Of a DNA stretch of 64,000 bases, positions 1 through 64,000 are shown piece by piece. Below the pieces are notes generated by a model. The model worked only from the letters and a program-made list of their open reading frames with translations. It did no database searches and was not told the DNA's origin. The translations under genes were made by a program, and so were the position numbers. Positions within the stretch are counted from its first letter, which is position 1. Every line of letters starts with the position of its first letter. Source of the DNA: Myxococcales bacterium. GTDB taxonomy: Bacteria; Myxococcota_A; Polyangia; Polyangiales; Polyangiaceae. The stretch spans positions 1-64,000 of the forward strand of contig CAHJWM010000004.1 of the NCBI GenBank assembly GCA_903642325.1. The letters run 5' to 3'.

Positions 1-179
1 CATCGAGCGGCGCCAGCGCGGCGGAGCCGCCCGCTTCCGGTGACACCGGCGGCTGCGCCATCATCCACGGTCGCGCACGCCAACCGCTGTGGGCCGAGGT
101 CTTGCTCGGACTCGGGCTCGTGGTGGTCGGCCGCCGCCGCCGCGCGCGTCCCGCCGCAAATGGCCGCGAGCGGCTCTAA
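1..179 (+). CDS. 3' end of a surface or exported protein with MYXO-CTERM-like tail (partial)
   Basis: An open frame enters from the left edge and stops at TAA 177-179. Its last ~59 residues are a small-residue linker (Ala/Ser/Pro/Gly), then a GGC motif, a hydrophobic stretch (VLLGLGLVVVG) and an Arg cluster (RRRRAR) near the end. Cys, a hydrophobic helix and an Arg cluster in that order is the layout of MYXO-CTERM sorting tails, which in myxobacteria are thought to be cleaved and lipid-modified for surface display. The Cys-to-helix spacing is a little long, and 13 residues follow the Arg cluster, so the match is good but not perfect. The catalytic or binding part lies outside the window, so the function is unknown. 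Confidence 0.55.
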   Translation, partial: SSGASAAEPPASGDTGGCAIIHGRARQPLWAEVLLGLGLVVVGRRRRARPAANGRERL

Positions 180-189
180 ATCGGGGCGC

Positions 190-609
190 ATGTCAGAAAC
201 CATTTTCGACAAGATCTTGAGCGGCGAGCTCCCCTGCCACAAGCTGTACGAGGACCCGCACGTCCTGTCCTTCTTGGACATCGCGCCGCTCGCTTACGGG
301 CATACGCTCGTGATCCCCAAGGAGCGGGCACGCACCCTCGATCTGTTGTCGGACGAGTCGAGTGCCGCGATCGGCCGCGCGCTGCCCCGCCTCTGCCGGG
401 CGTTGAAGAAGCTCACCGGTGTCAGCGCCTTCAACGTGCTGGAGAACAACGAGAGCTCAGCGCACCAAGCCGTGTTCCACGTCCACTTTCACATCATTCC
501 GAAGCCGGATGAACACTCGGGCCTCGGCCTGCTCTGGAAGCCGGGCAGGCTCGACCCCGCGCGGGCGGCGGCGCTGTGTGCAGGGGTCGCGAAGGAGCTC
601 GCGGGTTGA
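190..609 (+). CDS. HIT family protein (histidine triad nucleotide hydrolase/transferase)
   Basis: This is a 139-aa protein of normal HIT length. The N-terminus (IFDKILSGELPCHKLYED) is the usual Hint start, and the histidine triad HVHFHII at residues ~97-103 supplies the nucleophilic His and the alpha-phosphate-binding His residues. HIT proteins hydrolyse purine nucleoside phosphoramidates or dinucleoside polyphosphates in the cytoplasm. The ATG at 190 is chosen because the family homology begins there; the longer reading frame upstream overlaps the preceding gene's end. It converges on pgi, with 9 bases between the two stop codons. Confidence 0.93.
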   Translation: MSETIFDKILSGELPCHKLYEDPHVLSFLDIAPLAYGHTLVIPKERARTLDLLSDESSAAIGRALPRLCRALKKLTGVSAFNVLENNESSAHQAVFHVHFHIIPKPDEHSGLGLLWKPGRLDPARAAALCAGVAKELAG

Positions 610-628
610 GCTCTCGGCTCAGCCCTTT
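604..628. terminator. Hairpin between convergent HIT gene and pgi
   Basis: GGTTGAG (604-610) pairs with CTCAGCC (618-624), with one G-T wobble and a 7-base loop, and is followed by CTTT. It overlaps the HIT stop codon and the short gap to pgi. The U-tract is weak. Confidence 0.4.
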
Positions 629-2253
629 CGGGCGCCGCGGTAGCGACGAATCAGATTATTCGTAGAAGCATCGTGGGTGAGCTCCGGCTCGGCGCTGCTC
701 TCGAGCTCGCTGGCGATGCGCTTGGCCAGCACCTTACCCAGCTCGACGCCCCACTGGTCGAAGGAGTTGATGTTCCAGATCACGCCCTGCACGAAGACCT
801 TGTGCTCGTAAAGGGCGACGAGCTTGCCCAGCATACTCGGCGTTAGCCGTTCGCACAGCAGGGTATTCGTCGGCCGATTTCCGGGGAAGGTCTTGTGGGG
901 AACGAGCTCTGGCTTCACCCCTTCTTTCGCCACCTCGGCTTCGGTCTTGCCGAAGGCAAGGGCTTCGGTTTGGGCGAAAAAATTGGCCATCAGCAAGTCG
1001 TGATGCGTGCCGATGGGGTTCAGGGTTTGCGAAAAGCCGATAAAATCGCAAGGGATGAGCTTCGTCCCCTGGTGGATGAGCTGGTAGAATGCGTGCTGGC
1101 CGTTGGTGCCCGGTTGCCCCCAGAGGATAGGTCCGGTCTCGTAGTCCACGGCATCACCCTCCAGCGTAACGCGTTTGCCGTTCGACTCCATGTCGAGCTG
1201 CTGCAGGTAAGCGCTGAAGCGAGCTAAATACTGGTCGTAGGGCAGGACCGCATAGGTTTGGGCGCCGAAGAAATCATTGTACCAAACGCCAATCAAGCCG
1301 AGTAAAATCGGAAGATTTTGCGCGGGGGGTGTAGTCCTGAAATGCTCGTCCATGGCGTGGAAGCCGGAGAGCATCTCGCCGAATGCGTCAGCGCCGATGG
1401 CCAGCATCAGCGACAGACCGATGGCTGAATCGTAAGAATATCGTCCGCCAACCCAATCCCAAAAGCCGAACATGTTGGCGGTGTCGATGCCGAACTTCGC
1501 CACTTCTTCGGCGTTGGTCGAGACCGCCACGAAATGCTTTTTTACCGCCTCGGGATCGTGCAGTTTCGCCAGCAGAAAATCGCGCGCAGTGCGCGCGTTG
1601 CCCAGCGTTTCGAGGGTAGTGAACGTCTTGGAGCAGACGATGAACAGCGTCTCCTCAGGCGCGAGGCCATGAGTGGCTTCGGCGAAATCAGTGGCGTCCA
1701 CATTCGAGACGAAGCGAAACGTGAGGTGACGGGCGCTGTAGAAGCGCAACGCCTCGGTTGCCATGTACGGGCCGAGGTCGGAGCCGCCAATGCCGATGTT
1801 GACCACGTTCCTGATGGCCTTACCGGTATGCCCGAGCCAAGCGCCGCTGCGCACGCGCTCGCAAAACTCTGCCATCTTGTCGAGCACGGCGTGCACTTCG
1901 GGCACGACGTTCTTGCCATCCGCCAGAATCGACGCGCCCTTCGGTGCGCGAAGCGCGGTGTGAAGCACCGCTCGACCCTCGGTCGTGTTGATCTTTTCGC
2001 CGGCGAACATGGCCTTGATCTTGGCGCTCAGCCCCGCACTTTCTGCGAGCGCTAACAGGAGCTCGAGGGTCTCGCCCGTGAGGCGATTCTTCGAGTAGTC
2101 GAGGAAGATACCGAGGGCCTCGGCGCTCAACCGCGCCGCACGCGTAGCGTCTGTCACGAACAGCTCGCGCAGCTGGGTTTCCTCGATTGCCTCGTAGTGG
2201 GCTTGTAGGGCCTGCCATTGCGGAGTTTGGCGGAGCTTGCTGGTACGGGTCAT
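619..2253 (-). CDS. pgi: Glucose-6-phosphate isomerase
   Basis: This 544-aa protein has the length of the classical bacterial/eukaryotic PGI family (E. coli 549). It interconverts glucose-6-phosphate and fructose-6-phosphate in the cytoplasm (glycolysis/gluconeogenesis). Family signatures seen: [10 protein letters not shown] in the first SIS domain, [21 protein letters not shown] (phosphate-binding Ser/Thr loop), [21 protein letters not shown] and, near the C-terminus, the [12 protein letters not shown] signature. The start is set at ATG 2253 ([13 protein letters not shown]), matching the usual N-terminus; the extra eight residues of the longer frame look non-native. It is not in an operon with other sugar genes here. 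Confidence 0.97.
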
Positions 2254-2295
2254 ATTTTGCCTAGACCATCGTAACATGAGGCAGGGGAGGGCTCG

Positions 2296-3033
2296 CTAGC
2301 CATCCAAGCCGATCAACTGCAAATCCGCGACCAAGGGTAAGTGGTCGGATGCTTGTTTCGCGAGGGTGCTGCGCGGAATGTGGGTGCTGCGCGTCTCCAG
2401 ATCTCCGCGCGCGAAGATGCCATCCAATGGGCGCATCGGCAGATAAGCGGGAAAAGTTTTTAGTAGCGACCCGCAGCGCGTGAAACCCGCAGGCTCCAGA
2501 TAGCGTGGACCGAGAGAGCCCCAGACGTCATTGAGATCGCCGGCTAACAGCACGGGCGTGCGCCGCTGCAGATGAGCAAACGGTCGTGAGCCGATGAAAC
2601 GCTCCAATTGCGCGCCGCGTTCGGAGCCGGCCAAGCCCAGGTGCATATTGACCAGGACTAGGCTGCGCGTGTGGCCGGCAGCCGAAACATGCGCGCGCGC
2701 CGTGAGCGCGCCGCGTTTCTTGCGCTTGCCGATCGTGAGATCGACACGCTCTACATCCGAAAGCGGCCAGCGGCTCAAAATCGCGTTGCCGTAGCCTCCC
2801 ATGCGGAAGCGGTGCTCGGGCCCGAACGCCAGGTGTGGCATGTGAAGCGCATCCGAAAGCGCCGACGGCTGATCATGAAAGCGCGAGCGGGGCATGTCCT
2901 CGGCCACTTCCTGCAGAAGCGCGATGTCCGGGGCCAGGCTCTGTAAGACCTCGATCACGCGTTCCAACCGGTAGCGGCGGTCGGCCCCGCCAATACCTTT
3001 GTGAATGTTCCAGCTCACGACACGAAGTTGCAT
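2296..3033 (-). CDS. Endonuclease/exonuclease/phosphatase (EEP) family protein
   Basis: This 245-aa protein has EEP (DNase I-like) motifs in order: VVSWNIHKG (Asn), IALLQEV (catalytic Glu), NMHLGLAGSER, LLAGDLNDVWG (GDxND) and SDHLPLVADLQL (terminal SDH). The set is complete, so a metal-dependent phosphodiesterase or phosphatase activity is likely. The substrate cannot be read from sequence; close types act on nucleic acids, phospholipids (YbhP-like) or small phosphoesters. No signal peptide is apparent, so it is probably cytoplasmic. It is transcribed in the same direction as pgi with a ~42-base gap, so co-transcription is possible. Confidence 0.88.
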   Translation of the reverse strand: MQLRVVSWNIHKGIGGADRRYRLERVIEVLQSLAPDIALLQEVAEDMPRSRFHDQPSALSDALHMPHLAFGPEHRFRMGGYGNAILSRWPLSDVERVDLTIGKRKKRGALTARAHVSAAGHTRSLVLVNMHLGLAGSERGAQLERFIGSRPFAHLQRRTPVLLAGDLNDVWGSLGPRYLEPAGFTRCGSLLKTFPAYLPMRPLDGIFARGDLETRSTHIPRSTLAKQASDHLPLVADLQLIGLDG

Positions 3034-3332
3034 GCAAAGCTCGAGGACGGTGTAGACAGTCTGGCGGGACTCTAGTCCGCGTGAGAAAGATGCGTCGAAC
3101 GATCGCTGGCGGCGACAGGGGGCTCATTGGACCCACGTGCCCAGCATGCGCAAAGCACGAGAGCTTAGGCCGTTGTCCCGGCTATGGGGCCCGAGACAAC
3201 GGCAAAGCACTCCGCATGCTCGCAAAAGAAAGGAACATGCCTTGACCGCCCCTCGCCCGAGTTTCGCACCGGTGATATAGAACCGCCTCCCAAACTCAGG
3301 TTGGCGCTCGAACCCCAAACGCAGGTACGCCG
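3034..3332. other. Divergent intergenic region before frr
   Basis: About 300 bases separate the leftward EEP gene from the rightward frr. I see no convincing ORF, RNA gene or clear sigma70-type promoter. It must hold the promoters for both genes. Confidence 0.5.
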
Positions 3333-3890
3333 ATGATCGACGACGTTTTGAACGAATTGCGGCAGGCAATCGAGAAGTCCAAGGACGCGCTGCGCCGCGA
3401 AACGGCAAAGCTTCGTACAGGTCGCGCGCATCCTTCGATGCTCGATTCGATCCGCGTGGACTATTACGGGCAGACCACGCCCCTCGGGCAGATGGCCACG
3501 GTCAGCGTGCCCGAGCCACGCCTGCTGACGGTTAAGCCGTGGGACAAGTCCCAGGTCAAAGCCGCAGAAAAAGCGCTGCGAGAGTCCGACCTCGGCTTGA
3601 ACCCGCAAGTAGACGGTGACCTCATCCGCATCCCCATCCCACCGCTGAGCGAGGAGCGCCGCAAGGACTTGGTGAAGATCGCCAAGAAGGACGGCGAAGA
3701 GTGCAAAGTCGGCGTTCGTAAAGCACGCCACGAAGCGCTCGACCTGCTCGCCGAGATCAAGGAGGGCGGAGATGCGAGCGAGGATGAGGTCGAGCGGGCC
3801 AAGAAAAAGGTCGAAGAAGTCATGACAGAGGCCGGCCAGGCGATCGACCACATCATTCAGGTGAAAGAGAAGGAAATTCTCGCCATCTGA
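3333..3890 (+). CDS. frr: Ribosome recycling factor
   Basis: This 185-aa protein has the canonical RRF length and aligns through its whole length: an N-terminal three-helix-bundle half (LRQAIEKSKDALRRETAKLRTGRAHPSML), the central beta domain starting YYGQTTPLGQMATVSVPEPR, and the C-terminal helices with SEERRKDLVKIAKKDGEE and VRKARHEALD. With EF-G it splits post-termination 70S ribosomes. In most bacteria frr sits behind rpsB-tsf-pyrH; here it stands alone between an EEP gene and a PP2C gene. The start follows family homology; a strong Shine-Dalgarno is not obvious. Confidence 0.97.
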   Translation: MIDDVLNELRQAIEKSKDALRRETAKLRTGRAHPSMLDSIRVDYYGQTTPLGQMATVSVPEPRLLTVKPWDKSQVKAAEKALRESDLGLNPQVDGDLIRIPIPPLSEERRKDLVKIAKKDGEECKVGVRKARHEALDLLAEIKEGGDASEDEVERAKKKVEEVMTEAGQAIDHIIQVKEKEILAI

Positions 3891-3906
3891 ACTGCTAGCA
3901 GCGCGG

Positions 3907-3929
3907 GCAAAGCTCCTGCCGAGCTTTGC
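3907..3929 (+). terminator. Hairpin downstream of frr
   Basis: There is a perfect 9-bp stem, GCAAAGCTC (3907-3915) with GAGCTTTGC (3921-3929), and a 5-base loop, 17 bases after the frr stop. It has no U-tract, so it may act with Rho or as an RNA 3'-end stabiliser. Confidence 0.45.
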
Positions 3930-4076
3930 GGGGACCGAACGCGGGGAGGAGCGGGAGCCGCAGGCGCCCCCGGCCCGTCGCTTGACAGTATAGGTCGCGC
4001 GTGAAATCGTGCGGGTTGCTCTCAGTGAGGGTCTGGCCCGCATGGCTAATCGATCAACGGTTCAGGGAAGTCACCC

Positions 4077-4985
4077 GTGCGTGCAGTAGCTGCCGGCGTC
4101 ACCGACGTGGGGCTGCAGCGGGACCACAACGAGGACAGCTTCGCGATCCTAGACGACCATACACTTTACATCGTGGCCGACGGCATGGGGGGGCACCGAG
4201 CCGGAGATGTCGCGAGTAAGCTCGCCACGGAGGCAATCGTCGATTTCTTTCGTGCCACCGCCGCGGAAGACTTCACCTGGCCCTTCCACTTCGATTCTCG
4301 CCTTTCGGAAGAAGAGAACCGGCTACTGACGGGCATCAAGATCGCCAATCGGCAAATCGTGGAGCGTAGCGCGCGCTCGCGCGAGCATCACGGGATGGGC
4401 ACCACCGTGGTCGGCTGTCTGTTCAGCTCGCGTAAGAAAAAAATGTATATCGGCCATGTCGGGGACAGCCGGGCTTATCGCGTCCGCGACGGCCAAATTA
4501 AGCAGATGACCCGCGACCATTCCCTGGTCAACGACTACCTGCTCGCCATGCCCGAGCTCACTGAAGAACAGCGAAGCGAGCTGCCCAAAAATGTGATCAC
4601 GCGCGCGCTCGGCATGCAGGAGCACGTCGCAGTGGACCTCCAGGCGGACGATGCGCAGGTAGGCGACGCCTATGTCCTGTGTTCGGATGGCCTGAGCGGC
4701 ATGATCGACGACGACGAGATCCTAGATCTAGTCCAATCGTCAGCCGAGCTATCCGATGTCTGTAAAAAGCTGATTGCGCTCGCCAACGAGCATGGCGGTG
4801 AGGACAACGTCACCGCCGTCGTCGTACGGATCGAGAGCAATGGTGAAAACGTGGGCCTCTCCGACACGCTAGCCGCGCCCGGCATGGTAGCGCCCCGCGT
4901 TGGGCAGGCATCGATTCCAGATGTAACGGCCGACACTCCGCCGGCTGCCGTCGTCGCGCCAAAGGCCGAGCCGGGCAGGAGCTAA
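4077..4985 (+). CDS. PP2C-family Ser/Thr protein phosphatase
   Basis: A 302-aa PPM/PP2C phosphatase. Metal-binding motifs are all present: RDHNED near residues 15-20, VADGMGGHRAGDVAS (~33-47), GHVGDSRAYR, CSDGLSGMIDDDE and GGEDNVTAVVV. It would dephosphorylate Ser/Thr-phosphorylated proteins in the cytoplasm, opposing Hanks-type kinases such as the one at 52361-53737. The last ~50 residues are a disordered Pro/Ala-rich tail with no visible TM helix. The GTG start at 4077 is chosen because homology (VTDVGLQRDHNED) begins ten residues in. Confidence 0.95.
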   Translation: MRAVAAGVTDVGLQRDHNEDSFAILDDHTLYIVADGMGGHRAGDVASKLATEAIVDFFRATAAEDFTWPFHFDSRLSEEENRLLTGIKIANRQIVERSARSREHHGMGTTVVGCLFSSRKKKMYIGHVGDSRAYRVRDGQIKQMTRDHSLVNDYLLAMPELTEEQRSELPKNVITRALGMQEHVAVDLQADDAQVGDAYVLCSDGLSGMIDDDEILDLVQSSAELSDVCKKLIALANEHGGEDNVTAVVVRIESNGENVGLSDTLAAPGMVAPRVGQASIPDVTADTPPAAVVAPKAEPGRS

Positions 4986-5027
4986 AACGGGCGGAGTTAG
5001 CGGCCCGCTGCTGCTGGCAAGGGTCGA

Positions 5028-5077
5028 CCGCGTGCCTCCGCCGCACGCGGATCGAATGGCCGGCGGCGCGCGCCGCC
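5028..5077. terminator. Double hairpin between convergent PP2C and lipoprotein genes
   Basis: There are two perfect stems: CCGCGTGC (5028-5035) with GCACGCGG (5043-5050), and GGCGGC (5062-5067) with GCCGCC (5072-5077), the latter followed by TTT. Both lie between facing stop codons, which suits bidirectional termination. Confidence 0.55.
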
Positions 5078-5085
5078 TTTGGCGT

Positions 5086-5664
5086 TCAATTGCCGTTACA
5101 GTTCTGAAAAACGATCGTGCTCTTGCCGACGCCGCATAGGTTGGCGGGTGGGGCAGCGATGGTTGGGCATTCGAAGTCGACCCAAATACTCCCCGGCTGA
5201 CCCGGCTTGACCTGTTTGTTGTTCGTCGTGAGCGTGCACGGAGTCGCACCACTAACAAAAGCCGCCGCGAGATCCGGCGTGTAGATACTGACACCGACCG
5301 TCCCCGTTGCCTTGTCGGCGTCGACCGTGCCGTCAGTCAGCGTCACCGTGATATGCTGGCCTTCGCTAGTCGCGGCCGCTAGTGAACCGGAGAACGTGTA
5401 CGGGCCGCTGCCCTGGACCGAGCAGTTCACGGCCGCGCCGTGTTCGCCATCCACCACGCTCTGCCCTGGGTCGAAGCTAGTCGGCGCTGGCGCCCCAACC
5501 AAGTAGGTTTTAGCCGTGAATGGACAAGACATTGCATTCACATTCACGCTCCTGATGCTGAGCGTCACCGAGCCTTGACTAGGAAGCGGGACGGAATCGC
5601 TGCAGCCGAATGCGGCAAGTACCGAAACCGCCAGAAGCGACCGGTGCGGGCAAACATGAATCAT
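5086..5664 (-). CDS. Putative lipoprotein of unknown function
   Basis: This 192-aa protein has an N-terminal signal with lipobox LAAFGC, so it is probably lipid-modified and anchored in the envelope. The rest is Thr/Ser/Gly-rich with alternating beta-like segments, and further Cys residues (for example MSCPF, VNCSV, TPCTL, FECPT, NLCGV, QNCN) could form disulfides. I do not recognise a family. A strong ribosome binding site (AGGAGGAAA) lies about nine bases upstream of the ATG at 5664 and decides the start. Confidence 0.75.
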   Translation of the reverse strand: MIHVCPHRSLLAVSVLAAFGCSDSVPLPSQGSVTLSIRSVNVNAMSCPFTAKTYLVGAPAPTSFDPGQSVVDGEHGAAVNCSVQGSGPYTFSGSLAAATSEGQHITVTLTDGTVDADKATGTVGVSIYTPDLAAAFVSGATPCTLTTNNKQVKPGQPGSIWVDFECPTIAAPPANLCGVGKSTIVFQNCNGN

Positions 5665-5842
5665 TAATGCATTTCCTCCTCAGCACAGCTTACTCGACAA
5701 TTCGCCAACGGCGCGGTTTCAACACCGCCCTGCCTGCGCGCCAATACGAAGCGATTGTCGAGCAGCTCTCGATGCAGCAGCATCCTTCTCGCACCCGGTG
5801 GGAGCAGCGGCCACTCCGCACCGGGGTTCTCGCGAATATTCG

Positions 5843-5915
5843 GGTGAGTGACGGGGATCGAACCCGCGACAACCGGAGCCACAATCCAGTGCTCTACCAC
5901 TGAGCTACACCCACC
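5843..5915 (-). tRNA. tRNA-His (GTG)
   Basis: A complete cloverleaf reads on the minus strand. The acceptor GTGGGTG pairs with CACTCAC (one G-T). The anticodon stem CTGGA/TCCGG holds loop TTGTGGC with anticodon GTG, and the T-loop is TTCGATC. A G at position -1 opposite C73 is the tRNA-His identity element and is included. CCA is not encoded. Confidence 0.96.
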
Positions 5916-6025
5916 GTAGTCACGGTGGCCGGCGGCCTGTCTGGACCGCCAACGCAGGCGGGTACTTAGCTCACCTCGGGGGGCGTCAGCAACCGGAGGA
6001 TGTCGATCGAAACCAAGTAATTTTT

Positions 6026-7054
6026 TTAGGCGAGCTTCCAAATTTCCGCTGCTGCTGCTGTAGCTCGGCTGAGCTCGCGTTCGTGAGTCGCCCAGAGGAC
6101 GGTGGCGGGAATTTGAGGGATAGGCCCCTCGCCCAGGCCCTCCAATGACGCGCGCAGAGACCGGCCTAGCCCCAACAGGTCGTAGCCGCCCTCGAGTACC
6201 AGACCCACCCCCACGCCCGCCGACAATGCACCGAGCGTGCGACGTACGAGGGCGCGGAACCCTGCGTCGGTCATTTGCATCTGTGCAAGTGGGTCACGTG
6301 CGTGCGCGTCGAACCCCGCGCTGAACAATACGAGGCCAGGATTGTATGCCTCGAGCACGGGCGCGACGATGCGTTCCACGGCCGCGCCGTACACTGCGTC
6401 ATCCGCGCCCGCCGAAAGGGGGATATTGAGGGTGTATCCACGCCCGTCGCCCACCCCCTGTTCGGCCAACGTGCCCGTACCAGGATAGAGTGGCGACTGG
6501 TGCAAGGACAGGTAAAGCACACTTGGGTCGGCGTAAAACATCTCTTGCGTGCCGTTGCCGTGATGCACGTCGAAGTCCACGATCGCAACGCGTGAGACGC
6601 CGTGAGCGCGCGCATGCGCGGCGGCAACGGCCACGTTGTTGAGCAAACAGAAACCCATTGCGCCGTCCGGGCGCGCGTGGTGCCCGGGCGGTCGCACCAA
6701 CGCCAGGCCGAAATTGGCCGTGCCCTGGATTAGGGCTTCCGCGATTACCACGGCTGATCCTGCGGCGGCGCGCGCCGCTGCCACCGACTCGGGGCTGTAA
6801 AATGTATCGTCGTCGAAGTAGCCGGAGCGGCCGGCCGCCTGGTTAAGTCGATGTAGGTAGGCGTGCGTATGCACCCGCGCGAGCTCCTCGTCGCTTGCAG
6901 GTCGTGCCGCCAGATCGAGCCGCCGGAGGTCGAGCTCTGCTTCGGCGATCGCGGCCCGCGCTGCGTGGAGGCGCTCCGGTCGTTCGGGATGACCTGCAGG
7001 CGCGACGTGTTTGAAGAACAGTGGGTCGTCTACGAGTGCGAGAGTTTTTTGCAT
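6026..7054 (-). CDS. Histone deacetylase-like (AcuC/HDAC family) amidohydrolase
   Basis: This 342-aa protein has class II HDAC-like/acetylpolyamine amidohydrolase motifs: HPERPERL near the N-terminus, RPPGHHA (tandem catalytic His), GFCLLNNVAVAA, VDFDVHHGNGTQ (zinc-binding Asp and His), SLHQSPLYPGTG, SAGFDAHARDPLA (second zinc Asp) and LEGGYD. All catalytic residues are present, so it should be an active zinc deacetylase in the cytoplasm. The substrate may be acetyl-lysine on proteins or a small acetylated amine; sequence alone does not decide. Confidence 0.94.
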   Translation of the reverse strand: MQKTLALVDDPLFFKHVAPAGHPERPERLHAARAAIAEAELDLRRLDLAARPASDEELARVHTHAYLHRLNQAAGRSGYFDDDTFYSPESVAAARAAAGSAVVIAEALIQGTANFGLALVRPPGHHARPDGAMGFCLLNNVAVAAAHARAHGVSRVAIVDFDVHHGNGTQEMFYADPSVLYLSLHQSPLYPGTGTLAEQGVGDGRGYTLNIPLSAGADDAVYGAAVERIVAPVLEAYNPGLVLFSAGFDAHARDPLAQMQMTDAGFRALVRRTLGALSAGVGVGLVLEGGYDLLGLGRSLRASLEGLGEGPIPQIPATVLWATHERELSRATAAAAEIWKLA

Positions 7055-7176
7055 GCTCGTTCAGCGCGGCGCTATTCGAGAAGTCCGGCGCGCCTCCTAA
7101 CTGGGCTCGTGGTCCGGACGTGCGAGTCGCTGTTCCGCGCTTTAGCTCCGTGCGGACAAGTAGTACCGTCGAACCT

Positions 7177-7199
7177 AAAGCGCCGCTGGGCGTTTTTTT
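7177..7199 (+). terminator. Intrinsic terminator-like hairpin in the leader of the HAMP sensor gene
   Basis: AAAGCGCC (7177-7184) pairs with GGCGTTTT (7189-7196), with one G-T wobble and a 4-base loop, and runs into a T tract ending at 7199. No plus-strand gene lies upstream (the neighbour is leftward), so this is either a leader attenuator for the gene at 7248 or the 3' end of a small RNA. Confidence 0.6.
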
Positions 7200-7247
7200 G
7201 CCGAGCGCGGCCAACCCCACTCGGGGTCGAGCCAAAGGGGCCACAGG

Positions 7248-8696
7248 ATGCGTTGGAAGATCATCATCGTAAACGCCGCTATCGTCATTGTCGTCGGCCT
7301 GCTGACGTACGTGTTGCTGGCCACGTCACTGAAGGACGTTGTCGCCAATCAGGCTGAGCGTAAGCGTGAGGTAGCACAAGCCTTGCGCGCCGCTGACTCG
7401 CAGCTTGCGTTGGACGCGCTTCGCTTGGAGCGTTGGTTGGAAATTAATGCCAATGCCCCGTCGGTGCATGCGGTTTTGGCCGGTGGCACGGCGGATGCGC
7501 GCAGTGAAGCGGCGACCGCAGAAGCCAATCGCGTTCGTGACGCTGCCGTGAGCGAGCCAATGTTCGCCAAAATGACGCCCTCTTTGGTGCTCATCGTCGA
7601 CGCTTTCGGCATCGCGGTCGGGCGCAATGGGTCGGCATTGATGCGCGGCGAAAACGTGGCCGCCGCGTACCCATCGCTCGCAGAATCGCTCAAAAGTGGT
7701 CAATCTGCGAGCGCCTTGTGGGTCAATCACAAGCGTCAGGAGCAAATGCTGACGAGCTATGCGCCACTCCGGGGCGACAACGGCGCCGTGATCGGCGCGC
7801 TGGTCGTGGGTACGCCGCTGAATGACGAACGCATGACGCGTACGAGCGACTTGACGAGCGGGCACACCCTCCTTTTGGAGGCCGTGTCCGACGTAACAGA
7901 GGTCGTCGCAGACAGCGCGGCCCCTGCCGAGGTCGTCGCCGCTGCAAATCAGGTCAACGTGATGGCGGCCGCGAAACAGGCCCTTAGCTCGGGCGGCGTC
8001 GTCACGGTCGAGAGCGCAGGGGGCGGTCAGTTGTTTGGGGCAGTTCCCCTCGACGGCTACTCCGGAGACACGAAGGGCGTGATCATCGCCGCCGTCCCCG
8101 CGTCGCTCGTCGAGAGCTTGAGTGGTTTACTGTGGCCGGTTTTCGCGGTCGCCGGCCTAGGCCTGCTGCTGGTCTTGGTGGGCGGCGTGCTCTTGGGTAA
8201 TTACATCTCTGGCCCCATCTCGGAGCTCGAGGACGGCTTGCTCGCAATCATCAACGGCAATTCCGATCTCCGCTTTCAATTGGAGCACGACGAGCTCGGT
8301 GGTCTCGTTTTCCGAATCAATTCCCTGCTGAACGCCTTGATGGGCGTCGCCGAGGACACAACGGACGAGCAGGGACGCCCGTCACAAGGTCCGAGCGCGC
8401 GCGACTTTCAAGAAGCACTCGCGGTCGACGAGAGCTCGGTCGGCAGCATCGACCCCAACGTCTCGGCTGCGCTCGGGGCGGAGGGAGCCGAGCAGTATTA
8501 CCGCCGCCTGTACGACGATTACATCGCCGCCAAGCGCCAGCTCGGGGAACCGGTGGAGCACATCACGTTCGAGGCCTTCGTAGGTCGGATCCGCTCGAGC
8601 GAGGCCGAAATTTCGCAAAAGCTCAAAAAGCCGGTTCGCTATCAGGTGCAGATCAAAGGCACCGCCGTCGTGCTGATCCCCGTTCCGCTCTCCTGA
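7248..8696 (+). CDS. Membrane sensor protein with periplasmic cache-like region, HAMP domain and MXAN_5187-like C-terminus
   Basis: This 482-aa protein has an N-terminal TM helix (~5-28), a periplasmic region of ~260 residues with a cache-like profile, a second TM (~290-318) and then a HAMP-type segment (GNYISGPISELEDGLLAIINGN). The C-terminal ~75 residues (YYRRLYDDYIAAKRQLGEP onward) resemble a domain I know from the Myxococcus MXAN_5187 family. There is no kinase, cyclase or chemotaxis signalling domain. It probably relays an extracellular signal to an unknown partner. The ATG at 7248 follows AGGGGCCACAGG, an acceptable ribosome binding site. Confidence 0.8.
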   Translation: MRWKIIIVNAAIVIVVGLLTYVLLATSLKDVVANQAERKREVAQALRAADSQLALDALRLERWLEINANAPSVHAVLAGGTADARSEAATAEANRVRDAAVSEPMFAKMTPSLVLIVDAFGIAVGRNGSALMRGENVAAAYPSLAESLKSGQSASALWVNHKRQEQMLTSYAPLRGDNGAVIGALVVGTPLNDERMTRTSDLTSGHTLLLEAVSDVTEVVADSAAPAEVVAAANQVNVMAAAKQALSSGGVVTVESAGGGQLFGAVPLDGYSGDTKGVIIAAVPASLVESLSGLLWPVFAVAGLGLLLVLVGGVLLGNYISGPISELEDGLLAIINGNSDLRFQLEHDELGGLVFRINSLLNALMGVAEDTTDEQGRPSQGPSARDFQEALAVDESSVGSIDPNVSAALGAEGAEQYYRRLYDDYIAAKRQLGEPVEHITFEAFVGRIRSSEAEISQKLKKPVRYQVQIKGTAVVLIPVPLS

Positions 8697-8811
8697 TCTG
8701 GCCGGGCTCGGTTGCACAATTCCCGGTCACGGCGAGCGCTGGGACAGCGGCGCGTTTCGAGCTATATGAGCGCGCGGCGCGGTCTCGCGCCAAAGCTCGC
8801 CTAGTAGGACC

Positions 8812-9555
8812 ATGGGAATCTTCGACTTTCTCAACAAAAAGAACGACGCGCCGCCGCGTACTTCGCAAAAAGAGATCGCGCGCCTGGAGCGGCTAATCAG
8901 CAACAAACTTTCGCAGAACTTCGATCGTCAAGAGGCGATCCAGGAGCTCGGGCGGATGGCCACGGCGCAAGCCGCCTCGGCCTTGCTCAAGCGCTTCGAC
9001 TGGGTGCTCGACCCATCGATCACCGACCAAGAAGAAAAAGAATCGTGCATGCACGGCATCGTGGCCGCGGGGGCGGATGCCCTCGAGCCGATTCGTGACT
9101 ATTGCAGAAAGGCGGAAAGCCTGACCTGGCCGCTCAAGGTGCTGCGTGCGATCGTAAAGGACGATGGGGAAGTCGCTCAGGAGCTGCTCGGCATTCTCGA
9201 TCAGTTCGACACCGAGTACGTGCGCAACGCCGAACCCAAGGTGCAAATCATTCAGGCCCTAGAGGCGTACCCCTCCGATGACGTTCGCGTCGCGGTCGAA
9301 CCGTTCTTGGGCGACATGAGCGAGCCGGTGCGATTCACGGCCGCGACGACTTTGTTCGCAGTGAACGACGCGGCCAGTGTGCCCGCGCTGGTCGATGCGC
9401 TTGCCACGGAAGAGTCGCGCCGCGTGCAAAACCGAATTGGGCAGGGCCTCGCGGACAAAGCTTGGCCGATCCCAACCGATGCCTCGGCCAACGTGACGAA
9501 GGCCCTTCCGCCTGACTTCGTGCTTGCCTCGGGCGTCGTGCAACGAGCTCGCTGA
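8812..9555 (+). CDS. HEAT-repeat protein
   Basis: This 247-aa cytoplasmic protein begins MGIFDFLNKK. The body is helical, with HEAT/armadillo-like units such as IQELGRMATAQAASALLKRF, VRFTAATTLFAVNDAASVPALVDAL and VQIIQALEAYPSDDVRVAVEPFL. Such solenoids are protein-binding scaffolds; no enzyme motif is seen. It lies ~115 bases downstream of the HAMP sensor and may work with it. A second HEAT gene next to a HAMP gene occurs at 15071-16753. Confidence 0.82.
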   Translation: MGIFDFLNKKNDAPPRTSQKEIARLERLISNKLSQNFDRQEAIQELGRMATAQAASALLKRFDWVLDPSITDQEEKESCMHGIVAAGADALEPIRDYCRKAESLTWPLKVLRAIVKDDGEVAQELLGILDQFDTEYVRNAEPKVQIIQALEAYPSDDVRVAVEPFLGDMSEPVRFTAATTLFAVNDAASVPALVDALATEESRRVQNRIGQGLADKAWPIPTDASANVTKALPPDFVLASGVVQRAR

Positions 9556-9606
9556 CTGGGTCGTTGCACGGTCGAGCGGTCGCAGGCGGCGAGCGCGTCG
9601 CCCGCC
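9537..9606. terminator. Two hairpins between convergent genes
   Basis: There is a perfect 10-bp inverted repeat, CGTGCAACGA (9537-9546) with TCGTTGCACG (9561-9570), straddling the stop of the HEAT gene. A second GC-rich stem lies at 9585-9606 (GGCGGCGA with TCGCCCGCC, one bulge). The location between facing genes suits bidirectional termination; there is no long U-tract. Confidence 0.5.
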
Positions 9607-9628
9607 ACTCGTCTCGACGACCGCGAGC

Positions 9629-10513
9629 TTATTCGGACACGCGGTATTGAAACGGCAAGTAAATGTTGTAACTCACTGTCAGCAATTGATTGAAGTTGAA
9701 GCGACGATCGTCGTCCGTGATCCGGTTATCCGGAAACTTCTTGTCCTTGCCGCCGCCCGCGGTGTCGAAACCGCTGGTGTCCCAGGAGAACGGTAGGCCG
9801 CGGTATTCGAAGCCGAGCGCACTCCACTTGTTGATGTAAAAGTTGATGCCAAGGCCAAAAGTGGGGGCAATGGCAACGCGCGTCGAGGTTTTGAACACAC
9901 CTGCGCAAGAATTGCAGTTCGCGCGCTCCTTCAGGCCCACGAAGGCGGGTCCGCCGAAGAAATACAGGTCCGTATCCAGATAGATGCTTTGGAATAGAGC
10001 CAACTTGCCGCGGAAAGGCACCGCGGTGAACTGCGGAGCGACCACCCAGTCGATCCCGCCGAGTTGCTTCTTGAAATCAGGGCCCACGTTGCCGGCCGTC
10101 AATTGCCGATCGAGCGAGGTTCCGTTCGGATTGGCTGCGGTGCCAGGGTCAGCGGCGCGGCGACCCGCATTCACGTTCTGGATCTGATCGGTAAGGTACG
10201 TTGAGATGCGGATCGCGCTTCCGACCGCTCCCCAAGCGCCAAACGCGAGCCAATCCGTAAAGTTGTATTGAAGGCGACCGCCTAGCAAAATCGTGCGCTG
10301 ATACTCGTCCAGCAAGGTGAAGGAGACGGCAGGCGCGATTTCGAAGCGCCCTTTGCGATGCAGCCTTAGCTTGCGTACCGCCGGGGCTCCTGCCAGCGGC
10401 CCCGTCAGCTGAATTTCCTGCGCCTGCGCGCTCGCCGAAACGGTGCACAGTGCCAGCGTGGCCGCCAGCACGGACACGACGCGCTTGAGAGACTTCTGTT
10501 TCGTGGTCGTCAT
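9629..10513 (-). CDS. Outer-membrane beta-barrel protein (GltA/GltB/Nfs-type candidate)
   Basis: This 294-aa protein starts with a Sec signal peptide (LAATLALCTVSASAQAQ). The mature part opens with a conserved-looking segment (RKLRLHRKGRFEIAPAVSF) and continues as alternating aromatic/small-residue strands, as in the myxobacterial outer-membrane beta-barrel family. The ATG at 10513 is preferred over the start at 10534 because GGGCGAGG sits just upstream and the signal peptide begins there. It follows another barrel gene with a 17-base gap. Tandem barrels near gltC-E-like genes suggest GltA/GltB counterparts; that assignment is inference. Confidence 0.72.
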   Translation of the reverse strand: MTTTKQKSLKRVVSVLAATLALCTVSASAQAQEIQLTGPLAGAPAVRKLRLHRKGRFEIAPAVSFTLLDEYQRTILLGGRLQYNFTDWLAFGAWGAVGSAIRISTYLTDQIQNVNAGRRAADPGTAANPNGTSLDRQLTAGNVGPDFKKQLGGIDWVVAPQFTAVPFRGKLALFQSIYLDTDLYFFGGPAFVGLKERANCNSCAGVFKTSTRVAIAPTFGLGINFYINKWSALGFEYRGLPFSWDTSGFDTAGGGKDKKFPDNRITDDDRRFNFNQLLTVSYNIYLPFQYRVSE

Positions 10514-10530
10514 GCCTCGCCCTTTGCCCA

Positions 10531-11535
10531 TCACTTCGGCAACCGGTAGTCGAAGGACGGCGGGATGAAGAACGCGACACCAAACTGTGCCTGTACGTTG
10601 TTCGTCAAGCTGGTTTCGCCGTACCAGGTATTCTTATTCGCGGGGTTTCGGTCGACCGTAAGGTTCTCGAGCTTGTCGTTGAAGACGTAATCGCGTACTT
10701 CGAGGACGGCCGCAAACCAGCGGTTGAAGAAAATGCGCAGGCCGATGCCCGCGTTGAACGCGAGCTTGGGCTCGAAAGAGAAGTTGCGGTTATCCGGATC
10801 GATGACGGGGATGGGGCGAACGCTGATCGCGCCCACGCCGCCGACGACGTATGCGTCGTAGTGAAAAATGAAGTCTCCGAAACCAGCAAATTTGCCGTAC
10901 GCGGGCACGTACGTGAAGTTCAGCGCGGCGGCCCACTGGTATTCAGTGAGTGGCACCGCGACGCGCGCCGAGCGCCGCACCTGAGCGTTGAACTCTTTGT
11001 CGTTATTTAAGTAGTACTCGCCGTTTATGCCGATCGCGAGCACGTTGGTGATGTAGTAGTTGAGCGCCAACACGGGAGCGGGATGGCTGACGAACTGATC
11101 GTTCATGCTCACCGACCAACCGAGCTGCAGCTCTAGGCGGCGAACGCGCAGCGCGTAGGCCTGTTGGACGGCGAAAATCTGCTCCTTGAGCGGGCGGGCC
11201 GCTTCCTTGTCCATATCCAGATTTGGACAAGCGGCCGGGTCGATCTTGCAGATGTCGTCGAGACCAGAGCCGCCGCCGGGGGTTGCGCTGTCGTCGCCAC
11301 CGGGGGCCGGCGTCGCCGTGACCGACCCGGCTGTATCACCGGCGGCGGCCGCGTCGGTTGCGGGGGCACCGGCGCCGGAGGCGTCGGCATCTACGACTGC
11401 GCTGTCGGTAGCGCCTTTGGAATCCTTCGCTGCAGCAGCCTTTCCGGCCGCATGGCTTTTCCCGGCAGCCCAGCTCTGAGCCGGGAAGATGCCGAGGGCT
11501 ACTGCTACGAGGAGCCCGATGGGACTTGACTTCAT
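10531..11535 (-). CDS. Outer-membrane beta-barrel protein with disordered N-terminal linker (GltA/GltB-type candidate)
   Basis: This 334-aa protein has a signal peptide (MKSSPIGLLVAVALG to SWA), then ~70 residues of Ala/Gly/Asp-rich linker. A short Cys-containing segment (ICKIDPAACPNL) and a helix lead into a ~220-residue beta-barrel region ending FIPPSFDYRLPK. It is probably an outer-membrane protein partnering its downstream neighbour. The start at 11535 is backed by GAAGAGG upstream and by the signal peptide; the 23 residues before it in the longer frame are not signal-like. A promoter candidate lies at 11646-11675. Confidence 0.72.
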   Translation of the reverse strand: MKSSPIGLLVAVALGIFPAQSWAAGKSHAAGKAAAAKDSKGATDSAVVDADASGAGAPATDAAAAGDTAGSVTATPAPGGDDSATPGGGSGLDDICKIDPAACPNLDMDKEAARPLKEQIFAVQQAYALRVRRLELQLGWSVSMNDQFVSHPAPVLALNYYITNVLAIGINGEYYLNNDKEFNAQVRRSARVAVPLTEYQWAAALNFTYVPAYGKFAGFGDFIFHYDAYVVGGVGAISVRPIPVIDPDNRNFSFEPKLAFNAGIGLRIFFNRWFAAVLEVRDYVFNDKLENLTVDRNPANKNTWYGETSLTNNVQAQFGVAFFIPPSFDYRLPK

Positions 11536-11645
11536 CGATGCCTCTTCCGCTTTCCCACTCGAACGACGCTTTGGACAACCCGGGGGTGCAGATACCGCAA
11601 CCACTTGAAATTATTACGGAATTCCATATACTGGAGCGCCGGGAG

Positions 11646-11675
11646 ACTATATCACGCTAAAATTCTCACAATCAA
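11646..11675 (-). promoter_or_regulatory. Sigma70-like promoter for the two beta-barrel genes
   Basis: On the minus strand, TTGATT (complement of 11670-11675) and TATAGT (complement of 11646-11651) are 18 bases apart. They lie in an AT-rich island (about 11605-11705) that stands out against the GC-rich surroundings, ~110 bases before the start at 11535. Confidence 0.5.
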
Positions 11676-11718
11676 CAAGCTAGAAATTTCTGACCCGACG
11701 ACAATCTAAGCCGACGCA

Positions 11719-12975
11719 TCATTCGGCGGCATCGCGACCGAGTAATGCCTCCACGAAGTCAGCTGGGGCAAACTCATGGAGATCGTCAGGCCGCTCACCG
11801 AGGCCGACGAAACGAACTGGCAGATGTAGTGCGTTGGCGATTCCGAGTACGACGCCCCCCTTTGCGGTGCCGTCGAGCTTAGTGAGCACGATGCCGGTAA
11901 GTGGCAACGCTTCCTTAAACTCTCTAGCTTGAGCAAGAGCGTTTTGCCCGTTCGTCGCGTCAATGACCAGCAATATTTCATGCGGCGCACCGGGCAGCGC
12001 TTTTTCCGCTGTCTTGGCCAGCTTTTTCATCTCCGCCATCAGGTTCGACTTCGTGTGTAAGCGACCTGCGGTATCCGCAAGTACTACATCCACTCCTGAT
12101 TGCTCGGCCTTCTTAATCGCGTCGAACACTACACTACCAGGATCGGCGCCGTCCTTACCGCGCACCACCTCACAGCCCACGCGGTCACCCCAAACAACCA
12201 ACTGCTGCACGGCCGCAGCACGAAACGTATCGCCGGCGGCAAGTAGGCACTTCTTGCCGCTGGCGTTGAGTTTCGTCGCGAGCTTGCCAATGGTGGTCGT
12301 TTTACCGGCGCCATTGACACCGACCAAAAGCACGACGCTCGGCTTGGCCGTGAGCTCGAGTGCGCCCGAGCTGCCATCGATCGAGACGATCCGTTCGGCC
12401 TCAGCTCGCAATGCGTCCCACACCTTTTCGGGATCCGCGAGGTCGCCATGGACGAGGGTTTCTCTGACGCGGTCGAGCAACAGCTTGGTGGTCTCGGTGC
12501 CCACGTCGGAAGCCAGTAAGACTTCTTCGATCTGATTCGTGATCTCCGCCCCGAGCTCTTTTTTGCCAGAAAAAAGCGCTCGAAGCCGGCCGAAAAACCC
12601 CTCCGAGCCACGCGCTTTCGACAAGCCGCGACGCAGGCCTTCGATGTCACGGGGGCCCCGCTCCGGCTGACGCGAGGGCGGTGGGCGCGGAGGGCGACCT
12701 GCCGATGCGGGGGCTTGCGAGGGAGTGATTGGCGTTGCCGTCGGAGCGAGGTTCGATCCTGTTTTCGAGGCTGAACCAAAGGCTGGGCTGTTCGAGGCGT
12801 CCGACGCTTCCGTATCCGCAACAACGGCGCGCCCTGGCAAGCGCTGAGGCCGCGGCGGCGGCTCGCTTTTCTTGGGTGGCGGAGGCAGCTCCGCGGTCTG
12901 CCTGTTCTTGAAGAACAAGAAATAGGCGGCGACAGCTGCGATTAGCGCGACGAGCGCGATTAAGGCGTAAATCAT
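11719..12975 (-). CDS. ftsY: Signal recognition particle receptor FtsY
   Basis: This 418-aa protein starts with a TM helix (IYALIALVALIAAVAAYFLF) and a Pro/Ser-rich acidic linker, then the NG domain. GTPase motifs: GVNGAGKTTT (G1), DTFRAAAVQQL (G2), DTAGRLHTKSNL (G3), TKLDGTAKGG (G4) and GLGERPDDLHEF near the C-terminus, as in all FtsY/Ffh. It docks SRP-ribosome complexes at the inner membrane. The N-terminal TM helix replaces the long acidic A domain of E. coli and is common in this phylum. Confidence 0.97.
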   Translation of the reverse strand: MIYALIALVALIAAVAAYFLFFKNRQTAELPPPPKKSEPPPRPQRLPGRAVVADTEASDASNSPAFGSASKTGSNLAPTATPITPSQAPASAGRPPRPPPSRQPERGPRDIEGLRRGLSKARGSEGFFGRLRALFSGKKELGAEITNQIEEVLLASDVGTETTKLLLDRVRETLVHGDLADPEKVWDALRAEAERIVSIDGSSGALELTAKPSVVLLVGVNGAGKTTTIGKLATKLNASGKKCLLAAGDTFRAAAVQQLVVWGDRVGCEVVRGKDGADPGSVVFDAIKKAEQSGVDVVLADTAGRLHTKSNLMAEMKKLAKTAEKALPGAPHEILLVIDATNGQNALAQAREFKEALPLTGIVLTKLDGTAKGGVVLGIANALHLPVRFVGLGERPDDLHEFAPADFVEALLGRDAAE

Positions 12976-13073
12976 TGCGGCTCACCGCGCCGGCGCGGCA
13001 GTGGTAGCGGACTATAGAAACGCGCGCTTTGCTCCGTCAATGGGGCTTGCGTGCTTTCAGCGGCTTGCGGTTA

Positions 13074-14855
13074 TCAAGTCGGTTTCCGACGATGCGCAGG
13101 TTCGCGGCGCAACACGTCTTGCTCCTTCGTCTCGGACAGGGGGTCCGGGCCAAAGGCCGCTTCCTCTACTGCGTTGGCCCATGTAGCGACCTCCACTGGA
13201 TGGCCGCGCCGCGCGAGCTCTCCAGGCGTCGCTTCGGCACGTCGCTCAGATCCATCCTCGCGCCTTGCCCAATCGACGAAGCGAGCGAGCAATGTGCGTC
13301 GTCGCGAGACCAACGACAACAACAGGGTGCCCGGCGGCGGCATGGGTGCAGCGAGCGCACTGTGAAAGTCAGCGCGGACCTCCAACGCGGCCCCAGGGCC
13401 GGCAGGGCTGCCGCCTTCTAAAGTGAAGTTGCCCTGCGCGTCCGTGTACGCGCGCCGCAGCACGCCGCTCGCATCGAAGGCCGGCACGCGCAGTAGCACG
13501 GCGGCGTTGGCGATGGGGGCGCCGTCGTGCGCGTCGACGACGCGACCGTGCCAGCCTCCTTGCTCTGCGCCGAGCTCGAGCACATTCACCGGCAGGCGGA
13601 TGCTTTCATGACCCGTCCGTGCAAGCCGAGCGCGTTCCATGCGCCGCGGTCTTTGCCAACCGATGAGCAGCCAGGCGCCGAGCGCAGCGACCACCGCAAT
13701 CCAGGCGATCCGTCGCCAGGGGCTCGGCGGAGCGATGGGGACCGTTACGGAGAGCACTCCGCCGGGCAACCACCACGTCGCGTCCGGCACATAACGCAGC
13801 TCGATCGGCCTTCCCTTGACCTGCGCCTCCTCCAACTGCAGCTCGAGCTCCGCGTTGCCGTTGGCGACGCGCGCGCTGCCGACGCTAACACCGCCGCTCC
13901 ACGCTTCGATCGAGCCGCTCGGTACGGCGCCGGCCACCGAAGTCGCGCGCACCCGCACCTGCACCCCGTGTTCGGGACGGCTAGCGGCGATGGGGCTCGC
14001 CAGCGAGAGCTCCACCAGCGCGGTGAGAGTCACGTGCAAAAACGCGCGTGCGGCGCGCGTGCTGACGCTGCCCGGAAATTCGGCGCTCAGCTCGAAGGGA
14101 CCAGGAGCGCCGAGAATTTCGCTTGGAATGCGGAGCTCAGCGCTGCTTCCAATCTCCACCGACACAAAACCGATCGGCCGGGCGGAGGCGGCGTCTCGCG
14201 CGGCACGAACCGCTATGCCCAGCGTCTCGATCCCTTCGCCGGGCATCAGAGCGGGCTCGGGACGAGTCGCCAGGGACAAGACCTGGCTCGTGCGCTCGAG
14301 CGCCAGCACCGTTTGCGCTGGAGCGAATGCCAATTGAACAGAGCGTGTGGCTCGGTCACCGATGACGCGCAGCGAGGCGGCGGCGTACAGGCCGCTCGGG
14401 TCCGTGAAGCTCAGCTCGAACTCGGGCCGTTCAGGAGTGCCGTCGAAGTGCACGCACAGCGCGCCGGCGGCATTGGTGCGCACGGCGTACACGAACGCGG
14501 AGTCGTGAGCCAACTCGCCCCCTTTCGAACCGCACTCGCGTGCGGTCGCCATCGACACGCCAGGGTCGAGCAACTTGAGCCTGAGCGGCGCGCCGGAAAC
14601 CGGATGCCCTGCGTCGTCCAGCAGGCGTGCCTCGACTTCGCATGCGCCAAGTCGTAGCGCCGCGCTGGCCTCGATCGTCGAGCCACCGGTAACGCGAAGC
14701 TGTGGCTGTGCGTTCGCGCACGACAGCCACCCCGGGTAGGACAGCGCCGCACACACAGCAGAAACGGCGCGCGCGCAGCGGTATCGACGGACGCAAAATG
14801 GCTTGCTTGTTTTGCTGGTCGGCGCGCGCAGCGGTCTCACCTCGCCAGCATACAT
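13074..14855 (-). CDS. Membrane protein with Ig-like repeats and a carboxypeptidase-regulatory-like domain
   Basis: This 593-aa protein shows an N-terminal signal-like segment (AVSAVCAALSYPGWLSCANA) and ~350 residues of beta-rich, Ig-like sequence with phrases such as VEARLLDDAGHPVSGAPLRLK. A TM helix follows (IAWIAVVAALGAWLLIGW, about residue 385), then a C-terminal domain with HGRVVDAHDGAPIANAAVLL and YTDAQGNFTL, typical of carboxypeptidase regulatory-like folds. It is probably a cell-envelope structural protein; the function is unknown. The start is uncertain: ATG 14855 is used, but the frame is open to 14939. Confidence 0.65.
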   Translation of the reverse strand: MYAGEVRPLRAPTSKTSKPFCVRRYRCARAVSAVCAALSYPGWLSCANAQPQLRVTGGSTIEASAALRLGACEVEARLLDDAGHPVSGAPLRLKLLDPGVSMATARECGSKGGELAHDSAFVYAVRTNAAGALCVHFDGTPERPEFELSFTDPSGLYAAASLRVIGDRATRSVQLAFAPAQTVLALERTSQVLSLATRPEPALMPGEGIETLGIAVRAARDAASARPIGFVSVEIGSSAELRIPSEILGAPGPFELSAEFPGSVSTRAARAFLHVTLTALVELSLASPIAASRPEHGVQVRVRATSVAGAVPSGSIEAWSGGVSVGSARVANGNAELELQLEEAQVKGRPIELRYVPDATWWLPGGVLSVTVPIAPPSPWRRIAWIAVVAALGAWLLIGWQRPRRMERARLARTGHESIRLPVNVLELGAEQGGWHGRVVDAHDGAPIANAAVLLRVPAFDASGVLRRAYTDAQGNFTLEGGSPAGPGAALEVRADFHSALAAPMPPPGTLLLSLVSRRRTLLARFVDWARREDGSERRAEATPGELARRGHPVEVATWANAVEEAAFGPDPLSETKEQDVLRREPAHRRKPT

Positions 14856-15070
14856 CCCAATCCGGAAGGTGCGTTCGGCGAGAAAGTGCTGAAGCAATCG
14901 CCATCCTTGGTCGTCTGACGAGGCAACGTGAGCGTGCACGAGAAGGTGAGGACAAGCGTGGCAAGGGTGGCAAGGGTGCCCGTCATGGCGCCGCCGCGAT
15001 CAGCGGCCGGCCCTGGGATGCCCACGGCAGATGGACGTCGCTTCAGGTGCTCGTGATATCGTGGCTCGCG

Positions 15071-15856
15071 ATGCGTCGTTTCGTTGTGGCCGTCGTTCTG
15101 GCCGGCGTGGGGTTCGTAATGGCGCGGCCGGCAATGGCCGAGGACACGGCTGACGTAGATCACTTGATGCAAAACTTGGTGAGCGGTTCGGACTTTCGAA
15201 TCCGAACGCAGGCCGCACTGGCTCTCGGCGCTTCGAGGTCACGGCGAGCGGTCGAACCGTTGTGCACCGGGCTCGCCGATCCCAATGCCACGGTGCGCGC
15301 GGCATCCGCCGCGGCCCTCGGCCGCCTGCGCTTGGGTGGCACGGAATGCCTACAAAAGCGGCTCACGAGCGAGACGAGCGAGACCGTAAAGACCACCATT
15401 CAAAAAGCGCTGGACCCCGTTTTCACTACCGACACCAAGTACTATTTAGCTATCGGCAAAGTCACGGACAAGACCGGGCGTTCGGGCGAAGAGATCGACG
15501 GTATCATTCGCGGCGCGATGGCTAGTGCGGCGGCGCTTCTGCCGGTATTTGCGCTGGCGCCGGCCGGCGAAACCTTGCTCGATGCCAAACGCCGTCTGGC
15601 GCCGCACGTCAACGTGAAGTCTTACTTTCTGTCGCCGCGCATCGGCGCGCCCGAATACGTGGCGGGCAATCTCACGGTCCGGCTCGAGATTGCGATGTTC
15701 AGCTACCCGGACAAGGCCTTGCTCGGAAATTACACGACCAAGCTTACTGAGCCCGGGGTGACCGCCGCCGATAGTGAAACGGAGAACGACCTCATAAAAA
15801 CGGCCGGCGAGCGCGCACTCGATAAGTTTTCGCAGATCGCCACTCGCCTACAGTAG
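15071..15856 (+). CDS. Exported HEAT-repeat protein
   Basis: This 261-aa protein has a signal peptide (MRRFVVAVVLAGVGFVMARPAMA) and one or two HEAT units (RIRTQAALALGASRSRRAVEPL and ATVRAASAAALGRLRLGGTECL). A ~150-residue C-terminal domain of unknown fold ends in a helical segment. It is likely periplasmic. ATG 15071 is selected because the signal peptide begins there; the much longer upstream extension overlaps the opposite-strand gene and is not protein-like. It precedes the HAMP gene by ~110 bases in the same direction. Confidence 0.78.
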   Translation: MRRFVVAVVLAGVGFVMARPAMAEDTADVDHLMQNLVSGSDFRIRTQAALALGASRSRRAVEPLCTGLADPNATVRAASAAALGRLRLGGTECLQKRLTSETSETVKTTIQKALDPVFTTDTKYYLAIGKVTDKTGRSGEEIDGIIRGAMASAAALLPVFALAPAGETLLDAKRRLAPHVNVKSYFLSPRIGAPEYVAGNLTVRLEIAMFSYPDKALLGNYTTKLTEPGVTAADSETENDLIKTAGERALDKFSQIATRLQ

Positions 15857-15964
15857 CGGCCAGTGTACGTCGCTTTTCTCGAGCTATTCCGTGCGCGCTC
15901 ATTGCGCGTAGTGCCTCCGAGGCCGTAATCTCGAATCCTTATTCCCTGCAAGGAGTCCCCTGTC

Positions 15965-16753
15965 GTGGGTGAAGCTTCCACCGCGCCTCTTCCGGTCCCC
16001 GGCCGGCATCAGCGGCGAATTCGCAATTACTTGCTCGATAGCCGTTTTCAGCTCAAGTACACCGCGTACCTGGTGGGCATCGCGCTCCTATTCAGTATCC
16101 CGCTCGGGCTGCTGATCTGGCGCACCAGTGTGGCGGTGATTGCGCAGAGTCATCAGGCCATGCATCAGGGCGAACAGGTCGTCGCGCGAGGCCGGGAGGT
16201 CCTCACTGAAAGTCAAAAGGTCAGTGAGGTCGTGAAGATGAATATTATCAAGGACCCGGTTTATAGCGATAATCCGGCCTTGCTCGACGCCTTCAAGGCG
16301 GACGCCGACAAACAGGACGAACGGCTCAGGGTGCAGCAGCAAGCCTTGGAGGGGCAAGCGAGCGCGCTTCGCGACCAGGCGGCGGCGCTCACCGAGAGCC
16401 AGCACGTGATGCTTTACACGTTGGTTGGTGCGCTCTTGCTACTCGTAGTCTTGATTGGCTTTGCGGGTATTCTAGTGACGCACAAGGTGGCCGGTCCCAT
16501 CTTCAAGATGAAGCGCCAAATCAACGATGTGGGCGAAGGCCGTCTGAAGATTCCCGGCAGGCTGCGCAAAGGTGACGAGTTAGTGGATTTCTTCCAGACG
16601 TTCGAGACCATGGTGGTCAACCTGCGCCATCGCCAAGAAATCGAGATCCAGAAGCTGGAGAGCGCGATCACGACGCTAGAGCCCAAGGCCGAGCCCGGTG
16701 CGCTCGGTAGCCTCTACCAGCTGCGCGAAGAGATGAAGGCCGCGCTGGACTAA
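15965..16753 (+). CDS. HAMP-domain membrane protein
   Basis: This 262-aa protein has TM1 (~35-55), a periplasmic coiled-coil-like helix of ~95 residues, TM2 (~150-172) and a cytoplasmic HAMP segment (HKVAGPIFKMKRQINDVGEGRL). It ends in a short helical tail without a kinase or methyl-accepting domain. It is probably a signal-relay or adaptor protein at the inner membrane. The GTG start at 15965 is supported by AAGGAG eight bases upstream. Confidence 0.8.
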   Translation: MGEASTAPLPVPGRHQRRIRNYLLDSRFQLKYTAYLVGIALLFSIPLGLLIWRTSVAVIAQSHQAMHQGEQVVARGREVLTESQKVSEVVKMNIIKDPVYSDNPALLDAFKADADKQDERLRVQQQALEGQASALRDQAAALTESQHVMLYTLVGALLLLVVLIGFAGILVTHKVAGPIFKMKRQINDVGEGRLKIPGRLRKGDELVDFFQTFETMVVNLRHRQEIEIQKLESAITTLEPKAEPGALGSLYQLREEMKAALD

Positions 16754-16769
16754 GGAAACCGTGAGCGCG

Positions 16770-17225
16770 CTAAAATGCCGCTCTTATGTACTCGACATGT
16801 GCACGCGCGTTGCTCCACGTCACGCTCGCCACATCGAAGCGTAGATGGTCGAACTCTTGTCGAAAGCGGAATTTGCGGCGCCATAGCCGTTCCCCGGCGC
16901 GGCGCAGGCGTGTTCGCTTCCAACCGTCGATGCTTCCGAAGGCGGAAGTCCACGACCCGGGACTGCGCGTGCGCACTTCGACTATGGCGAGTGTCCGCCC
17001 GTCTTGCACGAGCAAGTCGATCTCGAGATAGTTGACCCGAACATTAGCGGCTAGCACGTGGATACCTCGCGCTTCGAGCCAGTGACGCACGACGCGTTCC
17101 GCCGTTGAGCCGAGCGCATGTCGATCAAAAGCACAGCCATGTCCGCCGCGCGTACGAGTTCGCCCGCGGTAATCGAGCTTACGGAAATGCTTTGCGCTTC
17201 CCCCGTCGCTCGCGGCCATCTCCAC
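16770..17225 (-). CDS. yraN: YraN family protein (UPF0102, endonuclease-like)
   Basis: This 151-aa protein matches UPF0102: GSTAERVVRHWLEARGIHVLAANVR, then EIDLLVQDGRTLAIVEVRTR, the restriction-endonuclease-like E-x-D...E-x-K/R core, with Arg in the usual Lys position. The C-terminus has the usual KRxRLRRAGERLWRR helix. The biological role of the family is not settled. The N-terminal ~40 residues are longer than typical, so a downstream start is possible. It converges on the HAMP gene with 16 bases between stops. Confidence 0.82.
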   Translation of the reverse strand: MEMAASDGGSAKHFRKLDYRGRTRTRGGHGCAFDRHALGSTAERVVRHWLEARGIHVLAANVRVNYLEIDLLVQDGRTLAIVEVRTRSPGSWTSAFGSIDGWKRTRLRRAGERLWRRKFRFRQEFDHLRFDVASVTWSNARAHVEYIRAAF

Positions 17226-17306
17226 CCCTCATCGGGCGGGTGGACAAGAGGTTGCGCTGAATTGCCGAGGGCGGCGCGAGCCGCAGCGGTCGAGGCTTAG
17301 CGACGT

Positions 17307-17897
17307 TCAGCCTTGGTCCGCATCGCCACACGTACCCTTCTCGGTCGCCGTCGGTCCACCGACTGGGCTGCACTGCACGCCGGGATCCTTCGGGTCGTAC
17401 TGACCGCCGTTCCGGATGCAATAAGAACCTACGAGCTCCGCTTGACCCAGGCCGACATCGTCAAAATCGTGCGTGCAGGAAAAGCCCGACGGGCACTTGC
17501 AGTAACGCGCGTTCGAGTTGGGCCCGTCGCATCGGCACGAGCAGTAAACTGCGTTCTCGGCCAGCCGCTTGCTCAGCTGCGGAGAAACGGCGACGGTCAC
17601 GGGCTGGTTCGGGTCGCCGGGGACATGGCAATTAGCGGGCTGACCCGCGACGGGCTCTCCCTGGCCGTACCGACAGCTAACGCGCCCTTGGAAATGATCC
17701 ACCAAACACAGCCGCGTCTCGCACTGAAACGAGCGCGCTTCGAGGTTCGTCTCGTCCGAGCTATAGCCCGAGAAGGTAGTGGTGTACTCGTCTTCGGGGG
17801 TGCAGGGGTCCCCGACGCCGCCGGGTTGGCAAGCGAGAGGCATGAGACCGACGAGCGTGGTGACCAACAGAGAGAAGCCCGTGATTTTACGTATCAT
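17307..17897 (-). CDS. Cys-rich lipoprotein
   Basis: This 196-aa protein has a signal peptide with lipobox LMPLAC and a mature part unusually rich in Cys. One stretch (VYCSCRCDGP through YCKCPSGFSC) has six Cys in ~26 residues, resembling small disulfide-knotted modules in other myxobacterial lipoproteins. It is likely outer-membrane or surface anchored; the function is unknown. ATG 17897 is preferred to ATG 17915 because the positively charged n-region (MIRK) begins there. Confidence 0.72.
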   Translation of the reverse strand: MIRKITGFSLLVTTLVGLMPLACQPGGVGDPCTPEDEYTTTFSGYSSDETNLEARSFQCETRLCLVDHFQGRVSCRYGQGEPVAGQPANCHVPGDPNQPVTVAVSPQLSKRLAENAVYCSCRCDGPNSNARYCKCPSGFSCTHDFDDVGLGQAELVGSYCIRNGGQYDPKDPGVQCSPVGGPTATEKGTCGDADQG

Positions 17898-18441
17898 CGA
17901 CTGACCGTCACCCATTCGACTGGTGGTCCAATATTGTCTCGAGCGGCTATCGCCAGATCGCCGGCTCAACCGCGCGTACGCTAGTCGAGCGGTTCTAATC
18001 CAGTCAACGCGAAAGAAGCCGCCCACCGTGCGCGGCTTGCCTTCGGGACTTGCCCAAGGATTTTTCCATCGTCCGTGTCGGAAGCGCGGTGGGCCCATGT
18101 CTCCATGAATGTGTGTGCTCGGGTGACTCGATCAGTTTCGCGACGGGTGCACTCACTCGGCAACAACCGCATTCGCACGCTTGTATCGACAGTGGGATAT
18201 GCACCCACGTTCGCGAGCGGCGGTGGAAGCTCGTTTGAGCCAGGCATGGCAGCAACGCCTGCGGTGTTTTCAAACCGCACCTCGTGCCGACACCGCGCCG
18301 AGCCGCGGGTTGCTTCACGTCCCGGGAGCCAACGCGTGAACCCGACCTCTCTCAAAATTCCAGGCCGCAGCAAATTTGAAGTAACGCGAAAGCGCACCGC
18401 AGCGGTCTCTCGCCTCACTTGCAACTGCTTTCCATCGGTGC
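17898..18441. other. Large divergent intergenic region upstream of the glt-like block
   Basis: About 540 bases without a credible gene. ORFs here have no family signal or start context. A 6-bp hairpin (TGCGGT 18260-18265 with ACCGCA 18274-18279) is the only structure noted. The length suggests complex regulation of the downstream block. Confidence 0.45.
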
Positions 18442-18471
18442 TTGACAAGCTTGCATCGCGATCTCTAACAT
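18442..18471 (+). promoter_or_regulatory. Sigma70-like promoter of the gltC-D-E-like operon
   Basis: A consensus -35 TTGACA (18442-18447) is separated by 18 bases from TAACAT (18466-18471). The start codon at 18599 is about 128 bases downstream, leaving a leader of ~120 bases. Confidence 0.6.
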
Positions 18472-18598
18472 GCCCACGACCGCGGGTGGTATGTAGCGGT
18501 ACTTGTTAGGTTTTTCCGCTTTGGCCGAAGAGGCCCCCCGCACTCGGTCGCGGCGCCGCCCGTAAAGGCGCCGATCTCAACCCAACTACAGAGGATCC

Positions 18599-20392
18599 AT
18601 GTTCCGAAAGCGCCTCGTTGCGGTCTGCATTCTGGCATCCGTCGCTCTCCCGAGCCTGGCGGTTCCTCGCCTCGCGCGAGCGCAGGATGTCATCGACCTG
18701 GATTCTGATGCTCCGGCCCCGGTCAAGAAGGGCGCGAGGCCGGCCAAGGGCGGAAAGCCGGCAGCCAGCGAAAGCCCGGCAGCGCCGGCCAAGAGAACGG
18801 GCAAGGCCGTCGACATCGATCTCGACGAAGGAGCGCCTGCTTCCTCCGCGCCGGTCGTTGCGGGGCGCATGACGGAGGCGGCCGCCTCGGCCAAGGCGTT
18901 GTTCGACAAGGAGAAGTGGAGCGAGGCCGCACAGGCGCTGCACCGAGTGGTCAGCGGCCAGACGGGCGACGACCCCGGAAATAAGCAGCTGGCGGAGTAT
19001 TTGCTCGCTATATCGCTCTATCGCCTGAAGTTCTACCAGGCAAGCTATGCCCTCTTCAGCGTGATCGCGGACAACCCACATCACGTGAAGTTCAAGGAGA
19101 CCTTGCTCTGGCTGGCCAAACTGGCAACTCAGCTGCCGGAGCCCGCGGACATCATCGAGCGCGTCGGTAAGTACAACGACGAGCAAGTGGCGCGCTTCGA
19201 CAACGATCAGCAGCGGGATTTGTTCTGGCAGCTCAACTACATGCTCGGCCGCTACAAGTACCGCAATCGTCAATTCGAAGAGGCGATTCGCTTGTTTCAA
19301 AAGGTCGACCGGCGCAGTGAGTACTACGTCAAATCTCAGTTCTTTACCGGCATCTGCTACGTCCAGGTTCGTAAGTCGGTGCCTGCCGTACAAGCCTTCC
19401 AGCGCATTCAGAAAGCGCTCAACGAAGGCGTAGAAGGTGTCGAGGACGAAGATCGGTTGCGCGATTTGGCGTCCCTGTCCATGGCTCGCACCTATTACTC
19501 GTCTTCCATCAAGACGGACGCGGAGACCAACCAGCCAACGGTCGACAGCACCAAGCTGAGCGCGGCGGTGAAGTTCTGGAATCAGGTGGACGTGGCCAGT
19601 GAGTACTGGCTCGACGCGCTGTTCGAGGAGTCATGGGCCTACTTCATGGCGGGCGACTATCCGCACGCGCTCGGTAACATTCATACCCTGCAGTCGCCGT
19701 ACTTCCCGAATTCGTTTTATCCAGAAGCCTCCGTGTTGAAGGCGGTCATCTATTTTTCGAACTGCAACTACGAGGCAGCCACGACCGTCGTTGCCCAATT
19801 CAACAAGAAATACACGCCGATCAAAGAACAGCTCGAGAAAGTACTGAGCAACTACAAGGGGGAGAACAAAGAGGAGCCATTCTTCAAGTTCCTGCTCGAG
19901 GTTCGCTCCGGCGGCGGCAACCTGGATGAACGGATTCGCCCGATCGTCGAGAACGCGCTGAGCGATCGTCAGCTGCTGCGCAATATCGACTACGTCAAAT
20001 TGCTCGAGGAAGAGGATGTGCGTTTCAAGCAATCGCCACCCACCTTTCGAAGCTCGAGCATTGGGCAACAGGTTGGGGACGCGTTGAAGCTCGCGCGCGA
20101 CCTCGCGGTGCGGCAAGCGGGGGAGCTTGCGCTGTCACGCTATCAGCGCAACGTCGACGAGCTGAACGAACGCCTGCGAGACGGCGAAAAGATTTTGATC
20201 GACATCACCGCGGCCCAGCGCAACTTGCTCGACGAGAAGCTCTCCACCGGGCAGGTCAGCGCTGCAGAGTCGAAGACCTTCGGTGACGTGAAGCCTGACG
20301 AGGAGCACGTGATCTGGCCCTTCGACGGTGAGTACTGGCGTGACGAGCTCGGCTACTATCGCCAGCGCGTTGTTTCGGCGTGTGGGAGGTAA
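18599..20392 (+). CDS. gltC: Exported TPR protein, GltC-like
   Basis: This 597-aa protein has a signal peptide (MFRKRLVAVCILASVALPSLA...ARAQ), an Ala/Lys/Pro-rich linker (~35-90) and then TPR-like helical repeats (for example EKWSEAAQALHRVVSGQTGD, QFEEAIRLFQKVDRRSEYY). The C-terminal half is helical and ends in WPFDGEYWRDELGYYRQRV. Order, size and domain layout match the periplasmic GltC protein of the Myxococcus gliding complex, which couples to the outer-membrane barrels. The paralogous spore-coat export (Nfs) system has a similar protein, so orthology needs a tree. The start follows AGAGG. The stop TAA overlaps the first possible ATG of the next gene. Confidence 0.68.
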   Translation: MFRKRLVAVCILASVALPSLAVPRLARAQDVIDLDSDAPAPVKKGARPAKGGKPAASESPAAPAKRTGKAVDIDLDEGAPASSAPVVAGRMTEAAASAKALFDKEKWSEAAQALHRVVSGQTGDDPGNKQLAEYLLAISLYRLKFYQASYALFSVIADNPHHVKFKETLLWLAKLATQLPEPADIIERVGKYNDEQVARFDNDQQRDLFWQLNYMLGRYKYRNRQFEEAIRLFQKVDRRSEYYVKSQFFTGICYVQVRKSVPAVQAFQRIQKALNEGVEGVEDEDRLRDLASLSMARTYYSSSIKTDAETNQPTVDSTKLSAAVKFWNQVDVASEYWLDALFEESWAYFMAGDYPHALGNIHTLQSPYFPNSFYPEASVLKAVIYFSNCNYEAATTVVAQFNKKYTPIKEQLEKVLSNYKGENKEEPFFKFLLEVRSGGGNLDERIRPIVENALSDRQLLRNIDYVKLLEEEDVRFKQSPPTFRSSSIGQQVGDALKLARDLAVRQAGELALSRYQRNVDELNERLRDGEKILIDITAAQRNLLDEKLSTGQVSAAESKTFGDVKPDEEHVIWPFDGEYWRDELGYYRQRVVSACGR

Positions 20393-20397
20393 TGGCA

Positions 20398-23300
20398 ATG
20401 AGCTCCAAAAGAGCGTTTGTAGGCATCACGGTTGCGTTCGGTCTTTTGTTCTCGGCGGCCACCGCCGTCGCCATTACGGAAGCGAAGCCTGCTGATCTGA
20501 GCGCAGAATGCATTGCCCCTGACGCCGCCAAGGCCTTGAGCGAGTGTCCCGCCGGCAAGATGGCGGACGTACACAGCAAACGCGCGGCAGCGTTTTCCAG
20601 CGCTCCGCCCCCGCGGGACGTGAAGAAACGTCAGGACGACTCGAGGCCGGTCAATCCAGAGGAGCTGACCAAGTACGCCGAACGCGACACGCGCAAGAGC
20701 CGTCTGCAAGCGCGTGCCCGGGCGCTGCTGATCACCGAGATTCAGGGCTTGGAGCGTCTTTATCGCAGCACGCCGAAGAAGTCACCGGATCGCCCGCAGC
20801 TGACGCGGCGCTTGGCAGAAGGCTACGTGGAGTTGGAGAGCGCGGCGCAACGAGACAAGATCGCCGCCGACATCGCAGGGCAGGACGCGAAGAAAAAGGG
20901 GAAGCCAACGGCCAAGTTCCGTTCGGACGCAGTTGCGGCCGACAAGATCCTGGCCGCCGCTCGCAAAAGCGCCATCAATTACTACGTGTTGATGAAGACC
21001 GACTACCCGGACTACTCGAAAATCGACGAGGTTCTATACTACCTTGCCTACGAGTACGAGCAGGGTGGAGATCTGAAGAACGCGCGCTCCACGTACCTCG
21101 AGCTGATTCAGAAGGCGCCGAAGTCGCCCTATATCCCGAATGCATATTTGGCCTTCGGTGAGCTGTTTTTCCAAGAGGCCCAAGGCGATCCCGCGAAGTG
21201 GGATCTATCCGCTGCTGCATACAAGGAAGTGATCAAGTACCCCCCGCCCACCAACAAGGTGTACGGCTACGCTCGTTACAAGCTCGGCTATGTGTTCTGG
21301 AACAAAGGCGAGTACGCGAACGCGCTGAACGAGTTCAAGAAGGTCATCGAGTACGGCGATACCTACGGCGATCTGCCCAACGCGAAACAGCTCGCGAAGG
21401 CCGCAAGGCGCGACACCATCCCGGTGTACGCGGTCAGCGGTGATCCGTCCAAAGCCTTCAACTTCTTCAAGCCGCTGAGCGGCGACAAGGGTGGCGAAAC
21501 GGACAAAACCGTCGACATGATGAACGAGCTCGGCCTCGCTTATCTAGACACCGGCCATTACAAGGAGGGCATCGTCCTGTACAAGGACCTGCTCAGCCGC
21601 GACCCGGGCGACAAGTCTTGCTTTTACCAGGGCCAGGTCACCACCGCTTCCTCCGCCCTGAACTCTGGGGACAAGGACGCCATTCGCAAGGAAATGGATG
21701 CTCAGGTTCGAGTCTATAACGACTTCATGAAGGACAAGCACGCCGAAGCCTCCAGGCTTTCGTGTGCAAATAAGACGGCCGAGCTCCTGAGCGAAACCGC
21801 GATGAGCTGGCACTTGGAGGCGGTCGGCTCGGGCGGCGTACGCGGCACCGGTGACAAGAAGACCATGGATCTGGCGGCGTACCTGTACAAGAAGGTTGCC
21901 GACAACTTCACCTCGGCTGATTTCGCGAAGTTCGAGTTCCCGCGCATTGTCAAGGCCGACTGGCCCACGATGTACAAGATCAAGTACGCCATGGCGGACT
22001 TGCTGTATTTTCAGCAGCGCTGGGAGGAATGCGGGCCGGCGTTCGACGCGGTGGTGGCGGAAGACCCGAAGAACGAGCAAGCGGCGGAGGCCGCATACGC
22101 TTCGGTGCTTTGCTATCAAAAGATGTACGACCAAATGTACAAGGGCGCGGCCGATCGCAAGGGCAAAGGCTTGGGGCCCCAGGGCGCGGACGAGAAGGAT
22201 CGTGAGGCCAAGGCGGGCGAGTGGGAAAAGTTCAAGCCCAAGCCTCTCACCGACATGCAAAAGGGCATGGTCAACGCGTTCAATCGCTATGTTTGCTACG
22301 TGAAGCCGCCAAAGGGCGATAAAGACGCGGAAGAACAGTACGTGGAGGTCAAGTACGCCCGCGCCCGCACCTACTTCGAGGCCCAGCACTGGGAGGAAGC
22401 CGCGCTCGCGTTTCGCGACGTGGCCATCAATCACGCGGACAAGGACGCCGGAATTTACGCGGCCCAACTCTATCTCGAGGCGATCAACGTGCTCGGCTCG
22501 CGAGCGGAGCCGCCGCGCCCGGAGTGCTTCGACGAGATGGGCAAAGACGTGCCGGTCTTCCTCGACTTGTATTGCAAAGGCAGCAAGGCCGAGGACAACA
22601 AGGAACAGTGCGAGACGTTGAATCGCATCCAGTTCGACATCCGTCGACTGAAGGCGCAAAAGCTGGTGGAGCTCGCGGACCAACAGCAAGACAAAGGCGA
22701 CTACAAAGACGCTCTCGACAGCTACAAGAAGGGTGGGGACGCGTACTTAGATCTGTGGCGCTCGTACTGCGAGGACCCGCTCGGCAAGGGCGATCACCCG
22801 AAGCAATGCGAGAAGGCCGACGAGACCGTGTACAACATGGCACGCGCTTACCAGGCGGCGCGCCTGCTAGCGAAGTCCATTCAGGCAAGGCTCATTCTGC
22901 TGAGCTCGAAGTACGGTATGGGGGACTCGCCCCTGGCGATGAAAGCCACCTATGAGATCGGCGGCAATTATCAAGCGATCGCCGTGTACGATAAAGCGTC
23001 GGACTTCTTCGAGCTGTATGCGAAGAAAACGGCCTATCACGGCGAATTTGCCGATCAAGCGCTGAGCGACGCGGTGGTGCTGCGCCTGGGTTTAGGTCAA
23101 GAGGACCAGGGCATCGACGACTCGAACAATTTCAATAAGTACTTCGGGGCTAGGAAGCCGGCGCAAACGGCGCAGATCGCGTATGCCATCGCGGCGCATT
23201 ACGGCGAGAAGAAGGACTGGAGCAACGTCCAAAAACGGCTCGGCAGCTCGATGCGCATGATCGACAGCAAGGCCACGCTCGACATCATCGCTCAGGCGCA

Positions 23301-24144
23301 CGCGCTCCTGGCGCGCGCGGACATCAAGCTCAACAAGGAAACCCTTGCCGTGCGCGAGTACAGAACGGTGGTTGGGCTCTGGGCGGATCCGAAGGCTGCG
23401 TCGGACAAGATCATGAACATTCCCGGCGAAGACGACGCCTCCAAACAGCGTCGTCTGGGCCGCGCCCTCGAGTCCGTGGGTGAGGGCATGTTTTACTTCG
23501 CGGACCTGGAGAAGGCGAAGGTGGACAAGCTGAAGTTCCCCGAATACCGCGGCAACAATTCCAAGGAAGATGTGCTGAAGCACATCAACACCAAGGTAAA
23601 GGACTGGATCGTCAAGAAGCGGCCGCTGATCGATAAGGCGAGCGGTGAGTACAAGAAGATCGTCGATTTGCAGCCGGTCCCGCCGCCGCGTTGGGTCATC
23701 GCCGCGGGCTCCCGCGTCGGTGAAATGTGGGGCACGTTCGTGAAGGAATTCCGCGCCGCGCCGATCCCGGATGCGTTCCGGAAGGACGTCGAGATTCGCC
23801 AGACCTACTATGCGAGCTTGGACGAGGCCTCGGAGCCACAAAAACAGCAGGCCAAGAGCGCTTTCGAGACCTGCCTGGGTTACTCGGTGAAGTACCAATA
23901 CTTCGACGAGTTCAGCCGCACTTGCGAAGAGTGGCTCGCTCAGAATTACAAGAACGAGTACCACTTGGTGGATGAGTTCCGCGGTTCGCCGAACCGGGTC
24001 AACAGCGTGCTGCTCGAGCAAGGTAACCCGCTCCGCATTGGCGGTGAGCCGATGATTACGCAGAGCGCAGAGCCCGCTGCCAAGAGGGACAACGCCTCGA
24101 GCTCGGACGATGCCGCAGCGAGCAAAGCCAAGGGCAAAAAGTGA
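20398..24144 (+). CDS. gltD: Large exported TPR protein, GltD/AgmU-like
   Basis: This 1248-aa protein has a signal peptide (AFVGITVAFGLLFSAATAVA) and an array of TPR/Sel1-like units, for example YYVLMKTDYPDYSKIDEVLY, YLAYEYEQGGDLKNARSTYLE and YARYKLGYVFWNKGEYANA. It ends in an Ala/Ser/Lys tail. Myxococcus AgmU/GltD, a periplasmic TPR protein of the adhesion-motility complex, is ~1200 aa and sits beside gltE, as here. ATG 20398 is chosen because GGAGGT (20385-20390) gives a 7-base spacing; ATG 20392, which overlaps the previous stop by one base, is too close. Translational coupling to gltC is likely. Confidence 0.75.
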   Translation: MSSKRAFVGITVAFGLLFSAATAVAITEAKPADLSAECIAPDAAKALSECPAGKMADVHSKRAAAFSSAPPPRDVKKRQDDSRPVNPEELTKYAERDTRKSRLQARARALLITEIQGLERLYRSTPKKSPDRPQLTRRLAEGYVELESAAQRDKIAADIAGQDAKKKGKPTAKFRSDAVAADKILAAARKSAINYYVLMKTDYPDYSKIDEVLYYLAYEYEQGGDLKNARSTYLELIQKAPKSPYIPNAYLAFGELFFQEAQGDPAKWDLSAAAYKEVIKYPPPTNKVYGYARYKLGYVFWNKGEYANALNEFKKVIEYGDTYGDLPNAKQLAKAARRDTIPVYAVSGDPSKAFNFFKPLSGDKGGETDKTVDMMNELGLAYLDTGHYKEGIVLYKDLLSRDPGDKSCFYQGQVTTASSALNSGDKDAIRKEMDAQVRVYNDFMKDKHAEASRLSCANKTAELLSETAMSWHLEAVGSGGVRGTGDKKTMDLAAYLYKKVADNFTSADFAKFEFPRIVKADWPTMYKIKYAMADLLYFQQRWEECGPAFDAVVAEDPKNEQAAEAAYASVLCYQKMYDQMYKGAADRKGKGLGPQGADEKDREAKAGEWEKFKPKPLTDMQKGMVNAFNRYVCYVKPPKGDKDAEEQYVEVKYARARTYFEAQHWEEAALAFRDVAINHADKDAGIYAAQLYLEAINVLGSRAEPPRPECFDEMGKDVPVFLDLYCKGSKAEDNKEQCETLNRIQFDIRRLKAQKLVELADQQQDKGDYKDALDSYKKGGDAYLDLWRSYCEDPLGKGDHPKQCEKADETVYNMARAYQAARLLAKSIQARLILLSSKYGMGDSPLAMKATYEIGGNYQAIAVYDKASDFFELYAKKTAYHGEFADQALSDAVVLRLGLGQEDQGIDDSNNFNKYFGARKPAQTAQIAYAIAAHYGEKKDWSNVQKRLGSSMRMIDSKATLDIIAQAHALLARADIKLNKETLAVREYRTVVGLWADPKAASDKIMNIPGEDDASKQRRLGRALESVGEGMFYFADLEKAKVDKLKFPEYRGNNSKEDVLKHINTKVKDWIVKKRPLIDKASGEYKKIVDLQPVPPPRWVIAAGSRVGEMWGTFVKEFRAAPIPDAFRKDVEIRQTYYASLDEASEPQKQQAKSAFETCLGYSVKYQYFDEFSRTCEEWLAQNYKNEYHLVDEFRGSPNRVNSVLLEQGNPLRIGGEPMITQSAEPAAKRDNASSSDDAAASKAKGKK

Positions 24145-24215
24145 GTCGGGGGGGCCACGCTCGAGGCTTCGCGCCTGGCCCTTTCCCGCCTCCCTCAGGA
24201 TTAAGGAGAGACCCG

Positions 24216-25691
24216 ATGACTGGTTTGAAAACGCTGTTGCTCGTGAGCTTTGCAACTCTGGCGGTTGCCTGTGGTGGCGGTGTGAAAGGCGAAGGCGCGC
24301 TCAGTCCGGACAAGGTGAGCGGCAAATCAGACCGACAGGGCCGGCAGGTCAGCAAGGCGGCCGCCCAGAATTTCGACGCAGCGCTCGACCAGTTCGCCGG
24401 TCACGACAAGAAGCAAGACTGGGACGACGCGGCGTGCACGTCGATCGCCAAGGCGTTCAACGATGCCGCAGATTCGCAGATGTCGGACACCAACCGCCCG
24501 TTTCCGGAGGCCCAATACAACGCCGGGCTAGCCTACCAACGCTGCGGCAAGGACGCGGAAGCGCGTTCCGAGTTCGAAGCGGTCGTGAAGTCCGACGCCT
24601 CTTTTCACCGCGCTCGTGCGCAGTTGGCGCTGTACGATTACGCAAAGTCCAACGACTTGGACGGGGCCATCTCCAAGCTCGATCAAATCATTCACGACGC
24701 GAAGTTCCAAAACGTCGAGGCCCTGGTCAGCTTGGCCGCGCTACAGATGGAGCGCGGCAACGATCAGACTGACCAAGACGGGAAGAACGACCTCGAGCGC
24801 GCGCAGCGTAATTTGCAGCGCGCGTTGGCCATCGACGACGGCTACATGCCGGCCTTCAACCAGCTCGCCGTCTACTACCTAACCCAGGCCAAGGCCAAGG
24901 CCGGGATGAGTGACAAGACGGGCAAGCGAGGTCGTCGAGGCATGGAAGTGTCAGGAGCTTCCAAAACCGACGTCGACGCCCAGCAGCTGGATTTGGCCGC
25001 CCTCGTTGCGGCGCAGGCGCAAAAGAAGAACCCGAACTACGCGCCAATCTCGAACACGACCGGTCTGATCCAAGTTCAGCTCAAGAACTTCAACGGCGCG
25101 GTGAAGAGCTTCGGCAAAGCTCGTCAACTGGACCCGACGTTCTTCGAGGCTCAGATGAACTACGCGGCGGTCAACCTTTCTTTCCGCGGCTACGAAGAAG
25201 CGGAGCGGGCGTACCGCGATGCGCTCAAGCTCCATCCCAAGGACTACGAAGCTCAGCTCGGGCTGGCGCTCGCGGTGCGCGGCGAGATCAGCGATGCGAA
25301 CTTCGACAAAAACGTAGACGAGGCGCAGCAGCACTTGGACGAAGCCAAAAAGCTCGCCCCAGATCGGCCCGAGACCTATTACAACGAGGCGATCCTAACC
25401 CAGGAATTTAGAGCCAAACGCGGCTCGCCAGTGCCGACCTTGAAGAAGGCGGCGGAGCAATACCAAACGTTCATCGACAAGGCAGGCGGCGATCCCGCCT
25501 TTGCCGCGGCGGTGAAGCGCTCCAAGGACCGCAGCCAAGACATAGCTGACACCGTCAAGTTCATCGAAGAGGGCGACCAGGCCGCCAAAGACGCCGCCGC
25601 AAATCCGCCACCCCCCCCAGCCGACGCCACCGCTCCCGGTACCAATACGCCGGCTGCTCCCGGCGCGAAGCCTAGCGACGCCAAGAAGTGA
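24216..25691 (+). CDS. gltE: TPR lipoprotein, GltE/AglT-like
   Basis: This 491-aa protein has lipobox LAVAC after a hydrophobic signal. TPR units follow, such as PEAQYNAGLAYQRCGKDAEA, GAVKSFGKARQLDPTFFEAQ and EAERAYRDALKLHPKDYEAQ. The C-terminus is a Pro/Ala/Asp tail. Myxococcus AglT/GltE is a TPR lipoprotein of ~500 aa downstream of agmU. A strong Shine-Dalgarno (AAGGAGAG) six bases upstream fixes ATG 24216. The 71-base gap after gltD is compatible with one operon. Confidence 0.75.
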   Translation: MTGLKTLLLVSFATLAVACGGGVKGEGALSPDKVSGKSDRQGRQVSKAAAQNFDAALDQFAGHDKKQDWDDAACTSIAKAFNDAADSQMSDTNRPFPEAQYNAGLAYQRCGKDAEARSEFEAVVKSDASFHRARAQLALYDYAKSNDLDGAISKLDQIIHDAKFQNVEALVSLAALQMERGNDQTDQDGKNDLERAQRNLQRALAIDDGYMPAFNQLAVYYLTQAKAKAGMSDKTGKRGRRGMEVSGASKTDVDAQQLDLAALVAAQAQKKNPNYAPISNTTGLIQVQLKNFNGAVKSFGKARQLDPTFFEAQMNYAAVNLSFRGYEEAERAYRDALKLHPKDYEAQLGLALAVRGEISDANFDKNVDEAQQHLDEAKKLAPDRPETYYNEAILTQEFRAKRGSPVPTLKKAAEQYQTFIDKAGGDPAFAAAVKRSKDRSQDIADTVKFIEEGDQAAKDAAANPPPPPADATAPGTNTPAAPGAKPSDAKK

Positions 25692-25764
25692 CGATGCGGA
25701 ATTTCTTTGGGAACTTGGGGATGTCTCCGGTGTCGAGCATCAGGGTCTCCCAGTCGGTTCGCGT

Positions 25765-25794
25765 TTGACCTCGAGCTTGCATTCAAAGTACAAT
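25765..25794 (+). promoter_or_regulatory. Sigma70-like promoter before the small exported protein and gltG-like gene
   Basis: TTGACC (25765-25770) is followed after 18 bases by TACAAT (25789-25794), 41 bases before the ATG at 25836. This suggests a second transcription start inside the glt-like block. Confidence 0.5.
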
Positions 25795-25835
25795 CACGCT
25801 GTAAACACGTTCGTGCAATTTCGGAGTAAACTGAA

Positions 25836-26114
25836 ATGTCAAGCAAGCGCTTTTCTAAACACTCGTTCGGTGTCGTGATTTCATTCGGCATTGCGACGTT
25901 TGCGCTCACATCCTCCGCGTTGGCTCAGGACAAGGCGGCTGGAGAGAAGGCCGACGGTTATGGCTACGAGTTCTCCGACGATCCGCTGAACGCCGGCGGG
26001 TTCGGTCCGAACGACGCAACGATCAAGGTTCGGCCGCGTGCCGCGCGCACCACCCTGATTCGCCCGCGGACAACGTTCGTGCCGGAGATGCTCAAGTCGG
26101 TCGAGAATATCTGA
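25836..26114 (+). CDS. Small exported protein between gltE-like and gltG-like genes
   Basis: This 92-aa protein has a signal peptide (VVISFGIATFALTSSALAQ). The short mature region has a Gly/Asp-rich front (YGYEFSDDPLNAGGFGPND) and a basic, Arg-rich back half (KVRPRAARTTLIRPRTTFV). No domain is recognised. Its position inside the cluster and separation of only three bases from the first possible start of the next frame suggest a dedicated periplasmic partner, possibly the counterpart of the small GltF. That identity is inference. Confidence 0.62.
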   Translation: MSSKRFSKHSFGVVISFGIATFALTSSALAQDKAAGEKADGYGYEFSDDPLNAGGFGPNDATIKVRPRAARTTLIRPRTTFVPEMLKSVENI

Positions 26115-26186
26115 AGTGTGTTCGGGGCTTTGGCTCCTTCGATGGTCGGGGCGGTCGTCCCGGGTTTGCTTGGCAATCAGGAATAC

Positions 26187-28175
26187 ATGGCAAAAGCTGT
26201 ACTGACATTCGCGCTCTACCAGGGTGATGCTCTCACGCGCCGGGAAACCGTCACGCAGGACATCGTGAAAGTCGGCAAGGATCCGAAGAGCCACCTTCGC
26301 GTCGACGACGAGCAAGCCTCGCGCATGCACGCCGTGATCGAAGTTGCTGGTCCCGAAGACATCACTCTCATCGATCTCGGGAACGAGCCGGGCACGATGG
26401 TGAACGGCGCCCGAGTCAACAAGTGCAAGCTGCACGTGGGCGATCAGATCCAAGTGGGTCAGACGTACCTGGTCCTGGAGAGCGCGGATGCCGCTGGCGC
26501 CGAAGCCGTCGCCGCACCGCCGCCCGCCTTTGGCGGCGCCTCTAACCCGTTTGCGGTCTCGGCCTCGAGCCCGTTCGCGGCGGCAAGTAACCCGTTCGAG
26601 GTGCGTTCAGCGAATCCATTCGCGGCTGGCGCGGCGGCCACGGCGCGTGCTCAAGCCATGCATGTCGCGGACGACGCGCCTGCGGGGACGTACACCTACA
26701 CGATGATCAAGAGTGGCCCGGACGTGAGCTCGGACGAGGTCGAGATCGCGCACCTGCAATCAGTGGAGGTGATGATTCTATGGGGCTCCAATGTCCTGCA
26801 TGTCTCGCACCTGACGCCGCCACGCAATTTCTATGTCGGTGAGGAGCAGGGCAAGAATTTCGCGTGCGACTTTTTCATTCCCAGCGAGAAGCTCGGCACG
26901 ACCCGCTTACCGGTCGTGATTGGCGACCGCGCGTCAGTGGCGGTGGTCATTCCGCCGGGTGCACGGGGCTCGGTGGAGCTCCCTGGCATGCCGCGCATGT
27001 CGATGGATGAAGCGCGCCAGCGCGCCCAGCCGACTGCTGAGGTCAGTGGCGGACATCAGCTCAATTTGCCGAGCGGCGGCAAGGCACGCGTCGAGATCGG
27101 TGATTTCGTGTTCCAGGTCGCGGCCGTGAATGCCGGAAAACCGATCAAGCACGGCGTCGCGGTCGGCTTCGACTGGGGCGTTGCTATGTACTTTGGGCTA
27201 TCGCTGGCTGCTATCGGCGGACTGGTCGCCGCCATGGCGTTCTTCGTTCCCCCGCTGGGCTTGAACGATGACGAGGAGCTCGACAAGGACGCGCTGTATT
27301 TGATGCAGCAGTACCTGAAGTCAGCGGCCGAGCGCGAGCAGGAAGAGAAAGAGGCCGAGGTAGTTCAGGATAACTCGGACAACAAGGAAGGTGGCACCGG
27401 CACGCGCGCCAAAGGCGAGGAAGGGTCGATGGGTAACCCTACGACCAAGGCAGTGAACAAGCGCTATGCGGTTCAGGGTCCGAAAGACAATCCGGACCCG
27501 CACATCGCCCGCCAGGCCGCGCTGCGTGAGGCGGCCGAATTCGGCATGATTGGCCTGCTCAACACGGGCGCTGCCGGCGACCCGAATGCGCCAACAGCAC
27601 CTTGGGGCCGTGACACTTCGTCGGGGTCCGATGACGTGAGTGCGCGCGGTAACATGTGGGGCGATGAGATCGGCGATGCGTTTGGCGCGGGCGGCCTGGG
27701 CCTGTCAGGCATCGGCGAAGGCGGCGGCGGGCGCGGTGAGGGTATTGGTCTCGGTAATATCGGCACTTTGGGTCATGGAGCCGGCACGGGCACCGGCCAG
27801 GGCTTTGGGGCTGGGCACGGGCGACTCGGCGGTTCGCACCAGACCAAGGCTCCAAAGGTGCGTATGGGCGCGACTACCGTCAGTGGTCGCCTGCCGCCTG
27901 AGGTGATTCAGCGCATCGTTCGTCAGAACTACGGGCGCTTCCGAATGTGTTACGAGCAAGGGCTTGGGCGGAATCCAAACCTCGAGGGTCGCGTTTCTGC
28001 ACGTTTCGTGATTGGGCGAGACGGCGCGGTTTCGAACGCTTCGAACGGTGGTTCGGATCTGCCAGACAGCGGCGTGGTCAGCTGCGTGGTGTCTGCCTTT
28101 TACGGGCTTAGCTTCCCGCAGCCCGAAGGTGGCATCGTGACCGTCGTCTATCCGATCATGTTGTCGCCTGGCTGA
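26187..28175 (+). CDS. gltG: FHA - TM - AgmX/PglI C-terminal domain protein, GltG-like
   Basis: This 662-aa protein has an N-terminal FHA domain (~20-100; VGKDPKSHLRVDDEQASRMHAVIE, GTMVNGARV) able to bind phospho-Thr. A flexible segment with four [S/N]PF motifs follows (~120-150), then a second cytoplasmic beta domain, one TM helix (~330-355) and a Gly-rich periplasmic spacer. The C-terminal ~95 residues (PPEVIQRIVRQNYGRFRMCYEQ) form the AgmX/PglI (TonB-like) domain. This is the architecture of Myxococcus PglI/GltG, an inner-membrane link between cytoplasm and periplasm. ATG 26187 is preferred over GTG 26118 because CAGGA precedes it and the FHA fold begins soon after. Confidence 0.8.
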   Translation: MAKAVLTFALYQGDALTRRETVTQDIVKVGKDPKSHLRVDDEQASRMHAVIEVAGPEDITLIDLGNEPGTMVNGARVNKCKLHVGDQIQVGQTYLVLESADAAGAEAVAAPPPAFGGASNPFAVSASSPFAAASNPFEVRSANPFAAGAAATARAQAMHVADDAPAGTYTYTMIKSGPDVSSDEVEIAHLQSVEVMILWGSNVLHVSHLTPPRNFYVGEEQGKNFACDFFIPSEKLGTTRLPVVIGDRASVAVVIPPGARGSVELPGMPRMSMDEARQRAQPTAEVSGGHQLNLPSGGKARVEIGDFVFQVAAVNAGKPIKHGVAVGFDWGVAMYFGLSLAAIGGLVAAMAFFVPPLGLNDDEELDKDALYLMQQYLKSAAEREQEEKEAEVVQDNSDNKEGGTGTRAKGEEGSMGNPTTKAVNKRYAVQGPKDNPDPHIARQAALREAAEFGMIGLLNTGAAGDPNAPTAPWGRDTSSGSDDVSARGNMWGDEIGDAFGAGGLGLSGIGEGGGGRGEGIGLGNIGTLGHGAGTGTGQGFGAGHGRLGGSHQTKAPKVRMGATTVSGRLPPEVIQRIVRQNYGRFRMCYEQGLGRNPNLEGRVSARFVIGRDGAVSNASNGGSDLPDSGVVSCVVSAFYGLSFPQPEGGIVTVVYPIMLSPG

Positions 28176-28199
28176 CGAAACCCATCGAGTGCGGCGGAG

Positions 28200-28226
28200 C
28201 GCGCGGCAGGTGACTGGCGCGCGTTT
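28200..28226 (+). terminator. Hairpin downstream of the gltG-like gene
   Basis: CGCGCG (28200-28205) pairs with CGCGCG (28218-28223) across a 12-base loop and is followed by TTT, 25 bases after the stop. Confidence 0.4.
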
Positions 28227-28597
28227 CTGCATCGTGGCGGTTACGCCGCGAAAGGTAAGTTTAGAAGATGCGCGTCCGCGCGTGGGCGCTTCGCGTGTCG
28301 GGTGCTGTGCTACTCAGCGGGAACGCGCGAGGGGGCCATGCGAGTGGCGCTAAGCCGCGGCAAATGCAGGCTGAGCTCGGGCGCGAACTGCTTTACTCCA
28401 TGGCTCGCGTCCGCCTATGCTGCAAGCCTGTTTGACTGCCTGCGATGCGCGCAGGCGGTCGCGGTTTGAAAGTGCCTTGTCTCGCGCTTCATTCGTCTCA
28501 GCCTTGGCTCCTAACTTCGAGCGTTCTGCCTGCGAATTTTTGATTCTGCTGGTTGCGTCTCCCTATGCGTATTGACTGGAAAGAGGGAAAGCTTGCG
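28227..28597 (+). promoter_or_regulatory. Intergenic leader with a weak promoter before the second TPR lipoprotein
   Basis: No gene is visible in these ~370 bases. A -35-like TTGATT (28540-28545) and a poor -10 TATGCG (28564-28569) are 18 bases apart, ~30 bases before the start codon at 28598. A small hairpin (CCTGCG 28439-28444 with CGCAGG 28450-28455) is also present. Confidence 0.3.
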
Positions 28598-29512
28598 ATG
28601 AAACTCCTGAAGTCTTCTACGGTTTTCTTGATTGCCGCGGGTATCGCGAACGTCGTCTCGGGTTGCAGCCGTGACCGCATAGAGGCCATCAACCTGGCGA
28701 ACGAGGGCGATCAGTCGGTGAAGGTAAACGTGGAGGGGGCGATCCAGAAATACGAGCAGGCGATCGACCTGGACCCGACCAATCATCGCATCCTCTGGAA
28801 ATTGGCAAATGCGTACGAGAAGAAGGAGGATTGGGACAAGACGGCGTCCACGCTGGCTCGTGCCGTGCAAGTCGCTCCCGACTTTGCCAATTATTGGGGA
28901 GCTCGGGGCCATGCGTTGATCGAGCAGGCGCGAGCCGGCAACGCCGATGCCTACAAGCAGGCACAGGAGCCGCTGAAAAAATGCATCGAGAAGGATCCGA
29001 CCATCGCCGACTGCTACGACGACCTAGGTGATACGTACTTATGGACGGACGACGAGCAGAATGCGGCAGAAAACTACTCCAAGGCAATCGAGCACGACCC
29101 GAGCAAAGGTTACTTTTACACCGATCTGGCCGATCTATATTTGAACCTGAAACTCGTTAAAGAGGCCGAGCAGGTACTGAATGAAGGTGTCCGGCTCGTT
29201 CCGCCAAACGAGAAGAACAACCCGAAACTTTACAACATGCAGGTCTTGCTAGCGAAGGTCGCGCAGATGAAGGGCGACAAGGCTGGTCAATTGGCCGCGG
29301 TCGAAAAAGCAGAGCACTACACGAGCGATGCCCATCCGGAGTTTGCTTACGAGCTCGGCAGCACTTATGGCACGATGGATCCGCCCCAGAAAGAGAAGGC
29401 TCTTCGCCTCTTGAACCAATTCACCAAACGCGTGTGCAAGGGCGCGCAGGCGATGAAGTTCAAGGATGAGTGCGAGGAGACGTCGTCGTTGATCCAAAAG
29501 CTGGGATCTTGA
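28598..29512 (+). CDS. TPR lipoprotein in the glt-like block
   Basis: This 304-aa protein has a lipoprotein signal with lipobox VVSGC and TPR units throughout, for example GAIQKYEQAIDLDPTNHRIL, NAAENYSKAIEHDPSKGYFY and EAEQVLNEGVRLVPPNEKNN. The start at ATG 28598 follows GAGGG; the upstream 15 residues of the longer frame are not signal-like. It is smaller than the GltE-like lipoprotein and has no obvious one-to-one Glt partner that I recognise. Position and fold suggest a periplasm-facing scaffold acting with the same machine. Confidence 0.75.
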   Translation: MKLLKSSTVFLIAAGIANVVSGCSRDRIEAINLANEGDQSVKVNVEGAIQKYEQAIDLDPTNHRILWKLANAYEKKEDWDKTASTLARAVQVAPDFANYWGARGHALIEQARAGNADAYKQAQEPLKKCIEKDPTIADCYDDLGDTYLWTDDEQNAAENYSKAIEHDPSKGYFYTDLADLYLNLKLVKEAEQVLNEGVRLVPPNEKNNPKLYNMQVLLAKVAQMKGDKAGQLAAVEKAEHYTSDAHPEFAYELGSTYGTMDPPQKEKALRLLNQFTKRVCKGAQAMKFKDECEETSSLIQKLGS

Positions 29513-29718
29513 TTTTGCGTTCAGTCACACCTCGACTTTGTAGCAGCAGTGCCGCGACGGCCCAGGGTGACAATGTGACCGCCACACGCCGCCAGCGCGG
29601 CGGGGTGTATCCGAAGAAGAGCGCGCTCAACCGGCGCGCTCAGCCGTTCACTGTCCGAGGCTCGTTCCGGCGTCAGCGCTGGGCGGGCCTCTGCGCTAAG
29701 TAGCTTGCCCGAGGGAGC

Positions 29719-32700
29719 ATGGATCTAGAGCAGCGTTTGAAACAGCTTGAGAGCCAGCACGACTGGCATGGCATCGTCGAGGCCTTGGAGCAGGGCTTGG
29801 GCTCTACCCAGGATGCCACGCTGAAGGCTGACCTCCATCTGCGGTTGGGTCGAGTGCTCCATACGCAGTTTCTGCAAGGCGTGCGGGCGCTAAAGCATTT
29901 TCAGGACGCCTACAAGCTCAACCCGGCGCTGTTCGATGCACTGAGTGAGGCGCGCGCCATCTACTGGGAGCTGGGCAAGCTGAACATGGTTCAGAAGCTG
30001 CTCGAGCTTCAGCTGAAGAGCGCACCCAGTGCACGCGTGAAGAGCGCGCTATTTCGCGAGCTCGGCGATGTGTTGTGTGACGTCGCAGAATACGAACGCG
30101 CCGCCGAGTCATATGCAAAGGCGCTTCAAAACGCGGAAGGTACGCCCGGGGACCTCGGGGACCGCTTGCTCGACGTACAGGTTGGCGCAGACGAGTGGCA
30201 GGAGCGTATCGCGGCCTTACTGCGCGCTGCGCACGAAGCGGCGACGCCCGCGGAGAGCTCGACTACCTTTTTGCGTGCCGCGCGCATCGCTCGCCGGTTT
30301 GCGCCCACCGATTACGAGGGTGTCCTCGCGCAGGCCTATGCGGCGGATCCGGGTAACAAGAGCGCCGCGGCTTTGTACGAGGGCCTTCTCGTCGAAGCGC
30401 AACGCACCGAAGCCATTTTGGACACTCAGCGCGAGGCGTTGAAGCGCATCGACGCGCCCGTTGCGAAGGCCGACGCCTCGTTTCGTTTCGGCGCACGCTG
30501 GGCACTCAGGCACCAAAATCTCGATGTCGGCAGTCAGTTCTTGGAAGAAGCGCTGAGGCTCGACCCTAGCCGAGAGCCAGCGTTCACCTTTCTGAAGGAC
30601 GCCATTGGGGTGCGGGGCGGTGAGTGGGAGCGGGTCGTTCGCTTGGCGGACGAGCTGGCCGACCGAGCGGGTGTGTCCGAATCGGCGAGCTACCTGCTGG
30701 CCAGCGGCGGTCTCATCGCATGGCGCGAGCAAGGCGATCTGATCCGCGCCCGGAAGTTCTTCGAGCGGCTGAGCCGCGTGTCTCCTGCCCATCCTGCGCT
30801 TCTGGCTTTCGAGGCTCAGATCGGGCAGCAGCTTCCCGCCGGCGTGGTGGCGTCGCGTGCTGACACAGAAACCGGCGTGTCGCAGGCGGCGCCTGCCCCG
30901 ACGCCGGAGGTGCTGACGCCGGATGCCGTGACGCCGGAGATTGAGTATGCGGAGGAGGACGCCGAGCTGGAAGTGATTCCGCCCTCCGAACCGCCGTCCC
31001 CCGTCCCTGTCCCTGTGTCGGCGGTGACCATTGCGGTATCCGCTGCGAAGGCTGCGCCAGCGTCACTGCGCTCGGCGAGCGCGACGTCGGCGCACCCTCC
31101 CGCTGCAGCTCCGACTGCGTCCACGGCGCAAGTCAATGCGAGCGGAGGAGCAGACCCCTCGTTGATCGCGTCGCTGCGTGAAAAGCTCGCCCAGCAAGAG
31201 GCCGCCAAACGCTTCAACGAGTATGTGAAGACCCTCGTGGCTTTGGGGGACGCGGTTTCGGAGCCAGCGGAGAAGGCTGAGCTCTATGCCAAAGCGGCAG
31301 ACCTATACGTCAGCAAGTTCGCCAATCAGGCGGAAGCGGTGCGCGCCTACGAAAAAGTGCTCGAGGTCGCTCCCAACCAACCTGCAGCCAGCGCTTACTT
31401 GCGAGAGATGTACGAGAAGCGCCGGGACTGGGAAAAGCTGATTCAACTAAGCGTCCGCGAAGCAAGCGCACTTCCCGCGGGCGCCGAACGCGCGGCCAAG
31501 TACAAGCAGATCGCGCTTTTGGCCACGGAGCGCGTAAAAAAGCCCGAGGTCTGCATCGATCTCTGGGCCGTCGTGTTGGACAACGATCCAGATGACGTCG
31601 ACGCGTTGAACGCGCTTTCTCAACTGTACGAGCGCTCACGCGATTACGTAAAGCTCGCCGACGTCTTGGCACGGCTAGCAGACCTCACTTACGACATTGC
31701 GGCCAAAATCGAGATTCTGAACAAACTCGGTCAGGTCGCGGGCGACCGGCTGAAGGACGAAGAGCGCGCGGTCGACGCCTATCGCGCGCTGCTCACGCTC
31801 CAGCCTGACGACCGCCGTGCCCAGGAACAGCTGAAGAAACGCTACGTGACGCTCGGTCGCTGGGACGATTTGGAAGTCTTCTACGCCGACACGGGCAAGT
31901 GGGACGAGTTCATCCGCGTGCTGGAGAGCAATGAGGCGCGCGCCACCGACACTGCCCAGCGCATCGGCATGATGATGAAGATCGCCGAGCTCTGGATGAC
32001 CCAAAAGGGCAAACCGGATCGTGCCGCCAAAGCGTACGAGAAGGTGCTTAGCTTCGATGAGCACAACCTTGCCGCTGCCGAGCGATTAATCCCGCTATAT
32101 ACCTCCGCAAACAACCCCAAAGGGTTAGCGACGGCAATTGAGGTCAAGCTCGGTCACGTGCAGCGTCCGGAGGACGCCTTGAGCTTGCTCCGCGAAGTGG
32201 CCGGGCTATACGACTCGCGCATCAACGACAAGGCGAAAGCTTTCGACCGCTACTTGGCCGCGTTCAAGCTCGCGCCGGCCGACGCGCGAAGCCAGTCCGA
32301 TATGGAACGGGTGGCGCAGGTGACCGCTCGTTGGGAGGACGTAATCGCGGCGTATCGCGGCGCTGTGAGCACCGCGGACGATCAAGGAGACACGGCGGTT
32401 GCGAACGCGCTGCGCTTACGCTTGGGGCGCGTGTACGTGGAAGAGACGGAGCGCGTCGACGACGCGCTCGCCGAGTACCGCTCGGTATACGAGAGCGAGC
32501 CGGACAACCAGGTCGCGCTGAGCGCATTGGAGCGGCTGTATCGCCAGACTGCTCGCTGGCGCGACCTGCTCGATGTGTACGGCAAGAAGCGTGAGCTTGC
32601 CGACGCGCCGCGTGAACGGAAGCAGATCTTGTATGAGATCGCCAAGCTGTACGAAGTGCAGATCGGCGACCCGAAGGCGGCAATCGAGACGTACCAGGCG

Positions 32701-35700
32701 GTGCTCGAGGACGACCCGGCGGATTCGGCAACGCTGGCCGCGCTCGACGCGTTGTACCAAAAGACCAAGAGCTGGGAACCGTACGCGGAAGTGCTTCGTC
32801 GACGCATCGAGCTCGAGGGCGACGAGCGCGTGCTCGTCGACCTGAAGTTCAGGCTAGCGCAAACCGAGCTCGAGTACTTGGGCGACGAACCGGGGGCCCT
32901 CGAGAACTATCGCGAGATCTTGCAGATCGACGCGGACCATGAAGGCGCGCGCGTCGCCCTGGAGGGCATGCTCACGAGTGAGTCACTCGGCGCTGAGGCG
33001 GCCGCAATCTTGGAAACCATTTACGAGGCGCGGGGGGATTGGGAGAAGCTGATCGGCGCGCTAGAGATCCTCGCCCTGAGCGACTCGCAGCTCGACCGTC
33101 GCGTGTACTTGCTGCGTAAGATCGCCGCCACTGCCGGAACCGAGCTGGGCTCGCTCGACCGAGCGCTCGACGCGCAAGCGCGCGCGCTCAAGGAAGACCC
33201 TTCGCAAGCCGAAACGTTGCTCGAGCTCGAGCACCTGGCCGGCCAGGCCGGCGCGTGGGACAAGCTCCGCGGGATTTACAATGAGGTTGCAGGCTCGCTC
33301 GACGAGCCCGCGCTGGCCCGGCAGTATTGGATGCGTCTGGCGGCAATCGAGGAGCGTTTGGGCAAAGTCGAGCAGGCCGCCACCAGCTACGAAAAGGTGC
33401 TCAAGCTGGACCCGTCTGACGCCGAGGCCCTGCGAGCGATGGATGCCCTCTACCGAGGCACCGGGCATTGGGAAGACCTCATTGGCGTATTTCGGAGGCG
33501 CATTGGGCTCACCCAGGAGGGCCCGGAGACCGAGGCGGTTTATGCGCAAATGGCGCAGATTTACGAGGAAAAACTAGGCAAGCCGAACGAAGCCATCGCG
33601 GCCTACCGCGAAGTGCTGGCGAGCGATCCCACGAGCCACGTCGCGCTCGACGCCCTGGACGGCTTGTTCACCCGGCGCGGTCTGTGGAACGAGCTGGCCG
33701 ACAACCTCGACACTCAGTTGGGCCTAGCCCAAACCGACGATGCGCAACGTGATCTGATGCTGCGCCTGGCGTTCCTACGTGAGCGCCAGATGGGTCAGAC
33801 CGAAGCGGCAATCGAGGGTTATCGACAGGTGCTCGACCGCGACCCGACGAATGCCACCGCGCTCGGTGCCTTGGAACGTCTTTCGAGCGACGGCCGGCAT
33901 TCGCTGGCCATCGCCGAAATTTTGGAGCCGTTGTACCGAAGCCAAGGGGACTACCAAAAGCTGATTGGGGTGCACGAGGTTCAAGTCAGCCAAGCGGACG
34001 AACCGTCACGCAAAGTGGAGCTGCTGCATCAAATTGCGGCATTACACGAGGACGCAGCGGGTGACGTAAACGCTGGCTTCGACACCTTGGCGCGTGCGCT
34101 GGCCGTCGACCCGTCGCACGAAGAAACGCAAACGGGCCTGGATCGCTTGGCCCGCGTCACCGGTCGGTTCCAAGACTTGGCACGGGTCTTCGAGCAGCTC
34201 GCCGTTACTCAAAAAGACCCAGAGCTCGGCAGCCGGCTCTACTCGTCGGCCGCAGGCGTGTATGAAAACTTGGTCGGTGACGGTGACCGCGCGATCGAGC
34301 TTTACCGCAAGGTGCTCAGCATCGATCCGGCCAATTTGAGCGCGGCCGATTCCCTGCAGACGTTGTTCCAGAGCGCCGAGCGCTTTGCGGACATGTCGCT
34401 GATCCTGCAACGCAAAGCCCAGGTTTTGGAGGATGTCGAAGCGCAAAAGGCGGCCCTGTACCAGGCGGCGACGCTCGAACAGGAAGTGCTCGAGCGTCAG
34501 GAAAATGCGATTGGCGTGTACTTGAAGATTCTGGAGATTGACCCCGAGGATCTGCGCAGTATCGACGCGTTGATAGAGCTCTACCTCGGCCTTTCGCGTT
34601 GGGAAGAGCTACTGTCCGTCTACTCGAAGAAGGCGGACTTGGTCCTCGACACCGAGGAGAAGAAGCTCATTTTTTACCAGGTCGGCGCGGTGTACGAGCG
34701 AGAGCTCTCGGACGTCAGGCGTGCAATCGACACCTATCAGAAGGTGCTCGAGCTGGACCCAGACGACCTCACGGCCCTCAGTCGTTTGGACGTGCTCTAT
34801 CAAAGCGCGGGAAACTGGCGGGAGCTGCTCAGCATTCTGCAGCATGAAGCGGAGCTCACGGCCGACCCAGCCGAAGCCGTTAGCTACCAATATCGGATCG
34901 CAGAGCTGTACGAGCGTCACCTGGACGACATCGATCGTTCGGTCGAGCTCTATCGCGAGATCTTGAACATTCAGTCGGAGCACGCGCCGACGCTGGCCGC
35001 GCTCGAGGGCATTAAAGATGGCAAGCGCGCGCCGCTCGCCGCCGCTTCCGTGCTCGAGCCGGTTTACGACGCGCTCGGCGATTATCAAAAGCTCATCAGC
35101 GTGCTCGAGGTGCAGGTTCGCTTCAGCGCCGACGCGTTCGCCAAAGTGGAGCTCTTACACCGCATTGCGCGGCTGTACGAAGAGAGCCTGGGCGATCGTG
35201 GCCGCGCGTTCGAGACTTATGCGCGAGCCATTGGGGTCGACAGTCAGAACGAAGAAGCGCTCGGATCGCTCGAACGGTTGGCCATGACGCTCGACCGTTG
35301 GCCAGCGGTCGCCGCCTTGTACGACGCGGAGCTCGACAAGCTCGAGGCGGACCCAGATCGCTTCGTGGAGCTCGGGCTGCGCGCAGCTCAGGTGTACGAG
35401 GTGCAACTAGAGAATTTGGACAACGCGGTAGTGCGTTATCGGCGCGTGCTGGCCGCCGACCCTGACAATCAGGTAGCGGTGCGCTCGCTCGATCGCTTGT
35501 TCACGCACTTGGAGCGCTGGCCGGACTTGTCGGAGATCCTCACGCGCGAATCCGAGATCGGCCAGAGCCCAGACGAGATTTTGGAGTTCAAGTATCGCCT
35601 GGGTCAAATTTACCAAGCACGCCTGGGCGATCTGGACCAAGCCATCACCGCCTATCGCGAGGTGATCAGCGCGGCCCCCGAGCACGAAAATACCCGCAAG

Positions 35701-38700
35701 GCACTCGAGGCCCTGTTCGAGAACGGAACGAAACAGCTCGAGATCGGCGAGATCTTAGAGCCACTGTATCAGGGCTCGGGCGAGTGGGAAAAACTCATTC
35801 GTGTGCGCGAGGCCTCGCTATCGCACACGACCGATCCGGATGAGCGAATCGCGCTCTTTCACCGCATAGCCGAAGACGCGGAAGAGCGACTGCTCGATCC
35901 GGTACTTGCCTTTGGCGTGCACGTGCGTGCCATCAAGGAGAGCCCCCTCGACGAGCGAGCCAGCGAGGAAATCGAGCGCCTGGCCAGCATGCTCGACGGT
36001 GGCTGGGAATCGCTCGCCAACGCTTACGCAGACGTGCTGGGGGTCGAAGGTCTCGAAGGGGCCACGCAGGCCATCATCGGCAAGCGCCTGGCGCGCGTTT
36101 TCGAAGAAGAGCTCGCCGATGTGGTCAAGGCCGAGGAGACGTATCGCTACGTGCTCACGGTCGCGCCGCGCGAACGCGACGCGCTCGCGAACCTAGATCG
36201 CATCTACACGTCTCTCGAGCAGTGGCCGGAGCTCGCGGGCGTGCTCGAGCAGCGCGCCGCGTCCGCGGAGGACGACCACGAGCGGGTCGAGCTCTATACG
36301 CGTCTGGGGCAAGTGTACGAGGAGCAACTCACGCAGACCGAGGACGCCGTACGTGCCTACCGCGTCATCTTCGACAAGCTCGCTCCTTCGAACGAGGATG
36401 CGATCCGGGCCCTCGGTCGCATCTACGAGCAGACAGAGGCTTACAGCGAGCTTGCCACGGTCTACCAACGCGAGCTCGAGAACGCCGGCGGCGATGTTCA
36501 GGAGGCCGAAATACGCGCGAAGATCGCCCACTTGGCGGCGACGCGCCTCGGCAACGTCGAGGGCGCTATCGAGGGCTGGAAGCGAGTGCTGGATCTGCGC
36601 GGTGAGGATCCGGAGGCGCTTGCCGCGTTGGCCGGGTTGTACGAGCGCCAAGAGAAGTGGGCCGAGCTGACCGATGTGCTCGAGCGTCACTTCGACATCG
36701 CGGAGTCCGATGAAGATAGAGTCAACGTGCTCACTCGGCGCGCCCGCTTGTTCGCCGAGCGCCTGAACCGCGACGACGAGGCGCTCGAGACCTGGCAACG
36801 CGTGCTCGACATCGATTTTTCGAACATTGCGGCCCTGCGAGCGGTCGCCCAAGTCTGGCGAGCCCGGCAGGACGCGAACGAGCTGGTGAATGCGTTGCAC
36901 GCCACGATTGATCGCGCGGCTGCGCTGCTCGAGCCGGCAGAACTGAAGGGAGTCTACCGGGAGCTCGGTCAGACGTATGGTTCGTCCTTGGCGCAGCCGT
37001 TCGATGCCGCCGAAGCTTGGCGTCACCTGCTCGAGGTCGACCCGACGGACTTCGAGGCAATGGCCGAGTTGGAAGCCATTTACCGCGCCGAAGAGCGCTG
37101 GGTAGAGGTGATTGGCGTGAAGATGCAACGGGCAGACGCGCTGCAAGAGCCGAGTGAGCGGGTGCGCGAGCTACTCGAAACGACCGAGATTTGGAAAAAA
37201 GACGTCAACGAATATGACTCTGCGACGCCGGCCTTCGAAAAGATCTTGCGCATCGAGCCGGCGCATCAGGAGTCGTTCGAGGCGCTGGAACGGCTGCACG
37301 GCGCCGCCGGCCGCTGGGAAACGCTGGTCGAGCTCTATCTCAATCGGCTGGAGACCCGCGAGTCGACTCAGGACAGGAACGAGATATTGCGCCGGATTGC
37401 GCGGGTCTTCGAAGAACACTTGGACGACAAGAACCAAGCCTTCGACGCCCTCGTCAATGCCTTCAGCGAAGATTTCAGTGATGACGAGACTTCTCGTTAC
37501 CTCGAACGCATGGCGCAAGCCACGGGCCGTTGGGGCGAGCTGATCAATACCGCCAACGCCTGGTTGCCGGAACAATCCGACGACAAGCAAAAGATCCAAC
37601 TCTGCCTGCGGCTCGGCAAGTGGTACGGCGAGGACCTCGGTCACCCGGAGTACGCACAGCCGTACTACCAACAGATCATGGCGCTCGACCCGAACAACGT
37701 TCAGGTCCTACGCCAAATGGCCGCGATTCATCGCATGAGTGCGCAGTGGCAAAAAGTTGGCGAAACGCTGACTCGCGCGCTGGACGTCGCCACCGCCAAC
37801 GACGATCGCAAAGCCATCTTGGTCGACCTCGGTGAGCTCTTGTACAAGAACATGGGTCAAGCCGACCAGGGCATCGCGTTCTACAAGCGCGCGCTGGAGG
37901 TTGACCCGCATCATGTTCAAGCTCTGACCGCGCTGGAACGCATCTACGACGAGCGCTCGAATTACGACGACCTAGTCGACATCCTGAGGGCGAAGGTGCA
38001 GGCGCTGAGCGAGCCCGCGCAGATCGCTTCGACCAAGCTGCGCATGGCCACGTTGTACGAGACGACGCTCGGCGATTTCGACCGCGCAGGCAAAGTGTAC
38101 CGTGAGGTGGTCGAGATCGATGGTCGCAATGTGCTTGCCCTGCGCGGTCTGGAGCGCATTTATCAAACCACCCAGTCCTGGGCGGATTTGGTGGGAATTC
38201 TCGAGCGTCAGTTGGACGTGGTCGAGACGGAGCGCGAGCACGTCGAAGTGTTGCTGAAGCTCGCGGGCATCCAGGAGGAACACTTCCTGAGATTCGAAAT
38301 TGCGGCGCAACGGCTGGAGCAAGCGCTCGAGATATCGCCCGGGGAAGAACGCGCTTACATCGCGCTCGAGCGTTGCTATCGCCGCCTCAAGCAGTGGCGC
38401 GATCTGATCAGCACCTACGAGAGGCACATTAGCGAGGCCGCGACCACCAGCACCAAGGTCGAGCTCTACGGATTGATCGCCGCTGTCTATGCCGAGGAAG
38501 TCGGGGACGTGGACCGGGCGGTCGACGCTTACCGCAATATCGTCGACGTGGACGACAGCAATGTGCCGGCGCTCGAAGCGCTGAGCAAGTTGTACGAGAA
38601 GCAGGGCGACGCGGCCCAAGCGATCGAGTCCATGACGCGTGTCGCGGACCTAACCGCTGACGGTAATCAGCGCGTCGAGATGTACTACCGCATCGGCAAG

Positions 38701-41175
38701 GCGCTCGAGGACAAGCTCGGCGACCGCGGCCAAGCGCAAGAGCGCTTCGAGATGGCCCTCGATCTCGATCCGACGCACTTGCCGTCGCTGGCCGCGCTCC
38801 GCACGATCGCCATCGACGAATCTGACTGGGATCGCGCCGGCCGTTACCTCGAGCAAGAACAGCTGAATACGCCGACGCCGCGGGCGCGCGCAAAATTGCT
38901 GGTCGAGCTTGGCAAGCTGCGTGACGACATGCTCGGCGAGCACGAGCTCGCGCTGCAGGCGTACGAGCTCGCGATGCAGTGCGATGCGGACTGCGAAGAG
39001 GCGGCGTTGCCCCTCGTCCAAGAGTACCTCCGGGTCGAGCGCTTTTCGGACGCCGAACCGCTGGCGGAGATGCTGGTTCGCAAGAGCAAGAACAAGGAGC
39101 GCACCGAGCAGCACGCTCTATACAAATTGCTTGGCAAGGTCCAGGCCTCGCTCGGCAACAACGAAAAGGCGCTCAAGGCTTATCAAACCGCGAACGGCTT
39201 GGATCTGACCGACCAAGAAACGATTCGCGGCATTGCGGACGTGGCCTTCCAATTGAAGGATTGGCCGAGCGCGCTCACTAATTATCAGAAGGTCTTGACT
39301 GCTCTCGCCGAGGACGACACCGAACGGCGTACGGACGTTTATTACCGACTCGGCTGCATCAAGCGCGAACAAGGTCAGGCCAAACAGGCCATCAACAACT
39401 TCGAAAAGGCGCTGGGCCTGAACGGCGAGCACCGTCCGACGCTCGATGCACTCGTCGCCATCTACGCTGCGGGCAACGACTGGAAGCAGGTCGCCGCCTA
39501 CAAGCGCCAAATCTTGGACGGCGTCTACGATGGCGAAGAGCGCTACAAGGTGTTGAACGAAATCGGCGACATCTGGAGTGAACGCGAGAAGAATCCGCAA
39601 AAGGCGATCGAGGCTTTGGAGGAGGCTCGCGACCTCAAGCCGCAAGATCACGTACTTTTACACAAGCTTTTGCAGCTCTACCAATCGGCCGCCGACTGGC
39701 AAAAGATGGTCGACACGCTGCAGGCAATTGCCGACGACGAGGATCGCCGCGAGATCAAGGCTCGCTACATTTTCACGCAGGCGCAAATCTACCGCGATAA
39801 GATCGAGGATCCCGACCGTGCCGTGGAGCTATTCAACGAGTCGCTCGACCTCAACCCGAACTACCTAGAAGCCTTCGAACGCATCAACAAGGTGCTGACG
39901 CAGCAGAAGAACTGGAAACAGCTCGAGCGCGCCTATCGGAAAATGCTGCACCGCATTGCGGGCAAGGGCAACGCTGAGCTCGAGCACACGCTCTGGCATC
40001 AGCTCGGCCTCATTTACCGCGACCGCCTTCAGCAAACGGATCCTGCGATCGAAGCGTTCAAAATGGCCTCGAGCAACAAGCCCGACGCCGTCGTGGTGCG
40101 CCAGATTTTGGCCGAGCTGTACGAGGTCGGCGAGCGCTGGGACGAGGCAATCAGCGAACAACGCGCCATTCTCGAAGCAGAGCCGCTGAAGATCGACTCG
40201 TACCGTTCCTTGTATCGGCTGTATCTGCAGAAACAAGGATATGACGAGGCGTGGTGCCTGGCCGCGGCCATGGCCTTCATGAAAAAGGCCGACGAAGAGG
40301 AGCAGCGTTTCTTCGAGGACTATCGCCCGCAAGGCATGCTGCCCGTGAAGGGCCGCTTGTCGAACGAGCTATGGGTCAAGCAAGTTTTTCATGCGGACGA
40401 GAACCTTTACATCTCGAAGATTTTCGAAATGATCGCTCCGGCGGCGCTGCAGGCCAAAATTGCACAGCTACAGGCGCAGGGTAAGCCGCCCGTGCTCGAC
40501 AAACGCTTTCGTCAGGATCCTGGTACATCGACCGTCACCTTCGCAAAAACTTTTGGCTGGGCCGCCCAAGTGCTCGGTGTGCAGGCGCCGGAGCTGTACG
40601 TCCGTAACGACGTGCCCGGTGCAATCGTGGCAGTGCCGTCGAATCCACCGGCCTCGGTCGCGGGTCAAACGGTGCTCACCGGCTTCCAGCCGCAGGAGCT
40701 CACCTTCATGTGCGGCAAGCACTTGTCGCACTATCGCGGCGAGCACTACATCCGCACGCTCTTTCCGACCCACGCCGAGCTCACCATCATGCTGTTTGCG
40801 GGCGTGATGTTGGCGGCTCCGAGCACCCCCATGCCGCAAGACATGGCGGCCCAAATCCGTGCCACCGCGCAAGAGCTGGCGAAATACATGCAGCCCGTGC
40901 AACTCGAAGGGCTACGCCTGGTGGTGAAACGCTTCATCGATGAAGGCGCCAAGGCCAACATCAAGCGCTGGAATCAGGCGGTCGAGCTCACGGCCTGCCG
41001 CGCTGGCTTGATTGTATGCGGCGATCTCGAGATTTCGCGCAAGCTGATTGGTGCAGAGGCGCCGTTGCCTGGCGACTCAACGGCCGCGGACAAGATGAAG
41101 GAGCTTTTGCTGTACTTCGTCAGCGAACAATATTCCGAGGTGCGGCGCGCGCTCGGCATCGCAATCGCGGTTTGA
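29719..41175 (+). CDS. gltI: Giant TPR protein, GltI/AgmK-like, with M48-pseudopeptidase-like C-terminus
   Basis: This 3818-aa protein has no signal peptide or TM helix, so it is cytoplasmic. Residues ~1-385 are TPR-like; ~385-475 is a Pro/Ala/Ser linker. A very long array follows, of ~71-72-residue double hairpins marked by W..L at the start and ALxxLxxLY at the end. The last ~250 residues differ: CGKHLSHYRGEH (~3665-3676) and ELTACRAGLIVCGD (~3756-3769) align with the HExxH and SADRAGL regions of M48 metallopeptidases but lack the catalytic Glu and Asp. Myxococcus AgmK/GltI is a TPR protein of almost the same length, which together with the neighbours supports the call. The start follows GAGGGA. 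Confidence 0.8.
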   Translation: MDLEQRLKQLESQHDWHGIVEALEQGLGSTQDATLKADLHLRLGRVLHTQFLQGVRALKHFQDAYKLNPALFDALSEARAIYWELGKLNMVQKLLELQLKSAPSARVKSALFRELGDVLCDVAEYERAAESYAKALQNAEGTPGDLGDRLLDVQVGADEWQERIAALLRAAHEAATPAESSTTFLRAARIARRFAPTDYEGVLAQAYAADPGNKSAAALYEGLLVEAQRTEAILDTQREALKRIDAPVAKADASFRFGARWALRHQNLDVGSQFLEEALRLDPSREPAFTFLKDAIGVRGGEWERVVRLADELADRAGVSESASYLLASGGLIAWREQGDLIRARKFFERLSRVSPAHPALLAFEAQIGQQLPAGVVASRADTETGVSQAAPAPTPEVLTPDAVTPEIEYAEEDAELEVIPPSEPPSPVPVPVSAVTIAVSAAKAAPASLRSASATSAHPPAAAPTASTAQVNASGGADPSLIASLREKLAQQEAAKRFNEYVKTLVALGDAVSEPAEKAELYAKAADLYVSKFANQAEAVRAYEKVLEVAPNQPAASAYLREMYEKRRDWEKLIQLSVREASALPAGAERAAKYKQIALLATERVKKPEVCIDLWAVVLDNDPDDVDALNALSQLYERSRDYVKLADVLARLADLTYDIAAKIEILNKLGQVAGDRLKDEERAVDAYRALLTLQPDDRRAQEQLKKRYVTLGRWDDLEVFYADTGKWDEFIRVLESNEARATDTAQRIGMMMKIAELWMTQKGKPDRAAKAYEKVLSFDEHNLAAAERLIPLYTSANNPKGLATAIEVKLGHVQRPEDALSLLREVAGLYDSRINDKAKAFDRYLAAFKLAPADARSQSDMERVAQVTARWEDVIAAYRGAVSTADDQGDTAVANALRLRLGRVYVEETERVDDALAEYRSVYESEPDNQVALSALERLYRQTARWRDLLDVYGKKRELADAPRERKQILYEIAKLYEVQIGDPKAAIETYQAVLEDDPADSATLAALDALYQKTKSWEPYAEVLRRRIELEGDERVLVDLKFRLAQTELEYLGDEPGALENYREILQIDADHEGARVALEGMLTSESLGAEAAAILETIYEARGDWEKLIGALEILALSDSQLDRRVYLLRKIAATAGTELGSLDRALDAQARALKEDPSQAETLLELEHLAGQAGAWDKLRGIYNEVAGSLDEPALARQYWMRLAAIEERLGKVEQAATSYEKVLKLDPSDAEALRAMDALYRGTGHWEDLIGVFRRRIGLTQEGPETEAVYAQMAQIYEEKLGKPNEAIAAYREVLASDPTSHVALDALDGLFTRRGLWNELADNLDTQLGLAQTDDAQRDLMLRLAFLRERQMGQTEAAIEGYRQVLDRDPTNATALGALERLSSDGRHSLAIAEILEPLYRSQGDYQKLIGVHEVQVSQADEPSRKVELLHQIAALHEDAAGDVNAGFDTLARALAVDPSHEETQTGLDRLARVTGRFQDLARVFEQLAVTQKDPELGSRLYSSAAGVYENLVGDGDRAIELYRKVLSIDPANLSAADSLQTLFQSAERFADMSLILQRKAQVLEDVEAQKAALYQAATLEQEVLERQENAIGVYLKILEIDPEDLRSIDALIELYLGLSRWEELLSVYSKKADLVLDTEEKKLIFYQVGAVYERELSDVRRAIDTYQKVLELDPDDLTALSRLDVLYQSAGNWRELLSILQHEAELTADPAEAVSYQYRIAELYERHLDDIDRSVELYREILNIQSEHAPTLAALEGIKDGKRAPLAAASVLEPVYDALGDYQKLISVLEVQVRFSADAFAKVELLHRIARLYEESLGDRGRAFETYARAIGVDSQNEEALGSLERLAMTLDRWPAVAALYDAELDKLEADPDRFVELGLRAAQVYEVQLENLDNAVVRYRRVLAADPDNQVAVRSLDRLFTHLERWPDLSEILTRESEIGQSPDEILEFKYRLGQIYQARLGDLDQAITAYREVISAAPEHENTRKALEALFENGTKQLEIGEILEPLYQGSGEWEKLIRVREASLSHTTDPDERIALFHRIAEDAEERLLDPVLAFGVHVRAIKESPLDERASEEIERLASMLDGGWESLANAYADVLGVEGLEGATQAIIGKRLARVFEEELADVVKAEETYRYVLTVAPRERDALANLDRIYTSLEQWPELAGVLEQRAASAEDDHERVELYTRLGQVYEEQLTQTEDAVRAYRVIFDKLAPSNEDAIRALGRIYEQTEAYSELATVYQRELENAGGDVQEAEIRAKIAHLAATRLGNVEGAIEGWKRVLDLRGEDPEALAALAGLYERQEKWAELTDVLERHFDIAESDEDRVNVLTRRARLFAERLNRDDEALETWQRVLDIDFSNIAALRAVAQVWRARQDANELVNALHATIDRAAALLEPAELKGVYRELGQTYGSSLAQPFDAAEAWRHLLEVDPTDFEAMAELEAIYRAEERWVEVIGVKMQRADALQEPSERVRELLETTEIWKKDVNEYDSATPAFEKILRIEPAHQESFEALERLHGAAGRWETLVELYLNRLETRESTQDRNEILRRIARVFEEHLDDKNQAFDALVNAFSEDFSDDETSRYLERMAQATGRWGELINTANAWLPEQSDDKQKIQLCLRLGKWYGEDLGHPEYAQPYYQQIMALDPNNVQVLRQMAAIHRMSAQWQKVGETLTRALDVATANDDRKAILVDLGELLYKNMGQADQGIAFYKRALEVDPHHVQALTALERIYDERSNYDDLVDILRAKVQALSEPAQIASTKLRMATLYETTLGDFDRAGKVYREVVEIDGRNVLALRGLERIYQTTQSWADLVGILERQLDVVETEREHVEVLLKLAGIQEEHFLRFEIAAQRLEQALEISPGEERAYIALERCYRRLKQWRDLISTYERHISEAATTSTKVELYGLIAAVYAEEVGDVDRAVDAYRNIVDVDDSNVPALEALSKLYEKQGDAAQAIESMTRVADLTADGNQRVEMYYRIGKALEDKLGDRGQAQERFEMALDLDPTHLPSLAALRTIAIDESDWDRAGRYLEQEQLNTPTPRARAKLLVELGKLRDDMLGEHELALQAYELAMQCDADCEEAALPLVQEYLRVERFSDAEPLAEMLVRKSKNKERTEQHALYKLLGKVQASLGNNEKALKAYQTANGLDLTDQETIRGIADVAFQLKDWPSALTNYQKVLTALAEDDTERRTDVYYRLGCIKREQGQAKQAINNFEKALGLNGEHRPTLDALVAIYAAGNDWKQVAAYKRQILDGVYDGEERYKVLNEIGDIWSEREKNPQKAIEALEEARDLKPQDHVLLHKLLQLYQSAADWQKMVDTLQAIADDEDRREIKARYIFTQAQIYRDKIEDPDRAVELFNESLDLNPNYLEAFERINKVLTQQKNWKQLERAYRKMLHRIAGKGNAELEHTLWHQLGLIYRDRLQQTDPAIEAFKMASSNKPDAVVVRQILAELYEVGERWDEAISEQRAILEAEPLKIDSYRSLYRLYLQKQGYDEAWCLAAAMAFMKKADEEEQRFFEDYRPQGMLPVKGRLSNELWVKQVFHADENLYISKIFEMIAPAALQAKIAQLQAQGKPPVLDKRFRQDPGTSTVTFAKTFGWAAQVLGVQAPELYVRNDVPGAIVAVPSNPPASVAGQTVLTGFQPQELTFMCGKHLSHYRGEHYIRTLFPTHAELTIMLFAGVMLAAPSTPMPQDMAAQIRATAQELAKYMQPVQLEGLRLVVKRFIDEGAKANIKRWNQAVELTACRAGLIVCGDLEISRKLIGAEAPLPGDSTAADKMKELLLYFVSEQYSEVRRALGIAIAV

Positions 41176-41185
41176 AGTTTCCGAG

Positions 41186-41210
41186 CCTCGGCGCTTTCCG
41201 AGCGCTGAGG
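41186..41210. terminator. Hairpin between convergent giant TPR gene and outer-membrane protein gene
   Basis: CCTCGGCGCT (41186-41195) pairs with AGCGCTGAGG (41201-41210), a 10-bp stem with one G-T pair and loop TTCCG. It fills the 41-base gap between facing stop codons. Confidence 0.6.
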
Positions 41211-41216
41211 CGGCGG

Positions 41217-42011
41217 CTATTTGCCCGGAAAGTCGAGCGTCACGCGCAGACCGGTACCAAGCCCAGTGTGCAGCGAAGTGCCGACTGAACCCGATTGTGA
41301 TTGTGGGTGACTCGTGTACGACCCCAGGTCGAACTGAAGGTACGGCCCTACGCCGACGTTGGCGAAGGGATACCAATCGCCGCCCAATGTCAGACGCAGC
41401 CAGTCGGGGCCGAAGTATTTTGATGTTGCCGAGCCCGTGTCGACAGCGGTTCGGCGGGCGCCGACGGCGATTACGCCCCAAGGATCGAAGCGAGTGCCCT
41501 GCACGATGTGGTAGCGCAAGAACGGACCGCCGGCGAAGCTCGTAGCAGAGCAAGCGGAGCACCTCGAAGGTGAGCTGAAGTCATCGAATTCGGCCCACCC
41601 CCCAAGCACGACGTTGCGGCTCAGCCCAAAGCCCAGGTCCAGATTGAGGGCTAGGCCGGCACCTAGCGCGGCCCTCTGCTTGATGCCGTTCTCGAGGCTG
41701 CCAAATGGCCACCTGAGGCCGAGCGACGCGCCGACGATGAAGTGACGCGTCAGCGTGTCGCGGGCGCTCGGGATGGGCTCGAGCGCCGGCTCGTCCGCGT
41801 CGGCCGGAACGATCTGGAGCGCCGGGGCACCGGCCGGCGGTTGAGCGCCGCCCGGTGCGGCAGTCTCCGGGGCGGCGGGAGTGGCCGCCTCCGGGCTCTC
41901 GGCAGGTGCAGGCTCCGGCGATGGTGCGCCACTAATTGGGCTTTGAGCGTGTGCCAGCTGAGCAAGAAAAAGCCAGGCGAACGCTGCGCTCATGGCGGCG
42001 GAAAATCGCAT
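41217..42011 (-). CDS. Outer-membrane beta-barrel-like protein
   Basis: This 264-aa protein has a signal peptide (MRFSAAMSAAFAWLFLAQLAHAQ), a Pro/Ala/Glu-rich linker of ~50 residues and a C-terminal ~170-residue region of alternating strands (FIVGASLGLRWPFG, LALNLDLGFGLSRNVVLGGW, LRVTLDFPGK). These suggest a small outer-membrane beta-barrel. A CSAC motif in a loop could form a disulfide. ATG 42011 is chosen at the signal peptide. It is divergent from the FHA-sigma54 gene (90-base gap) and convergent with the giant TPR gene. The function is unknown. Confidence 0.68.
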   Translation of the reverse strand: MRFSAAMSAAFAWLFLAQLAHAQSPISGAPSPEPAPAESPEAATPAAPETAAPGGAQPPAGAPALQIVPADADEPALEPIPSARDTLTRHFIVGASLGLRWPFGSLENGIKQRAALGAGLALNLDLGFGLSRNVVLGGWAEFDDFSSPSRCSACSATSFAGGPFLRYHIVQGTRFDPWGVIAVGARRTAVDTGSATSKYFGPDWLRLTLGGDWYPFANVGVGPYLQFDLGSYTSHPQSQSGSVGTSLHTGLGTGLRVTLDFPGK

Positions 42012-42101
42012 GGGCGCCTTGTTAGCACCCGTCGACGGCTCACGAAACCCCCGCGGAAACTTTGCCACAACCGGGGCCGGGCTCGAGCCGATGGACGCCG
42101 C

Positions 42102-43433
42102 ATGCCCCCTCAGCCGCCCAGCGGTGATCCGAGCTCTCAGACCCTCGAATGCCCTAGGGCTGCGCAGCGCGGGCCTTGGCGGCTCGATCTAGGTACAGAA
42201 AACGAGCCCGCGAGCTGCACCTTGCGCTCAGGTGACGACCTCACCTTGGGGAGCGGTCGATCGGCGCGGCTGCGCGTCGAAGATCCAGCCGTCAGTAGCC
42301 TACACTGCCGTTTGCGCGTGCTCGAATCTGGGATCTTCGTCGAGGACCTGGCGTCCAAGAATGGCTTGTATGTCGGCGGGGCGCGCGTACCGTCGGCGCT
42401 ACTTTCCGAGTCGGGCGCGGCATTCGTGGTCGGGCGGTCCGCGATCTGCGTTCGGACCATCGATGCGGACGAGGAGCACGCGCCAACCGACCCGCTTCCG
42501 GGCGTGATTGGAACGTCGGCGCCGATGTTACGCGTTGCCCGGCTCGTCCGTCGGCACGCAAAATCACGCGTCCCGATCTTATTGCAGGGTGAATCGGGCA
42601 CGGGCAAGGACATGGTCGCACGCGCCGTGCACGAGCTCGGTCGACGCGATGGGCCTTACGTGCCGCTCAACATGGCAGCGTTGCCCGAGTCGCTGGCAGA
42701 TGCCGAGCTCTTTGGGCATCGTCGAGGTGCATTCACGGGCGCGGTCACGAGCCGCGTCGGTGCCTTCGAGCAGGCTCACGAGGGCACGCTTTTTCTCGAC
42801 GAGATTGCCGAGTTACCTCTCTCAATCCAAGTCAAGCTGCTGCGCGTCGTGGAGGACGGCATGGTGCGGGCGGTGGGCGCTTCGCAGGCGATCCGTGTCT
42901 TGGTCCGGCTCGTGTCAGCGAGCTGGGCCGCGCTCGACGAACGCGTGATCGAAGGGCGCTTTCGCGCGGATCTTTATCATCGCCTCGCGACCGTCGTGGT
43001 CGAGCTGCCGCCCTTACGCGACCGTCGCAGCGACATCGCGCAACTGAGTCACTCGCTACTGCGGCGCATGCGTGCCGACGTCGGTGAGCGAACGTTGTCG
43101 AGCGCGGCGTTATCGCGCTTGGTGGAGCAAAGCTGGCCGGGCAATGTGCGTGAGCTCGGCGCGGTGTTGTACCGCGCCGCCGCGAGCACGGAGCACGAGA
43201 TTGGCGCACGTCACGTGGACGAAGCAAGCCGGCAAGCGCCGCACGCGCGCCGCCCCGCCCAAGACGCGCAAGCGTTGCTCGAACAGTGTTCCGGCAACAT
43301 CAGTCGCGCCGCCCGAGCCGCTGGTGTACCGCGCAGTACGTTCCGTGCCTGGTTGGCCAAGATCTCGCCTAGCTGCGGCACCCCCGAGCATGACGGCACC
43401 GCTTCGGCTTCGAGCGCCGTCGCCGCGCGTTAA
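42102..43433 (+). CDS. FHA-domain sigma54-dependent transcriptional activator
   Basis: This 443-aa protein has an N-terminal FHA domain (~35-110; LGSGRSARLRVEDPAVSSLHC, SKNGLYVGGARV) in place of a receiver, so it is probably controlled by Ser/Thr phosphorylation. The AAA+ domain has Walker A GESGTGKD, the GAFTGA loop that contacts sigma54, Walker B GTLFLDEI and the FRADLYHRL arginine-finger region; the sensor I Asn of AATN is replaced (SASW). A C-terminal Fis-type HTH follows (NISRAARAAGVPRSTFRAWL). ATG 42102 is used because the longer frame overlaps the opposite gene. It may regulate the adjoining envelope genes (inference). Confidence 0.9.
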   Translation: MPPQPPSGDPSSQTLECPRAAQRGPWRLDLGTENEPASCTLRSGDDLTLGSGRSARLRVEDPAVSSLHCRLRVLESGIFVEDLASKNGLYVGGARVPSALLSESGAAFVVGRSAICVRTIDADEEHAPTDPLPGVIGTSAPMLRVARLVRRHAKSRVPILLQGESGTGKDMVARAVHELGRRDGPYVPLNMAALPESLADAELFGHRRGAFTGAVTSRVGAFEQAHEGTLFLDEIAELPLSIQVKLLRVVEDGMVRAVGASQAIRVLVRLVSASWAALDERVIEGRFRADLYHRLATVVVELPPLRDRRSDIAQLSHSLLRRMRADVGERTLSSAALSRLVEQSWPGNVRELGAVLYRAAASTEHEIGARHVDEASRQAPHARRPAQDAQALLEQCSGNISRAARAAGVPRSTFRAWLAKISPSCGTPEHDGTASASSAVAAR

Positions 43434-44659
43434 AACGAGCCCGCGACCGTAAGCCCCGTCTGCCTCGGCCCGACGCTGGGCATGATTGCAACGCGCCGGC
43501 GCCCGGCCTTGGCGTCGCGTGCCGCCTCTTTGGCGTTCGGATCGACGAAGTAATAGAGCACGGTCGCAACTGCGGCGACGCCCCCGATCACGAAGCCCAC
43601 CTTGGAGATCGCCTTGAAGGTGTCGCCGCGATGCACGTTTTCTGGATATTTCGTGCAGGCGTGGGCGTACTGGGCGGTGCGCTGATCGATATTCGGCTTC
43701 TTGTCGCTCGCGTCGTAGCCCACCCCGCTCAGCCAAGCTTTCGGATCGCTGCAAAGGTCGGTGGTGTTCGGCATGGCTGAGCCACTATCCATGATCGCCG
43801 CTTGGTTGATCTGTTGGGCGACCGAGTCGGAGCTCGAATAGCTTTTGTTCGACGCAATCGCGAAGCCGATCCCGCTGCCCACGCCCACGCCCGTCAAACT
43901 GAGGCCCGCTAGGCCCACCGGCGAGCTCGTCAACCACTGGAAGAACGGCTTGCGCCCTTCATCCGAATCCGATGCGGGTAGCTCGAGCTCGGGTGCATGC
44001 TCGAGTACCGGTGGGGGCGCGGCTCGTTCCGCAGGAGCCACTTCGGCGGGCGGCGCGGCGGGCGCGAGCTTGGTGCTCAGTGCCAGCGTGAGCGTGAGCT
44101 CCTTGCCAGCGCTCGCCCCAACTTGGGTTGCGCTCGATCTCGCGCCCTTATGTGCTTCGACCGTGTGCTGGCCCGCGGTGAGGTACACCGCCCCCGGCAG
44201 CGGCGACATGCCTTCGAGAGTGCCATCCACAGAGACCTCTGCGCCGCTCTCGTCGACGTTTACGTCAACCTCACAGACCGCGAGTTTCGCGGCGTTCAGG
44301 CCCGCCTGCGCCGCCTGGGTCTCTGCGCCGGTGGCGTCCGTTGCTTCCCGCAAGTAGGCCGAGAAGTGTTTTGCCGCGTCGGCTTCGTGAGCGCTCCGCA
44401 ACTCGCTCTGCGCCAGGTTGAGCAGTACCGCGGGGTGCTTCTTCAGCGCATAAGCCTGGAGAAATGCGACCCGCGCCTTGTCGAATTCTTTCTTGTCGAA
44501 GAAGACGACGCCTGCCTTGAACCGCTCGCGGGCGATCGCCACTGTCCCGTCCTCCCCGCTCGCGTGAACCGCGGGGGCGGCACAGACCAAGCGAGCGCTC
44601 ACGGAGCACGTGCACACGAGAGACAGGCAGAGCCGGGTGCGAAGCCTAAGTTTTCTCAT
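43430..44659 (-). CDS. Exported TPR and PEGA-like protein
   Basis: This 409-aa protein has a signal peptide (LCLSLVCTCSVSARLVCA) and an N-terminal TPR-like region (RFKAGVVFFDKKEFDKARVAFLQAY, NLAQSELRSAHEADAAKHFSAYL). A PEGA-like segment follows (VDVNVDESGAEVSVDGTLEGMSPLPGAVYLTAGQHTVEA). After a Pro/Ala linker there are two hydrophobic segments (~245-270 and ~365-385) flanking a Cys-containing loop. This architecture is common in myxobacterial envelope proteins; the function is unknown. Its stop overlaps the convergent sigma54 activator by four bases. Confidence 0.75.
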   Translation of the reverse strand: MRKLRLRTRLCLSLVCTCSVSARLVCAAPAVHASGEDGTVAIARERFKAGVVFFDKKEFDKARVAFLQAYALKKHPAVLLNLAQSELRSAHEADAAKHFSAYLREATDATGAETQAAQAGLNAAKLAVCEVDVNVDESGAEVSVDGTLEGMSPLPGAVYLTAGQHTVEAHKGARSSATQVGASAGKELTLTLALSTKLAPAAPPAEVAPAERAAPPPVLEHAPELELPASDSDEGRKPFFQWLTSSPVGLAGLSLTGVGVGSGIGFAIASNKSYSSSDSVAQQINQAAIMDSGSAMPNTTDLCSDPKAWLSGVGYDASDKKPNIDQRTAQYAHACTKYPENVHRGDTFKAISKVGFVIGGVAAVATVLYYFVDPNAKEAARDAKAGRRRVAIMPSVGPRQTGLTVAGSF

Positions 44660-44708
44660 CGTCGCTCAGAGTAGATGGCATTTCCCCAAGGCGGAACGGC
44701 TTTGCCGC

Positions 44709-45779
44709 TCAGAAAGGCGAGTCTCGCACGATAACGCTCTTGGTGGCGGCCGCTTTGGGCGCAGGCATCGAGGCGTCGCCGGCAGGCGACACCGGTGTTT
44801 TGGGGCGTGCTGCTGGCCGCGCAGCGGGCGCCGCTGCTTGCACCTTTGGCTTTGCCGCCTTCACGTGGGCCGCACTCCCTATCTGCGGTGGCGGAGCGGA
44901 CGACGGCATGACGACCGGAGCGGCTTCGAGCGGGCGGGGTTCTGCGCTGGGCGCGGCCGTCGCTTGCGCCGCTGCGATAGAGCCCGGAGCAGCTGCCGCG
45001 GGCACCACCGTCGTGGCAATCGGGGTCGACGCGGAGTCGGCATCGGCACTCAGTGCGCGGATCCCGAGCACGGCGCCGAGCAGAAGCAGCAACGCGGCGG
45101 CGCCCGCATAAAGCAGGGGTCCTGCTTTTTTCTTCGGAGTGTAGAGGTCGTCGACCTCGACCGCGGCGCCTGCCGCACGCGCGGGCACCGGACCCGGAGC
45201 CACGCGCGCGCGGGATGGCCGGGTCGCCGACAGCGCCGGGTTGATGGCGTCGGGCGAGGACTGAGCCTCGGACGCGATCACCACGGGAGGCGTAGCCGGG
45301 CCGTCCTTTGGCGCGTACTTGCCCGCGTAGCCCGGAACGTCGAGCGCTCCCTGCACGGCCACGGGGCTCACCACAACTGGCGCGAGCGCGCTCGGCGCGG
45401 CGGGCATCGGCACCGCCGGTGGCGAAAACCCAAGTAAGGTCTTGTGGTGGGTCCCTCGCGGTGCCGCCAGTGCGGGCATCAGTGGTGTTACGGTGGAGCT
45501 GCCGGGAGTGGTAGCGCTCGGGATGGCCACGCTCGGCGCCGGCGGTAACGGAGCGGGCGGGAGCGTGGGCTCGGGCACGGTGATGGGCGCCAAGCCGAGC
45601 AGCGTGTGCTTGTTGAACCCATGTAAAGGCGCCGCTGCAGGCGGTTGGGCGGCCACTTGCGCCTGCCCAGGCAAGTCCTCGTCTTCCCAGAAAGGCGTGA
45701 AGCTTGCGGCGAGCCGGTCGGCGTCTTCGACGCTGAGCGGCGCCGACGACGGGGGACTTTTAGCGGGCTGATCGGCCAT
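44709..45779 (-). CDS. Low-complexity single-TM protein with paired HKTLLG-like motifs
   Basis: This 356-aa protein is mostly Pro/Ala-rich. It has an acidic N-terminal patch (FTPFWEDEDLPG), two copies of a short motif (NKHTLLGLAP and HHKTLLGFSP) ~60 residues apart, a basic segment (TPKKKAG) and one TM helix (PLLYAGAAALLLLLGAVLGI, ~225-245). A disordered, presumably periplasmic tail ends in SVIVRDSPF. There is no enzyme domain. The short motifs could be docking sites; the function is unknown. ATG 45779 (MADQPAK) is preferred over the start five residues earlier. Confidence 0.6.
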   Translation of the reverse strand: MADQPAKSPPSSAPLSVEDADRLAASFTPFWEDEDLPGQAQVAAQPPAAAPLHGFNKHTLLGLAPITVPEPTLPPAPLPPAPSVAIPSATTPGSSTVTPLMPALAAPRGTHHKTLLGFSPPAVPMPAAPSALAPVVVSPVAVQGALDVPGYAGKYAPKDGPATPPVVIASEAQSSPDAINPALSATRPSRARVAPGPVPARAAGAAVEVDDLYTPKKKAGPLLYAGAAALLLLLGAVLGIRALSADADSASTPIATTVVPAAAAPGSIAAAQATAAPSAEPRPLEAAPVVMPSSAPPPQIGSAAHVKAAKPKVQAAAPAARPAARPKTPVSPAGDASMPAPKAAATKSVIVRDSPF

Positions 45780-45850
45780 CAATCGCGAGACCAAAGGCTA
45801 GCATCGCGGCTCGGCCCTCCGCAACGCGGGGAGGTCGGGAGGTTTGCCCG

Positions 45851-47587
45851 ATGCGGTCGGGGCAAGCTAAGAGCCTACTGTTGGCGAACATCGCATTTCC
45901 GAGCTTTCGGTGCATTCGGCGCGCTTCGAGCCTGCTCGGAGCGGCCGGGCTCGTGCTTGCTTGTCATGACAAATCATCCAGCGCGGAACTTTCTGTCGCA
46001 GCATCCCCGCCGTCGTCGAATGCGACGGCCGTCGTGGGCGCGCTCCCCGAGCGAGCACAGGCGGTCGCCAGTGCAGACGCGTGGGCCGTCCAGGGTAGCC
46101 AGCTTACTGGCCTGCGCGGCGCGCAACGCTCACTCGATGCGGCGATGCTTCGGGAGAAGATTTTTCGGATCGACCACCGCGATGCCGATGCACTCGAGGC
46201 GATCGAATTGTATCGGCAAGCGGCGCGCGAGACCAAGCTCCGATGCTCGGCGGCGATTTCCGCCGGCTTGCTGGAAGGCGAGCTGCGCGCAGATCCGAGT
46301 CTCGGCTTTCAAGCGGTATATCGTGCCGAGCGCGCGCCCGACGCCGACGCCGCGTGCAAGAGCCGCGCGACAGAAATACTAAGCGTTCTCACCGCCTATC
46401 GTCCGTCGCCGGTGGTTCTCGCGCAGATCGACGCAGAGGGAGCAGGGAGCACGCATGGCGCGATGCCCGTCCCGGCTCCGCTTCCGGTGGCACTTGCAAC
46501 GCTCGCCAGCGCCCAACCCAGCGCGACTGAAGGCGTGATTGTGCCGATGGTCGGCTCGCAGCACGCCGCCGCGCGCGTCACCAAAATCGAACGCTATGGC
46601 GCCGCCGACGCCGCCCGCGTGGTGGTTTACGTGACGGATCCCTCGACCTACAGGGTTGGCTTCCTCGATGAAGGCGGTCAAAGCCCGCGTCTGTTCGTCG
46701 ACATCGATGGCGCAACGTACGCGGGACCGAAGAGCTTTGAAGTCGGCGGCCTAGTGGCCAGGGTCCGCGTGGGAGCGGAGCCAAATCACACGCGCGTGGT
46801 CCTGGATCTGACCACGATGGCGTATCGAAAGGTGTTCTACGTGCCCGAGCCGTTTCGGCTAGTGATAGACGTTTCGAAGGATGGGCCGCCGCGCGCCGAT
46901 GAGCTCGCGCGCGGCCCGCGCGCCGTTCGGCGTGTGGTTCTGGACCCCGGACACGGTGGACACGATCCCGGCGCGATTGGCCCGAGCGGACTTCGCGAAA
47001 AGGACGTCACGCTGGACATCGCTCACCGCGCGGCGCCCCTGATCGCGCGTGAGCTCGGTATTTCCACGCTGCTTACGAGGGACAGCGACGACTACGTGGC
47101 GCTAGACGAGCGCACAGCGCGGGCGAACGCCTTTCAAGCCGATCTCTTCGTATCAATCCACTGCAATGCCAGCGAAGACAGCGCTGGCCGTGGTGTAATG
47201 ACGTTCGTACTCGACGATGCGCGTGACCCGGCTTCCAGCCGCGTTGCCGCGCGCGAAAATGATTCGTCTGCGGCCGCGGCAGCGGAGCTCGCGGGGGCGC
47301 TCCGAGGCGAAGGCGGCCAGAGCAGAGGGCGCTCGAGTCACTTTGCCGAGCTTTTACAACGCGCGGCACTGGCGTCGCTTTTGCCGAGCTACGGTGACAT
47401 TCCCAATTCGGGCATCAGGCGCGCGGGCTTTTACGTGCTCGCCGGGGCACGAATGCCAGCGGTGCTGTTCGAGGCCTCCTTCATCTCGAGCTCCGTTGGC
47501 GAAACGCGCTTCAATACCGGCGACTTTCGGCAAAAGATCGCCGACGCCATCGTCAATGCCATCCGAGCTTATCGAGACGGTCTGTAG
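45851..47587 (+). CDS. N-acetylmuramoyl-L-alanine amidase with AMIN domain
   Basis: This 578-aa protein has an N-terminal lipoprotein-like signal (GLVLAC at ~34-39), a helical spacer and an AMIN domain (~230-345). The C-terminal Amidase_3 domain has the zinc motifs: VVLDPGHGGHDPGA, LREKDVTLDIA (Glu), VSIHCNAS (His) and VLFEASFISS (catalytic Glu). It cleaves peptidoglycan stem peptides at the septum or envelope, as AmiC-type enzymes do. GGGAGGT precedes the ATG at 45851. It is divergent from the low-complexity TM protein. Confidence 0.93.
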   Translation: MRSGQAKSLLLANIAFPSFRCIRRASSLLGAAGLVLACHDKSSSAELSVAASPPSSNATAVVGALPERAQAVASADAWAVQGSQLTGLRGAQRSLDAAMLREKIFRIDHRDADALEAIELYRQAARETKLRCSAAISAGLLEGELRADPSLGFQAVYRAERAPDADAACKSRATEILSVLTAYRPSPVVLAQIDAEGAGSTHGAMPVPAPLPVALATLASAQPSATEGVIVPMVGSQHAAARVTKIERYGAADAARVVVYVTDPSTYRVGFLDEGGQSPRLFVDIDGATYAGPKSFEVGGLVARVRVGAEPNHTRVVLDLTTMAYRKVFYVPEPFRLVIDVSKDGPPRADELARGPRAVRRVVLDPGHGGHDPGAIGPSGLREKDVTLDIAHRAAPLIARELGISTLLTRDSDDYVALDERTARANAFQADLFVSIHCNASEDSAGRGVMTFVLDDARDPASSRVAARENDSSAAAAAELAGALRGEGGQSRGRSSHFAELLQRAALASLLPSYGDIPNSGIRRAGFYVLAGARMPAVLFEASFISSSVGETRFNTGDFRQKIADAIVNAIRAYRDGL

Positions 47588-47721
47588 CTCTTCGGCCGGC
47601 TCACTACGGCAATCTGCCCCGCTCGACCCAGAACCACGCGTTAGGCATCGCGTCAGGTTGTGGGCAAGGGTGCGCGAATCTGGTTGCGCGCGCCGTTCGG
47701 ACGATTAGCGTACGCGGCCTA

Positions 47722-47750
47722 TTGACTGAGGCAGAGCGGGTCCCTATCTT
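47722..47750 (+). promoter_or_regulatory. Sigma70-like promoter upstream of dksA
   Basis: TTGACT (47722-47727), a 17-base spacer and TATCTT (47745-47750). The predicted start (~47757) falls at the beginning of the terminator-like hairpin described next. Confidence 0.45.
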
Positions 47751-47755
47751 CACCG

Positions 47756-47780
47756 GCCCCCAAAAAAGGTGGGCTTTTTT
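47756..47780 (+). terminator. Intrinsic terminator just upstream of dksA
   Basis: GCCCCC (47756-47761) pairs with GG-T-GGGC (47768-47774, one bulged T) across an A6 loop, followed by T6 (47775-47780). It either ends the amidase transcript (170 bases upstream) or attenuates dksA; ATG of dksA is at 47814. Confidence 0.6.
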
Positions 47781-47813
47781 CGTGAGTCCGACAGCCAGTC
47801 GAGTCCGCTACCG

Positions 47814-48176
47814 ATGACCAAAGTCCAGCTAAAAAAATTCCGGGACATGCTCGAAGCCAGGCGCCAAGAAATCATCAAGCGCGCTCAGCAGACGCTCGAT
47901 GAGGACATGGCGCTCGACGCCAATGATCTACCGGACGAGATGGATCTCGCATCGAGCGAGTATCTGCAATCGTTTCAGTTCCGCCTGCGCGGGCGCGAGA
48001 AAGCTTTCTTGGACAAGATCCAGAAGGCGATCGACAAGATCGACAAGGGCACCTTCGGCGTGTGCGACGACTGCGGCGAGAAGATCTCGGTCAAGCGGCT
48101 CGAAGCACGGCCCGAGACTACGCTCTGCATCCGCTGCAAAGAGGACCAAGAGCGCGTCGAAAAAGACTTTACTTAG
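47814..48176 (+). CDS. dksA: DksA/TraR-family C4 zinc-finger protein
   Basis: This 120-aa protein has an N-terminal coiled-coil (KKFRDMLEARRQEIIKRAQQT), the coil tip with acidic residues (DEDMALDANDLPDEMD) and the C4 zinc finger CDDCGEKIS...CIRCKEDQE. These define the DksA family, which binds the RNA polymerase secondary channel and works with ppGpp. ATG 47814 is chosen; the in-frame GTG at 47769 lies inside the upstream hairpin and would add a non-homologous N-terminus. It converges on uvrA. Confidence 0.92.
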   Translation: MTKVQLKKFRDMLEARRQEIIKRAQQTLDEDMALDANDLPDEMDLASSEYLQSFQFRLRGREKAFLDKIQKAIDKIDKGTFGVCDDCGEKISVKRLEARPETTLCIRCKEDQERVEKDFT

Positions 48177-48219
48177 CTCGGCTCTCGTATCGCTCGAGTC
48201 GGGGAGGCTCGGCCGCTTG

Positions 48220-51135
48220 CTAGCGCGCTCGAACCGCCTTTTTTACGTTGCGCTTAGCGGCTTTTGCGGCTCCCCCGGGCCCCATGGCCTTGCCCACTTC
48301 GGCGAGGGTTTGTTTGAGATACACGCCGGTATGGCTACCGGGGGTTTCGGCTACCGTCTCGGGTGTACCAGCAACCACGATATCGCCGCCCTTCTGCCCG
48401 CCCTCAGGGCCCATATCGATCACCCAATCAGCGCAGGCAATGAGCTCGATATTGTGCTCGATCAAGAGCACCGAGTTGCCGGCGTCGCGCAGCCCGAACA
48501 GGGCGTGCATCAACAGTTCGATATCGGAGAAGTGTAAGCCGGTCGTGGGCTCGTCCAGAACGTACAGGGTGCGCCCGGTCGCCTTACGTGACAGCTCACT
48601 CGCAAGCTTGACGCGCTGCGCTTCGCCGCCGGAGAGCGTGGTCGCGGGCTGACCGAGCTGGATGTAGCCGAGGCCCACTTGGCGGAGGGCGGTCAGCTTC
48701 TGCCTGATGCGTGGGATCGATTCGAACAGCTCGTCAGCTTCGTCCACGGTCAGGTCGAGCGCGTCGGCGATCGAGAGGCCGCGGTACTTCACCTCCAAGG
48801 TCTCGCGGTTGTAACGGCGGCCCGCGCAGGAGTCGCACTTCACGTACACATCCGGCAAAAAGTGCATTTCGACGCGCAGCACGCCGTCGCCTTGGCAGGC
48901 TTCGCAGCGGCCGCCTTTGACATTGAACGAGAACCGGCCGGGTTTGTAGCCGCGGGCACGCGCGTCCGGCAAGCCCGCGTATAGCTCGCGTAAATGGGTG
49001 AAAATCCCGGTGTAAGTGGCGGGGTTCGAGCGCGGGGTCCGGCCGATCGGCGCTTGATCGATGCTGATTACCTTATCGATGTTTTGTAAGCCGTCGATGC
49101 GCTCGCACGGGCCTACCCAGCCGGTCGCACCGTACAGCTGAGCGCGCGCTGCGCTGAGCAACGTATCGACGATCAAGCTACTCTTGCCCGAGCCGCTCAC
49201 GCCGGTGACGGCGCTAATCAATCCGAGCGGGATGTCCACCGTGATGTTTTTCAGGTTGTGGGCCTTGGCGCCCACGATCTTTAGCTTCAGGTCGCTCGGT
49301 GGCTGGCGCCGGGCCGGGACCGGCAGGTGCTTTTCGCCCGACAGATAGGGCCCGGTGATCGAGCCCGGATCCTTCATGATTTCCGCGGCGGTGCCCTGAG
49401 CCACGATGCGCCCCCCGAGGGCGCCCGCTCCGGGACCCATGTCGACCACGTGGTCCGCGCTCAAGATCGCGTCGCGATCATGCTCCACCACGAGCACGCT
49501 GTTGCCCTTGTCGACTAGGCGCCGCAGGGCTTGCAAGAGACGGGCATTGTCCCGCGCGTGCAGACCGATGCTGGGTTCGTCGAGTACGTACAGCACGCCG
49601 ACGAGCGAGGCCCCGATCTGAGTTGCGAGGCGAATGCGCTGGCCTTCGCCACCCGACAGGGTGTGGGCGGTGCGCTCGAGCGATAGATAGTCCAGCCCGA
49701 CTTCCAGCAAGAAACCGAGGCGCTCGGTGACGGCCTTGATCAGCGGTAGCGCGATTGCCGCGTCCCGCGGTGGCAGCGTGCGCTCGTCGGCGAACTCGCT
49801 CAGAAATTCTCGCAGACCACGCAATGGCATCGCGGAGAGCTCGGCAATGGTGCGGCCTCCGAGCTTTACGGCCAAGGCCTCCGGACGCAGACGAACGCCG
49901 CCGCATGCCTCGCAGGTTTGCGTTACGATGAAGCGCCCCAAGTCTTCCGGGCCAATGCCACCGTCGTCTGATTCGTGATCTTCGCCTTCGGCGAAGGCAC
50001 CAGTATCGAGCATGTGCTGCAAGCGGGGGACGATGCCCTCATAGCTTCCCGCAGAATTCTTGCGCTTTGGGCCGGAGCTGCCCGCGCTGCCATACAATAG
50101 CGACTGCCGCTGCGCCTCGGGCAGCTCCGCCCACGGCAGATCGGGGTTCACCGACAACGATTCGACCGCGCGTGAAACCTCCGTTGCGGTAGCGACCGAG
50201 CCGCGTCGACCGAATGCGGCGAGCGCGCCCTCGCGCAGCGAGCGCGTCTCGTCCGGCACGATCCGGCCGACGTCAATCGCCGAGCGCACGCCGAGCCCGT
50301 CGCAGCTGGGGCACGCGCCGTGCGGGCTGTTGAACGAGAATAGCCGTGGCTCGAGCGGCGGCAGGGTGATGCCAAATTCCCAGCTCACCAAACGCTCGCT
50401 CATCACGACTGGCTCGCTGCCGTCGACGGCGTCGATCAGCAATGTGCCGTCGCCCAGCTTGAGCGCCAGCTCTACCGAGTCCGTGACGCGCCCTTTCGCG
50501 CCATCACGCACGGCAATGCGGTCGACGACCACGTCCAAATCGTGGGTCTTTTGCCGGTCGAGCTCGCGGTCGTCGCCCAAGTCCACCTGCTCGCCGTCGA
50601 TGCGCGCGCGTACGAACCCCTCACGCCGGAGCCGCTCGAGCTCCGCGCTCAAATCGCCCTTTTGCTTGCGCACGATCGGTGCCAGGAGCGCCAAGCGAGC
50701 GCCTTCGCCACGCTCCAGGATCGAGTCCACTATCTCTTGGACGGTGTAGGCGCGCAGTACTTTGCCGGACTTGGGGCAATGCGGGACGCCGATGCGGGCG
50801 TACAGCAGGCGTAAGTAGTCGGCGATTTCGGTGACGGTTCCAACCGTGGAGCGGGGGCTCTTGCCGAGCCCTTTCTGCTCGATGGCGATGGCCGGGCTCA
50901 AGCCTTCTATGCTCTCGACCCGAGGCTTGGGCAGCTGATCCAGGAACTGGCGGGCGTACGCCGATAGGGATTCGACGTAACGGCGCTGGCCTTCGGCGTA
51001 GATGGTATCGAACGCGAGGGACGACTTGCCCGACCCACTTGGCCCGGTGATCACCACGAGCTGATTGCGTGGCAGCTCGCAGCTGACGTTCTTTAAGTTG
51101 TGCTGGGTAGCACCACGAACGACCAGGGAATCCAT
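48220..51135 (-). CDS. uvrA: Excinuclease ABC subunit A
   Basis: This 971-aa protein is a full-length UvrA, the damage-recognition ATPase of nucleotide excision repair. It shows two ABC modules: Walker A GPSGSGKSS (~31-39) and GVSGSGKSS, signatures LSGGEGQRIRLA and LSGGEAQRVKLA, and VLDEPSIGLH and VLDEPTTGLH. The C-terminal zinc finger is intact (CEACQGDG...KCDSCAGRRYN). The first zinc finger keeps only its second Cys pair (GACPSCDG); the expected upstream CPxCG is replaced by VSWEFGI. Confidence 0.98.
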   Translation of the reverse strand: MDSLVVRGATQHNLKNVSCELPRNQLVVITGPSGSGKSSLAFDTIYAEGQRRYVESLSAYARQFLDQLPKPRVESIEGLSPAIAIEQKGLGKSPRSTVGTVTEIADYLRLLYARIGVPHCPKSGKVLRAYTVQEIVDSILERGEGARLALLAPIVRKQKGDLSAELERLRREGFVRARIDGEQVDLGDDRELDRQKTHDLDVVVDRIAVRDGAKGRVTDSVELALKLGDGTLLIDAVDGSEPVVMSERLVSWEFGITLPPLEPRLFSFNSPHGACPSCDGLGVRSAIDVGRIVPDETRSLREGALAAFGRRGSVATATEVSRAVESLSVNPDLPWAELPEAQRQSLLYGSAGSSGPKRKNSAGSYEGIVPRLQHMLDTGAFAEGEDHESDDGGIGPEDLGRFIVTQTCEACGGVRLRPEALAVKLGGRTIAELSAMPLRGLREFLSEFADERTLPPRDAAIALPLIKAVTERLGFLLEVGLDYLSLERTAHTLSGGEGQRIRLATQIGASLVGVLYVLDEPSIGLHARDNARLLQALRRLVDKGNSVLVVEHDRDAILSADHVVDMGPGAGALGGRIVAQGTAAEIMKDPGSITGPYLSGEKHLPVPARRQPPSDLKLKIVGAKAHNLKNITVDIPLGLISAVTGVSGSGKSSLIVDTLLSAARAQLYGATGWVGPCERIDGLQNIDKVISIDQAPIGRTPRSNPATYTGIFTHLRELYAGLPDARARGYKPGRFSFNVKGGRCEACQGDGVLRVEMHFLPDVYVKCDSCAGRRYNRETLEVKYRGLSIADALDLTVDEADELFESIPRIRQKLTALRQVGLGYIQLGQPATTLSGGEAQRVKLASELSRKATGRTLYVLDEPTTGLHFSDIELLMHALFGLRDAGNSVLLIEHNIELIACADWVIDMGPEGGQKGGDIVVAGTPETVAETPGSHTGVYLKQTLAEVGKAMGPGGAAKAAKRNVKKAVRAR

Positions 51136-51449
51136 GAATTTCTGAGGATTGTCGGCGCCGATAGGTTTCGCGTGTCAAGCGTCGGAAGAACCCAGGTAGG
51201 TGTAACATATCCTCCGGGCCACACGGGCTCGCCGCCGCGGCCGGCAGGTGGCGCGATCCGCGCGTGAGTGAAGCCCTGCCCAATGGCCGGAAACGCATCT
51301 CATTGCCCTACCTGCCGGGTTCGATTAGCTTCGCGGCGTGGAGCTTGCTTTCATCATCGGCCGGAATCTGCCCCCTCGGCGCTCCGGAAGGCAGCCCACT
51401 CGGATCTCGAGAGGCCGTAACTGCCGACCCCCGAGCGCCGCAGCAGCTC
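51136..51449. other. Intergenic region between uvrA and tRNA
   Basis: About 310 bases hold the leftward uvrA promoter and the promoter of the rightward tRNA. I see no other gene or strong structure. Confidence 0.4.
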
Positions 51450-51523
51450 GGGCCTATAGCTCAATCGGTCAGAGCCCCCGGCTCATAACCGGGTTGTTCC
51501 TGGTTCGAACCCAGGTGGGCCCA
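51450..51523 (+). tRNA. tRNA with CAT anticodon, probably tRNA-Ile2
   Basis: A complete cloverleaf: acceptor GGGCCTA with TGGGCCC, anticodon stem CCCGG/CCGGG with loop CTCATAA, T-stem CCTGG/CCAGG. The CAT anticodon reads Met unless the C is lysidinylated. Acceptor pairs C4-G69 and C5-G68 are TilS-type determinants of Ile2, and a different CAT tRNA at 60152 lacks them. It is not an initiator (no 1-72 mismatch, no GGG/CCC anticodon stem). CCA is not encoded. Confidence 0.9.
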
Positions 51524-51576
51524 CTGAACCCTAGCTTGCTTTTTGCTCAAGGGTACGCGAGGAGCCGTTTTAGACA

Positions 51577-52320
51577 GTGACAATCCAGGCGCAAATCGAC
51601 AATCTCGAAAACTTAGCGGCGCTCGATGTAGAGCTCAAGGAGCTACGCGACGCGGTCAATCAGGAGCGGCAAGGCCTCGACGCCAAGCGCTCGACGCTCG
51701 CATCCTTGGAGGAGCGGCTTGCCCGTAGCCTGAAAAACTCGGGCGACATGGACAAGATGCGCGGTGATCTCATGGGTGAAGTGCGGCAGATGAGCATTCA
51801 AGTCGAACGCTCTCGCGAGAAGCTCTCGCGCTGCCGGACCGAGCGCGAAGCAAACGCCGCCCAGCGTGAGATAGAGGAGCTGCGCAAGCTATACCGCGAT
51901 CGGGAGATCGAGGTGGAGAAGCTCGATGGCTTCCTCGAACAAGCGCGCACGGACATGGCGCAGATTACGAACGAGCGCGACGCCATCGTCCTCGACTTGA
52001 GCGCGGTCGAGAGCGAAACCGTGGGTCGGCTCGCGCAAGGTGAGGCCGTGGTTTCGGAAAAAGAGGCCGTACGCAAAGGGCTGGTCGCCAATGTACCGCC
52101 GGCCCTGTATCGCCGTTACGAGCTAATCCGCGGCCGCCGCGGAACGGCGATCACGTCGACGACCGATGGTACGTGCTCGGCGTGTCACATGCGCTTGCCG
52201 CCGATGCTCTTCCAAGAGCTGACGCGCGAAAATAAGTTCGAGCAGTGCCCGAGCTGCAACCGGATTTTGTACTATCGCCCTGGGGTTAGCGCTTCCAGCG
52301 GCCAGTCGGACACCCCTTGA
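51577..52320 (+). CDS. Coiled-coil protein with C4 zinc ribbon
   Basis: This 247-aa protein has ~180 residues of continuous coiled-coil (AQIDNLENLAALDVELKELR...), followed by a C-terminal zinc ribbon (CSACHMRLPP...QCPSCNRILYY). It matches the conserved C4-type zinc-ribbon/DUF164 family found in many bacteria, thought to be nucleic-acid or protein-binding. The start GTG at 51577 is set by family homology. It is 40 bases before the kinase gene and probably shares its transcript. Confidence 0.88.
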   Translation: MTIQAQIDNLENLAALDVELKELRDAVNQERQGLDAKRSTLASLEERLARSLKNSGDMDKMRGDLMGEVRQMSIQVERSREKLSRCRTEREANAAQREIEELRKLYRDREIEVEKLDGFLEQARTDMAQITNERDAIVLDLSAVESETVGRLAQGEAVVSEKEAVRKGLVANVPPALYRRYELIRGRRGTAITSTTDGTCSACHMRLPPMLFQELTRENKFEQCPSCNRILYYRPGVSASSGQSDTP

Positions 52321-52360
52321 GCGCTCGGCGGACGGGCTCTTTGCAGGCATTTCGGGCTGC

Positions 52361-53737
52361 ATGAAGGCCTGCTCCATTTGCGGCCGGCTGTACCCGGATG
52401 ACGCGGGCTTCTGTCCGGTGGACGGCTCTCAGCTAACGAGCGCCACGCAAGTCCCCGTGTTGGCCGACGATCAGGATCCGCGCATCGGTCAGCTGCTCTG
52501 TAACCGATATCAGGTGCGGCGTGTGGTCGCCGACGGCGGCATGGGCCGCGTGTACGAGGCCCTCGATATGCAGGCGCGCGGCAACGTCGCGCTCAAGGTG
52601 CTACATCCGGACGTATCCCGCGACGAGATCGCCGTCGAGCGCTTCAAGCGTGAGTTCGAGGTCAGCAAGATGCTGCCGCACGATCACATCGTGGACGTCA
52701 TCGACTTTCAACCGACGAGCGATGGCAGCTACGTTCTGGTGATGGAGTTTTTGTATGGCGAGGAGTTGCGCGCCACCTTGAAGCGCGAAGGCGTCATCCC
52801 CCCCGGACGCCTGGTGCGCATTCTCAGCCAGGTGGCGATTGGTCTGGACGAGGCGCACGCCCGGAAATTCGTGCACCGCGACTTGAAGCCGGACAATCTG
52901 TTTTTGTGCCAAACGAGCGAAGGCGATATCGCAAAGCTGTTGGACTTTGGGTCCGCCAAAGACAAACACGAGTCGGCTAAAAAGCTGACCGTGATGGGCA
53001 CCACGATCGGGTCGCCGTTTTACATGGCACCCGAGCAGGCGCAGGGCCTGGACACGCTCGACCAGCGCGCAGACGTATGGGCTCTGGCCGCCATCACCTA
53101 TGAGTGCGTGGTGGGTCGCGTGCCATTCATCGGCAACAATGGCCCCAGCATTTTGCTGGAGATCCTAACCAAGGAACCCAAGTTGCCGAGCGAGGCGGGC
53201 CGGGGTCAAAAGTACCTGGTCCCGCCTTCGATGGATCGCGTGATGACGCACGCCTTGAAAAAGCTAGCCGCTCTGCGCATCGCGTCCACGGGCGCCTTGG
53301 CCGATGCGGTCGGTGCCGCCTACGGGCTCACTGGCAACCATTCGGAATGGGCCAAAACCAGTGAGGCGGAGCTCGTTGCGCGCGTAGACGCGGCATTGCC
53401 TGGCTTGATGCTTGAGACCTCGCCCAAGGCGGCGAGCGTCGCCGATTCGTTCTTTGGTGAGTCCGACAGCTTGGACACGTTGGGCGACCCGTTCGAAGCC
53501 GGCCGGGCTCCCGCGTCGCCTGCGGCCGCCAACCCGTTGCCGGCAAGCGCTCGAGCCGAGCCGGTCGGTAGAGCTTCGGCGGGGTATGTTCAATCCACCG
53601 AATCCCTGGCACCGTCGAGCGACTACATCGCTGGTGTTCCAAAGCGCTCCAGCAACGCGCTGGTGTTGATCGCGGTCGGGGGCGGCGCGCTATTCGTGGG
53701 TATCGCGCTGGTCGTCATTTTCATGCTCGTCCGCTGA
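52361..53737 (+). CDS. Hanks-type Ser/Thr protein kinase with N-terminal zinc ribbon and C-terminal TM
   Basis: This 458-aa protein starts with a short zinc-ribbon-like motif (CSICGRLYPDDAGFCPVDG). The kinase domain (~50-320) has the Gly loop (GGMGRVYEA), Lys in NVALKVL (K79), HRDLKPDN (catalytic D174), DFGSAK (~195) and APEQA, so it should be active. A disordered juxtamembrane segment leads to a TM helix (~434-456) at the very C-terminus with no extracellular sensor. It phosphorylates Ser/Thr on unknown targets; FHA proteins at 26187 and 42102 are plausible readers (inference). Confidence 0.94.
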   Translation: MKACSICGRLYPDDAGFCPVDGSQLTSATQVPVLADDQDPRIGQLLCNRYQVRRVVADGGMGRVYEALDMQARGNVALKVLHPDVSRDEIAVERFKREFEVSKMLPHDHIVDVIDFQPTSDGSYVLVMEFLYGEELRATLKREGVIPPGRLVRILSQVAIGLDEAHARKFVHRDLKPDNLFLCQTSEGDIAKLLDFGSAKDKHESAKKLTVMGTTIGSPFYMAPEQAQGLDTLDQRADVWALAAITYECVVGRVPFIGNNGPSILLEILTKEPKLPSEAGRGQKYLVPPSMDRVMTHALKKLAALRIASTGALADAVGAAYGLTGNHSEWAKTSEAELVARVDAALPGLMLETSPKAASVADSFFGESDSLDTLGDPFEAGRAPASPAAANPLPASARAEPVGRASAGYVQSTESLAPSSDYIAGVPKRSSNALVLIAVGGGALFVGIALVVIFMLVR

Positions 53738-53778
53738 GCGTGGCGTCGGGCCTTGGTCGCCTGGTTCGCTAAGAACCG

Positions 53779-53794
53779 GTGTGGTATTCCACAC
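53779..53794. repeat. Perfect inverted repeat at a gene start
   Basis: GTGTGG (53779-53784), TATT, CCACAC (53789-53794), two bases before the ATG at 53797. It would occlude the ribosome binding site as an RNA hairpin or serve as a small operator. Confidence 0.5.
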
Positions 53795-53796
53795 GT

Positions 53797-54351
53797 ATGG
53801 TAAGTCCGCTCAGCGCGCGTGCCGCGCTCGTCCTCGCGCTGTCCGCCGTGTCAGCTTGTAAGAACCAAGCCCCGCCGGCTGCGGAGGCCACCACGGCGGC
53901 CACCGAACCGAGCGCGTCGAGCCCACCGAGCTCCAGCTCCGGCGCTCCGGTTGCGGTCGCTACGGATTCGGCCGCCGCTCCAGCTAGGGCTGCGGAGAGC
54001 AGGTACAGCGAGGCAGGCTTCGATTTGGTGCTTCAGCCGAAGGGCGACTACGCATCTGGAAAAGCGGCCGAGGTAGATGTCGTGCTGTCGGCCAAGCCGC
54101 CGTTTCACGTGAACGACAAGTACCCCTACAAGTTCAAGCTCAAGGACGCACCGGGCCTCACGTTCGCAAACATGGTGGTCACGAAGGACTCTGTGAAGTT
54201 CGAGCCCGCTCGCGCTACCGTACCCGTCGCGTTCACGCCCACCAGCCTGGGCAAGCACACCGTATCCGGTCAGCTTTCATTTTCGATCTGCACCGATGAC
54301 AAATGCATGATCGAAAAGCGCGATCTAGCGCTGGAGATCGAGGCCAAGTAG
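53797..54351 (+). CDS. Lipoprotein with beta-sandwich (possibly DsbD N-terminal-like) domain
   Basis: This 184-aa protein has lipobox AVSAC, then a ~50-residue Ala/Ser/Pro linker and a ~115-residue beta-rich domain (FDLVLQPKGDYASGKAAEVD, PFHVNDKYPYKFKLKDAPG, SFSICTDDKCMIEKRDLAL). The C-x4-C pair near the end resembles the redox Cys pair of DsbD alpha domains, but this is a weak match. It lies between the kinase and prkA genes. ATG 53797 is chosen at the signal peptide. Confidence 0.65.
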   Translation: MVSPLSARAALVLALSAVSACKNQAPPAAEATTAATEPSASSPPSSSSGAPVAVATDSAAAPARAAESRYSEAGFDLVLQPKGDYASGKAAEVDVVLSAKPPFHVNDKYPYKFKLKDAPGLTFANMVVTKDSVKFEPARATVPVAFTPTSLGKHTVSGQLSFSICTDDKCMIEKRDLALEIEAK

Positions 54352-54382
54352 CGGCCCTGCGAAGCGTGATACGCTGAGTCTC

Positions 54383-56635
54383 ATGCCCGAGCGGATTCTC
54401 GAAGAATTAGCGCGTATCGCGCTCGCGGTGCAGAAAGAGTTCAAGGAAGAGCGCCGGCTCTTGTCCTTTCGTGAGTATCTCGCGCTGTTCGCCACCGACT
54501 CGGTTCGGCACTCACGGGATGCCTCGCGCTATTTGCGCGACATGTTCGACCACTTCGGCCGTGAGACCGTGCTTCGGCCGTGGGGTGAGCTTTCGCGGTT
54601 TCGGTTATTCGATCTGCCGTTCCTCGAGCCGGGCGAGGCGCGTTCGGACGCGCTCGTGGGGCAAGAAGCCGTGCAAGCGGAGATTTACCGAACGCTCAGT
54701 AATTTCGCACGCGAGGGCCGCGCGAACCGCGTGCTGCTACTGCACGGCCCGAATGGCTCGGCCAAGAGCACCGTCGCCGCCTGCGTGGCCAAAGCCTTGG
54801 AACATTACTCGGTCCTCGACGAAGGCGCGCTGTACCGTTTTCATTGGGTATTCCCGACGCAGGCCACTTTGCGCGGGTCGATTGGGTTCGGTGGCAAGCG
54901 CGCGCAGGGCTCGGCGGACGACAACAGCTACGCTCACCTGCCGGACGAACAAATCGACTCTCGGCTGTTCGTCGAAGTTCGGGATCATCCACTGTTCTTG
55001 ATCCCGCTGGCCGCGCGCAAAGAGCTGCTGGAGCGCATGTTCAAGGATCGAAGGGCGTCCGAGCCCCCGCCTGCTTGGATTCTGCGTGGCACCCTCTCGC
55101 ACAAAAGCCAGCAGGTGTACGAGGCGCTGCTCACGAGCTACGGCGGGTCCCTGGACGAAGTGTTGCGTCACGTGCAGGTCGAGCGCTATTTCATCTCACG
55201 GCGCTACCGGGTGGGCGCGGTCACGCTAGGCCCGCAGCTGTCGGTCGACGCGGGCGAACGCCAAGTCACGGCCGACCGCAGCCTCGGTGCACTGCCCACC
55301 GCGCTGCAATCCGTGACGCTGTTCGAAGCGTTCGGCGAGCTGCTCGATGCAGCGGGCGGCTTGCTGGAATTTTCGGACCTGCTCAAGCGCCCGCTGGACG
55401 CATTCAAGTACTTGCAAATCACTGCGGAGACAGGAGAGGTGGCGCTCCGTTCGCAGAACGTGCAGGTCAACTGCGTCATGCTCGCGAGTGGCAATGAGGT
55501 GCATTTGAACGCGTTTCGGGAGCATCCCGAGTTCGAAAGCTTTCGTGGTCGGCTGGAGCTGATCCGTGCGCCTTATCTGCTGAGCTGGCTGGACGAGCAG
55601 CGCATTTACGACGCGCAAATTGCGTCCCAAGTACAGAAGCACGTCGCCCCCCACGCCACGCGCATGGCGGCGATGTTCGCGGTGCTCACGCGCATGCGCC
55701 GGCCCACTAGCGAGCGCTATGAAAAGCCCCTGCAAGAGCTGGTCACCGAGCTCACCGCGATCGAGAAGCTCGATCTGTACGCCAGCGGGACGGCGCCGGC
55801 GCGCCTCGACGACGAATCGGCGAAGTCACTGCGCGCCTCGATCGGGCAGCTGTATCGCGAGAGCGAAGCCTATCCCATCTACGAAGGCAGCATTGGAGCC
55901 AGCCCGCGCGAGATGCGCACGGTGCTGCTGGACGCGGCCCAAGACCCCCGTTACGACTGCTTGTCGCCGCTCGCGGTGCTGGCCGAGCTAGATCGCTTGT
56001 GCGAGCGAACGAGCGAATATAATTGGCTTCAGCAAGAGCGCTTGGCGGGCGGTTACCATGACCATGTGCTCTTTCGAAAGGCCTTGCACGCTCGCCTGCT
56101 CGATTCGTTCGAGGACGAGTTCCGCGTCGCGAGCGGGTTGGTCGACGAAACACGTTATAGTGATTTGTTCGACCGCTACGTGACGCACGTGAGCTATTGG
56201 GTGAAGAGAGAGAAGTTCCGGAACCCATTGACCGGTCAATACGAGGAGCCGGACGAGCGCATGATGCGCGAGGTGGAGGCCCTGCTCGGTTCGCCCGACA
56301 AGCCAGAGGATCTGCGCAATGGCTTGATCGGGACAATCGCGGCCTGGGCCATCGATCACCCGGACGAGCCGCTGGACAACGCGCGCGTTTTTTCGTCTCA
56401 ATTGCGTCGCCTGCGAGAGTCTGCGTTCGCCGAGCGTCGCGTCGCGGTAGCGACGCTATGCCGTGATCTCGTCGCGCTCTTACGCGAGGATGGCAGCGGT
56501 CTGAACGAGGCGCGCCGCGCGGCGGCCGAAAAAGCACTCGCTGTGCTCCAGGCTCGCTTCGGATATCAGCGCGGTTCCGCAGGTGATGCGGCGGTGGCGT
56601 TGGTCCGCGAGCGCTTTCTAGACGTTCGCAGCTGA
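54383..56635 (+). CDS. prkA: PrkA-family AAA+ serine protein kinase
   Basis: This 750-aa protein has the PrkA N-terminal AAA+ domain: VGQEAVQAEIYRTLSNFAREG, Walker A GPNGSAKST, and the family block RPLDAFKYLQITAETGEV...MLASGNEVHLNAF. It is longer than typical PrkA/YeaG (~640-690 aa). PrkA proteins link nutrient stress to sporulation or stationary phase; kinase versus ATP-dependent protease function is debated. The usual partners (YeaH/DUF444 and SpoVR) are not in the window. Thirteen bases separate it from the permease gene. Confidence 0.9.
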   Translation: MPERILEELARIALAVQKEFKEERRLLSFREYLALFATDSVRHSRDASRYLRDMFDHFGRETVLRPWGELSRFRLFDLPFLEPGEARSDALVGQEAVQAEIYRTLSNFAREGRANRVLLLHGPNGSAKSTVAACVAKALEHYSVLDEGALYRFHWVFPTQATLRGSIGFGGKRAQGSADDNSYAHLPDEQIDSRLFVEVRDHPLFLIPLAARKELLERMFKDRRASEPPPAWILRGTLSHKSQQVYEALLTSYGGSLDEVLRHVQVERYFISRRYRVGAVTLGPQLSVDAGERQVTADRSLGALPTALQSVTLFEAFGELLDAAGGLLEFSDLLKRPLDAFKYLQITAETGEVALRSQNVQVNCVMLASGNEVHLNAFREHPEFESFRGRLELIRAPYLLSWLDEQRIYDAQIASQVQKHVAPHATRMAAMFAVLTRMRRPTSERYEKPLQELVTELTAIEKLDLYASGTAPARLDDESAKSLRASIGQLYRESEAYPIYEGSIGASPREMRTVLLDAAQDPRYDCLSPLAVLAELDRLCERTSEYNWLQQERLAGGYHDHVLFRKALHARLLDSFEDEFRVASGLVDETRYSDLFDRYVTHVSYWVKREKFRNPLTGQYEEPDERMMREVEALLGSPDKPEDLRNGLIGTIAAWAIDHPDEPLDNARVFSSQLRRLRESAFAERRVAVATLCRDLVALLREDGSGLNEARRAAAEKALAVLQARFGYQRGSAGDAAVALVRERFLDVRS

Positions 56636-56644
56636 GCGGGCGGA

Positions 56645-57925
56645 GTGGTGAGCGCCGACGCAGATCTGGGGAACACCAGCGGCTCGCCAGCCCTCGGGTT
56701 GTGGTCGTTGCTCGCGCTCGGCATCAACGGCATCGTCGGTGTGGGCATCTTTTTCACGCCGAACCTCGTAGCGGCCCTCGTTCCCGGCGAGCGCGGCGTG
56801 CTCGTCTACGGTTTGACGTTGCTTGCGCTCCTGCCGGTGGCGCTCTGCTACGCAAAGCTCGGTTCCCGCTTCGACAAAGACGGAGGCCCCTACGTGTGGG
56901 CCTGCTCCGCATTCGGCGAACGGGTCGGCTTCGTCGTCGGTTTTGCCGCGTATGCCTCGGCCGTGCTGAGCACGGCGGCGGTGATCGCGGGCCTGGGTGA
57001 GTACACGGCGCCGCTTTTGGGTTTCAGCCACGATAAAAGGCTCTTTTCTCTGCTTGCCGCCGTCGTTTTTGCGCTCGTCGCGAGCGTCGGGCTAAGGCCG
57101 AGCGCTTGGGTCTGGTCCTCGTTGACGGTGGCTAAGCTCTCGCCGCTTCTGCTGCTCGTGGCTATCTATCTGCTTGGCGCGCACGCGTCGGTAGGCTCGC
57201 CGCCGAGCACGGGCGGCGTCGCCTGGGGTCGCGCCGTACTAGTTCTGGTGTTCCCGATGCAAGGCTTCGAGATCGTGCCCGTGCCCGGATCGCACGTGCG
57301 CTCTGCGAGTCGCGCGATCCCGATCGCCACGATCTTTTCGCTCGTCCTATGCGCCGGCCTATACGCTCTCTTGCATTGGGCCTGCGTGCGTTCCTTGCCT
57401 AATCTTGCCCGGGTCGACGCTCCGTTGATCGCCACGGCGAGCTCGCTCGGTGGGGCGCGGTTGGCCGGCCTAGTCAGCGCTGGCAGCAACGTGTCGGCGG
57501 TCGGCATCGCGTTCGGTATGATGGCCATGACGCCGCGCTACTTATCTGCGCTCGAGACCACGGGCGGCAATGCGGCCAGCGCATTTTTAGCCGCTGAAAC
57601 CGGTCAACAGGTCCCGCGGCGCGCGCTGTTCGTGACGCTGGTTTTGGTCGTGGTGTTGCTTTCGGTCGGCGCGCTCGGCCGGCTCTTCGTGCTCTCCAGC
57701 GTGGCCGTGTTGTTTCAGTATTCCGTCAGCGTGCTTTCGCTTGCCTACCTTGCCGTCACGCGTCAGCACGGGCTCACGCTTCGGGAAGGGGCCTCTGCCC
57801 CGCTCGCACTTCTGGCGCTCGGCTTGGTGGCTCGTGCCGTGGAAGTGGGCGAGCTCGTGGTCATGGCCGGCATTCTCGCCGTCGCAGTTCTGCTATGGTT
57901 CGTGCGTGTGAGGCTTCGCCGATGA
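56645..57925 (+). CDS. APC-superfamily amino-acid permease
   Basis: This 426-aa protein has about 12 hydrophobic segments, starting with the APC-type LWSLLALGINGIVGVGIFF. Gly/Ala-rich helices such as VGFAAYASAVLSTAAVIAG and GAEAPLALLALGL-like segments follow. It is an inner-membrane transporter for an amino acid or related amine; the substrate is unknown. Start is GTG 56645 or the adjacent GTG 56648. The stop TGA overlaps the ATG of tatD (ATGA), indicating translational coupling. Confidence 0.88.
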   Translation: MVSADADLGNTSGSPALGLWSLLALGINGIVGVGIFFTPNLVAALVPGERGVLVYGLTLLALLPVALCYAKLGSRFDKDGGPYVWACSAFGERVGFVVGFAAYASAVLSTAAVIAGLGEYTAPLLGFSHDKRLFSLLAAVVFALVASVGLRPSAWVWSSLTVAKLSPLLLLVAIYLLGAHASVGSPPSTGGVAWGRAVLVLVFPMQGFEIVPVPGSHVRSASRAIPIATIFSLVLCAGLYALLHWACVRSLPNLARVDAPLIATASSLGGARLAGLVSAGSNVSAVGIAFGMMAMTPRYLSALETTGGNAASAFLAAETGQQVPRRALFVTLVLVVVLLSVGALGRLFVLSSVAVLFQYSVSVLSLAYLAVTRQHGLTLREGASAPLALLALGLVARAVEVGELVVMAGILAVAVLLWFVRVRLRR

Positions 57926-58698
57926 CCTGGTTCGATACGCACTGCCACCTAGACGATGAGCACAATCCGGACGGCGTCGAGGCGGCGCTCGAGCGCGCCC
58001 GGCAGGCGGGCGTTACCACGTTCCTGTGTGTCGGGGTCGGCGGCCTGGCGCAGGCGGAACAAGCCCTGGCCCTGAGCGAGCGGCACTCAGACGTTTTCGC
58101 CTCCGTGGGCGTTCATCCCCACGACGCCGCCCGCGACGGGCAGTTAAATTTCGAGCGCTGCTGGGCGCACCCGCGGCTGCTTGCGGTGGGTGAGGTCGGG
58201 CTCGACTACCATTACAATCACTCGCCGCGCGAGACGCAGGTCGAGGTTTTTCGGCAATTCATCGCGCTGGCTCGCCGCGCACACAAGCCGCTGATCATCC
58301 ACACCCGAAACGCGGCCGAAGACACGCTTCAGATCCTGAAGTCGGAGAATGCGCGCGACGTTGGTGGCGTGATTCACTGCTTCAGTGAGGATCGCGCGTT
58401 CGCAACCCGCGCGCTCGATCTCGGTTTTTACTTATCTTTTTCTGGCATCGTCACGTTCAAGACCGCGCGCGCCATCCAGGACGTCGCGGCGTGGGCGCCA
58501 TCCGATCGAGTTCTGGTCGAGACGGATAGCCCGTACCTGGCGCCGGTACCGATGCGCGGAAAGCGCTGCGAACCGGCCTTCGTCGTGCACACTGGCGCCC
58601 ACGTAGCGGGGCTTCGGAACGTTGAGCAAGCGGACTTTGCCGCGCTCACGACCGAGAACGCGCGCCGATGTTTTCGAGTACCTGTGGCCGGCAGCTGA
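57922..58698 (+). CDS. tatD: TatD-family metal-dependent deoxyribonuclease
   Basis: This 258-aa protein has TatD motifs: WFDTHCHLDDE (metal His pair), SVGVHPHDA, AVGEVGLDYHY (Glu), PLIIHTRNA, GGVIHCFSED and LVETDSPYLAPVP (Asp). All metal ligands are present. The family has 3'-5' exonuclease/DNase activity and roles in DNA repair. ATG 57922 overlaps the permease stop by four bases; the longer frame is rejected because homology begins at MTWFDTHCHL. Confidence 0.95.
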   Translation: MTWFDTHCHLDDEHNPDGVEAALERARQAGVTTFLCVGVGGLAQAEQALALSERHSDVFASVGVHPHDAARDGQLNFERCWAHPRLLAVGEVGLDYHYNHSPRETQVEVFRQFIALARRAHKPLIIHTRNAAEDTLQILKSENARDVGGVIHCFSEDRAFATRALDLGFYLSFSGIVTFKTARAIQDVAAWAPSDRVLVETDSPYLAPVPMRGKRCEPAFVVHTGAHVAGLRNVEQADFAALTTENARRCFRVPVAGS

Positions 58699-58719
58699 AA
58701 TTCTGCCAGGCTTTGCCCA

Positions 58720-60063
58720 ATGGCTCGACGCTGGGTCGCTTCGGGCGCATTCGTAGCGTCGGTCATCGGCCATGTGCTCACGCTGGCCTGCGGGGCCCTG
58801 ATGCTGTCGCAAGCGCGACGGGATCGTGCAATCGAGCAGGAAGCGGCGCTGCGCGCACGAGACTCGACGACGCTGGACGTGGAGCTGCCGCGCTTCGATT
58901 CTTCGACCTTCGACAATGAGCGGGCGGCTGACGCCCCGGAAGCCGCTCGCGCGCCGCCGCCGCCACCTGCTGGCGGCGGTCCCCTGGAACGTCATCCCGA
59001 CACCGACCGGGTGGGCCGCGGCGGCTCGCGGGCTACGCTTGTCTCTGCAACCAACCTCGACAGTCACATCGACCCGCTCAATTTGGAAACGGAGGTATTG
59101 ACTCACCTCGACCGCAGCCAGGTCCAGCGCTTGCGCACGGCCGCGGACCGTCGCTCCTGGGACGATCATCGCTCCACCCCAATGCCGATGGAGCTGACGT
59201 TCTTGGCGACGGGTCCAGGCGCGCTACGCGAGCGGCGTAAGGTCGCAAACGCCGCGCTCGGCTCGTCAGGGGGCGGCCCCGCGTCGCCGCTAGGGGGCGC
59301 GCCGGGCGGAGCACTGCGCGACGTGGGCTTGGACAGCGCCGAGCCGTCCGGCACAGCGGTCGCAGGCTCGTCAAAGGCGGTGCCGCTACAAGGCGCGGTG
59401 GGCGCCGCTCCCGGCAACGTGCCCGTGCGCGGGGCCGCCGTCCTGCTTGCGCGACCCTGGGTCATGCGCGCCCGCCCCGCGTTGCCTACAGACATGCGCG
59501 CGCGCCCCAATGACACGGAGGACAGCTCGCAAGCCGTGGCGGCGCGCGTTGCTTCGCTAATTCACGCTAGCACCATCGGGGCGCCGGCTGGCCCTGGCGT
59601 GGGTGGTGAGCCCAGCGGCGGCCTGCCCGGTCGGTCGGGGAGTGAAGGCATGGGCTCGCACTCCACGCCCAGCGGCTTCGGTCCAGGCCTAGATGCGTTG
59701 AACGATCCCGGCATCCAAGGCTTCATCGCCGGGCTGAAACAGCGCGTCGACGAACAACTCCGGCGCTCGTTCCCGGACTGGGCGATCGCCGAAGGGCGTA
59801 GCGGGCACGTGATCTTCGAACTTGCCCTCGCCGCCGACGGCCGCCTCGAGCGCGTGCGCATGGTCCGCCCAAGCGGCATCGACGAATACGATGGCAACGT
59901 ACTCACGTTCGTGCGCCGCATTCCGTCGTTCGGTCCGTTGCCAAAGGCGCTGGGCCAGCGCGCCCTAATCACCATGAGCTACGACTCACTGAACCACGTC
60001 GTCGGTCGCGAAGGCCCGGGCCCAGGCAGCTTTGGCCAATACAGGGCAGCACGAGCACCATAA
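58720..60063 (+). CDS. TonB-like energy-transducer family protein
   Basis: This 447-aa protein has one N-terminal TM helix (VASVIGHVLTLACGALML), a long Pro/Gly/Ala-rich periplasmic region and a C-terminal ~90-residue TonB-type domain (SFPDWAIAEGRSGHVIFELAL, GRLERVRMVRPSGIDEYD, FVRRIPSFGPLP). It would couple proton-motive force to an outer-membrane partner, but no ExbB/ExbD or receptor gene is nearby. It lies 21 bases after tatD and probably shares its transcript. Confidence 0.82.
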   Translation: MARRWVASGAFVASVIGHVLTLACGALMLSQARRDRAIEQEAALRARDSTTLDVELPRFDSSTFDNERAADAPEAARAPPPPPAGGGPLERHPDTDRVGRGGSRATLVSATNLDSHIDPLNLETEVLTHLDRSQVQRLRTAADRRSWDDHRSTPMPMELTFLATGPGALRERRKVANAALGSSGGGPASPLGGAPGGALRDVGLDSAEPSGTAVAGSSKAVPLQGAVGAAPGNVPVRGAAVLLARPWVMRARPALPTDMRARPNDTEDSSQAVAARVASLIHASTIGAPAGPGVGGEPSGGLPGRSGSEGMGSHSTPSGFGPGLDALNDPGIQGFIAGLKQRVDEQLRRSFPDWAIAEGRSGHVIFELALAADGRLERVRMVRPSGIDEYDGNVLTFVRRIPSFGPLPKALGQRALITMSYDSLNHVVGREGPGPGSFGQYRAARAP

Positions 60064-60151
60064 TTCGGGTCAGCTTCGAAGCCGACAGCGCCCCCCTTTT
60101 CCGCGGCTTGACAGCCCAAGCCCAGCCCGACCATATTCCCGCCGCCCGCAA

Positions 60152-60225
60152 GCCGAAGTAGCTCAGTTGGTTAGAGCACGCGCTTCATAAGCGCGTTGTC
60201 CCCGGTTCAAGTCCGGGCTTCGGCA
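60152..60225 (+). tRNA. tRNA-Met (elongator, CAT)
   Basis: The acceptor GCCGAAG pairs perfectly with CTTCGGC; anticodon stem CGCGC/GCGCG with loop TTCATAA; T-stem CCCGG/CCGGG. It lacks the C4/C5 pairs of the other CAT tRNA and has no initiator features, so elongator Met is most likely. CCA is not encoded (ACCG follows). Confidence 0.92.
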
Positions 60226-60386
60226 CCGCAAAATCTTCCTGGGTTTCGTTTTCTGATTCGCCCGACTGAGCACGGCTCATTCCTCAGTTTGAGGAAGCGG
60301 CTCCGCCGGCATCTCCTCGTGCGCACTGCCCGCTCTCGCTTCTCGACCTTGGCATTCTTCGAAAGCCGAGCGTGCGGCAGACGTTC

Positions 60387-60683
60387 TCAGGCAGGAATGT
60401 CCATCCGCCAAAGTTCCCCGAGCGCCGTGGCGGTAATACCAAAGTTGCTGATCAGCGCCCGCGAGCCGAATGCCAGCCGAGATGTCGTTGGGACGCGCAG
60501 GCATTGTTGCCCGGATGCTCCGGCGTTGGCCAGCTCTTGTAAGATGTCTCGCACGTCTAGGGCCGTGATCTCGTTGGCGTACTTAGGAACAAGGGCAGGG
60601 AGGCGTGTGGCTTCCGGCGCACGAGCTCGCCGTCGTTTCGAGGCGCTCAGCAACCCAGAAAAGCGCGGCGCTTCATTGGCCAC
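60387..60683 (-). pseudogene. Possible decayed tyrosine-recombinase (integrase) fragment next to tRNA-Met
   Basis: A 98-aa minus-strand ORF carries a segment (YANEITALDVRDILQELANAGASG and RLAFGSRALISNFG) like the core-binding domain of phage-type integrases (ITxxDVRxLLxELxxAGxSxQTxRxV). The catalytic R-HxxR-Y domain is absent, so this would be a remnant. It points toward the 3' end of tRNA-Met, 160 bases away, the usual place of an integrase. The match is short and the flanks are unrecognised. Confidence 0.35.
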
Positions 60684-61276
60684 GGGCGTTCGCTTTTGTG
60701 GCGCGAGCTGAAGGGCTCCATCAGCGACAAGCTTTATCTCGATTGCACAGGACCCGCTGCCCCAAAGTGCAAAAGAAGGCCTATTTCACGGTTGGGGTGC
60801 TCGAAAGGGCGTGTCGAACCGTGAACCCCAAAGCCTGACGCCGATGTCGGAGCGCGGATGCCCAGGCATCAAGTCCGCACATCGCCGTTGTCGACCCAGT
60901 TCAACTTGGTAAGCTTTCTAAGGTTCTACTTCGGCAGGTGAAAGACGCAGCGGCTCTGCGGTGTTCGTACTGCCGCTTGTACTGTTCTAGGACTGGGACG
61001 TCGAAGCAGCACAAGCAAGGTGATTCCAGCGGGCGAGTGCTTGTCGTAACTCTCTGAGCTCCCCCCGGAACCTCGACCGTCGAACCACGCCAGCACGAGC
61101 GCGCGGCTCGGCTGGTCCGAGATTCGCGTGAAACGCCATTGTTTTGTTATGGTTGGATAACGACGCTGCGCTGGATCGATGGTTTTTTAAAACGCTCGCC
61201 GCTTCTACGTTTTGACTGAGCCGAATTCGAAAGTGCGCCGCATTAGGTAGTAACCGATCGAATCGGGGAGGTCTTC
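60684..61276. other. Non-coding or decayed DNA before the secreted peptidase gene
   Basis: No credible gene. Short frames (for example a Cys-containing one at ~60950-61052) have no recognisable domain. Together with the integrase-like fragment this looks like the remains of an inserted element. No tRNA-end direct repeat was found by eye. Confidence 0.4.
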
Positions 61277-62419
61277 ATGAAACATACTCGTACTTTTTCA
61301 GTCAGCACGTTGGCGCTGGTCGGTCTTGCCGCCGCTGCCGTTGCTTGTAGCGGCGGATCAGATAGCTCAGCTGGCCCTGACGGCGTTGCCGGCAGCAGCG
61401 CCGGGGCTCCGGTCATATCGGCCGCCGGCGCGGGGGTCGGCGGCGGCACGCCAGCCGGCAGTGCGGGCACCGGCGTGAGTGCTGGCGGCGCGCCTGATGG
61501 AACTGCCGGTGCCCTGCCAACCGCCGGTGCGCCCGCCGCTGCTGGCGGGGCTGGCGGCATGGTCGGCGCAGCAAGCGGAGGGTCCGCCGGCCGCGGTGGT
61601 GGGGGAATTGGTGGAGGGGGAGTTGGTGGTGGTGCTGGAGCCGGCGGTACCGGTGGCTCGGCCGGGAGCGGCGGCAATACAGTCGGGGACTTCGGCGTGA
61701 TCTCCTGTCAGCCGGCGTTCGAGACCGCCTGCAAGCCGAACATCAATTTCGTCAACGACGACCCGAACGATCGCGGCAAGATTTTTACGGACGCCGTGCC
61801 GGATATCAGCACGACCGAAAAGGACCTCGCGTGCACGGTGTGCTCGATGCTGTTTCGACAGCCCAGCGAGCTGCCGCAGCAACCGAAGACGATCACGGTC
61901 CATCTGAGCTCCACCTATGGTGGCGTCGCGGCAACCACCGCCACCAACGCCAACATCGAGTTCAGTCTGGCCTACATCAAGAGCTTCGCCGCTGGTAAGA
62001 GCGCAGCCCTCATCAAACAAGAGATGCTCGGCGTGTTGCAGCATGAGACGGTACACGTATATCAATTCGGCTCCGGCAACGCAGACGGCCACTACGGCTC
62101 CAACGGCACCGGTGAGGGCATGGCTGACCTGGTGCGTACACGCACGGGTTACTATCAGCGAAACCGCTGGGTCAAAGGCGGCTCGTGGCACGATCCATAC
62201 ACGACCTCCGGCTTCTTCTATTCATGGCTGACCGGGCCGTGCGCATTCCACAAGGAGAATTACCCGCAACACGACCTCAACCTGCCGTACAAGCTCGACG
62301 AGGCGCTGAAGGGCACCAGCGGCGACGGCGCTTTCACCGCGGTAGACAAGCTACTTACGGCAACTTTCGGCAAGAACGCCGATGCCTTGTGGACCCAGTA
62401 TCAGAGCACTGCGTTTTAG
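61277..62419 (+). CDS. Secreted basic secretory protein (BSP)-family metallopeptidase-like lipoprotein
   Basis: This 380-aa protein has a signal with lipobox AVAC (~21-24), a ~115-residue Gly/Ala-rich linker and then a BSP-family domain. Motifs: IEFSLAYIKSF, LQHETVHVYQ (HExxH-like zinc site, here HETVH), GEGMADLVRTRTGYY and the C-terminal helix FGKNADALWTQYQ. BSP proteins are putative secreted peptidases, originally from plants and frequent in myxobacteria. The linker probably holds the domain away from the membrane. GGGGAGG precedes the ATG. Confidence 0.85.
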   Translation: MKHTRTFSVSTLALVGLAAAAVACSGGSDSSAGPDGVAGSSAGAPVISAAGAGVGGGTPAGSAGTGVSAGGAPDGTAGALPTAGAPAAAGGAGGMVGAASGGSAGRGGGGIGGGGVGGGAGAGGTGGSAGSGGNTVGDFGVISCQPAFETACKPNINFVNDDPNDRGKIFTDAVPDISTTEKDLACTVCSMLFRQPSELPQQPKTITVHLSSTYGGVAATTATNANIEFSLAYIKSFAAGKSAALIKQEMLGVLQHETVHVYQFGSGNADGHYGSNGTGEGMADLVRTRTGYYQRNRWVKGGSWHDPYTTSGFFYSWLTGPCAFHKENYPQHDLNLPYKLDEALKGTSGDGAFTAVDKLLTATFGKNADALWTQYQSTAF

Positions 62420-62448
62420 AGTCGGATCGGACCGTGACTCCCGGAGGG

Positions 62449-62474
62449 CCAGGTGACGCTCACCCGGCCTTTCC
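62449..62474 (+). terminator. Terminator after the BSP gene
   Basis: GGCC (62449-62452) and GGTGA (62454-62458) pair with TCACC (62462-62466) and GGCC (62468-62471) around a 3-base loop, with one A-C mismatch, followed by TTT. It is 30 bases after the stop codon. Confidence 0.6.
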
Positions 62475-62522
62475 CATTTCTCATCAGCGCGCACAAACGT
62501 CACCGACCGGAGCACCCGAGCC

Positions 62523-64000
62523 TTGAACCGGAGTTGGAGGCGAAACGCACTATTGGCGGCGGCTGTACATGTTCTGGCGCCAGCCGCGCTGTGTTGTGGG
62601 ACGTTGCTGTATAGTTGTGGAAACAGTACGCCCGCATCTGACTCCTCGCCGGCTGAGCCGCTGGAGCGTGCTCGGGTCCGTACGGATCGCGCTGGTGTCG
62701 ACGCCATCCGCAGCGCCCTTGGCGGGCTCCCGAGCACCCGCATCGAGCAGAAGCCGAGTTCGCCACTTTTCACGCTGCACCTGACGCGCGCGGAGCTGAC
62801 GCGCGCGTCACAAGCCATGCATTCAACACTGAACCGCTGCGGCGGCTTCATTCTGGACGGGTACGGCGGCGTCAAGACAGAGCCCCCCGCTCAGTTCCCA
62901 GGTGCGTTCGTGCCGCCTCTGCCGCCACTTGACCAGGCGCGTTCTCTCTCGAGCCCATACGCTATCGACAATGGCGTCACCGTCGATGCGCTACTGAAAT
63001 CGTTGCAGGAGTCCAATCTGCTCTCGACGATTCAAGAGCTCGCCGCCATGCCAACACGGTTTCACGAGAGCGAGAGCGGGCTCCAAGCATCGCTTTGGAT
63101 GCGCGACCGTTTTCAAAAGCATGTGGGAGTGCGAACAGACGTCTCGGTCGAGCTCATCGACCACGTCAAGACGCCGCAGCAGTCGGTCTCGTTGACCATC
63201 CGCGGAGCGAGATATCCAGACGAGCTCGTGATCTTGGGCGGGCATCTAGATTCAATCAATATTCAAGGCGGCAACGCGCCGGGTGCCGATGACAATGCGT
63301 CGGGCATCGCCGTGCTCGATGAGGTCGCGCGCGTTGCCCTCGAGCTCGGTTATGTGCCGGACCGTACCGTCACTTTTTACGCTTACGCAGCGGAAGAAGT
63401 GGGCCTAATAGGCTCCTCGGAAATAGCGGCGGCTTTGGCGCGGAAGAAGACCAATGTCGTTGCCATTTTGCAACTGGACATGACCAATTATAGCGCCGCT
63501 GCCCAGCCCTATTTTGGCATCGTGACTGACTTCACGGACGACCGGCTGAATCAATTCGCTGAACAGCTGATTGACCAATACGTCGGCGTGCCGTGGAAGT
63601 TGACGCGCTGTGGTTACGCTTGCTCGGATCACGCGGCATGGAACCAAGCTGGGTTCCCCGTTCACTTCGTGCACGAGTCGACGACCAACGAGAGCAACAC
63701 CAAGATACACACCGCCGATGACACGCTCGCGCTCAGCCGCGGATCGGTCTCTCACAGCATGCACTTTGCCAAATACGCGGCGGCGTTCATGGCGGAGGCG
63801 GCCAAAGGTCAGCTTGGCTTTCGCCGTTGCGATCCGGCGAACACCTGCCTCAGCGGCGAGGAATGCCAGTTCGGTCACTGCGCGCCGTCCATCGCTGGTA
63901 GCGCCGGCACGAGCGGGCTCGCCGTGGGCGGCAGTACGGGAGGCCCTGGGTCACGCATCAGCGATACATCGGGCGCGCCCGGCATGTCTCCGGTTTCCGC
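62523..64000 (+). CDS. M28-family metallopeptidase lipoprotein (3' end outside window)
   Basis: The frame is open to the window end (~492 residues seen). A TTG start at 62523 gives a lipoprotein signal with lipobox LLYSC; GGAG lies ~11 bases upstream and no ATG is nearby. The M28 zinc sites are present: VILGGHLDS (His, Asp), GADDNASG (bridging Asp), AEEVGLIGS (catalytic and zinc Glu), QLDMTNY (Asp) and KIHTADDT (His). After the domain come a short Cys module (CDPANTCLSGEECQFGHC) and a Gly/Ser-rich linker, possibly leading to a surface anchor beyond the edge. It should be a secreted aminopeptidase. Confidence 0.88.
   Translation, partial: MNRSWRRNALLAAAVHVLAPAALCCGTLLYSCGNSTPASDSSPAEPLERARVRTDRAGVDAIRSALGGLPSTRIEQKPSSPLFTLHLTRAELTRASQAMHSTLNRCGGFILDGYGGVKTEPPAQFPGAFVPPLPPLDQARSLSSPYAIDNGVTVDALLKSLQESNLLSTIQELAAMPTRFHESESGLQASLWMRDRFQKHVGVRTDVSVELIDHVKTPQQSVSLTIRGARYPDELVILGGHLDSINIQGGNAPGADDNASGIAVLDEVARVALELGYVPDRTVTFYAYAAEEVGLIGSSEIAAALARKKTNVVAILQLDMTNYSAAAQPYFGIVTDFTDDRLNQFAEQLIDQYVGVPWKLTRCGYACSDHAAWNQAGFPVHFVHESTTNESNTKIHTADDTLALSRGSVSHSMHFAKYAAAFMAEAAKGQLGFRRCDPANTCLSGEECQFGHCAPSIAGSAGTSGLAVGGSTGGPGSRISDTSGAPGMSPVS

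What the first reader, a model, noticed from the sequence alone, without database searches (positions are those of the whole stretch)
40500..41175. Giant TPR protein ends in an M48-like pseudopeptidase
The C-terminal ~250 residues contain CGKHLSHYRGEH where M48 proteins have HExxH, and ELTACRAGLIVCGD where they have a zinc-site ExxxADRAGL. The catalytic Glu (here L or S) and the Asp are gone, while spacing and flanks remain. A dead protease fused to a ~3500-residue TPR solenoid suggests a binding module; I know of no description of this for AgmK-type proteins.
Basis: partly seen in the sequence, partly recalled or inferred. Interest (0 to 1): 0.78.

Follow-up and report, generated by a model that had tools for sequence, protein, structure and literature searches.

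The report
Dead-protease cap on gliding-motor scaffold
The giant repeat protein of the myxobacterial gliding machinery ends in a domain that descends from an M48 zinc protease but has lost its zinc-binding and catalytic residues; this dead-protease cap is conserved across the phylum and probably serves as a docking module.

Summary
The 3,818-aa TPR protein (29719-41175) is, by synteny with gltC/E/G, the gliding scaffold GltI/AgmK. Its last ~275 residues match no Pfam, NCBIfam or PDB sequence, but: (i) AlphaFold2 (pLDDT 91) gives a fold whose 16 best VIA-align PDB matches are all M48/M56/selecase-type zincins; (ii) a profile of the family aligns to active 'HECGH...ITCDRAG' M48 peptidases of the same bacterial family (hhalign 96%, E 2.5e-9; shuffled controls at most 2.7%) with both motifs in register. 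No member found has HExxH. The module occurs in 147 of 284 genomes of the phylum, almost always at the extreme C-terminus of TPR proteins, including a Ser/Thr kinase-TPR paralog. Best reading: an M48-derived pseudopeptidase used as a C-terminal binding cap, with a Lys/Arg-Glu/Asp pair in place of zinc. Fold and dead active site are well supported; binding role and salt bridge are inference. The M. xanthus protein itself was not examined.

The parts
29719..41175 (+). GltI/AgmK-type giant TPR protein, 3818 aa
   Evidence: ORF; TPR families throughout; gltC, gltE-like and gltG upstream
40342..41172 (+). C-terminal pseudo-M48 domain, residues ~3542-3818
   Evidence: conserved unit, AF2 pLDDT 91.3 / pTM 0.89, M48-type fold matches, profile alignment to M48
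40690..40728 (+). helix 117-129 of the model, at the place of the M48 active-site helix (HExxH)
   Evidence: DSSP of model; aligned with 'EELxxVIGHECGH' of active M48
40717..40719 (+). K3667, at the position of zinc ligand His1; K or R in 43 of 46 diverse members
40720..40722 (+). H3668, at the position of the catalytic Glu; Glu in only 3 of 46 diverse members
40729..40731 (+). H3671, at the position of zinc ligand His2; His in only 9 of 125 members, usually Tyr/Leu
40984..40986 (+). E3756, at the position of the third zinc ligand Glu; E or D in 43 of 46 diverse members
40996..40998 (+). C3760, at the position of the Asp of ExxxD; Asp in 4 of 46 diverse members
41143..41145 (+). R3809, the one column invariant in all 46 diverse members; possibly the Arg of the M48 'HPx4R' plug (HP itself absent)
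   Evidence: equivalence to the plug Arg is inferred from spacing and not aligned by hhalign
18599..20392 (+). gltC homolog
   Evidence: NF033756 gliding_GltC, E 1.7e-88, below curated cut-off
20380..24144 (+). TPR protein, 1254 aa, at the place and of the size of GltD/AgmU
   Evidence: TPR/YbgF-type matches; position; GltD identity inferred
24141..25691 (+). gltE-like TPR protein
   Evidence: NF033758 gliding_GltE best match, E 6.5e-24, below cut-off
26118..28175 (+). gltG homolog (FHA + AgmX/PglI C-terminal domain)
   Evidence: NF033760 E 9.7e-95 (below cut-off) and NF033768 above cut-off; FHA
28553..29512 (+). small TPR protein directly upstream of gltI

Best explanation
The C-terminus of this GltI/AgmK-type gliding scaffold is an M48-derived pseudopeptidase. 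It keeps the M48 core (helix, three short strands, active-site-type helix, second helix with the former ligand Glu) but cannot hold catalytic zinc in the M48 way, because zinc ligand 1 is Lys/Arg, the catalytic Glu is replaced and ligand 2 is not conserved. A basic residue at ligand 1 facing a retained acidic residue at ligand 3 probably makes a salt bridge that stabilises the cleft in place of zinc. The domain closes the end of the TPR solenoid, and its former substrate cleft or edge strand most likely binds a segment of a partner of the gliding machinery, so that the ~3,500-residue solenoid of GltI can be anchored or regulated at one end. Shown computationally: homology, fold, loss of catalytic residues, conservation and synteny. 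Inferred: salt bridge, cleft binding, cytoplasmic location, partner.
For: Fold: the top 16 VIA rows (Z 5.4-8.2) are all M48, M56/BlaR1 or selecase-type zincins, among them Ste24p, ZMPSTE24, BepA and 3c37 (182 of 222 residues aligned); the top viral-library match is annotated M48, prob 1.00. Homology: hhalign 96.2%, E 2.5e-9 against the HECGH/ITCDRAG M48 class; 20 shuffles at most 2.7%, reversed 0.2%. The family HMM itself hits active M48s L144, L148 and others (E 3e-13, 1.5e-11 in a small set) over both motif regions. Dead site: no HExxH in any of 125 members nor in 20 further distant ones; K/R with E/D in 42 of 49 non-redundant sequences. Conservation: domain 65% mean pairwise identity against 62% for the preceding 300 TPR residues, higher in 80% of pairs. 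Spread: 147/284 genomes of the phylum, 56/57 of a second class, with a gltG match 11-20 kb upstream on the same strand in more than 40 genomes (read together). Cytosolic setting of a paralog: Pkinase-TPR-pseudo-M48 protein L197. Literature: GltI with GltG described as intracellular scaffold coupling Agl motors to MreB (PMC13104615).
Against: No plain sequence search links the domain to M48. Foldseek E-values against PDB are weak (best 0.2) and a VIA Z of 7-8 alone is within the range the tool calls middling. hhalign to other M48 subfamilies is not significant (4%). In the longer model the sheet region is poorly predicted (pLDDT about 50).
Confidence: 0.72

Rival explanations
1. The domain is M48-derived and dead, but has no binding function of its own: it is only a structural cap that shields the hydrophobic end of the TPR solenoid.
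For: It sits at the extreme C-terminus of TPR proteins of many kinds, with tails of 0-17 residues in most; it is shared between proteins with different N-terminal parts, including a kinase, which argues against one specific ligand.
Against: Conserved polar positions (K/R, E/D, R, H) lie at the former active site; other TPR proteins are capped by a single helix rather than a 275-residue domain (general knowledge). Some distant members have 180-215 residues after the domain, so it is not always terminal.
Confidence: 0.17
2. The domain still binds a metal through a non-canonical site (for instance H3668, H3676, E3756) and acts as a metal-dependent sensor or binder.
For: H at the catalytic-Glu position in 20 of 46, H at the GEH position in 28 of 46 and E/D at ligand 3 in 43 of 46 diverse members.
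Against: Neither His is conserved across the family, and K/R at ligand 1 would repel a cation.
Confidence: 0.07
3. The resemblance is convergent: an unrelated helical domain that happens to carry two M48-like strings.
For: No Pfam, NCBIfam or PDB sequence match; weak Foldseek E-values.
Against: Profile alignment far above shuffles and in register over both motifs; top structural matches are nearly all zincins; HMM hits on active M48s.
Confidence: 0.04

Closest known systems
M48 peptidases, HECGH/ITCDRAG subclass of about 300 aa (e.g. L148, L136; PF01435)
   Same: Active-site helix register EL-x5-[HK], second helix W-x3-AE-[LI]-T-x-x-RAG; best profile match
   Different: Active members have HExxH, ExxxD and HPx4R; this family has none of the three complete, and has an insertion between the two motif helices (89 against 46-49 residues)
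BepA (E. coli M48 + TPR protein)
   Same: Combination of an M48-type domain with TPRs in one chain; appears among the structural matches
   Different: BepA is an active, zinc-bound periplasmic protease with N-terminal M48 and a short C-terminal TPR (PMC7950410); here a long N-terminal TPR solenoid and a dead C-terminal M48-type domain
GltI/AgmK of Myxococcus xanthus
   Same: Giant TPR protein of the gliding G1 cluster with gltD-gltG (PMC3169522); similar size

Membership tests
Peptidase family M48 (active peptidase) | HExxH motif on the active-site helix | tested here: not met
   KHLSH in this protein; no HExxH in 125 family members nor in 20 distant ones
Peptidase family M48 (active peptidase) | Third zinc ligand Glu in ExxxD on the following helix | tested here: inconclusive
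   Glu kept (E3756; E/D in 43 of 46), Asp lost (Cys; Asp in 4 of 46)
Peptidase family M48 (active peptidase) | HPx4R active-site plug motif (PMC7950410) | tested here: not met
   HP absent; an invariant Arg follows S-[ED]-x-Y-x-x-L at a comparable distance, but the plug is not aligned by hhalign
M48 superfamily as homolog (pseudopeptidase) | Profile homology to M48 with motif helices in register | tested here: met
   hhalign 96.2%, E 2.5e-9, controls at most 2.7%; HMM hits on active M48s
M48 superfamily as homolog (pseudopeptidase) | M48-type three-dimensional core | tested here: met
   AF2 pLDDT 91.3; leading matches are M48/M56-type zincins, Z up to 8.2; prediction only
Pfam PF01435 Peptidase_M48 | Score above the curated cut-off | tested here: not met
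   no Pfam hit at E up to 5 for the domain
GltI/AgmK | Giant TPR protein in the gliding G1 cluster with gltD, E, G | tested here: met
   gltC, gltE-like and gltG homologs directly upstream in the window; gltG 11-20 kb upstream in more than 40 genomes
GltI/AgmK | Sequence similarity to M. xanthus MXAN_4863 | not tested

The most novel reading that the evidence does not exclude
Myxococcota evolved, from a soluble M48 peptidase, a large family of dead-protease caps in which a Lys/Arg-Glu/Asp salt bridge replaced the catalytic zinc, and spread it to the C-termini of many TPR scaffolds and a Ser/Thr kinase as a common docking device; in GltI it is a missing contact point of the gliding motor.
Probability: 0.45. 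Interest if true: 0.72.

Novelty: new variant of a known kind. Interest (0 to 1): 0.58.

Why it matters
GltI/AgmK is the largest part of the myxobacterial gliding machinery and one of its least understood. A discrete, conserved, foldable end domain gives a concrete target for deletion, pull-down and structure work. The family also shows a route from zinc protease to non-catalytic module on a phylum-wide scale, in a domain that Pfam and NCBIfam do not yet name.

Tried and rejected
Direct searches of Pfam, NCBIfam, PHROGs and PDB sequences gave nothing for the domain. hhalign against a mixed set of other M48 subfamilies was not significant, so the link runs through one M48 subclass. A longer model with the last TPRs had a poor sheet region and was not used for fold search. 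Looked for family members with an intact HExxH as intermediates: none found. Tried to identify a Myxococcus genome by GltG above its cut-off: none in the genomes held. Alignment of R3809 with the M48 plug Arg: suggestive spacing only, not taken as shown. Papers held (PMC open licences only) gave no description of this domain; subscription papers were not searched.

Full report
Observation. The window holds one ORF of 3818 aa at 29719-41175 (+). Pfam and NCBIfam see only TPR-type repeats in the protein, and nothing in the last ~260-320 residues; phmmer against PDB chains gives nothing.

Identity of the host protein. Directly upstream, on the same strand, lie homologs of gltC (NF033756, E 1.7e-88), a 1254-aa TPR protein of GltD size, a gltE-like protein (best match NF033758), gltG (NF033760, E 9.7e-95; FHA plus the AgmX/PglI C-terminal domain) and a small TPR protein. 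In M. xanthus the G1 cluster is gltD-E-F-G-H-I-J with gltI = agmK (PMC3169522). Scores to the NCBIfam equivalogs are below their cut-offs, as may be expected far from Myxococcus. The protein is therefore GltI/AgmK by synteny and architecture. The same order (gltG 11-20 kb before the domain, same strand) is seen in more than 40 genomes when searches are read together.

Distribution. 50 loci in named genomes, nearly all labelled Myxococcota, Myxococcales or Polyangiaceae. A profile of 31 rows (A1) finds the module in 147 of 284 genomes of the phylum, in every listed genome of the window's own family (22), order (22) and class (15). A broader profile (A2, 46 diverse rows) finds it in 56 of 57 genomes of a second class, up to ten copies per genome. 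Open frames range from GltI-like (about 3300-4700 aa) through about 1600-2000 aa to about 450-1400 aa. It is almost always the last thing in the protein; some distant members have 180-215 further residues. The window's own genome has four more copies, on open frames of 1593-1889 aa; one is a Ser/Thr kinase-TPR-pseudo-M48 protein.

Fold. AlphaFold2 on A1 gave pLDDT 91.3, pTM 0.89, with helix 66-78, three short strands, helix 117-129, and helix 207-226. Foldseek's best PDB entries include ZMPSTE24 and BepA with weak E-values. VIA-align puts Ste24p (Z 8.2), 3c37 (Z 7.8, 182 of 222 residues), ZMPSTE24, BepA, BlaR1 and jannalysin/selecase in ranks 1-16, all zincins, with HtpX and aminopeptidase-type zincins further down. 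In the viral library the top match is an M48-annotated protein. Single Z values are middling, but the list is almost purely one superfamily.

Homology. M48 peptidases of the window's family were collected. One subclass of ~300 aa reads EELxxVIGHECGHIHNxHVVYLT...WSRRAEITCDRAGLLC. hhalign of A2 with this subclass gives 96.2%, E 2.5e-9, score 69.3; 20 column shuffles reach at most 23.8 (2.7%), reversal 14.8. The alignment puts ELTFMCGKHLSHYRGEH on ELxxVIGHECGHIHNxH and WNQAVELTACRAGL on WSRRAEITCDRAGL. The family HMM alone also hits these active peptidases over both regions (best E 3e-13 in a small set). Other M48 subclasses give no significant match.

Active site. By this register zinc ligand 1 is Lys3667, the catalytic Glu is His3668, ligand 2 is His3671, ligand 3 is Glu3756 and the ExxxD Asp is Cys3760. 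Across 46 diverse members the ligand-1 column is K/R in 43 and His in 3; the Glu column is Glu in 3; ligand 3 is E/D in 43; the Asp column is Asp in 4. Ligand 2 is His in 9 of 125. None has HExxH. K/R with E/D occurs in 42 of 49 non-redundant members, which suggests a salt bridge in place of zinc; this is inference, as coordinates could not be read.

Constraint. The domain is at least as conserved as the TPRs before it (65% against 62% mean pairwise identity, higher in 80% of 378 pairs), so it is not decaying.

Mechanism. BepA, an M48-TPR protein, contacts immature LptD through an edge strand and promotes its maturation as well as its degradation (title and abstract of PMC8423444), a precedent for an M48 domain that binds. 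[quoted passage not shown] The most likely role is a C-terminal docking cap. A pure structural cap is the main rival.

Novelty. Pseudopeptidases and M48-TPR proteins are known kinds; a phylum-wide family of dead M48 caps on TPR scaffolds, including the gliding scaffold, has no Pfam or NCBIfam entry and was not found in the papers held. Subscription literature was not searched.

Noticed in passing
L197:148-5481 (-) (window's genome, contig C7): 1778-aa open frame with an N-terminal Ser/Thr kinase domain, TPRs and a C-terminal pseudo-M48 cap; its motif reads TADRAGF, i.e. keeps the Asp of ExxxD.
   Followed up: partly
L198:914-5692 and 5605-11223 (+): Two adjacent paralogs (1593 and 1873 aa open frames, overlapping ends) both ending in a divergent pseudo-M48 module.
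   Followed up: partly
L103 (G236:C24:229800-232300): A second frame with the same module lies directly after gltI in this genome: a tandem copy.
   Followed up: no
window 41742-43433 (+): FHA-domain sigma-54 activator shortly downstream of gltI, a possible regulator of the cluster.
   Followed up: no
window 54383-56635 (+): PrkA-type serine protein kinase gene.
   Followed up: no
L191, L192 (G257:C10, G252:C772): Giant frames of 3387 and 3472 aa in which the module is followed by about 200 further residues, so it is not always terminal.
   Followed up: no
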